The translations under genes and the position numbers were made by a program. From Pseudooceanicola lipolyticus (GTDB lineage: Bacteria; Pseudomonadota; Alphaproteobacteria; Rhodobacterales; Rhodobacteraceae), in assembly GCF_002786325.1 (NCBI RefSeq), contig NZ_PGTB01000035.1, positions 1 to 32,044 of the forward strand: a stretch of 32,044 bases of DNA. The letters run 5' to 3'. The notes beneath the pieces were generated by a model that searched no databases, was not told the DNA's origin, and saw only the letters and a program-made list of their open reading frames with translations. Below, one piece after another: positions 1-32,044 of the stretch (position 1 is the first letter of the stretch; each line of letters opens with the position of its first letter).

Positions 1-73
1 AAGTTCTGGCAGGCTTCGACACCCGCCACGATACGCCGCCTTCTCAAACACCGTCACCCATTTCCCAGCATAG

Positions 74-823
74 CTCGTTGCGAAGTGGCGGGGGGACAGA
101 TATGTCGTGCACGGACAAAAAGTCTGGATTTCTACCGCGCAGGTGGCAGACAAGATGTTGCTTCTGGCCAGAACAACGCGGCTTGAGGATGTGAGCAGCC
201 CGACCGAAGGGCTGAGCCTGTTCTATACAGATCTCGACCGAAATTTCGTTGACGTGCGAGAGATCGAAAAGATGGGTCGAAAGGCTGTCGATTCTAACGA
301 AGTCTTCATCGATGGGTTGCCGATTCCGGCTGAGGACCTGATCGGGGAGGAGGGCAAAGGCTTTAGACAAATTTTGCACGGGTTGAATCCCGAACGCATC
401 CTGGTGGCCGGTGAATGCATCGGTATTGCGCGCAACGCACTGGCGCGAGCGGCGCATTATGCAAACGAACGTGTGATTTTTGACCGCCCGATCGGCCAAA
501 ATCAGGGTGTTCAGCATCCACTCGCCAAAGCCTGGGCGCGGGTGGAATCTGCCAATCTCATGGTGATGCACGCTGCAGCCCTCTACGATGCGGGAGAACC
601 CTGCGGCGTCGAGGCGAACGCTGCCAAGCTTTTGGCCGCCGACGCCGCGGTTGAGGCGACCGAAGCCGCGCAAATTACATTTGGCGGATTCGGATACGCC
701 AAGGAATATCACGTGGAGCGACTGGTACGGGAAGCTCTGCTGTTCCGCATCGTACCGGTGACACCGCAGATGCTTTTGTCGTTCATAGCAGAAAAAGCCC
801 TTGGACTTCCAATGTCTTACTGA
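74..823 (+). pseudogene. Acyl-CoA dehydrogenase, C-terminal two thirds of a disrupted gene
   Basis: Flavin-dependent alpha,beta-dehydrogenation of an acyl-CoA, passing electrons to ETF. The open frame follows a TAG stop at 71-73 and has no ATG. A GTG at 107 gives 238 aa, against about 380-390 for the family. The sequence enters the family in the middle beta domain (GDRYVVHGQKVWISTAQ) and continues through the C-terminal helical domain (GLNPERI, GQNQGVQHPLAK, GGFGYAKEYHVER). Glu96 (from GTG 107), in GLNPERI, sits where isovaleryl-CoA dehydrogenase has its catalytic base; the usual YEGT glutamate is absent. Upstream at 9-23, a different frame encodes AGFDT, like the family's NAGxDTT motif. That suggests the gene started before the window and has an out-of-frame indel between about 24 and 80. 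It could also be a sequencing error. Family identity is confident; the nature of the break is not. Confidence 0.75.
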
Positions 824-860
824 TCTGAGATAACGGGCGGGGCTGGTGGGAAAAGGTGTC

Positions 861-889
861 TTGACCAATTTTCTAACGCGCGTTAGATT
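861..889 (+). promoter_or_regulatory. Promoter overlapped by a palindromic operator
   Basis: TTGACC (861-866) and TAGATT (884-889) are separated by exactly 17 bp and resemble a sigma-70 promoter. A perfect 16-bp palindrome, TCTAACGCGCGTTAGA (872-887), fills the spacer and overlaps the -10 box. That is the usual placement for a dimeric repressor operator, for example of the TetR or GntR type. It lies 42 bp upstream of the SDR start and after the acyl-CoA dehydrogenase, so it probably drives the SDR/transporter operon. The cognate regulator is not obvious: the TetR gene in this window is better matched to the different operator at 29724-29745. Confidence 0.6.
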
Positions 890-928
890 AGTGACAACTG
901 CCCCTTAAGGGGAATGGGAGGAGGCGTC

Positions 929-1783
929 ATGCATAAGACGCAGTTCGGGTCTTCGAAGGAGGACCTGTCGAAACGTGCAACCGTTTACGCGAGCGATTTA
1001 TTCAGCGGCAAAACCGTTGTGGTGACCGGCGCTGGAGGCGGATTGGGGCTGGCAATTGCGACCCTGTTCGCGAGGCTCGGGGCCAATCTGGCGATCAATG
1101 GACGCAACGAAGAGAAACTGGCTTTGGCGAGGGAGTTCCTCGAAAGTTTCGGGGGTAAAGTCTTCGCTGTGCCAATGACCATCCGGGAGCCTGAGCAGGT
1201 CGAGGATTTTGTCGCCAAGACGAACCAGGAGTTCGGGGCGATTGACGTATTGGTGAACAATGCTGGGGGTCAGTTTCCGCAAGCAGCGTTGGAGTTTAGT
1301 CCAAAGGGCTGGAATGCGGTCATAGACACCAACCTGAACGGCACGTGGTGGATGATGCAATCCACGGCGCGCCACTGGGTCGCCAACAAGCAATCGGGCT
1401 CCATCGTCAACATCGTGGCCGATATCTGGCGCGGCATGCCCGGCATCGCGCATACCTGTGCGGCCCGGGCAGGGGTAGTTTACCTGTCCAAGTCGGTTGC
1501 GGTGGAGTGGGCTCCGCACGGTATCCGAGTGAACTGCGTGGCGCCGGGTTGCTGCGAAAGCAACGGTTTCGGGAACTACCCTCCGGAGGGTTCTGCGACC
1601 TTTCAGGACTCCAATCCGATGCGGCACGCCGGGGACGAATGGGATGTCGCTGAAGGGGTTGTCTATATGGCGGCGAATTCAGGGAAATTCGTAACCGGTG
1701 AAGTTCTGAACATCGACGGTGGGCAGCAATTGTGGGGGGATCCATGGCCAACGGGGCGGCCGGACTACTTCCGGATTACCTGA
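929..1783 (+). CDS. SDR oxidoreductase, AtuG / 2,4-dienoyl-CoA reductase-like
   Basis: A 284-aa Rossmann-fold NAD(P)-dependent oxidoreductase. TGAGGGLG (33-40) binds the cofactor, Arg59 after beta-2 hints at NADP(H), and NNAG is at 110-113. The usual Ser-Tyr-xxx-Lys centre is absent: Thr176 and Arg180 of HTCAARAGV stand at the Tyr and Lys positions, and no Ser is present in NIVADI. This pattern belongs to the branch with 2,4-dienoyl-CoA reductases and the citronellol-pathway protein AtuG, so a CoA thioester substrate is likely. I chose ATG 929 over in-frame ATG 914 because a GGGAGGAGG ribosome site lies just before it. First gene of the operon, behind the 861-889 promoter. The exact reaction is unknown. 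Confidence 0.85.
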   Translation: MHKTQFGSSKEDLSKRATVYASDLFSGKTVVVTGAGGGLGLAIATLFARLGANLAINGRNEEKLALAREFLESFGGKVFAVPMTIREPEQVEDFVAKTNQEFGAIDVLVNNAGGQFPQAALEFSPKGWNAVIDTNLNGTWWMMQSTARHWVANKQSGSIVNIVADIWRGMPGIAHTCAARAGVVYLSKSVAVEWAPHGIRVNCVAPGCCESNGFGNYPPEGSATFQDSNPMRHAGDEWDVAEGVVYMAANSGKFVTGEVLNIDGGQQLWGDPWPTGRPDYFRIT

Positions 1784-1820
1784 TGATGGCCGTGAACCTT
1801 AGGGGGACAACGGGATCTAG

Positions 1821-2627
1821 ATGACGACAAAGACTAAAACAGCAATCGGAGCCGATGATGGGGCGATACTGGAGTGCAGCGGGGTCGAACGACGGTTCGG
1901 CGGCATCGTCGCTGTCACCGGTGTGGACCTTGTTATCCGGCAAGGGGAAATCTTTGGACTTGTCGGTCCGAATGGCAGCGGCAAGACAACACTGACGAAC
2001 GCAATTACCGGATTTTATCCGCCAAACGAGGGCAAAGTCCGGCTGGCAGGAAAAGACATCACGGGCACAGCGCCTCACAAGGTTGCCAAGCTTGGGGTTG
2101 CCAGGACGTTCCAAAATCTTGCCCTGTTCAACGGGATGAGCGTTCTGGACAACATCCTGCTCGGGCGGCACATCCACATGAGCCCAGGCGTTTTGCGTAC
2201 GGCGCTATATTGGTGGGCAGCACAGCGTGAAGAAATCGAGAACCGTAAAATCGTCGAGGAGGTGATCGAGTTTCTGCAACTCGAGAGCATCCGGCATGAG
2301 TTGGTCGATGGTCTTCCGATCGGGTTGAAAAAACGGGTCGAGCTGGCGCGGGCATTGGTGGCCGAGCCACAAATGCTGATTCTCGATGAACCGATGGCCG
2401 GCATGAACCAGGAAGAGAAAGGGTATATGTCCCGTTTCATTCTGGATGCCCGTGCCGAACGCGGCGTCAGCGTTCTGCTGATCGAACACCATATGGATGT
2501 CATCACCGGCATTTGTGATCGGATGCTGGCACTGAATTACGGTGAAATGATCGCCAGTGGCATCCCCAAGGAGGTTGTGAAGGACCCGCGGGTCATCGAG
2601 GCATATATCGGAGGGTCGCATGACTGA
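1821..2627 (+). CDS. livG: Branched-chain amino acid-type ABC transporter ATPase, LivG family
   Basis: One of two cytoplasmic ATPases of a Liv/HAAT importer; it powers uptake of an organic substrate. 268 aa with Walker A GPNGSGKT (49-56), Q-loop Gln98, a degenerate signature LPIGLKKR (165-172, as usual for LivG), Walker B LILDEP (186-191) and H-loop His223. The 3' end overlaps the acyl-CoA synthetase start by 8 bp, so translation is probably coupled. The interleaving of a CoA ligase between livG and livH is a recurring arrangement for importers of aromatic or fatty acids rather than amino acids. The family is clear; the substrate is not. Confidence 0.92.
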   Translation: MTTKTKTAIGADDGAILECSGVERRFGGIVAVTGVDLVIRQGEIFGLVGPNGSGKTTLTNAITGFYPPNEGKVRLAGKDITGTAPHKVAKLGVARTFQNLALFNGMSVLDNILLGRHIHMSPGVLRTALYWWAAQREEIENRKIVEEVIEFLQLESIRHELVDGLPIGLKKRVELARALVAEPQMLILDEPMAGMNQEEKGYMSRFILDARAERGVSVLLIEHHMDVITGICDRMLALNYGEMIASGIPKEVVKDPRVIEAYIGGSHD

Positions 2628-4539
2628 TTTTACGAAGAACCGGTCTTCAGGCGGCGAAACGATTGGTGCACTTCTGGCGAAGAACGCGTCGCTCCACGGA
2701 AAGGATATCGCCCGTCGCGAAAAAGAGCGTGGGATATGGAAAGAAACCACCTGGGCGGAATACGCCCAAGAGGTGGTGGCCTGTGCGGCTGGGCTTGAAA
2801 AAATCGGCGTGAAGCCTGGCAAAGCAGTGCTTGTTCTGGGCGATAACCGTGCGCGGCTCTATGGCGGCATGCTGGCTGTTTCGTTGCTTGGTGCCTATGC
2901 AATGCCTGCCTATCCCGGCGCGACGCTCGAAGAACTCCGGCACTTTCTTGGCGAAGTGGAGATCGTCGCGGCTATTGCGGAAGATCAGGAACAGGTTGAC
3001 AAGATCCTGGAACTGAAGGACGCCGGCGCCGAGGGCATCGACCACATCATTTATGATGAAGCGCGCGGTCTTGGCTTCTACGAGGTTGAAGGGCTGATGT
3101 CCTGGGATCACCTGATCGAAGTTGGTCAGCACGATCTGAACGAAACCCCGGGCCTGCGTGAGGAACTGCTTAGTCGTGCGAAGCCGGAAGATCCGGCCAT
3201 TTTTCTGCACTCCTCCGGAACGACGGGCGCGCCGAAGGGCATCGTACTGAGTCAGAAGAACGTTCTTGCTGCTGCTCGGAATGGACATGCGGCGGGTGCC
3301 TTCGACGAAAATGAGGAGATCCTCGCGTACTTGCCGATGGCCTGGGTGGGAGACTACGCCATAACCGTTGCCGCGGCACTCCTTTGGCGTTTCACCGTGA
3401 ATGTGCCTGAGCGCCAGGAAACGGTCGTGCGCGACATGCGCGAGATCGCTCCGACCTTCTATCTGGCGGCGCCGAGAAGCTGGGACCAAATGCTGACGAC
3501 AATCCAGGTGGGTATCGAGAATTCGACCCCTTTCAAGAAATGGCTGTATCATTTCTTCATGGATCGGGCCATCGCCGCTGAGACACGCAAGCTGAACGGA
3601 AAAAGCGGTGGTATATTGGAGCCTTTGGGCCGACTTTTGGGTGAGGCAATTGTTTTCGGTCCGATCAAGGACCAGTTCGGAATGAGCCGCCTCAAGAACG
3701 CGTTCACCGGCGGCGAAGCGATCGGCGAAGACACCTTTGTTTTCTACCGAGCCTTGGGAATCAAATTGCGCCAACTCTACGGCCAAACCGAAAACAGCGC
3801 GATCAATGCAATTCAGTCTCCGGGTGAAGTGCGCCTTCATACGGTTGGCAAACCCGCGCCCGGCGTCGAGGTGACCATCGCCGAGGACGGGGAGATCTTG
3901 GTACGCTCGGACAGCGTATTCGAAGGGTACTTCAACAAACCCGAAGCGACCGCCGAAGCCCTTGAGGGCGGGTGGCTGCATACAGGTGATGCCGGGTATT
4001 TGGAGGAAGATGGACACCTGGTTGTTCTGGGGCGCGTCTCCGAGGTCATGCATACGGCCGGAGGCGAGCGGTTTGTGCCAAACTACATCGAGAACCGGTT
4101 GAAATTCAGCCCTTATATTAAGGATGCTGCCGTAATCGGCGCCGGGCTTGACGAATTGACGGCTATGGTCTGCGTGGATTTCGAAGCCGTTGGCCACTGG
4201 GCAGAGGTGAACGGCGTGCCCTATGTGTCTTATGCCGATCTTTCTCAGCGTGAAGAGGTCGCGACGTTGCTTCGCGAGGCCTTCCAACGGGTCAACAAGG
4301 CCGTCACCGAACCATTGCGCCTGCAACGCTTTGTCAGTCTGCCGAAAGAATTCGACCCGGACGATGGCGAAATCACGCGAACCCGAAAACTGCGGCGGAA
4401 GGTCGTTCAGGAACGCTATGCCGACGTGATCGCAGCGCTCTACGACGGTTCAAAAGAGGTCCATGTAAGCGCGCAGGTGACTTACGAGACCGGGGAAGTA
4501 GGGAAGGTCGAAAGAAGCCTTCCCATCAGGGAGGTATAA
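2620..4539 (+). CDS. AMP-forming acyl-CoA synthetase (long-chain type)
   Basis: Activates a carboxylic acid to its CoA thioester through an acyl-adenylate. 639 aa, typical of long-chain ligases. Visible core motifs are the phosphate loop SSGTTGAPKG (198-207), YGQTE (387-391), HTGD (454-457), the hinge region LGR (470-472) and the C-terminal catalytic lysine Lys590 in EITRTRK. It starts inside the end of livG and abuts livH, so the enzyme is co-translated with the importer and probably traps the imported acid as a CoA ester. The substrate may be a fatty, aromatic or terpenoid acid; sequence alone does not tell. Confidence 0.9.
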   Translation: MTDFTKNRSSGGETIGALLAKNASLHGKDIARREKERGIWKETTWAEYAQEVVACAAGLEKIGVKPGKAVLVLGDNRARLYGGMLAVSLLGAYAMPAYPGATLEELRHFLGEVEIVAAIAEDQEQVDKILELKDAGAEGIDHIIYDEARGLGFYEVEGLMSWDHLIEVGQHDLNETPGLREELLSRAKPEDPAIFLHSSGTTGAPKGIVLSQKNVLAAARNGHAAGAFDENEEILAYLPMAWVGDYAITVAAALLWRFTVNVPERQETVVRDMREIAPTFYLAAPRSWDQMLTTIQVGIENSTPFKKWLYHFFMDRAIAAETRKLNGKSGGILEPLGRLLGEAIVFGPIKDQFGMSRLKNAFTGGEAIGEDTFVFYRALGIKLRQLYGQTENSAINAIQSPGEVRLHTVGKPAPGVEVTIAEDGEILVRSDSVFEGYFNKPEATAEALEGGWLHTGDAGYLEEDGHLVVLGRVSEVMHTAGGERFVPNYIENRLKFSPYIKDAAVIGAGLDELTAMVCVDFEAVGHWAEVNGVPYVSYADLSQREEVATLLREAFQRVNKAVTEPLRLQRFVSLPKEFDPDDGEITRTRKLRRKVVQERYADVIAALYDGSKEVHVSAQVTYETGEVGKVERSLPIREV

Positions 4540-5427
4540 ATGGACTGGGTCTTTCTATCAGAGCTTGCGATCAACGGAGCCTTGACGGGTCTGCTGTACT
4601 CGCTATTCGCCATCGGCCTTGTGCTGATTTACAAGGCATCTTCGGTGCCCAATCTGGCGCAGGGCGGGTTGACCATGGTCGGGGCCTATGTGGTCCTGGC
4701 GCTGGCACGCGACGTGGGTTTACCCTTGTGGCTGGCCATCCCTCTGGCTGCGGTTGTCATGTTCGGCCTTGGGTTCGGCATTGAGCGTGTTGCTCTGCGC
4801 CGTCTCGCAGGTCGGCCGGTTGTCATGATCTTGATGCTGACACTCGGCCTCGACATTTTCCTGCGGGGTACAACGCTTGCGATCTGGGGCGGGACGTCGC
4901 GTTCGATGGAATTGGGCGTCAGCTATGATCCGCTGTTCCTGGGCGACATATTCATCAGCCGCATCCATCTGGTTGGTGCCGGTGTTGCGCTCGTCTTGTT
5001 TGTCGCCTTCATGCTGTTTTTCCGAACCCGGACCGGGATCAAGTTGCGGGCGATCGCGGATGATTACATGGCTTCGTGGTCGGTCGGCATCTCGGTTGAA
5101 CGCGGAGTTGGCTTTTCTTGGGCGCTGGCATCCGTTGTTGCCGTCGCCGCAGGCGTTATATGGGGCGAGATTCAGGGTGTCGATCAGGCGCTGTCGCTGT
5201 TGCTTCTCAAAGGTCTGACGGTTGCCGTTCTCGGTGGTCTCGACAGTATCCTTGGCGCCGTGATCGCGGGCATCATCCTGGGCGTCGTCGAAAACGTTGG
5301 CGCTGATTTCCTCGATCCGCTTGTCGGAGGCGGAAGCCGTGAGCTTATCGTCGCTGCCGTGCTCATTCTTACGGTCATGATCCGTCCGCACGGGCTGTTC
5401 GGTCGTCACGACATCGAAAGGGTGTAA
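4540..5427 (+). CDS. livH: Branched-chain amino acid-type ABC permease, LivH family
   Basis: Inner-membrane permease subunit of the Liv-type importer; 295 aa, almost entirely hydrophobic segments. The N-terminus (ALTGLLYSLFAIGLVLIYKA) and the NLAQGG stretch are the LivH signature, and the C-terminal GGLDSILGAVIAGIILG motif is the cytoplasmic loop that contacts the ATPases. It starts directly after the stop codon of the acyl-CoA synthetase and is followed three bases later by livM. Paralogue of the permease at 22639-23511. Confidence 0.92.
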   Translation: MDWVFLSELAINGALTGLLYSLFAIGLVLIYKASSVPNLAQGGLTMVGAYVVLALARDVGLPLWLAIPLAAVVMFGLGFGIERVALRRLAGRPVVMILMLTLGLDIFLRGTTLAIWGGTSRSMELGVSYDPLFLGDIFISRIHLVGAGVALVLFVAFMLFFRTRTGIKLRAIADDYMASWSVGISVERGVGFSWALASVVAVAAGVIWGEIQGVDQALSLLLLKGLTVAVLGGLDSILGAVIAGIILGVVENVGADFLDPLVGGGSRELIVAAVLILTVMIRPHGLFGRHDIERV

Positions 5428-5430
5428 GGA

Positions 5431-6504
5431 ATGTTTTACGGACTTTCCGGCGTCCATCACGCCAACTACGTTTCGGATAGCCGAATCTTCAAGGTACCTG
5501 CTGACAGGAATCTGGCTGCATTTATCTTCCTGATCGGCATTGCCGCGCCATTCATCATACCTTCGCTTTACCTGAACAGTTACATGCTTCCGTGGCTGAT
5601 CTGGACGGCGGCCGCTTTGGGGCTGAACCTGGTGACAGGTTGGGCGGGGCAGCTTCACCTGGGCTACGCCGCGGTCATGGCGGTCGGCGCCTATTCGGCG
5701 ATCCATGCCGCGCGTTTCGGGGTGCCGTGGGAATTCGCGCTGATCATCGGCGGGTTGACGTCATCCGTGATCGGCAGCCTGTTTGCTTTTGCCGCTTTGC
5801 GGGTCAAGGGACTGTACCTCGCCCTTACCACTCTTGCGATGCAATTTGTGATGGACTGGGTTCTGACCCACTCTCCGGCGATCTCGGGGGGCTCACACGC
5901 GTCGCTCCAGTCACCGACATTGGCGCTGCTCGGGCAAGAGATTACCACTGATACTGGCTTCTACTATGTCGCCTTCGGCTGGTGTGTCTTGGTGACGATC
6001 TTCATGCTTAATCTCAAGCGTACTGGACTCGGTCGCGCTTTGGTCGCTGTCCGGGAAAAAGACTTTGCAGCCGCGATCCTGGGTGTGAACAGTTTCTACT
6101 ACAAGATCCTGGCCTTCGCGACGTCGTCTTTCATCGCGGGCGTCAGTGGTGCGTTGCTTGTTGCCACCTTCTTCTTTCTTGCGGCACCTGAGCAGTTTTC
6201 GGTGAACGTGTCGATCCAGGTTCTTGCGATGGTGATTGTTGGCGGCCTTGGCAGCATTATCGGTTCCTATTTCGGTGTTGCCCTGATCCTTCTTGTTCCG
6301 GGTATCGTGAACGGTCTCGTCGTCACGCTGAGTGACGGGCTTGGCATGCAGATCAACGTTGAAACGCTCGCCCACATCCCCAACGCGGTCTATGGCGCGC
6401 TGATCGTCATTGTCCTTCTGATCGAACCGCTTGGTTTGGGAAAACTCTACGGCAACATCAGAGACTACCTGATGGTCTGGCCCTTCGATCAGTTCAAGAA
6501 ATAA
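5431..6504 (+). CDS. livM: Branched-chain amino acid-type ABC permease, LivM family
   Basis: Second membrane subunit, 357 aa. A hydrophilic N-terminal stretch of about 35 residues (MFYGLSGVHHANYVSDS) precedes the membrane segments. The start is kept because MFY-type N-termini recur in LivM proteins encoded beside CoA ligases, although the Shine-Dalgarno TAAGGA is very close to the ATG and shared with the livH stop. LivM hallmarks are GLNLVTGWAGQLHLGYA and GGLGSIIGSYFGVALI. Forms the channel with LivH. Confidence 0.92.
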   Translation: MFYGLSGVHHANYVSDSRIFKVPADRNLAAFIFLIGIAAPFIIPSLYLNSYMLPWLIWTAAALGLNLVTGWAGQLHLGYAAVMAVGAYSAIHAARFGVPWEFALIIGGLTSSVIGSLFAFAALRVKGLYLALTTLAMQFVMDWVLTHSPAISGGSHASLQSPTLALLGQEITTDTGFYYVAFGWCVLVTIFMLNLKRTGLGRALVAVREKDFAAAILGVNSFYYKILAFATSSFIAGVSGALLVATFFFLAAPEQFSVNVSIQVLAMVIVGGLGSIIGSYFGVALILLVPGIVNGLVVTLSDGLGMQINVETLAHIPNAVYGALIVIVLLIEPLGLGKLYGNIRDYLMVWPFDQFKK

Positions 6505-6515
6505 GGGAAATGCCG

Positions 6516-7328
6516 ATGCAAGAAAAAAAAGTTGAAGCCCAGAACATTCTGTCCATGAACAGTGTCGAGGTGCTGTACGACAATGTAATGCTGGCGATCA
6601 AAGGTGTTTCGGTCCAGGTTCCTACAGGCGGGATGATCGCGCTTTTGGGGTCGAACGGAGCGGGAAAAAGCACCACGTTGAAAGCGATCAGCGGTCTTTT
6701 GAAAGCCGAGCGCGGACGCATCAGCCGAGGTGAGATAACGTTCCAGGGAGCGGACATTACCGAAGCGCTCGCGCAAAAACGCGTCGAGATGGGCATCTGT
6801 CATGTCATCGAAGGGCGACGAGTCTTCGAACACCTGACCCCCGACGAGAACCTGACCGCCGCCGCGCCGCACGGGATGTCCCGATCAACGCTGAATGCGG
6901 AAAAGGACAAGATCTACGGATATTTTCCGCGGCTTGCCGAACGCAAAAATTCGCAAGCAGGCTATTTGTCGGGTGGTGAGCAACAGATGCTTGCCATTGG
7001 GCGGGCCCTCGTGACCCAGCCGAAGCTGTTGATGCTTGACGAGCCAAGTCTCGGGCTTGCTCCGTTCCTGGTCGAGGAAATCTTCGGCATACTGCAAAAG
7101 ATCAATAAGGATGAGGGCCTGTCCGTACTACTGGTGGAACAGAACGCCTTGGCGGCTCTGGAAATCGTGTCGCAAGGGTACCTTATCGAGAACGGCCGCG
7201 TCGTTATGCACGGCACCGCCGAGGCGCTCAAATCTAACTCCGACATTCAGGAGTTCTATCTAGGCGGCGGAGAGACCGATTTTCACAACGTCAAGCACTA
7301 CAGCCGACGCAAACGTTGGCTGAGCTAA
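6516..7328 (+). CDS. livF: Branched-chain amino acid-type ABC transporter ATPase, LivF family
   Basis: Second ATPase of the first importer, 270 aa. Walker A GSNGAGKS (45-52), signature LSGGEQQ (151-157), Walker B LMLDEP (172-177), then a basic tail (KHYSRRKRWLS) common in LivF proteins of ligase-linked importers. ATG 6516 is preferred over ATG 6510 because the AAGGGA ribosome site at 6503-6508 would be only one base from the earlier codon. Lies between livM and the binding-protein genes in one transcription unit. Confidence 0.9.
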   Translation: MQEKKVEAQNILSMNSVEVLYDNVMLAIKGVSVQVPTGGMIALLGSNGAGKSTTLKAISGLLKAERGRISRGEITFQGADITEALAQKRVEMGICHVIEGRRVFEHLTPDENLTAAAPHGMSRSTLNAEKDKIYGYFPRLAERKNSQAGYLSGGEQQMLAIGRALVTQPKLLMLDEPSLGLAPFLVEEIFGILQKINKDEGLSVLLVEQNALAALEIVSQGYLIENGRVVMHGTAEALKSNSDIQEFYLGGGETDFHNVKHYSRRKRWLS

Positions 7329-7361
7329 CGTACTATTCGGAAACTGTTCAGGGAGGAACAA

Positions 7362-8600
7362 ATGAAGAAACTTACCAAAGCGTTGGCCGTATTATCAATG
7401 TTCGGCGGAGCAATGTTTGGCACCCAGACGCTGGCCGAGCCATTCAAGATCGGCATCTGCTACGATCTCAGCAAAGCCTATACCTTTGCCACGCCGCAGG
7501 TTTCGCAGGCCGCGATGGACCTTGCCAAGCTCATCAACATGAAGGGCGGCATCGGTGGGGAACCGGTCGAAGTCATCGTGCGTGACCACGGGAACGAACC
7601 GCAGCGCGGAATCGAGTGCTACTCCAAGCTCAGCCGCGAGGGCGTCTTTGTCTTCGATACCCTGTCCACTCCGGTCTCTCTGGCTATCCTGCCGCGGGCC
7701 ATGGAAGACGAGCGTATCCTGATGCAGTCGCTTGTCGGCCGAGGCGATGCCGTCGACGGCACCGTTTTCGAATGGGTCTATCCGGTCGGACCGACCTATT
7801 GGGGACAGGCGGCCAATGATGTTGCCTACATAAAGCAATTGCATGATGGCGACTTGTCGGACGTGAAGGTGGGGTTTGTGTATTTCGATTATCCTTTCGG
7901 ACAGGAGCCGATCGAGATCCTGGAAACCTTGTCCGAAAAAGAGGGTTTCGAGCTTGAGCTTTACCCTGTGCCACTGCCTGGCAGCGACCAGGCCGGAGTG
8001 TGGTCCAAGGTGCGCCGCGACAAGCCCGATCATGTAATCGTCTGGATGTTGGGCGGTGCGCATGTGGTCGCGTCGAAGGAGATGCAGCGCAATCGCATTC
8101 CGATGGACAAGTACATCTCGGTCAACTGGTTGAACGAAGTCGATATCGCCAACATCGGTAAAGAGGCCGCCAAGGGTATCAAGCGCGGTACCAATGTCGT
8201 GGGCGGTCAGGATATTGCCCTGTATCAGGAAATCATGGCCGAGCTTTATGACAAGGGCGAGGGGTCCGGCCCGATCGAGAAGACGCAGGACGTTTTCTAC
8301 AACACCGGTCTGGCGATGTATTCAATCATGTTCGAAGCCGCGCGCAGGGCGGCAGAACAGGAAGGCCTTCCGATAACCGCGGAGTCCTACAAAGCCGGAC
8401 TGGAATCTCTTGAGGGATACGACGCGAACGGGCTGATGGCCCCCATTACGGTGACGGCCGAAGATCATGGCGGCGGCGGTAAGACCCGGATCGAGATGTG
8501 GGACGGGGAGACTTGGGTGCCGCAAACCGACTGGATCTCTGAGTACACGGACGTCGTGTGGGACGTGGTGAAAGAAAGTTCCTCAAAATACGAGCAGTGA
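7362..8600 (+). CDS. Periplasmic substrate-binding protein of the first Liv-type importer (copy 1)
   Basis: 412 aa, type I periplasmic binding protein. A Sec signal peptide (MKKLTKALAVLSMFGGA, likely cut after TLA near residue 25) precedes the mature EPFKIGICYDLSKAY. A GGAGGAAC ribosome site lies just upstream of the ATG. It captures the substrate and delivers it to LivHM. It is strikingly similar along its whole length to the next gene (shared blocks include VRDHGNEPQRG, GRGDAVDG, DYPFGQEPIEIL and SVNWLNEVDIANIG), so the pair arose by tandem duplication. The long invariant blocks and DLSKAYTF pocket region differ from classical leucine-binding proteins. Confidence 0.9.
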   Translation: MKKLTKALAVLSMFGGAMFGTQTLAEPFKIGICYDLSKAYTFATPQVSQAAMDLAKLINMKGGIGGEPVEVIVRDHGNEPQRGIECYSKLSREGVFVFDTLSTPVSLAILPRAMEDERILMQSLVGRGDAVDGTVFEWVYPVGPTYWGQAANDVAYIKQLHDGDLSDVKVGFVYFDYPFGQEPIEILETLSEKEGFELELYPVPLPGSDQAGVWSKVRRDKPDHVIVWMLGGAHVVASKEMQRNRIPMDKYISVNWLNEVDIANIGKEAAKGIKRGTNVVGGQDIALYQEIMAELYDKGEGSGPIEKTQDVFYNTGLAMYSIMFEAARRAAEQEGLPITAESYKAGLESLEGYDANGLMAPITVTAEDHGGGGKTRIEMWDGETWVPQTDWISEYTDVVWDVVKESSSKYEQ

Positions 8601-8695
8601 ATGACCAATAGCAGGAAGGGCGACGCTACGCGGGGCGGCAGCGGCGTTTATAAGACAGTATCACCGCCCCAAACCAAACCAACGGGAGAGAGAAC

Positions 8696-9946
8696 ATGAA
8701 AGTCACACAGCAAATTAAGGCAGTGGTCCTTGCTGCTGCGCTGGCAACAAGCGCGACTGTGGCCTCAGCGCAGGACAAGGAGCCGATCCGCTTCGGACTC
8801 TGCTTCGACCTCAGCAAGTCCTACACCTTCATTTCGCCTCAGGTGGCCCAGGCCGCTCAGGACCTCGCGATGTATACCAACGAAAACGGTGGTATCGAAG
8901 GGCATCCGGTGGAAATCATCGTGCGCGATCACGGCAACGAACCGCAGCGCGGCGTGGAATGCTACGAGCAGCTCAAGCGTGAAGGTGTATTCATTTTCAA
9001 CATGCTCTCGACGCCGGTCACGAATGCGGTTCTGCCCCGTGCAATGAGAGACGGTAACATCCTGATGCAATCGTTCGTCGGTCGGGGTGACGCCGTGGAT
9101 GGCGAGGTGTTCGAATGGGTTTTCCCGGTCGGCCCGACCTATTGGCAGCAGGCGGCGAACGACGTTGCATTCATCAAGGAGCAGATGGGCGGTGATCTGA
9201 GCGATGCGAAGATCGGGTTCATCTATCTGGACTACCCCTTTGGCCAGGAACCGATCGAGATCCTGAAAACGCTTTCCGAGAAGGAAGGGTTCGAACTGGA
9301 GCTTTATCCCGTGCCGCTTCCCGGGTCGGATCAAGCCGGCGCATGGAGCAAAATCCGCCGCGACAAGCCCGACTATGTGATCAGCTGGCTACTGGCGGGC
9401 GGACATGTGGTCGCCTCGAAGGAAATGCGCCGCAACCGTTTCCCGATCGACCGCTATCTGTCGGTGAACTGGCTGAACGAAGTCGATATCGCCAATATCG
9501 GCGCGGAAGAGGCGAAAGGCATCCTGCGCGGGACCAACGTGGCCGGCGGCCAGGAAGTCCCGCTCGTCAAGACGATGCTGGACACCTACTATGCCAATGG
9601 CGAAGGCAGCGGCCCCGAGAGCTTGGTGCACGATGTCTACTACAACACCGGTCTTGCGATCTATTCGGTCGGTTTCGAAGCTGCCCGTATCGCGATCGAG
9701 GAGAACGGATGGCCGTTGACGCCAGAGAGCATGAAAGCGGGCTATGAAGCGATCGAGAACTTCGACGGCAACGGTCTCATGGCGCCGGTCACGGTGACCG
9801 CGGAAGACCATGGCGGCGGTGGCAAGACCCGGGTCGAACAGTGGGATGGCGAGACCTGGGTTCCGCTTACCGACTGGAGCGCCGATTACCTCGATATCGT
9901 TTGGGAAGTGATCAAGGAAAGCTCCGAGTCGTTCTCAGTCGAATGA
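8696..9946 (+). CDS. Periplasmic substrate-binding protein of the first Liv-type importer (copy 2)
   Basis: 416 aa paralogue of the preceding gene, with its own Sec signal peptide (hydrophobic core VVLAAALATSATVA, cleavage near VASAQ) and GGGAGAG ribosome site. Most mature-region residues match copy 1, yet substitutions such as GICYDLSKAY to GLCFDLSKSY and FDTLSTPVS to FNMLSTPVT may retune ligand choice. Both copies presumably dock on the single LivHM pair. A strong intrinsic terminator begins 8 bases after the stop codon, marking a transcript end. Confidence 0.9.
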   Translation: MKVTQQIKAVVLAAALATSATVASAQDKEPIRFGLCFDLSKSYTFISPQVAQAAQDLAMYTNENGGIEGHPVEIIVRDHGNEPQRGVECYEQLKREGVFIFNMLSTPVTNAVLPRAMRDGNILMQSFVGRGDAVDGEVFEWVFPVGPTYWQQAANDVAFIKEQMGGDLSDAKIGFIYLDYPFGQEPIEILKTLSEKEGFELELYPVPLPGSDQAGAWSKIRRDKPDYVISWLLAGGHVVASKEMRRNRFPIDRYLSVNWLNEVDIANIGAEEAKGILRGTNVAGGQEVPLVKTMLDTYYANGEGSGPESLVHDVYYNTGLAIYSVGFEAARIAIEENGWPLTPESMKAGYEAIENFDGNGLMAPVTVTAEDHGGGGKTRVEQWDGETWVPLTDWSADYLDIVWEVIKESSESFSVE

Positions 9947-9954
9947 ACACAAGC

Positions 9955-9986
9955 ATCCCCGCGGCACCCATGCCGCGGGGATTTTT
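9955..9986 (+). terminator. Rho-independent terminator after the binding-protein genes
   Basis: A perfect 12-bp stem (ATCCCCGCGGCA at 9955-9966 with its complement at 9971-9982), a CCCA loop and a T run (TTTTT within 9981-9986). It ends the transporter transcript, yet the next gene starts only 17-38 bases later in the same direction, so downstream expression depends on read-through or on an unseen promoter. Confidence 0.88.
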
Positions 9987-10023
9987 CGCACAAATACAGT
10001 CCATGAATAACGAAGTTAATGCT

Positions 10024-10800
10024 ATGAGCCCCATTGATGTGAAGATCGAAGACGGCATCGCAACCGTCTGTATCAACCGGCCCGAACGCAAGAACGCACT
10101 TTCCGTGGCCGCAACGAACGGGCTGACGGATGCCTGGGAGAAGATCGAGGCGGATGACAGCGTTCGTGTGGCCATTCTGACTTCTGCCGATTGCGGCGTT
10201 TTCAGCGCCGGACTGGATCTGAAGGAAGCCACACAAATCGCACGCGACGAGGGTGTCGATATTCTGACCAAGATGCGCGACCCGTTTCACGAGACCATGC
10301 GCGCCTGCAAGAAACCGATCATCGCGGCGATGACAGGGTCGCTGATGGCGGGCGGCATGATGCTGACCTTGAATTGCGATCTGCGGGTCGGTCTCAAGGG
10401 GACCAAGGTCGGTATCACCGAAGTAAAGATCGGTCGTGGATCGCCCTGGGCATCGCCGGCACTGTCCATGCTACCGCAGCCCATCCTTATGGAAATCGTT
10501 CTGACCGGCGACTTGATGCCGATCGAGCGCCTGCACGAATACGGGTTCACCAACTATATCGAAGACACTCCCGATGCTGTCCGCGCAAGGGCATTTGACC
10601 TTGCCAAACGCATTGCCAGCGCGGCCCCGCTGTCGGTTGTTGCCGCGAAAGGCGGCGTTCGCGCGACCATGGACCTGGGCTGTGCGGGTGGCCTGAAAGA
10701 GGGCAAGCGCCTTCACGAGGTGGTTTACGCCAGCAACGACGCGATTGAAGGCCCAAAGGCCTTTGCTGAAAAGCGGGCACCCGTCTGGACCGGGACCTGA
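10024..10800 (+). CDS. Crotonase-fold enoyl-CoA hydratase/isomerase family protein (1)
   Basis: 258 aa acting on an acyl-CoA. Oxyanion-hole segments SAGLDL (61-66) and GSLMAGG (105-111) are clear. Against rat enoyl-CoA hydratase, the Glu144 position is Met113 (GGMML) while the Glu164 equivalent is kept as Glu133 (ITEVKIG). A single glutamate is the pattern of enoyl-CoA isomerases more than of true hydratases. ATG 10024 gives the standard family length; ATG 10003 in the same frame is also possible, and neither has a strong ribosome site. Follows the terminator at 9955-9986 and precedes a second crotonase by 11 bp. Confidence 0.85.
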   Translation: MSPIDVKIEDGIATVCINRPERKNALSVAATNGLTDAWEKIEADDSVRVAILTSADCGVFSAGLDLKEATQIARDEGVDILTKMRDPFHETMRACKKPIIAAMTGSLMAGGMMLTLNCDLRVGLKGTKVGITEVKIGRGSPWASPALSMLPQPILMEIVLTGDLMPIERLHEYGFTNYIEDTPDAVRARAFDLAKRIASAAPLSVVAAKGGVRATMDLGCAGGLKEGKRLHEVVYASNDAIEGPKAFAEKRAPVWTGT

Positions 10801-10811
10801 TGGAGACTTGA

Positions 10812-11594
10812 ATGACTGAGCTTATTCGCCTGGACAGGGAAGGCCCTGTCGGAATCCTGCGTTTTCTTCAGCCGACAAAACGCAACCCTTACAGCATCGG
10901 GTTCGTCGAAGAACTGGTGGCGCTTCTGCGCGAAGCCGAACGGGACGCTACGATCCGTGTCGTTGTTATGACCGGTGGCAATCATTTCAGCAGCGGCGGC
11001 GATCTTGTCGGGTTTCAGTCCGAGATCGCCAAAGGCGCGCGGGCGACGTCGGAAATGGTGGACCTGGTTCACGATGGCGGACGCGCGGCCTATCTGTTTC
11101 GCAAACCTCTGATTTCCGCGGTATGCGGCGTGGCTTTTGGCGCGGGCCTCAGCCTGGCCTTGTCGGCGGACATTGTCGTTGCCGCCGAAGATGCCCGGCT
11201 GTGCGAAGTATTTGCACGCGTCGGCGGTTGTCCCGACACGGGATCAAGCTGGCTGCTTCAGCAGCGCGCCGGTGCGGGCGTTGCCCGGATGCTTGTGCTC
11301 ACGGGCCGTGAAATCGACGGGCGCACCGCCAGGGACCTGCGCGTTGTCGAAGAATGCGTGCCGGCCAACCAGGTCGAGGTACGGGCGCTGGAAATTGCCC
11401 GCGAGATTGCAACGCACCCGATGTTTGGCGTTCAGACCGCCAAGCGTGTGATGCGCGCCGCAGCCGAGTGCAGCTATCTCGAGGCGCTGGATATCGAGCG
11501 CGATGCCCAAAGCGTTTTGCTGTGCGCGCATGACTTTCCCGAGGCCATGAAAGCGTTTTCGGAAAAAAGAACTCCAGAATTCAAAGACCGTTAG
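10812..11594 (+). CDS. Crotonase-fold enoyl-CoA isomerase/hydratase, PaaG-like (2)
   Basis: 260 aa. Oxyanion-hole motifs are FSSGGDL (59-65) and GVAFGAG (106-112). Neither hydratase glutamate is present: the Glu144 position is Ser and the Glu164 position Phe. Instead Asp142 in CPDTGSSWLL lies where PaaG-type isomerases (FxxxGLxPDxGxxW) carry their catalytic aspartate. A double-bond or epoxide isomerisation of a CoA thioester is therefore more likely than plain hydration. Sits between the first crotonase and etfB, probably in one transcript. Confidence 0.85.
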   Translation: MTELIRLDREGPVGILRFLQPTKRNPYSIGFVEELVALLREAERDATIRVVVMTGGNHFSSGGDLVGFQSEIAKGARATSEMVDLVHDGGRAAYLFRKPLISAVCGVAFGAGLSLALSADIVVAAEDARLCEVFARVGGCPDTGSSWLLQQRAGAGVARMLVLTGREIDGRTARDLRVVEECVPANQVEVRALEIAREIATHPMFGVQTAKRVMRAAAECSYLEALDIERDAQSVLLCAHDFPEAMKAFSEKRTPEFKDR

Positions 11595-11636
11595 CTCGGT
11601 TGAAACCTTATCGCAAAACTCAAGGAGACCACGCCA

Positions 11637-12395
11637 ATGAAGGTACTCGTGCCTGTGAAACGCGTGATCGACTACAACGTGAAGGTTCGTGTCAAAGCGG
11701 ACGGAAGCGGTGTCGATCTGGCCAACGTTAAGATGTCGATGAACCCTTTCGACGAAATCGCCGTCGAAGAGGCGATACGCCTGAAAGAGGCCGGCAAGGC
11801 CGAAGAGGTGGTCGCGGTATCCATCGGCGTCAAACAGGCGCAGGAAACCCTGCGCACCGCACTGGCCATGGGTGCCGACCGCGCCATCCTGGTCGTTGCA
11901 GCGGATGACGTGCACCATGATATCGAGCCGCTGGCAGTGGCCAAAATCCTTGCCAAGGTCGTGGAAGAGGAACAGCCTGGTCTGATTCTCTGCGGCAAGC
12001 AGGCGATCGACAACGACATGAACGCCACCGGCCAGATGCTGTCCGCCCTGCTCGGCTGGAGCCAGGCGACCTTTGCGTCCGAAGTGGACATCGACGGCGA
12101 CACCGCCAGGGTCACCCGCGAGGTCGACGGCGGGTTGCAGACCATCGCCGTGAAGATGCCCGCCATCGTCACCGTGGACCTGCGCCTGAACGAGCCGCGT
12201 TATGCCTCGCTGCCCAACATCATGAAGGCAAAGAAAAAACCGCTGGATGAGAAATCCGCCGCCGACTATGGCGTCGATGTCAGCCCGCGGCTGGAAATCG
12301 TCAAGACGGCCGAGCCCGCCGAACGCTCGGCCGGGATCATCGTCGGCTCGGTGGACGAGCTGGTTGCGAAACTCAAAGAAGCGGGGGCTGTGTAA
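11637..12395 (+). CDS. etfB: Electron transfer flavoprotein, beta subunit
   Basis: 252 aa. N-terminal [20 protein letters not shown], the [17 protein letters not shown] helix and a C-terminal anchor helix are diagnostic for EtfB, which holds AMP and docks dehydrogenases. An AAGGAGACC ribosome site lies upstream. The stop TAA overlaps the etfA start (TAATG), so the subunits are translationally coupled. ETF shuttles electrons from acyl-CoA dehydrogenases to ETF-ubiquinone oxidoreductase. It may serve the acyl-CoA dehydrogenase encoded near the window start. Confidence 0.95.
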
Positions 12396-13321
12396 TGGCT
12401 GTTCTTCTGATTGGTGAAGTGACCAACGGCGAACTGGCGCTGGACGCCACCGCCAAGGCCGTGACCGCCGCATCGGCGCTGGGTGACGTGACCGTTCTGT
12501 GCGCCGGTGCCTCCGCCGCCGCCGCCGGCGAGGCCGCCGCCAAGATCGCCGGTGTCGCCAAGGTGCTGGTCGCCGAGGATGCCTCGCTGGGCCACCGCCT
12601 GGCGGAACCGACCGCCGCGCTGATCGTCAGCCTGGCAGGCGATTATGAACATATCGTTGCCCCGGCCACGACGGATGCGAAAAACGTCATGCCGCGCGTT
12701 GCCGCGCTTCTGGACGTGATGGTGCTGTCGGATGTCTCCGGCGTGGTTGATGGCGCGACCTTCGAACGCCCGATCTATGCCGGCAACGCCGTGCAGACGG
12801 TGAAATCGTCGGATGCCAAGAAGGTCATCACCTTCCGCACCTCGACCTTCGACGCCGCCGGCGACGGCGGGTCTGCCCCGGTCGAAACCATCGGCGCCGC
12901 CGAAAACCCCGGCCTCAGCGAATGGGTCGAGGACAAGGTGGCCGAAAGCGACCGCCCCGAGCTGACCTCGGCCGGCGTGGTCGTGTCGGGCGGCCGTGGC
13001 GTCGGCTCCGAGGAAGACTTCAAGATCATCGAGGCGCTGGCCGACAAGCTGGGCGCCGCCGTCGGCGCCTCCCGCGCCGCCGTCGATTCGGGTTACGCCC
13101 CGAACGACTGGCAGGTGGGCCAGACCGGCAAGGTGGTCGCCCCCGAACTCTACATCGCCGTCGGCATCTCGGGCGCCATCCAGCACCTCGCCGGCATGAA
13201 GGATTCGAAGATCATCGTCGCCATCAACAAGGACGAAGAAGCCCCGATCTTCCAGGTCGCCGACTTCGGACTGGTGGCCGACCTCTTCCAGGCCGTCCCC
13301 GAACTGACCGAAAAACTGTGA
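12395..13321 (+). CDS. etfA: Electron transfer flavoprotein, alpha subunit
   Basis: 308 aa. The C-terminal FAD domain is complete: [53 protein letters not shown] and [19 protein letters not shown]. Forms a heterodimer with EtfB. The codons are conspicuously rich in GCC/GGC compared with the SDR and transporter genes upstream, so this pair may have a different history from the rest of the cluster. Last gene of the plus-strand group; a terminator lies about 50 bp downstream. Confidence 0.95.
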
Positions 13322-13372
13322 TCGGTGAACGGTGGGTTTGAAATCCACCCTACACATACCGCAGGACAGACG

Positions 13373-13400
13373 ACGCCCGCCGGAAACGGCGGGCGTTTTT
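13373..13400 (+). terminator. Rho-independent terminator after etfA
   Basis: A perfect 10-bp GC-rich stem (ACGCCCGCCG at 13373-13382, complement at 13387-13396), a GAAA tetraloop and five Ts. It closes the plus-strand transcript before the convergent minus-strand operon. The remaining intergenic stretch (13401-13521) holds an 8-bp inverted repeat (TTCGACCC / GGGTCGAA, 13427-13450) without a T run; I assign it no function. Confidence 0.9.
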
Positions 13401-13521
13401 CATGGGGAAGAGCACTCTGGGACCACTTCGACCCAAGGTGTCGGGTCGAAATGGGGGCAGTTTATGCCCATGGCGGTAGAAGCGAGTTGCTGGGCGGGCA
13501 ATTCATCCCACCAGTTCATCC

Positions 13522-14343
13522 TTATGCCAGAAAGAAGTCCTTAATCAGGCTGTTGAACCGGTCCTTCTTTTCGATTTGCGTCCAGTGGCCGCATTCGCCG
13601 AAGGTGTGCAGTTCCGAGCGTTTCAGCAATTGGTGAAGGCGATGAGAGGACTCCAGGGGGATAACCGCATCCTCGCGGCCGTGCACAATCAGCGCGCGAT
13701 GGGGGAGCGCGGCAATCTTGTCTTCAGGCGTAGACAGCGCGGCGACATGGCGACCGCGGGGTGCCGGGAACATGGCCGAGAAACTTTCCTGATAGCCGGG
13801 GCGTTTGCTGGCGTCGTAACGCGATTTTATCAGATCCTCGGTGATGAGGCTTTTGTCATAGGCAAAGCACTCCATCATGATCTTGCGCATGTTTTCCAGG
13901 CTGGGCTCATAGCCCCAGACGGTGTCCAGCCCCTCTGTCAGACCAAAATCAAGACCGGCCGATCCCATCAGAACCATCCGGTCGACCCGGTCGGGATACC
14001 GGCTGGCAATAGCCAGCGTGAGCCCGCCGCCGAAGGAATTACCGACGAAATGGGCCTTTTCGACACCCGTGGCGTCCATAAATGCGATTGTATGTTCGAC
14101 CCAGCCGTCCAGCGAGTAGGTCTCGTTCTCGTGCCGCTCGGTGTAGCCAAATCCCATTGCATCCGGCGCCAGAACCCGGAAATCGCTGGCCAGATCGGGA
14201 ACTGTCAGCCGCCAGTTGGCATAGCCGGTCACGCCCGGGCCGGAGCCATGCAGCAACAAAACTGCAGGGCCGGTCCCCTCTTCAAGATAGTTGGTCTTCC
14301 GCCCTGCGGCCTCGATTGTCTTGCCGATTTCAGGATTGGTCAT
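13522..14343 (-). CDS. Alpha/beta hydrolase of the meta-cleavage pathway (C-C bond hydrolase)
   Basis: 273 aa, the fold and length of 2-hydroxy-6-oxo-dienoate hydrolases (XylF/DmpD/TodF/CmtE type). Ser103 in GNSFGG, Asp225 in GREDAVIP and His253 in GECGHW form the catalytic triad; HGSGPG (32-37) builds the oxyanion hole. It splits the decarboxylated ring-fission product into 2-hydroxypenta-2,4-dienoate plus a carboxylic acid derived from the ring substituent. Last gene of the long minus-strand operon, two bases after the aldolase stop. Confidence 0.9.
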   Translation of the reverse strand: MTNPEIGKTIEAAGRKTNYLEEGTGPAVLLLHGSGPGVTGYANWRLTVPDLASDFRVLAPDAMGFGYTERHENETYSLDGWVEHTIAFMDATGVEKAHFVGNSFGGGLTLAIASRYPDRVDRMVLMGSAGLDFGLTEGLDTVWGYEPSLENMRKIMMECFAYDKSLITEDLIKSRYDASKRPGYQESFSAMFPAPRGRHVAALSTPEDKIAALPHRALIVHGREDAVIPLESSHRLHQLLKRSELHTFGECGHWTQIEKKDRFNSLIKDFFLA

Positions 14344-14345
14344 TG

Positions 14346-15380
14346 TTAATTCCCTTGTTGCCCTGTTGCGTTGCTGCCGTTCGCCAGGTCCAGTGCGACA
14401 TCGACAATCATGTCTTCCTGCCCGCCGACCATGCGGCGCTGGCCCAGCTCGTTCAGAATAGTGCGTGCATCTATGCCATATTGCGCGGCCGCGCGTTCCG
14501 CGTGCAAAAGAAAGCTCGAATAGACACCGCTATAGCCCAGAGAAAGCGTTTCACGGTCGACCCGGACCGGGCGCTCCTGTAGCGGGCGGACCAGATCGTC
14601 TGCCGCGTCCATCAGCGCGTTGAGGTTGGTGCCCGTATCGTAGCCTTCCCTTTCAAGAACCGCTATCAGAGCTTCGAGAGGCGCATTTCCGGCCCCCGCG
14701 CCCAGGCCCGTCAGGGATCCGTCGACGCGATACGCCCCCTCTTCGACGGCGGCGACCGAAATCGCAACACCAAGCGTGAGGTTGTGATGCGCATGGATGC
14801 CGACCTGCGTTTCCGGCTTTAGCGCCTGGCGCAAAGCGCGCGCCCGCGCCCGCGCGGAACTGACGGTCAACGCACCGGCGCTATCGGTCACATATACGCA
14901 ATGTGCACCGTAGCTTTCCATAAGCAGGGCCTGTTCGGCCAGGGCGCCGGGTTCGTTCATGTGGGCCATCATCAGAAAGCCCGACACATCCATGCCAATG
15001 TCGCGTGCGGTGCCGATATGTTGTCTGGCGATGTCTGCCTCTGTGCAATGGGTGGCCACGCGAACCGACCGGACACCGGCGGCGTATGCCTCTTTGAGGT
15101 CGGCGATTGTGCCGATGCCCGGAACCAGAAGCGTGGTCAGTTTGGCGGTCTTTACCGCGTCGGCCGCGGCGGCGATCCAATCCAGATCGCGGTGGCGCCC
15201 GAAACCATAGTTGAAACTTGTCCCGTTCAAACCGTCGCCGTGGCTGACCTCGATCGCATCAACGCCTGCGGCGTCCAGCGCAGCGGCGATATCTTGCACC
15301 TGGCCGACAGTGAACTGGTGGCGCACCGCATGCATCCCGTCGCGCAGTGTCACGTCTTGGATATAGAGGTTCCTGGTCAT
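14346..15380 (-). CDS. 4-hydroxy-2-oxovalerate aldolase
   Basis: 344 aa, DmpG/MhpE type. Cleaves 4-hydroxy-2-oxovalerate to pyruvate and acetaldehyde. [11 protein letters not shown] supplies Arg13, the metal ligand Asp14 and His17; His196 and His198 in GIHAHHN complete the metal site. A C-terminal [13 protein letters not shown] segment packs against the dehydrogenase partner. The ATG at 15380 overlaps the acetaldehyde dehydrogenase stop by four bases (ATGA), matching the known bifunctional complex in which acetaldehyde is channelled. In-frame extension upstream of this ATG is out of line with family length. Confidence 0.95.
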
Positions 15381-16312
15381 TGCGCGGCCTTTTCTTTCGT
15401 GCGTGCGATCTGTTCGCCGGTTGCCAGCGCCGCCGATGTCATGATGTCCAGATTTCCGGCGTATTTCGGCAGGTAGTGTCCGGCGCCCTCTACTTCGAGA
15501 AACACCGAAACCTTCAGCCCGCCTTCGGCAGGGCCGCCGGGCAGCCCGGCCGCCGCGTTCGGTCCGATCCTTTCGAACTGAACTTCCTGTTTGAGACGGT
15601 ATCCAGGGACATAAGCCCGTACGGATTCGACCATATCCTCGACCGATGCGCGAATAGCTTCCGCGTCGTCTGTCTGGGCCAGGCAATACACCGTGTCCCG
15701 CATCACCAAAGGCGGCTCTGCCGGATTGAGGATAATGATGGCTTTGCCTTCCTCGGCGCCTCCGACCTCACATATTGCGCGCGAGGTGGTCTCGGTAAAT
15801 TCGTCGATATTCGCGCGCGTTCCCGGCCCGGCCGACCTGGAAGAGATCGAGGCGACAATTTCCGCATAGCGCACCGGGGCCACCCGCGAAACCGCGGCCA
15901 CGATCGGAATGGTGGCCTGGCCGCCGCAGGTAACCATGTTGACATTGGCCGCGTCCAAATGGGTGGAAATGTTGACCGTCGGCACCACATAGGGCCCGAT
16001 GGCGGCAGGCGTCAGATCGACGACCCGCTTGCCATCGGCCGTCAGCAACTCGCTGTGCCGGGCGTGGGCCTTGGCGGACGTCGCGTCGAACACCACAGCA
16101 ATGTCGCCATAGCCGGGCATCTGCCGTAAACCGTCGATACCCTCGGCCGTCACCGGGACGCCCAGCTTTTCAGCCCGCTTCAACCCGTCCGAGGCAGGGT
16201 CAATGCCGACAAATGCAGCCAGTTCCAACAGGTCGCTGTTCCGCATCAGCTTGATCATGAGATCGGTGCCGATATTGCCGGTGCCGATTATGGCCGCCTT
16301 TACTTTTGACAT
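15377..16312 (-). CDS. Acetaldehyde dehydrogenase (acylating)
   Basis: 311 aa, DmpF/MhpF type. Converts acetaldehyde plus CoA and NAD+ to acetyl-CoA. IIGTGNIG (8-15) is the nucleotide-binding loop and Cys129 in [10 protein letters not shown] is the thioester-forming nucleophile. Start [10 protein letters not shown] at 16312 gives the standard length. Partner of the following aldolase gene, with which it shares an ATGA overlap; the preceding hydratase ends four bases upstream. Confidence 0.95.
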
Positions 16313-16316
16313 TCTA

Positions 16317-17105
16317 TCACTCCGTGAATGAAACGCTGACATGGCCCAGGCCGCCAATCGAGGCCTGAACCAGTGCTTTGCCCGTGACCGGAGCCATCGG
16401 CCCCAACGCTCCGGACAGGATGATCTGCCCCGCCCTGAGGGGCGTTCCGTTTGTACGCATCTTTTCGGCCAGCCAGGCGACGGCGTTGACAGGGCTGCCC
16501 ATGCAGGCCGCACCGGTTCCGGTGGAAACGGTCTGCCCGTTCAGGGTCATGTCCATTGCGCAGTTGGAAAAATCGAAGCCCAGGGGCGAGATGACCGGAG
16601 CGCCCAGAACCAACAAACCGGACGAGGCATTGTCGGCGATCGTATCGAGCAGGGTGATGTTCCAATCGGCTATGCGGCTGTCCACGATCTCGATTGCCGG
16701 GGCAATAAAGACGGTTGCGCGCAATACATCCGCGGCATTCGGCTGGGCAATATCCAGATCGTCGCCTAGAATAAACGCGATCTCCGCCTCGATCTTTGGT
16801 TGCAGCACGCGGTCCGATGAAATGATACCCCCATCGCCGACAATCATGTCCGACAGCAAGGTGCCGTAGTCCGGCTGATCCACGCCCATCTGAGCCTGAA
16901 CGGCCTTGGCGGTCAGTCCGATCTTATGCCCGATCAACCGGCTGCCCCCGGCCAGACGCCGTTCGATATTGGCCTGCTGCACGGCATATGCGGCATCAAG
17001 ACCGTCGTCCTTGAGATGTTCTTGGATCGGAGCGCACGGCGTTGCTTTCTTCTCTGCCTGCCACAATGCTTCGGCCGCGACTGCCAGGTTATTGTCCAAT
17101 TTCAT
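16317..17105 (-). CDS. 2-keto-4-pentenoate (2-hydroxypenta-2,4-dienoate) hydratase
   Basis: 262 aa, MhpD/DmpE family. Adds water to 2-hydroxypenta-2,4-dienoate to give 4-hydroxy-2-oxovalerate. Metal-binding glutamates Glu106 and Glu108 (KIEAEIAF) and Glu139 ([10 protein letters not shown]) fall at the positions reported for E. coli MhpD, and GHKIGLT (59-65) carries the conserved lysine. The ATG overlaps the decarboxylase stop by four bases, so translation is coupled. Confidence 0.93.
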
Positions 17106-18151
17106 ACGTCCCTCGATTTTTGGGTTTGTGATGGATCGGATGCGGTTTGCCGCAACCCGAGCAAAACGGTCGGCGACTGGTACAGGATGGTATCGGCGGC
17201 AGTTTCAGACAGTGCGCGCCGGATGAACCCTACAGGATCGTTTTCCATGATCAGAAATGGATAGTCGGTACCGGCCAGTATCCTGTCGTGTCCGATGGTT
17301 GTTTCCAGAAACTGCAAGGCGACATCGTCGTAAACGATGCTGTCAAAATAGAATCGGCGCGCCAGTTTGCTGGGCGGCACGGACATGCTGTTCCGGATCG
17401 GCATTCCCAAGCGGTACGCATGATCCAGCCGGGGCAGGATGGCGGGCAATGCACCGCCGCCATGCGAAAGGACAATGCGAAGATTGGGGTGATTTTCCAG
17501 GACCCCACCTGTCATCAGCGACGTGGCGGCGAGAGCTGTCTCAAGCGGAAACGCCGCAATTGCGGCCATTGCCGGTACATCGCCGATCCGCTCGACCCCG
17601 GCCGGATGCAGCGCATGAACCATAACCGTCATGTTCAGCCGTTCGGCTTCGGCAAAGACCGGGGCAAGCGACGGATCGCCCAGGGGCGTACTCTGAACAT
17701 GCGTGCCGATCTCAATCCCTGTCAGCCCCATGTCCCGCAACCCGCTCAGGCTGTGAGCGGCCTTTTCCGGTGTTTGCAGCGGCACCATCCCGAAAGCTGA
17801 AAACCGCTTCGGATAGGTGGCGACCAGGTCTCCGAGAAAGGTATTGACGCAGTCGCAGATCGCCTCTGCATCGTCGGCGCCGAACCAATAAGACAAAAGC
17901 TCCGGCATCGGCGACAACACCTGATGGCCGATCCCCTTGGCCTCCATGTCGGCCAACCTGGCATCGGCGTTCCAGGATCGTGAATCGATCTGGCGAAAAG
18001 ACTTCCCTCCGATCACGATCCGGGCCGTGCCGTCCTGTTCATGTACAACGGAGGGCCAGAGCGCATCGCGTTCTGTTCCGTCCGGAAACTGATCGGGCAC
18101 GACGTGGCTATGGACATCTATTGCCCCAGATGAGCGCAAATTCTTCACCAC
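17102..18151 (-). CDS. Amidohydrolase-family decarboxylase, ACMSD-like
   Basis: 349 aa TIM-barrel metal enzyme. Residues fit alpha-amino-beta-carboxymuconate-semialdehyde decarboxylase: His14 and His16 (DVHSH), His179 (VMVHA), catalytic His230 (LSHGGG) and Asp296 (GTDYP). ACMSD decarboxylates the 3-carboxymuconate semialdehyde formed by 3,4-cleavage of 3-hydroxyanthranilate; the analogous step here would remove the carboxylate from the product of a 2,3-dihydroxybenzoate-type substrate. I chose GTG 18151, which has a GGAAG ribosome site five bases upstream; a TTG at 18214 would translate through a strong hairpin. The stop overlaps the hydratase ATG. Confidence 0.85.
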   Translation of the reverse strand: MVKNLRSSGAIDVHSHVVPDQFPDGTERDALWPSVVHEQDGTARIVIGGKSFRQIDSRSWNADARLADMEAKGIGHQVLSPMPELLSYWFGADDAEAICDCVNTFLGDLVATYPKRFSAFGMVPLQTPEKAAHSLSGLRDMGLTGIEIGTHVQSTPLGDPSLAPVFAEAERLNMTVMVHALHPAGVERIGDVPAMAAIAAFPLETALAATSLMTGGVLENHPNLRIVLSHGGGALPAILPRLDHAYRLGMPIRNSMSVPPSKLARRFYFDSIVYDDVALQFLETTIGHDRILAGTDYPFLIMENDPVGFIRRALSETAADTILYQSPTVLLGLRQTASDPSQTQKSRDV

Positions 18152-18180
18152 AGTATCTTCCGTGTTATCATCCAGCCAAA

Positions 18181-18209
18181 CAGCTTTCCGTCCATCAACC
18201 GGAAAGCTG
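18181..18209 (-). other. Intercistronic hairpin before the decarboxylase gene
   Basis: CAGCTTTCCG and its exact complement, 10-bp arms with a 9-base loop, lie in the 93-bp gap between the extradiol dioxygenase stop and the GTG start of the decarboxylase. No adequate T run follows on the minus strand (only TGTTTGG), so an mRNA-stabilising or processing element, or a weak attenuator, is likelier than a full terminator. Confidence 0.6.
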
Positions 18210-18244
18210 CGCAAACGCGCTTACATGCGCCTTCGGAAGGCATA

Positions 18245-19099
18245 TCAGTTCTCGAGGCCGTTCAGATTCGATTTCGCGCCCCACATGCAAAGGCTGAAAG
18301 GTTCGAAACCGAACTGGCGTTCTCTATACGTTTCTTCGTCTACCTTGTTGACACCAACTGAGTATTCGAATGTCATCCCGTCAGGGCCCTGGAAATAAAC
18401 AAACCGGGCACCGGACGTCGGGTGACGTCCCGGACCGAAGGTAATCGGGACGTTATGTTGTTTCAGCAGATTGTACGAACGCATGATGTCATCGGTCGAT
18501 TCAACCTGATGGTTGATATGCTGGAGTCCGCCGCGCCCTGCAGGGACAAGAGCGAGCGTATGATGAATCTCATTCACGCGCAAAAGCGGAACGTCTCCGA
18601 TACGGTCACTGACGCGGGCGTTGCAAACCTGGGTCCAGAATGCTTCATCCCGCTTGCAGTCTTGGCTGAAAATGCCGACATGGCTGAAGCCGGAGATTCC
18701 GGCGTCCCGGCTCGGAAAATGACGCTTGCCCATAATCTCTGGCTGAACTACCAGCTCGATTTTCAGGCCACTGGGCTCTCGGAAAGCAACGAAGTCTCTT
18801 ACATGACGGGAATCGCATTCGTCGCGGGTGCCCCTATGCAGATCGTGTCCAAGATCTTCGAGAGTCGCAGCCGCGATTTCAAGTGTCTGACTATCGCGGA
18901 CTTCGAAACCGACGACGTGGTCGTTGGGGTCCCCTTCGTGGTAGTATAGGGTATGTCCCCGTTCATCTGATCTGAGGTGTCGCGAATTGCGGCTGCTTTC
19001 GGAAACCTCCAGGCCCAGAATTCTCGTCGCGAAGTCGGTGCTGGTCTGAATATCTTTTGTACCCATCCGAACATAGCATACATCAAGCAGTTCAATCAT
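18245..19099 (-). CDS. Type I extradiol ring-cleavage dioxygenase (VOC family), catalytically complete
   Basis: 284 aa, two-domain vicinal-oxygen-chelate protein. The Fe(II)/Mn(II) triad is intact: His140 (GFSHVGIF), His194 (LQHINHQV) and Glu245 (MTFEYSV), matching BphC His146/His210/Glu260. The acid-base histidine region (EIHHTL, 177-182) and His226 (GRHPTSG) are also present. By position in the pathway it cleaves a 2,3-dihydroxybenzoate derivative beside the hydroxyls (3,4-cleavage in the p-cumate analogy). It starts inside the stop of a closely related homologue (overlap 19096-19099) that lacks these ligands. Confidence 0.9.
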   Translation of the reverse strand: MIELLDVCYVRMGTKDIQTSTDFATRILGLEVSESSRNSRHLRSDERGHTLYYHEGDPNDHVVGFEVRDSQTLEIAAATLEDLGHDLHRGTRDECDSRHVRDFVAFREPSGLKIELVVQPEIMGKRHFPSRDAGISGFSHVGIFSQDCKRDEAFWTQVCNARVSDRIGDVPLLRVNEIHHTLALVPAGRGGLQHINHQVESTDDIMRSYNLLKQHNVPITFGPGRHPTSGARFVYFQGPDGMTFEYSVGVNKVDEETYRERQFGFEPFSLCMWGAKSNLNGLEN

Positions 19100-19986
19100 C
19101 TTGTGCCCACCTTTCTGTTATCTTGGGTTTCCCAATCGGCTCCCCAGCGTTCGGGAATCAGACCATCGGAGTTCCACATGCAAAACGAGTCGCGCGCGTT
19201 TCTGAATTGTCGCGCGGTCCAGTCAGGCTCAACAGTTTTCATTCCGGTCCCGTAAGACACGATCAGGTCCTCGGGCCCCTGGAAGTACAGAAAAACTTCG
19301 CCACTTGCGGGATCGCGCCCGGGACCATCGAGGATTCGCACCTGTTGACTGGCAAGCAAATACTTGCTGCGCATGATATCGTTCAGGTCGCCTACCTCGA
19401 AATTGACGGATAGCAGCCCACTCCGCTGGCTTGGGTAGTAAGCGATGCGGTGGTGTCGTTCATCAAAACCCAGCTGACCGCTTTCTCCGGCAAAGTCCCG
19501 CACCCTGGCGCCGAAAACCTCGGTCCAGATCGCCATGTCGCGCTCGGGGTCAGGGCTGCGCAGATCAACCGACGAAATCGCTTTGATGCCGGCATCGCGG
19601 GCGGGGAAAAACCGCTGGCTCTTGTTTTCGTGGCGCACAACGATCTCGAACCGGTTGCCGGCGAAATCTTCAAAGGCCACCGCATCGCGGTAGAGCTTTC
19701 CGGCACAAACCTCTGCGGACAGCCGCGCGGGCTCAAGTCCGCAGGCGGTGAGCTTCCCTGTGATGTCGTCAAGATCGGTCTGGTAACGGACACTGAGCCC
19801 GACAACCGGCTTGCTGGTCGCGCCGGTGGCGTCGCATTCTACTGAATATGATCGCTCGTCGGATCGGAATCGGGCGATGTCGTCACTGCCGTCCGCAGAC
19901 TGAAGCCCGACCGCGCCTCCAAGGAACCGATGGAAAGCATCCAATTTTTTTGCCGGGTACCGAACAAAACGAAGCTCTTCAATCAT
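19096..19986 (-). CDS. Extradiol dioxygenase homologue lacking all three metal ligands
   Basis: 296 aa, clearly related to the next gene (shared RDAGI, GL..VN..V, NDIMRS, GPGR.P.SG, YFQGP, FCMW). At the three metal positions it has Ser139 (ISSV), Ser193 (LLSVNF) and Ser244 (IVSYGTG) in place of His, His and Glu. The His226 equivalent is Asp225. The fold-forming residues, Tyr245 and the RHH motif (177-179) are kept and the frame is intact, so it looks maintained rather than decaying. It is probably a non-catalytic partner of the active dioxygenase or a binding protein for the catechol. ATGA overlaps tie it to livG upstream and the active enzyme downstream. Confidence 0.85.
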   Translation of the reverse strand: MIEELRFVRYPAKKLDAFHRFLGGAVGLQSADGSDDIARFRSDERSYSVECDATGATSKPVVGLSVRYQTDLDDITGKLTACGLEPARLSAEVCAGKLYRDAVAFEDFAGNRFEIVVRHENKSQRFFPARDAGIKAISSVDLRSPDPERDMAIWTEVFGARVRDFAGESGQLGFDERHHRIAYYPSQRSGLLSVNFEVGDLNDIMRSKYLLASQQVRILDGPGRDPASGEVFLYFQGPEDLIVSYGTGMKTVEPDWTARQFRNARDSFCMWNSDGLIPERWGADWETQDNRKVGTR

Positions 19987-20801
19987 ACCGGGGTCACCCT
20001 TTCTTCCTGCGGTGCGGCCACATCCGCGCCTGCTAGCGTCAGTTGAGTCGTGCCAAGGTAGGCCCGAACCACTTCAGGGTTATCCAGCACCTCATCAGGA
20101 GGTCCGTCTCCGATCGACCGACCGTAATCCAACACATGGATACGGTCCGCAATCGCCGCGACCATTTCCATGTCGTGTTCAATCCAGAGCATTGGAATTC
20201 CCAGCTGCTTCTTTGCGGCGTCGATATGGTAGGCAAGTTCTTCGCGTTCTTCCTGGGTCAGTCCCGCGGAAGGTTCGTCCATCAAAAGAACTTTCGGTTC
20301 GGCCACCAGCGCCCGCCCAAAGCCGATGATCTTCTGAATTCCAAAAGGCAGACCGCCGACAGGCAAATGCGCCAGATGGGTCAGCGACAACATCTCAAGC
20401 ACGACGTTGACCACAGCGAGATGCTCGGCCTCTTCGCGCCGTGCCGACGGCAGTCGTAACCATTGTTCCGCAAGTGTCGCCTTGAGATGGTTGTGCCGGG
20501 CCACAAGCAAGTTCTCACGTACATTCATCCGGGGGATCAGTTCGGCATGTTGAAAGGTGCGCCCGATTCCCATTTCCGCAATGGCACTGGGTTTCTTGCC
20601 GATTAGGGACGTGCCGAGAAAGTCGATCTGACCCGAGGGGCGATAGATCCCGCTGATGCAGTTAAAGATACTGGTCTTGCCTGCCCCGTTTGGTCCGATC
20701 AGCGCCAGCAATTCACCCGACCGAACACCCAGCGAAACTCGGTTAAGGACGACCAGACCGCCAAAATGAAGTTCTACATCCTTGAGTTCAAGGTCATACA
20801 T
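19983..20801 (-). CDS. livG: ABC transporter ATPase, LivG family (second importer)
   Basis: 272 aa. Walker A GPNGAGKT (36-43), Q-loop in RTFQHAEL, signature variant LPFGIQK (151-157), Walker B VLLMDEP (171-177), H-loop His209 (WIEHDME). ATG 20801 follows a GAGGAGCGAG ribosome site; longer in-frame readings run into the preceding livF gene. Overlaps livF by 8 bp and the VOC homologue by 4 bp. Supplies ATP hydrolysis for the minus-strand importer. Confidence 0.92.
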   Translation of the reverse strand: MYDLELKDVELHFGGLVVLNRVSLGVRSGELLALIGPNGAGKTSIFNCISGIYRPSGQIDFLGTSLIGKKPSAIAEMGIGRTFQHAELIPRMNVRENLLVARHNHLKATLAEQWLRLPSARREEAEHLAVVNVVLEMLSLTHLAHLPVGGLPFGIQKIIGFGRALVAEPKVLLMDEPSAGLTQEEREELAYHIDAAKKQLGIPMLWIEHDMEMVAAIADRIHVLDYGRSIGDGPPDEVLDNPEVVRAYLGTTQLTLAGADVAAPQEERVTPV

Positions 20802-21594
20802 TTGCTCGCTCCTCGCGTCGGCGCCGCGCATTAGCCAGATAGTCGGCGCGGCCCGCGCTTCCGGTCCCAAGGTACAGTTCCAGGATTTTCTGATTGGTCC
20901 GCAGGTCTTGGGTTGCACCTTCAAGCTCGACTTTGCCGTTCTCCAGAACGAAGCCGTAGCTAGCCAACGCAAAAGCCACCGCGGCGCTTTGCTCGACCAA
21001 GAGTATGGATAGTTCGGTCCGGGCGTGAATGTCGCGCAGCCGCTCGATGATCTCGTCGACGATCACCGGAGCCAGCCCCAGCGACAGCTCGTCGATCAGC
21101 AACAGGCTCGGCTTGCAGACAAGCGCGCTGCCAATCGCCAGCATCTGACGCTCACCCCCTGACAGCAAGCCAGCCGGTTTGTTCCTGAGTTTTGCCAATC
21201 TGGGAAAATAGACAAAGATTTCGTCTTCGATCTGCCGCCAGTTGCTGCCTTCGGCACGCGTGGTCGAGACAACTTCCAGGTTCTCGGCAACAGTCAGGTT
21301 GGTAAAAACCTTGTCCCGCTCGGGGACCAGAACGATACCCTTGTGGATCGTTTTCGGAAGCTGAAGCCCGGTGATGTCTTCACCGAAATACCGTACGTAG
21401 CCGGCTGTCACCCGTGCATTGTCCAGCCCGATGAACCCCGAGATCGCCCTGAGCGTGGTCGATTTTCCAGCACCGTTGGCCCCCAAGAGCGCGGTAATTT
21501 GCCCTTTCGCAACCCGCAGATTGACACCGTGCAACGCCCGGATCGAACGTTGATAGGTGACTTCAAGGTCCGTGACTTCCAGAATGTCTGTCAT
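20794..21594 (-). CDS. livF: ABC transporter ATPase, LivF family (second importer)
   Basis: 266 aa. Walker A GANGAGKS (38-45), signature LSGGERQ (144-150) and Walker B LLLIDEL (164-170). The proline normally following the catalytic glutamate (DEP) is leucine here, a conservative oddity. The C-terminus is extended by a basic stretch (ANARRRREERANV). Overlaps livM by 4 bp and livG by 8 bp. Confidence 0.92.
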   Translation of the reverse strand: MTDILEVTDLEVTYQRSIRALHGVNLRVAKGQITALLGANGAGKSTTLRAISGFIGLDNARVTAGYVRYFGEDITGLQLPKTIHKGIVLVPERDKVFTNLTVAENLEVVSTTRAEGSNWRQIEDEIFVYFPRLAKLRNKPAGLLSGGERQMLAIGSALVCKPSLLLIDELSLGLAPVIVDEIIERLRDIHARTELSILLVEQSAAVAFALASYGFVLENGKVELEGATQDLRTNQKILELYLGTGSAGRADYLANARRRREERANV

Positions 21595-22646
21595 GGCGTG
21601 TCCTCCCGTTTCGACGGCGATGCGAATTGACCGACAATGCGTTTCCAGATGCCGATCAGGCCGCTGGGTTCAAAGACCAGAAACAGGATCATCAGCAGAC
21701 CAAAGGCCGCATAGGAAGCCGAAGAAACCGTCGTGATGTCCAGCCCGATATAGGGCACCGCTTCCATCAGCCATTCAACGAAATAGGGAACCAGCGTGAC
21801 GAACACCGCTCCCAGCAGGGCCCCCGGCAAGCTGCCCATTCCGCCAATGATGATCATCGCGATGTACTGGATGCTCAGGAACAGCGTGAAGGCTTCAACT
21901 GAAACGAAGTTCTGGTAGTAGGCGAACAACGCGCCCGAGAACGAGGCGATTCCAGACGTGATGACGAAGGCCAGCAGCTTGTAATTGGCAACCTGCACGC
22001 CAAGAGCCTCGGCCGCTGTTTCATTCGCATGCAGGGCCTCCCAGGCGCGGCCTGTCTTGGAGTTCAGCAGATTGCGACACCCCCAGTAGGTGCCCGCGAC
22101 CAGCGCCAGAAGCACATAGTACCAGGCGTATCCGTCATAAATCTCGAACCCGAAAACCACTGGCGGATCGAGGAAAATACCCGTCGAAGCGCCGCTGGCG
22201 AATTCGTATTCGCCTCCAAGGTAGATAACGAGAAAATGCAGCGCCAATGTGCTCATCGCCAGATAGATGCCGCGGAGCCGCAAGGACGGCAGGCCGAAGA
22301 TCAGGCCAATCACCGCGCCGGCCACGACCGAAGCCGGAAGGGTGATCCAGATACCCGCACCCGTTTCCTTGTAAAGGATCCCGGTGGTAAATGCGCCAGC
22401 CGCCATCAGGCCGCTATGACCCAGAGAGATCTGTCCCGCAATACCGGTCAGAACCATGAGCGCCAGTGCTCCGATGCCCGCGATAAAGATCTGCGACGCG
22501 ATGTCGAGATGAAATGGCGTGGCCGAGGTTGGCAAAAGGACAAGCAGAACGATCAAACCGATCCAAGCCACCTGATTCTGGCTTAGTCGCTTTCTAAGTT
22601 CTGTGGCAGGGGCCATTTTTCCGATGCCGGTTTCTATATTAGACAC
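21591..22646 (-). CDS. livM: ABC permease, LivM family (second importer)
   Basis: 351 aa inner-membrane protein. LivM hallmarks include LTGIAGQISLGHSGLMAAGA and IIGGMGSLPGALLGA, with multiple hydrophobic segments and a short hydrophilic tail. It overlaps livH by 8 bp and livF by 4 bp. Not closely similar to the plus-strand LivM, so the two importers are separate acquisitions rather than a local duplication. Confidence 0.92.
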   Translation of the reverse strand: MSNIETGIGKMAPATELRKRLSQNQVAWIGLIVLLVLLPTSATPFHLDIASQIFIAGIGALALMVLTGIAGQISLGHSGLMAAGAFTTGILYKETGAGIWITLPASVVAGAVIGLIFGLPSLRLRGIYLAMSTLALHFLVIYLGGEYEFASGASTGIFLDPPVVFGFEIYDGYAWYYVLLALVAGTYWGCRNLLNSKTGRAWEALHANETAAEALGVQVANYKLLAFVITSGIASFSGALFAYYQNFVSVEAFTLFLSIQYIAMIIIGGMGSLPGALLGAVFVTLVPYFVEWLMEAVPYIGLDITTVSSASYAAFGLLMILFLVFEPSGLIGIWKRIVGQFASPSKREDTP

Positions 22647-23511
22647 GATTGAGTTCCTCCTTGGTGCCGTACAAGCCCCAGGGCCGGACGATCAGAATTG
22701 CGATCAGTACAAGGAACGGCACGACATCGGAGAGAAGCGGATTAACGTAATGGATCAGAAGCACCTCCAGGGCCGCGATGACACCCGCGCCGATCAACGC
22801 ACCGGGCAGGCTGTCCAACCCGCCAACAAGTGCCGCCGGAAAGGCCTTGAGCCCGATCACCGCCATGTTCACGTCGATACGGGAATCGATGGTGACAAGT
22901 ACTCCCGCCAGTGACCCCGAAAAGGTCGACAGGGTCCAAGCCAGGGCATAGACGGTATGAAGGTTGATCCCGCGTTGCGCCGCCAGCAGCGCATTCTGTC
23001 CAGAGGCACGCATCCGCATGCCCCAGCGTGACATGTGAAGAAATGCCAGAAGCCCTAGGTAGACCAGGAACGTGCAGACAACGAGCCACAGCGCGGCGGT
23101 GGAAACCCGGACCGAGTCGGTAAGTGCGATCGAGGCATTGTCGAAGCTGATCATTGCCGCAACGTTCAGTTGTTGTGGCCCCCAGATCAGGACCATTGCG
23201 CCGCGCAAAAGAATGCCCAACGCTACGGTTGTCAGAACGGCGGCCAAAACCGGTTGTCCCGTCATCTTGCGCATTAGCAGCAGATAGACGGACAACCCGA
23301 CAACGATCGAAAACATCGCGGTGAGGGCAATCGCGACGAGAGGATCCGAGGCGATACCTGCCGATGTGGCAACCAACAGGTAAGCCCCCAGGATCATGAG
23401 TTCGCCATGTGCCAGATTCAGGACACGGCTGACTTTGTACACCAGGACATAGCCGCTCGCGACAAGAGCGTACAATGACGTCAAAACAACGATGTTTGCT
23501 AGAATTTGCAT
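22639..23511 (-). CDS. livH: ABC permease, LivH family (second importer)
   Basis: 290 aa, highly hydrophobic. The N-terminal SLYALVASGYVLVYKVSRVL and NLAHGELMILGAYL segments are typical of LivH, as is the C-terminal GGLDSLPGALIGAGVI loop. Follows the binding-protein gene by 25 bp and overlaps livM, in the usual order SBP-H-M-F-G. Confidence 0.92.
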   Translation of the reverse strand: MQILANIVVLTSLYALVASGYVLVYKVSRVLNLAHGELMILGAYLLVATSAGIASDPLVAIALTAMFSIVVGLSVYLLLMRKMTGQPVLAAVLTTVALGILLRGAMVLIWGPQQLNVAAMISFDNASIALTDSVRVSTAALWLVVCTFLVYLGLLAFLHMSRWGMRMRASGQNALLAAQRGINLHTVYALAWTLSTFSGSLAGVLVTIDSRIDVNMAVIGLKAFPAALVGGLDSLPGALIGAGVIAALEVLLIHYVNPLLSDVVPFLVLIAILIVRPWGLYGTKEELNRV

Positions 23512-23536
23512 GATAAGCTCCTGTCGCGCTCAGGCC

Positions 23537-24706
23537 TCATTCGACCTCGTAGGCCTTCCAGTCCCGTGCGATCTCCATCGCGCCCTTTTCGTCGCTCCAG
23601 CGATAAGCGCGGTAATAGATGGTTTCGCGGAAATGATTGTCATCGGTCCATGTGATCGGACCTCCGCGCAATCCCTTGGTGTCGATTTCGATGTTGCTCA
23701 TGACGGCATTAATCGCCTCGGCGCTTGTGTCTTCGCCAAGCTGTTCAAGAACTCCCTCGACGACGATGCCGCCGACCCATCCGTCGAGAATGGCCTCTGG
23801 ATGCAGGTTGGAACCGGATTCCTTCACCGCATTGACAAGGGCTTGCGTGGCTTCGCTGTCTTCGAACAGCATCACGTTGGTTCCCAAGGTGAAAAGGTTC
23901 GGGTCCTTCATTTTCATCATCTCAAGTTCGGCCTCAGCCAGATGGCCGACGTAAGCGTTGCCTTTCCAACCCTGCTTGCGCAGCGCATCGACGAAACGGA
24001 TCTGCACGGCCCACGGTGCCCAGGACAGAACTGAATCGGCTCCATTCTGAATCAGTTTGGTTGCGAAGGATGTGTAGTCAGCCGTACCTGGCGGCGCGAT
24101 CTCGACGCCGGCCGATTTCATGTCAGCTTTCAATACCATCCGTTCGGCTTCTTCCATCCCCGCCCGCGAGATTGGAATGCCCATGGCGGAAAATCCGACG
24201 GTGGCATCGCTGCTTTCCCGGTCACGCAGGTAATCGACCATTGCGATGCTGTCATGAACTGCGGAAAAGCCCGTCGAACAATACAAGAGTGGTTTGGCCG
24301 GCGGCATCGTCTCTGCAGGACAGACCGAACCGGCAAACAAAACGGGCACTTTCCTGCGCGTCGCCTGGCTGATGATCGGGGCGAAGGTTGCCGATGTGCT
24401 GACCGAGATGATCATCTGCACATCGTCCTGGGTCAGAAACCTTTTGGCGTTGCTCGCCGCCCGCGATGCATCCCCCTGGTCGTCATAGATCACCAGCGAC
24501 ACGGTCTTTCCGTTGACGCCTCCCGCTTCGTTCAGGCGGTCGAGGTACAGCTTCAAACCCTCGGCCGGCGCGGCATATGTGCCAGCGGCCCAACCGCTCA
24601 GTGCAGCACTTACCCCGATCACGACCTCGTCATCGGCAGCCAGCGCCGGTCCTGCGGCAACTGTGGCCGACAGGGCCAAGCTCTTGGCAAACTGTTTAAT
24701 TTTCAC
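23537..24706 (-). CDS. Periplasmic substrate-binding protein (second importer)
   Basis: 389 aa type I periplasmic binding protein with a Sec signal peptide (KIKQFAKSLALSATVAAG, cleavage after PALA near residue 25) and mature start ADDEVVIGVSAALSG. GTG 24706 is chosen because a GGGAGGAAAAA ribosome site precedes it and it places the signal peptide at the N-terminus; an upstream ATG would add a run of non-signal residues. Distinct in sequence from the plus-strand pair. By context it binds the aromatic acid degraded by the enzymes of this operon. Confidence 0.9.
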   Translation of the reverse strand: MKIKQFAKSLALSATVAAGPALAADDEVVIGVSAALSGWAAGTYAAPAEGLKLYLDRLNEAGGVNGKTVSLVIYDDQGDASRAASNAKRFLTQDDVQMIISVSTSATFAPIISQATRRKVPVLFAGSVCPAETMPPAKPLLYCSTGFSAVHDSIAMVDYLRDRESSDATVGFSAMGIPISRAGMEEAERMVLKADMKSAGVEIAPPGTADYTSFATKLIQNGADSVLSWAPWAVQIRFVDALRKQGWKGNAYVGHLAEAELEMMKMKDPNLFTLGTNVMLFEDSEATQALVNAVKESGSNLHPEAILDGWVGGIVVEGVLEQLGEDTSAEAINAVMSNIEIDTKGLRGGPITWTDDNHFRETIYYRAYRWSDEKGAMEIARDWKAYEVE

Positions 24707-24753
24707 GGTTTTTCCTCCCATAAGTGACAGCACAAAATTCATAGCCCTTGCCG

Positions 24754-25449
24754 TCATGACTGTTCGACGGGCCAATCGATGTTTTCGCGTTTCAACGCAT
24801 CGACCATCATGGTTTTCCAGATGGCGGTGACTTCGGCATATTTTTCGGCATTGCTGTCCCAGAGCGTCCGCATTGCGTAACCCCGGACCATATTGAAGGT
24901 CATGTAGACCAGGTTCTCGGCTAAAGGCGGCGGCATGTATTTGGACATGACTTTGACCCATGCGGCCTCGATCGGCAGACGCGCTTTCTGCGACGCCTCC
25001 AGGATCTCGGTCTTCAGATCGGGATCCGTGTTCGCGGACAGAACAATGTCCAGAACGCTGAAGAAATGCTCCCCCAGAAAGAAGCTTTCTGCATCCCTAA
25101 GCATCTCGTCGAAAATTTTGCTCTGGTCGGTCGCTGCTTCAGCGCCCTCGACGCTTTTGTCGACGGCAATTTGGTAGAGGTGCTCGTGAACTGCCAGGAT
25201 CAAATCCCGTTTGTGACGGTAATGATGCAGCAGTGCGCCCCTCGATACCCCGGCGTTTTGCACCACCGCTTCGGTGCTGAACCCGGAAAACCCACGTTCG
25301 CGCAACACTTCGATTGAGGCCGATATGAGGCGTGATCGCATTTCTAGGCTGCGTTCGTCTTGCGACCGTGAGGCATTGACCACATCGGCGTCCGCCTTGT
25401 CGCTCTGTTTGTTGGAGGAAATTTTAGTATTCAATGGATACCTTTCCAT
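24754..25449 (-). CDS. TetR-family regulator, CymR-like
   Basis: 231 aa. An N-terminal helix-turn-helix (about 58-81: FSTEAVVQNAGVSRGALLHHY) follows an unusually long polar leader of some 35 residues. The ligand domain carries stretches that, from memory, resemble the cumate repressor CymR of Pseudomonas putida (MLRDAESFFLGEHFFSVLDI, TFNMVRGYAMRTLW). CymR represses p-cumate genes and is released by p-cumate. The 5' end overlaps the ferredoxin gene by 26 bp, so it is expressed from the operon it probably controls, giving autoregulation. The likely target is the inverted repeat at 29724-29745. A TTG start a few codons downstream, after AAGG, is an alternative. Confidence 0.88.
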   Translation of the reverse strand: MERYPLNTKISSNKQSDKADADVVNASRSQDERSLEMRSRLISASIEVLRERGFSGFSTEAVVQNAGVSRGALLHHYRHKRDLILAVHEHLYQIAVDKSVEGAEAATDQSKIFDEMLRDAESFFLGEHFFSVLDIVLSANTDPDLKTEILEASQKARLPIEAAWVKVMSKYMPPPLAENLVYMTFNMVRGYAMRTLWDSNAEKYAEVTAIWKTMMVDALKRENIDWPVEQS

Positions 25450-25750
25450 CCGCGACGAAAACAGCGTAGGTTTTCAACGGAATTTCGCAGGGCATCAGTC
25501 CGGGTTCGCCCGTGGTCACGTCGAAGGTTCCGAAGTGCCACGAGCATTCGACAAACTTTCCGCACAATTCGCCTTCTTCGGACAGCGAAGCCTCGCCATG
25601 CGAGCATTGGTCCTGAGTGGCAAAGAAGTTGCCATCGACATTGTAGACGGCGATGACGTCTCCATTCGGCAGGGTCTCGGCACGTATTTCGCCTTCCGGC
25701 AAATCTTCGGCGGGGAAAAGAGCCAAGATCCTTTTTGTATCTTCACTCAT
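25424..25750 (-). CDS. Rieske-type ferredoxin of the ring-hydroxylating dioxygenase
   Basis: 108 aa, normal length for a dioxygenase ferredoxin. The [2Fe-2S] cluster ligands are visible as CSH (QDQCSHGEAS) and CSWH (ECSWHFGTFD). Carries single electrons from the ferredoxin reductase to the terminal oxygenase. ATG 25750 begins MSEDTKRILAL and overlaps the SDR stop by four bases (ATGA). Confidence 0.93.
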   Translation of the reverse strand: MSEDTKRILALFPAEDLPEGEIRAETLPNGDVIAVYNVDGNFFATQDQCSHGEASLSEEGELCGKFVECSWHFGTFDVTTGEPGLMPCEIPLKTYAVFVADGKVSIEY

Positions 25751-26514
25751 AGCATCGTGCTCCCGCCATTTACCGAAATCACCTGTCCGGTCACGAAACT
25801 CGCTTCGTCCGAGGCCAGGTAACTTACCATCGAAGCGACTTCGCTCATTTCCGCCGGTCGCCCCATCGGGATCACACTGAGAAATTTCTCTGCCAATATA
25901 GGATCGCGTTCGGTAATCTCGGCCATTTGCGGTGTGTTGGTCGCGCAAGGGGCCACCGTATTCACGGTAATCCCGTCAAGGGCGTACTCCCGGGCCAATC
26001 CGGTGGTCATGCCGTGCATGCCGCCCTTGGCCGCATTATAGGCGGCATGATCCCACAGACCGTTTCGCACGGAATCCGCACCAACGTTCACGATCCGCCC
26101 GCCACGCTGTTCGCGCATGACAGGCAACGCGTGCCAGCAGCACCAGATCGCCGTCCAAAGATTTCGGTCAATGGTTTCACGAAGGGTGTCGGGCGTATGT
26201 TCGGCAAATGCTCTGATGATCCCGCCACCTGCATTATTGACCAGAATGTCGAGCCGTCCGTATGCGTCAATGGCCGCATCGACAGCCGTCTTCGCAACGG
26301 ATTCGTCCGCGAGGTTTCCGGGAACGACCACCGGGGGCTTTCCTTGAAAATGTCGCGCTGCCATTTCCTCGGCCGCCGCGGTCGCTTCGGTCTCGTCGAA
26401 ATTGGCGATCACCAGCCGCGCCCCGTCTGCCATCAGACGTTCAGCGATGACCAGACCAATTCCGCGCCCCGCTCCCGTTATCAGGGCAACCTTGCCTGAC
26501 AGTTTTCCACTCAT
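25747..26514 (-). CDS. SDR oxidoreductase, probable cis-dihydrodiol dehydrogenase
   Basis: 255 aa classical SDR: TGAGRGIG (13-20), NNAG (93-96) and a complete catalytic set Ser148, Tyr159, Lys163 (YNAAK). Next to a Rieske dioxygenase, the expected job is NAD-dependent oxidation of the cis-dihydrodiol to the catechol (CmtB-like step). ATG 26514 follows GAGGGGAC; upstream in-frame Met codons would run into the hairpin in the preceding gap. Confidence 0.88.
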   Translation of the reverse strand: MSGKLSGKVALITGAGRGIGLVIAERLMADGARLVIANFDETEATAAAEEMAARHFQGKPPVVVPGNLADESVAKTAVDAAIDAYGRLDILVNNAGGGIIRAFAEHTPDTLRETIDRNLWTAIWCCWHALPVMREQRGGRIVNVGADSVRNGLWDHAAYNAAKGGMHGMTTGLAREYALDGITVNTVAPCATNTPQMAEITERDPILAEKFLSVIPMGRPAEMSEVASMVSYLASDEASFVTGQVISVNGGSTML

Positions 26515-26537
26515 AGTCGGTCCCCTCATTCTTCGTC

Positions 26538-26568
26538 GATCGCGCCCCTGCAAGACCGGGGCGCGATC
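26538..26568 (-). other. Intercistronic hairpin after the dioxygenase beta gene
   Basis: GATCGCGCCCC and its exact complement form an 11-bp GC-rich stem with a 9-base loop, in the 62-bp gap between the beta-subunit stop and the SDR start. No T run follows on the minus strand. Likely an mRNA 3'-end-protecting or processing structure that would favour oxygenase mRNA over downstream genes. Confidence 0.65.
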
Positions 26569-26576
26569 CGTTCGTG

Positions 26577-27092
26577 TTACAAAATTATGCTGATCCGGCC
26601 CTGATTACGGAGGCCGTTGGTATCAAGAACAACACGCTTGGACCTGATCCGGATTTTGCCGTCCGAAACCTCCAGACCGTACAGGAGCTTGCCAAAGAAG
26701 ATGTTGCTGAAGTCATCCTTGGTTCGATAGGTCAAAAAATTACACGCGACTTCAACCTGACCGTCATCTTGCGAAAGGATACGAACATTCGACACCTGAT
26801 GGCGGGTTTTTGAATGCGGATACTCCGCATGGGCGGTCCGCTTCATCAATCGCTTGACCCGTTCGCCCAGCCGGTACCTGTCATCCGCGATGTAAAACAG
26901 GTTGTTGTCGGGTGACGCATCGGCGGGAATGTCCGTCGGCGGAATCTGATAGGTCGCATCGTCGGTGAATAGATCCAGCCATTCCGGCAGCCGCCATTCG
27001 TCAAGAAGCTCGGCTTCGGCGTAAAGAAAATCCTCTACTTCCGACCGCGTGAGCGTCCCGGCGTCAGATCCCTTTTCTGTTGCAACGTTCAT
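26577..27092 (-). CDS. Aromatic-ring-hydroxylating dioxygenase, beta (small) subunit
   Basis: 171 aa, NTF2-like small subunit. Recognised by the N-terminal [24 protein letters not shown] block, the ARHxVSN-like [11 protein letters not shown] segment and the terminal [10 protein letters not shown] stretch. It has no redox centre and assembles with alpha into an alpha3beta3 oxygenase. The start overlaps the alpha stop by four bases (27089-27092), so the subunits are translationally coupled. Confidence 0.93.
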
Positions 27093-28375
27093 GTCCGCTC
27101 TCCCTGGATTTGTTCAGGGCCGGTAAGGCGGCGGCTCCATTCGCGCCAGAACGCACGCATCTGCTCTTCGTCGTCCATCGCTGGCTGTTCCAAGCCCATG
27201 CCCTTTGATATGTCGTTCCACCGCACTTCCTGACTATTACGATAGCCCAGCTGGCAATGTTCCAGCGCCTCTACGTCATCCGGAGTGGCAAAGCCGCCGG
27301 GCCCGAGGAACTCCAGAAAGTTCGACAGGCGGAACTTGCGAGCCGCCGCGCTCTCTTCCTGCGGTCCGGCCGCCCAGGCATTGACGTGAAGCAGGTTTGG
27401 CGATTGCGGGAAGAAGGTGCGGATCGTCAGCGACATGATGTCGTTGATGATCAGGTTAGGGAAAATCAGCAGGTTGCGGTTCTTGTAAGCGATCCGGTCT
27501 GCTTTCTCCTTGCCGTATAGTTTTTCGTTCCGGGCGTTAAGAGCGTCGATCTCTTTCTTCCCTTCATCGCCCCAGAGTGACACCCATTGACCGGCAGGCC
27601 GTCCCCAGGGGGCGCTATATTCGATCACGCCGTGGCCATTGCCTAGATCCTTTCCAACACCGCTCAACGCGACATTGGTCAGGCCGCCTTCCATGGACTT
27701 AAGGTAGTCCAGGTAGGTCGCATGGGTGCTCGTCGCGTGATAGCCGTCGATGCTGTTTTCTACCAGCAGCTTCCAGTTCGCGTTCATCGCGTATTCCTGG
27801 GTGCCGCCAATGACCTCCATGCCGTCAACCGACTGATCGAAGATCACATCCAGATATTCCTTGGCGTTGCCAAGGTAATCAACAAGCGGGATTACTTCAG
27901 GGTCGTAGCACAAGAAATACAGCCCGCGATAACTTTCCAGCCGGGGCACCTGACGCATGTTGGAATCAGGGTCGTTCTTGAAGTCGTGCCCATAGCTTTC
28001 TTCGCCCGGCTGATTTCTCAGCGCGCCGTCCTGGCCGAAGACCCAACCGTGATAGAAACACTGAAAGGACTTGGCGTTGCCTTTGCGTTCACGGCAGACT
28101 TGGGAACCCCGGTGGGGACAGGAATTGAACAGCGCCCGGATGTTGCCCTGGCGGTCCTTGTTGAACAGAATGCTGCGGCCGCCGACCACTCGGGTCACAA
28201 AGTCACCCGGTTTCTTTAGTTCCGATTCGTGGCCGAGATAAAGCCAGCAAGTGGAAAAGATACGCTCGCGCTCTTTTACGAACACATCCGGGTCAGTAAA
28301 GTTGTTTCTGGAAACCTTGAAGAGATGCCGATCGTTGTCGATCATCACCAAGGGATCGTTTCCGTTGGGCTTCAT
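27089..28375 (-). CDS. Aromatic-ring-hydroxylating dioxygenase, alpha (large) subunit
   Basis: 428 aa terminal oxygenase subunit. The Rieske cluster is bound by Cys86/His88 (CPHRG) and Cys106/His109 (CFYHGW). The mononuclear iron is bound by His213 and His218 in DGYHATSTH, with Asp210 as the bridging aspartate and an acidic ligand around Asp366/Asp367 (TPDDVEALE). Catalyses NADH- and O2-dependent cis-dihydroxylation of an aromatic ring. Context (carboxylate-retaining downstream route, CymR-like regulator) points to a p-cumate-2,3-dioxygenase-like reaction on a substituted benzoate, but specificity cannot be read from these motifs. Confidence 0.93.
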
Positions 28376-28405
28376 TGCGTCTTATCCTCCTCCGGTTGAT
28401 GGGTT

Positions 28406-29608
28406 TCAGGCGGGAATTGCCTGTCTGAGTTTGTAAGCGGGGTCCTCGATGGCGGCCCGCTCCAGCCGGATGCCGTTTCCGACCAGTTTACGTATTGCGG
28501 CCATGTCCTTGGGAACATTGATTGTGGTGCCCCCGACGATTTCACCGCCCCGCAAGGCGATGACGGCGAAGCGACCGCTGGCAGGATCACCGCGCAAGAC
28601 GGTCTCTTCACCGATGCTGTCGCCCGCCACCTGAATGTTCATGCTATACTGATCGGACCAAAACCACGGCGCAGCCTTTGCCGGCTGCGCCGTGCCTGTT
28701 ATGGACGCCGCGGCGATGGCGGCCTGCTGGTTGGCATTCGCCCAGGTCTCGATCCGCATCCAGCGATTGTGACACCGGCTGAACTGTTCGGTCGCATCCC
28801 CGACCGCCAGCACACCGCTGCTTTCGGTGACGGCCCTGTCGTCGACCCGAAGCCCCTGCGCGCCCTCTGGCAAACCGATCATGGCGGCAATCCCGCGCGG
28901 CGGCTCCACCCCGATGCCGACTACTACAAGATCGGCGCTTTCCACCGATCCATCGCTCAGCGTGGTGTCGCACCCCGACGCCGAGACCGGCCTTACATCA
29001 TACCGGAAACGAACGCCGTTCCCGGCGTGTAGCCGTTCCAGATGTTCGGACGCCTCCGCGGGCAGTCCCCGTTCAAATAGACGTGAGCCGGCCTCGACCA
29101 CAGTCACGTCGCAGGTCCCCGCTGCCGCTGCGGCAACTTCCAGTCCGATGATCCCGCCGCCCACGATCAAGATCTTTCCACCCATAGCCATCCGTTCGCG
29201 GATGGCAGCAGCGTCCTCGATCGTGCGCAGGACATGGATCGGCACGGTCAACCCGGCAAGCTGATCACATTGCCGGGCGCTGGTACCCGTCGCCAAAACC
29301 AGATGATCATAGGAAAGCTCCTCGCCCCCGGCGAGCGCCACGACCCGAGCGTTGGGATCGGCGTCGACGACGGGGCTGCCCAGCCGCAAATCTATTTCGG
29401 CGGCGCTCCAGTCGCCCTGCGCCTTCATGAAACGAGTCGACCAAGCCGGATCTGTCAGCATTTCCTTGGATAGCTGGGGTCGCTCATAGGGCAGATGCGG
29501 CTCCGCCCCGACCAGAACGACCGAACCGGAGAATCCCGCCGAACGGAGTTCCAGCGCGACTCGGGCCCCGGCCTGACCGGCGCCAACGACAACGACTCGT
29601 TCGGTCAT
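28406..29608 (-). CDS. Ferredoxin reductase of the ring-hydroxylating dioxygenase
   Basis: 400 aa FAD- and NADH-dependent reductase (BphA4/CmtAa type). VVGAGQAG (7-14) binds FAD, LATGTSAR (105-112) is the conserved ATG motif, IVGGGIIGLE (148-157) binds NADH and VLAVGDATEQF is the second FAD contact. It passes electrons from NADH to the Rieske ferredoxin encoded downstream. First large gene of the operon. Its ATG has only a weak, distant ribosome site and overlaps the stop of a 20-codon leader ORF, implying coupled translation. Confidence 0.92.
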   Translation of the reverse strand: MTERVVVVGAGQAGARVALELRSAGFSGSVVLVGAEPHLPYERPQLSKEMLTDPAWSTRFMKAQGDWSAAEIDLRLGSPVVDADPNARVVALAGGEELSYDHLVLATGTSARQCDQLAGLTVPIHVLRTIEDAAAIRERMAMGGKILIVGGGIIGLEVAAAAAGTCDVTVVEAGSRLFERGLPAEASEHLERLHAGNGVRFRYDVRPVSASGCDTTLSDGSVESADLVVVGIGVEPPRGIAAMIGLPEGAQGLRVDDRAVTESSGVLAVGDATEQFSRCHNRWMRIETWANANQQAAIAAASITGTAQPAKAAPWFWSDQYSMNIQVAGDSIGEETVLRGDPASGRFAVIALRGGEIVGGTTINVPKDMAAIRKLVGNGIRLERAAIEDPAYKLRQAIPA

Positions 29609-29667
29609 GGGCGGCCAACGAACCTGCAGGCCACGCCCGGAGCATTTCTGTAATTGTCGGTCTGCAT
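29605..29667 (-). CDS. Short leader ORF (20 aa) coupled to ferredoxin reductase
   Basis: Begins ATG CAG ACC GAC AAT directly after a purine-rich GGGGGGAGAGA ribosome site and encodes MQTDNYRNAPGVACRF followed by four residues. Its TGA overlaps the reductase ATG (ATGA). The reductase itself lacks a good Shine-Dalgarno sequence, so ribosomes probably enter here. No similarity is recognised. It may be a translational entry device, a leader peptide, or the residue of a former gene. Confidence 0.55.
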   Translation of the reverse strand: MQTDNYRNAPGVACRFVGRP

Positions 29668-29710
29668 TCTCTCCCCCCTTCTCCGGCCACCTCCCGGCCG
29701 GTCAACTTTC

Positions 29711-29748
29711 TTGCCAAGAATTTACAAACAGGTTAGACTGTTTGTCAA
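29711..29748. promoter_or_regulatory. Divergent promoter pair with a CymR-like operator
   Basis: A perfect inverted repeat, ACAAACAG (29724-29731) and CTGTTTGT (29738-29745) with a 6-base centre, lies between the divergent genes. Minus-strand promoter: TTGACA (29748-29743), 18-bp spacer, TAAATT (29724-29719), driving the catabolic operon. Plus-strand promoter: TTGCCA (29711-29716), 17-bp spacer, TAGACT (29734-29739), driving the 172-aa gene. The repeat covers spacer or -10 of both. From memory, the cumate operator has half-sites ACAAACAGAC / GTCTGTTTGT, about 4 bp further apart. The TetR regulator at 24754-25449 is the natural candidate repressor. Confidence 0.75.
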
Positions 29749-29776
29749 TGCACGAAAATCAGGGAGGCGCACAGTT

Positions 29777-30295
29777 ATGTCGCAAAAAGCAGAAGATAGT
29801 GATAAAATACAGGTTGTTAGCGGGTATCAAAGCTGCAGTCTTGGCATGCTTCCACCGCGGATGCCGGATCGCGCAGATCCGCAGGTTCCCCATGATGCAT
29901 CCCTCGGCAAAGTCCGCTATGGCCGGATCGGGAGCGTCTATTTCTATGACCAAAATTTCGACGCCGCTGTCGGGATGGTTGAGATTGAACTCAGCATTCA
30001 ATGCCTTTCCGAGGGGCATTGCCGCGTCGAGGCATTTGGTATCGGCGATGGCTTTCAATCCTGCTCGGCCAATGGTCAGGACGCACCATTGATCATTCAG
30101 TTGTGCCGCAGGGACGGAACGGTGGTCGCCGAATCGAAATGGTCTTATTCGCGTATTCTTTGCGGGCATGTCGAGGCGCTGACACACAAAGAAGACATCC
30201 TGCTCGCCAGCGAGGAATTCGAATCAATTGAACTGGGGGTGATTCCCTCGACAAAAGGGACTGTATGCACTTGCGCAATGCCGCTCGGCACCTAG
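29777..30295 (+). CDS. Hypothetical cysteine-rich protein, 172 aa
   Basis: Not recognised. ATG 29777 is chosen because AGGGAGG lies 9 bases upstream and the promoter at 29711-29739 would exclude the longer in-frame reading. The protein has no signal peptide or membrane segment, looks rich in beta strands (VRYGRIGSVYFYD, GMVEIELSIQCL, LIIQLCRRDGTVV) and has eight cysteines (20, 76, 82, 96, 110, 129, 164, 166). It shares its operator with the aromatic operon, which suggests a role in the same process, such as binding a pathway compound or regulation. Its end abuts transposase debris, so the native C-terminus may be altered. Confidence 0.65.
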   Translation: MSQKAEDSDKIQVVSGYQSCSLGMLPPRMPDRADPQVPHDASLGKVRYGRIGSVYFYDQNFDAAVGMVEIELSIQCLSEGHCRVEAFGIGDGFQSCSANGQDAPLIIQLCRRDGTVVAESKWSYSRILCGHVEALTHKEDILLASEEFESIELGVIPSTKGTVCTCAMPLGT

Positions 30296-30400
30296 GTGTT
30301 GGATCCCATCGGGTTGCTCAACGCCGAGCGCGGGGGAGAGGCCTTAAAGGGCCGAGTGTGGCCTTGCGGTGTTGAGCCAGTCAAGACAGTAGTGCAGGTC
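30293..30400 (-). pseudogene. Transposase/integrase C-terminal relic
   Basis: The minus-strand reading DLHYCLDWLNTARPHSAL, a stop at 30346-30344, then GLSPALGVEQ resembles the C-terminal end of DDE transposases (YNxxRPHxALxGLxP). The in-frame stop and the lack of any upstream catalytic domain show it is dead. It touches the 3' end of the 172-aa gene. The transposase family is uncertain. The stretch 30401-30443 shows nothing identifiable. Confidence 0.5.
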
Positions 30401-30443
30401 GGCGTTTCGCGCTGCCGATGTCGAACGGCCTGACCCAAGGGGT

Positions 30444-30661
30444 TCATCGCAGCATCTGGTGGATCGGATTTAGGATAAATGATTTGGTTCTGCAGTCCAG
30501 ATTTTGCTGATGTATTCGTAGGGCGGCGTTAGGCATTTCAGCGTCTTGAGGCGGCGCGCGAAGTTGTAAGCGTCCAGGGCGTCACTGAGGTGGCTACGAA
30601 GCTGATCGTGGCTCTCGTCATGATACCGTTTGACCGTGGCGTCCTTGATGGTGCGGACGTT
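30444..30661 (-). pseudogene. IS481-type transposase C-terminal fragment, frameshifted
   Basis: The minus strand encodes VRTIKDATVKRYHDES, HDQLRSHLSDALDAYNFARR and LKTLKCLTPPYEYISKIW, the characteristic C-terminus of IS481-family transposases. After WTAEPN the frame breaks: the expected FILNPIHQM follows one frame over, ending at TGA 30446-30444, which indicates a one-base deletion. The N-terminal part is missing, cut by the IS3-family element whose end begins at 30662. Confidence 0.75.
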
Positions 30662-30700
30662 TGAACCGCACCGGGTTTGCCGGAGGCAGGTTGATGTAAG

Positions 30701-31600
30701 TTACGCGGCCATTGTCTGAGTTTCCAGAGCCGCGTGGTAGTTTGCTTCGGCCTCTGCTGGCGGGATGTTTCCGATGGGTTCCAGCAGGCGGCGGTGGTTG
30801 AACCAATCGACCCATTCGAGGGTGGCGTGTTCCACGGCATCGAAGCCGCGCCATGGGCCACGGCGGTGGATGACCTCTGCTTTGAACAGGCCATTGATCG
30901 TTTCGGCCAGGGCATTGTCGTAACTGTCGCCGACACTGCCGACCGAAGGTTCGATCCCGGCCACGGCCAGGCGCTCGGTGTATTTGATCGACAGATATTG
31001 CGATCCGCGGTCCGAGTGATGCACCAGCCCTGAGCCAGGCTGCCGCTGGTGAACGGCCTGTTCCAGAGCATCGAGCACGAAGCCGGCGTTTGCTGTCCGG
31101 CTCACCCGCCAACCCACGATGCGGCGGGCAAAGGCATCGATGACGAACGCCACATAAACAAAGCCCTGCCATGTCGCCACGTAAGTGAAATCGCTGACCC
31201 AGAGCATGTCCGGCGCAGGCACGCGGAACTGGCGGTTCACCTTGTCCAGCGGGCATGGCTGCGACTTGTCAGCTATTGTCGTCCTGGCCTTCTTGCCGCG
31301 AATAACCCCTTCCAGCCCCAAGTCCTTCATCAGCCGTGCCACCGTGCATCGGGCCACATCAAAGCCTTCGCGGCGCATCTGAAGCCAGACCTTGCGCACC
31401 CCGTAGACCTTGTAGTTCTCATCGAACACCCGCTCGATCTCGGGGCGCAGAACGGCATCGCGCTTGGCCCGATCCGGCAACAAGTCAGGGTTCGCCCGCT
31501 TGGCCATGTGATCGTAGAACGTTGAAGGGGCAATCGGCAGGTGCCTGCAGATCGGCTCGACCCCGATATCGTCACGGTGTTCTTCGATGAAGGCGATCAT
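30701..31600 (-). CDS. IS3-family transposase OrfB (DDE catalytic domain)
   Basis: 299 aa from ATG 31600 (MIAFIEEHRDD). The DDE triad is complete: Asp137 (WVSDFTYV), Asp197 (HHSDRGSQY) and Glu233 (NALAETINGLFKAE) with the IS3-type 35-residue spacing, plus an N-terminal HTH_21 region (GVRKVWLQMRREGFDVARCTV). Normally made as an OrfAB fusion by programmed -1 frameshifting. Here orfB lies +1 relative to orfA, so fusion may not work. Open frame continues upstream to 31702. Confidence 0.9.
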   Translation of the reverse strand: MIAFIEEHRDDIGVEPICRHLPIAPSTFYDHMAKRANPDLLPDRAKRDAVLRPEIERVFDENYKVYGVRKVWLQMRREGFDVARCTVARLMKDLGLEGVIRGKKARTTIADKSQPCPLDKVNRQFRVPAPDMLWVSDFTYVATWQGFVYVAFVIDAFARRIVGWRVSRTANAGFVLDALEQAVHQRQPGSGLVHHSDRGSQYLSIKYTERLAVAGIEPSVGSVGDSYDNALAETINGLFKAEVIHRRGPWRGFDAVEHATLEWVDWFNHRRLLEPIGNIPPAEAEANYHAALETQTMAA

Positions 31601-31961
31601 GTCTTGGACCGGCGGTCGAGCTCCGTCCCGCTGCGGGGCAGTCGCCGCTTGCGGCGATGAGAGCGGGGGCAAAATACGCCGATGCCTTGCGCAAGATCTC
31701 ATTCGCCTGCTTCAGCTCGCGGTTCTCGCGCTCCAGCGCCTTCATCTTCTCGGCCATCTCTGAGGTGACTCCGGCCCGGTCGCCGCACTCAACTTCGGCC
31801 TTCTTGACCCACTCGTTTAGCGTGTTCGCCGCGCAGCCGATCTTCGCCGATACCGACACAATTGCGGCCCAGCGGCTCTCATGCTGCCCGGGATTGTCCA
31901 AAACCAGGCGAACAGCACGCTCGCGCACTTCGGGGGAATACTTGTTCGTCGTCTTGCTCAT
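31572..31961 (-). CDS. IS3-family transposase OrfA
   Basis: 129 aa from ATG 31961 (MSKTTNKYSPEVRERAVRLV). Contains the helix-turn-helix (IGCAANTLNEWVKKAE) and the leucine-zipper-like coil (MKALERENRELKQANEILRK) that multimerises with OrfAB. After ILRKASAYFA the sequence departs from the usual AELDR-type ending into a GC-rich tail; an AELDR-like ELDRRSKT ending is still readable in another frame downstream. This implies an extra stretch of roughly 40 nt near 31625-31670. Confidence 0.85.
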   Translation of the reverse strand: MSKTTNKYSPEVRERAVRLVLDNPGQHESRWAAIVSVSAKIGCAANTLNEWVKKAEVECGDRAGVTSEMAEKMKALERENRELKQANEILRKASAYFAPALIAASGDCPAAGRSSTAGPRHDRLHRRTP

Positions 31962-32044
31962 GATGCTCCATCCTTGTGTGTTCAAGATCGGGCATACTGA
32001 GAATGCAGGTGGGACCCCGTTCCATCCCGGGGAGGTAGATCCCG

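Follow-up and report, generated by a model that had tools for sequence, protein, structure and literature searches.

A conserved extradiol dioxygenase homologue without canonical metal ligands: a candidate non-catalytic subunit encoded beside a type I ring-cleavage enzyme

Introduction

Type I extradiol dioxygenases hold a textbook place in the breakdown of aromatic compounds, and annotation treats each of their genes singly. In a 32,044-nucleotide stretch of Pseudooceanicola lipolyticus DNA (contig NZ_PGTB01000035.1; hereafter the window), two homologous genes of this family stand side by side, and the first encodes a protein, P1, in which the metal-binding residues of its downstream neighbour, P2, are replaced. 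What does a dioxygenase homologue without the metal site do next to one that has it?

Organization of the gene cluster

Both genes belong to a meta-cleavage operon on the minus strand, the order of which matches the annotation of a Pseudosulfitobacter plasmid. The features are listed in the direction of transcription; those down to the branched-chain-type ABC transporter lie upstream of P1 and those from the amidohydrolase onwards follow P2.

28406..29608, minus: probable ferredoxin reductase (annotated as an FAD-dependent oxidoreductase in Pseudosulfitobacter)
27089..28375, minus: ring-hydroxylating (Rieske) dioxygenase, alpha subunit
26577..27092, minus: ring-hydroxylating (Rieske) dioxygenase, beta subunit
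25747..26553, minus: SDR, probable cis-dihydrodiol dehydrogenase (annotated as an SDR in Pseudosulfitobacter; role inferred)
25424..25750, minus: Rieske ferredoxin (Pfam Rieske; Pseudosulfitobacter annotation)
24754..25449, minus: TetR/AcrR-family regulator of the cluster (its Pseudosulfitobacter counterpart bears this annotation)
19983..20801, minus: ABC transporter ATP-binding gene (LivG type) with a 4-base overlap with the P1 start (start set at the Met that opens MYDLELKD; its positional counterpart in Pseudosulfitobacter is annotated as an ABC transporter ATP-binding protein)
19096..19986, minus: P1 (candidate subunit A), VOC-fold extradiol dioxygenase homologue without canonical ligands
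19096..19099, minus: 4-base overlap of the P1 end and the P2 start
18245..19099, minus: P2 (candidate subunit B), ligand-complete type I extradiol dioxygenase
17102..18214, minus: amidohydrolase-family gene beside P2, probable ring-cleavage-product decarboxylase (Pfam Amidohydro_2; OpaD is a precedent in excerpts of PMC6362003)
16317..17105, minus: 2-oxopent-4-enoate hydratase-like gene (FAA hydrolase family; best NCBIfam models below cut-offs)
15377..16513, minus: acetaldehyde dehydrogenase (acetylating) ORF (TIGR03215 above cut-off; true start probably near 16312)
14346..15686, minus: 4-hydroxy-2-oxovalerate aldolase ORF (TIGR03217 above cut-off; true start probably near 15380)
13522..14343, minus: alpha/beta hydrolase similar to those acting on meta-cleavage products (best models HsaD and BphD, both below cut-offs)

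A preliminary description of the locus had pointed to translational coupling of P1 and P2. The overlap is present, but the ATP-binding gene overlaps P1 by the same 4 bases, so that coupling is a feature of the operon; the overlap was set aside as specific evidence for a P1–P2 bond.

Sequence and predicted structure of P1 and P2

The P1 frame encodes 296 residues with no inner stop and that of P2 encodes 284. The proteins are 38% identical (107 of 283 columns, E 6e-54, BLASTP), and the alignment places Ser139, Ser193, Asp225 and Ser244 of P1 opposite His140, His194, His226 and Glu245 of P2. The same three serines fall in the metal-ligand columns of the solved extradiol dioxygenases 3b59, 1kwb (by its PDB title, the His145Ala mutant of BphC) and 1dhy. 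Translation, BLASTP and the solved enzymes thus agree with the preliminary description on both the intact frame and the four substitutions. P1 lacks the 2-His-1-carboxylate metal site that marks a type I extradiol dioxygenase as an enzyme, while P2 retains it in full together with the second-sphere His226 and, judged by its residues, is predicted to be such an enzyme. The best solved sequence match to both proteins is 3b59, an Mn(II)-bound 'glyoxalase' of Novosphingobium aromaticivorans, which unlike P1 has the ligands in its sequence. Neither P1-type nor P2-type proteins have a close solved relative by sequence.

By fold, the type I (VOC superfamily) assignment holds, with two VOC domains along the whole chain. 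Pfam assigns Glyoxalase (PF00903) to both proteins and gives no LigB model for either, which places them outside the LigB-type fold, and the 50 fold matches listed for each are VOC enzymes. Structures were modelled as single chains. P1 is confidently predicted to be a complete two-domain type I extradiol dioxygenase in fold, whereas the P2 model is less confident (84.9, with residues 258–274 under 50). Low confidence in P2 would fit a missing partner, but the alignment behind the P2 model is less diverse (mean column identity of 72%, against 46% for P1) and competes as the cause, so that the comparison is a mere hint.

Distribution of the gene pair

In the following, A denotes the P1-type gene without the ligands ('dead') and B the P2-type, ligand-complete ('active') gene. 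B is defined by its residues; F is a ligand-complete subgroup with Phe at the position of P2 His197. This histidine (in QHINHQV), by which B is partly defined, is present in P2, in the B proteins paired with an A and in three single B proteins.

With P1 as query (E up to 1e-30), ten of 395 genomes from the same family matched; in each, a dead and an active gene lie side by side. Among 385 genomes of the class (P1 query, E up to 1e-25), 17 matched; seven, including that of the window, carry the dead–active pair and the remaining ten carry ligand-complete F proteins only. Among 398 genomes of the phylum (P2 query, E up to 1e-40), seven matched, five with the pair (two of them already present in the other samples), one with a single F-type gene and one, the non-alphaproteobacterial genome G1020, with a single B. 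Combined, the three samples hold a B gene in 20 distinct genomes, with A adjoining it in 19, and at these thresholds no A in them lacks a B. When 369 more genomes from the class to which G1020 belongs were searched, G1020 itself matched, along with one distant hit and nothing else.

A wider scan of 84,980 species genomes used the B alignment as its query, and so covers A beside B. Two peptide patterns, either of which sufficed, yielded 270 relatives; the best 80 loci by similarity to P2, a ranking biased towards paired alphaproteobacterial B, were analysed, some genomes contributing more than one. The preliminary description had asked whether the dead form always adjoins the active copy. In 79 of these best 80 of 270, A lies directly upstream of B, in the order A then B. 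With starts chosen by script, the spacing is −4 in 35 of the 79 pairs and does not exceed 50 bases in 75. Of the 79 A genes, 78 have an open, full-length frame. Upstream of A, the nearest labelled gene, classed by label and strand in 64 of the 79 loci, is of 13 kinds (TetR in 28), which indicates that the A–B bond outlives changes of surroundings. Locus gene labels were assigned at 40% identity or more to genes of the window and of two annotated records, in both of which the two copies are called 'VOC family protein'.

The one locus of the 80 without A (L096) comes from a genome (G1468) that has an A elsewhere. There, at L148 (2930–4244), A is followed by a B with an internal deletion that removes its middle, and the full-length B of L096 stands alone; this arrangement is either a real rearrangement or an assembly fault. 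The frameshifted A belongs to Metarhizobium album (L123, about 7150–8001), where it is split over two frames beside an intact B, through either a real frameshift or a sequencing error. B-like genes without A were also found in plasmids of Caballeronia and Cupriavidus, within the plasmid records searched, as in the G1020 genome. Two minor arrangements were noted: a further VOC reading frame at L088 (HHYHE, A-profile score 36), excluded from the A count, and two ligand-complete F-type copies in tandem, neither of them dead, in each of three genomes (L028, L029 and L031).

Variation at the former metal site

The preliminary description also raised the possibility that the triple-serine form is conserved, and this is not borne out: besides the window and the Pseudosulfitobacter plasmid copy, it occurs in five of the 79 A proteins (best 80 of 270), and it was rejected as a conserved feature. 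Replacements in the relatives include Gly, Ala, Cys, Asp, Tyr, Gln and Val, with His at the first site. In the same 79, the first ligand is absent from 71 and the second and third from all, which exceeds chance; His226 is retained in two. The first site is most often Gly, Ser or Ala (also His in eight, Cys in four and Asp in three), the second Tyr (29), Gly, Ala or Val (Asp in two), the third Ser or Thr (69), and position 226 Glu or Gln, with Arg, Asp and others. Scattered changes had been named in advance as grounds for abandoning a selected role. The variety of the replacing residues partly answers to that description; what is conserved is the loss of the site and not the identity of the substitute.

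All 80 active partners (best 80 of 270) keep His/His/His/Glu at the catalytic sites, a retention that is partly by construction since one search pattern spans His194 and His197 and B is defined by its residues. Seventeen columns conserved in active relatives, including the three ligands and His226, are lost in A. Within A, clades were cut at 55% identity and scored if they held at least four non-redundant rows, the clade of the window falling below that number; in the four clades scored, the former ligand columns are of average or lower conservation.

Selection and evolutionary history

The dN/dS ratio of P1, proposed as a check in the preliminary description, is well below 1, indicating purifying selection. 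The earlier view that selection retains P1 for a role other than that of an ordinary oxygenase is upheld, and the gene is attached to the active copy in 79 of the best 80 of 270 loci.

In an unrooted tree of 71 rows, with which a quick tree of 113 rows agrees, A lies on one side of a branch with support 100/100, paired B of one with 100/98 (a set that includes L096, the locus without its own A) and F of one with 98/90, while the single B proteins of Caballeronia (L129), Cupriavidus (L130) and G1020 fall outside paired B. This topology fits a single origin of A, which has since been kept with one B lineage. A topology grouping A with paired B is not rejected (p-AU 0.22), so that a split of A before the divergence of B and F and one after it are both compatible with the data.

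Distances among A and among B proteins are correlated (r of 0.85 over 79 rows, with none of 1000 permutations as high; the rows are 78 loci and the window, L123 being left out for its frameshifted A and the B start of L119 being set by hand), and nearest neighbours agree in 46 of the 79 rows. Over 34 rows the A–B correlation is 0.91 and that of A with the Rieske alpha subunit is 0.92. An equal signal from the oxygenase indicates co-inheritance and no specific contact, and the mirror tree was rejected as specific evidence. A evolves faster than B (mean distances of 0.79 and 0.30).

A two-subunit model and its alternatives

We consider it probable that P1 belongs, as the subunit without catalytic activity, to a heteromeric extradiol dioxygenase acting on carboxylated catechols of the 2,3-dihydroxybenzoate or 2,3-dihydroxy-p-cumate type. 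The observations behind this model are the conserved pair, the lost canonical site, the intact predicted fold, purifying selection and a single clade; a dead sister gene, present beside an active gene in many bacteria, suggests the role of a partner subunit. The P1–P2 complex, the dependence of P2 on P1 and the substrate class are what we infer. P1 and P2 would be two subunits of one ring-cleavage enzyme. P1, presumably unable to bind iron or cleave a ring, would join P2 in a mixed oligomer and either stabilize or order the catalytic subunit, possibly its C-terminal segment, or shape substrate access. The iron would reside in P2, whose substrate, a carboxylated catechol, would probably come from the cluster's own Rieske oxygenase and dihydrodiol dehydrogenase. 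After ring opening by P2, the adjoining amidohydrolase would remove the carboxyl group, and the remaining breakdown would fall to the hydrolase, hydratase, aldolase and aldehyde dehydrogenase. Acquisition of the dead subunit was probably a single event, in a lineage that has partnerless relatives.

The substrate class is suggested by the neighbouring genes. According to excerpts of PMC6362003, an amidohydrolase and a class II aldolase are the two kinds of decarboxylase that act after cleavage of 2,3-dihydroxybenzoate, and genes labelled by homology as one (38) or the other (23) occur in 61 of the 80 loci (best 80 of 270), which points to a carboxylated catechol. The 19 loci with neither include the Sphingopyxis group and some short contigs.

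Several observations count against a subunit. B relatives occur alone, in the Caballeronia and Cupriavidus plasmids and in G1020, and OpaC is active in Escherichia coli extract from one gene (excerpts of PMC6362003); in M. album an intact B adjoins a frameshifted A; divergence is faster in A than in B, and in the four clades scored the former ligand columns of A are no better conserved than average; and the A–B distance correlation is explained by co-inheritance.

The main rival of the mixed oligomer is that P1 is a separate binding protein or activator and not a stoichiometric subunit: its ligand would be the catechol or the product of ring cleavage, or else it would help to load iron into P2 or to protect it there. 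Parts of the pocket are indeed kept: the HH motif is nearly invariant in A (among 89 unique rows, 100% for His178 and 98% for His179), most A proteins retain the Tyr245 position, and replacements are fairly uniform in some clades (at the second ligand, Tyr in 23 of 25 or Gly in 19 of 20). The near-constant adjacency and the 1:1 gene ratio nevertheless fit a subunit better, and L049, 94% identical to P1, has Gln for the second His of the motif; we regard this role as unlikely.

VOC folds host varied chemistry, and P1 might be an enzyme that works without metal. It could, for instance, convert the ring-cleavage product as an isomerase, tautomerase or hydrolase, with His178 or His179 as acid or base. 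That pair is the one altered in L049, the cluster already holds a downstream enzyme set, and the residues conserved in A (Asp131 and Asp164 among them) are mostly common to active relatives. The eight positions conserved in A and different in B comprise one Asp, which is Asp in F too, and one Glu, with no His or Cys, so that metal-free catalysis appears improbable.

An unconventional oxygenase, binding its metal through other residues, is harder still to reconcile with the data and we consider it very improbable. Homology places His178, His179 and Asp225 within or close to the former active site, and in a few relatives the Cys, Asp or Tyr found at one of the former ligand sites could in principle contact a metal, as could the His retained at the first. 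Position 226 varies, however, the third site is Ser or Thr in 69 of the 79 A proteins, and the A alignment contains no conserved A-specific trio of His, Asp, Glu or Cys that would form a substitute site. Finally, a decaying duplicate kept by operon position alone would account for the faster divergence of A, its variable ligand sites and the one frameshifted copy, but with 78 of 79 frames open, dN/dS nowhere near 1, no frequent broken A beside intact B in the 79 loci, one old clade and a confident fold, the pseudogene reading is barely credible and was rejected.

A bolder extension of the two-subunit model concerns type I extradiol dioxygenases so far regarded as single chains: a widespread class of them would be obligately heteromeric, a dead VOC subunit having been recruited once and the catalytic subunit having come to depend on it in the manner of a prozyme; we offer this tentatively, at slightly less than even chances. 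If the dead copy is required, enzymes assayed from the active gene alone may have seemed weak or unstable. Because partnerless relatives still exist, the fixation of a pseudoenzyme subunit could be studied cleanly in this lineage.

Relation to known systems

The alpha subunit of 2-aminophenol 1,6-dioxygenase is a homologue of the beta subunit that has lost its site. This enzyme (AmnA/AmnB, also CnbCa/CnbCb) is a two-subunit heteromeric extradiol dioxygenase, as is proposed for P1/P2. It belongs to the LigB superfamily (type II), with another fold, whereas P1 and P2 are VOC proteins, and its complex is established whereas P1 and P2 are known here from genes and monomer models; P1 would be analogous to AmnA in another superfamily. 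Excerpts of PMC4250580 place the active site of AmnAB-type enzymes in the beta subunits. Ring-cleavage dioxygenases built of unlike subunits, one of which carries the active site, thus have a precedent in the LigB superfamily. Among open-licence PMC papers none was found for type I, nor did we recognize any account of an extradiol dioxygenase with a dead VOC subunit.

From its length and gene context, compared without alignment, we take P2 to belong with the 2,3-dihydroxybenzoate 3,4-dioxygenases DhbA and OpaC and with PsbC2. OpaC is a type I enzyme of 285 residues, 55% identical to DhbA and 51% to PsbC2 of Rhodopseudomonas palustris; its cluster, like that of P2, has a Rieske oxygenase, a dihydrodiol dehydrogenase and an amidohydrolase-type decarboxylase, and the decarboxylase of the DhbA pathway is a class II aldolase, as around some P2 relatives (excerpts of PMC6362003). 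In these excerpts OpaC and DhbA are described with no second subunit, unlike P2 with P1. We take PsbC2, of R. palustris No. 7, to be a B. The number in its name suggests that tandem genes were seen in 2000, and the PsbC1 at which it hints may be an A; Puskas et al. (2000), on R. palustris, may have noticed both genes earlier.

CmtC, 2,3-dihydroxy-p-cumate 3,4-dioxygenase, belongs to the same reaction class, with decarboxylation after ring cleavage, but has about 312–314 residues and is listed as one gene (excerpts of PMC5224996); it is 26% identical to OpaC (excerpts of PMC6362003). The mechanism proposed for P1 has a counterpart in the trypanosome AdoMetDC prozyme, a dead paralogue that activates its sister by heterodimerization; the family, host and reaction differ, and there the mechanism has been shown experimentally (excerpts of PMC6221367).

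Mobility and surroundings of the cluster

A 13.6 kb segment (window 13512–27099) is 97.4% identical to DNA of Chachezhania antarctica (L050), and near-identical copies of the cluster are present in a Marivita MAG and in Oceanicola. The Pseudosulfitobacter copy, with protein identities of 76% (P1) and 88% (P2), lies on a plasmid typed as conjugative. From these copies the cluster appears to move between marine roseobacters. At its edge in the window (30538–31985), reading frames resemble, by eye, an IS3-type transposase pair, and the Pseudosulfitobacter plasmid has an annotated IS3 transposase close to its copy of the cluster.

Elsewhere in the window, two tandem similar proteins (7362–8600 and 8696–9946) resemble ABC-type substrate-binding proteins. 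The plus-strand cluster around them seemingly includes genes for a CoA ligase, an ABC transporter, an enoyl-CoA hydratase and an electron-transfer flavoprotein, all again as judged by eye.
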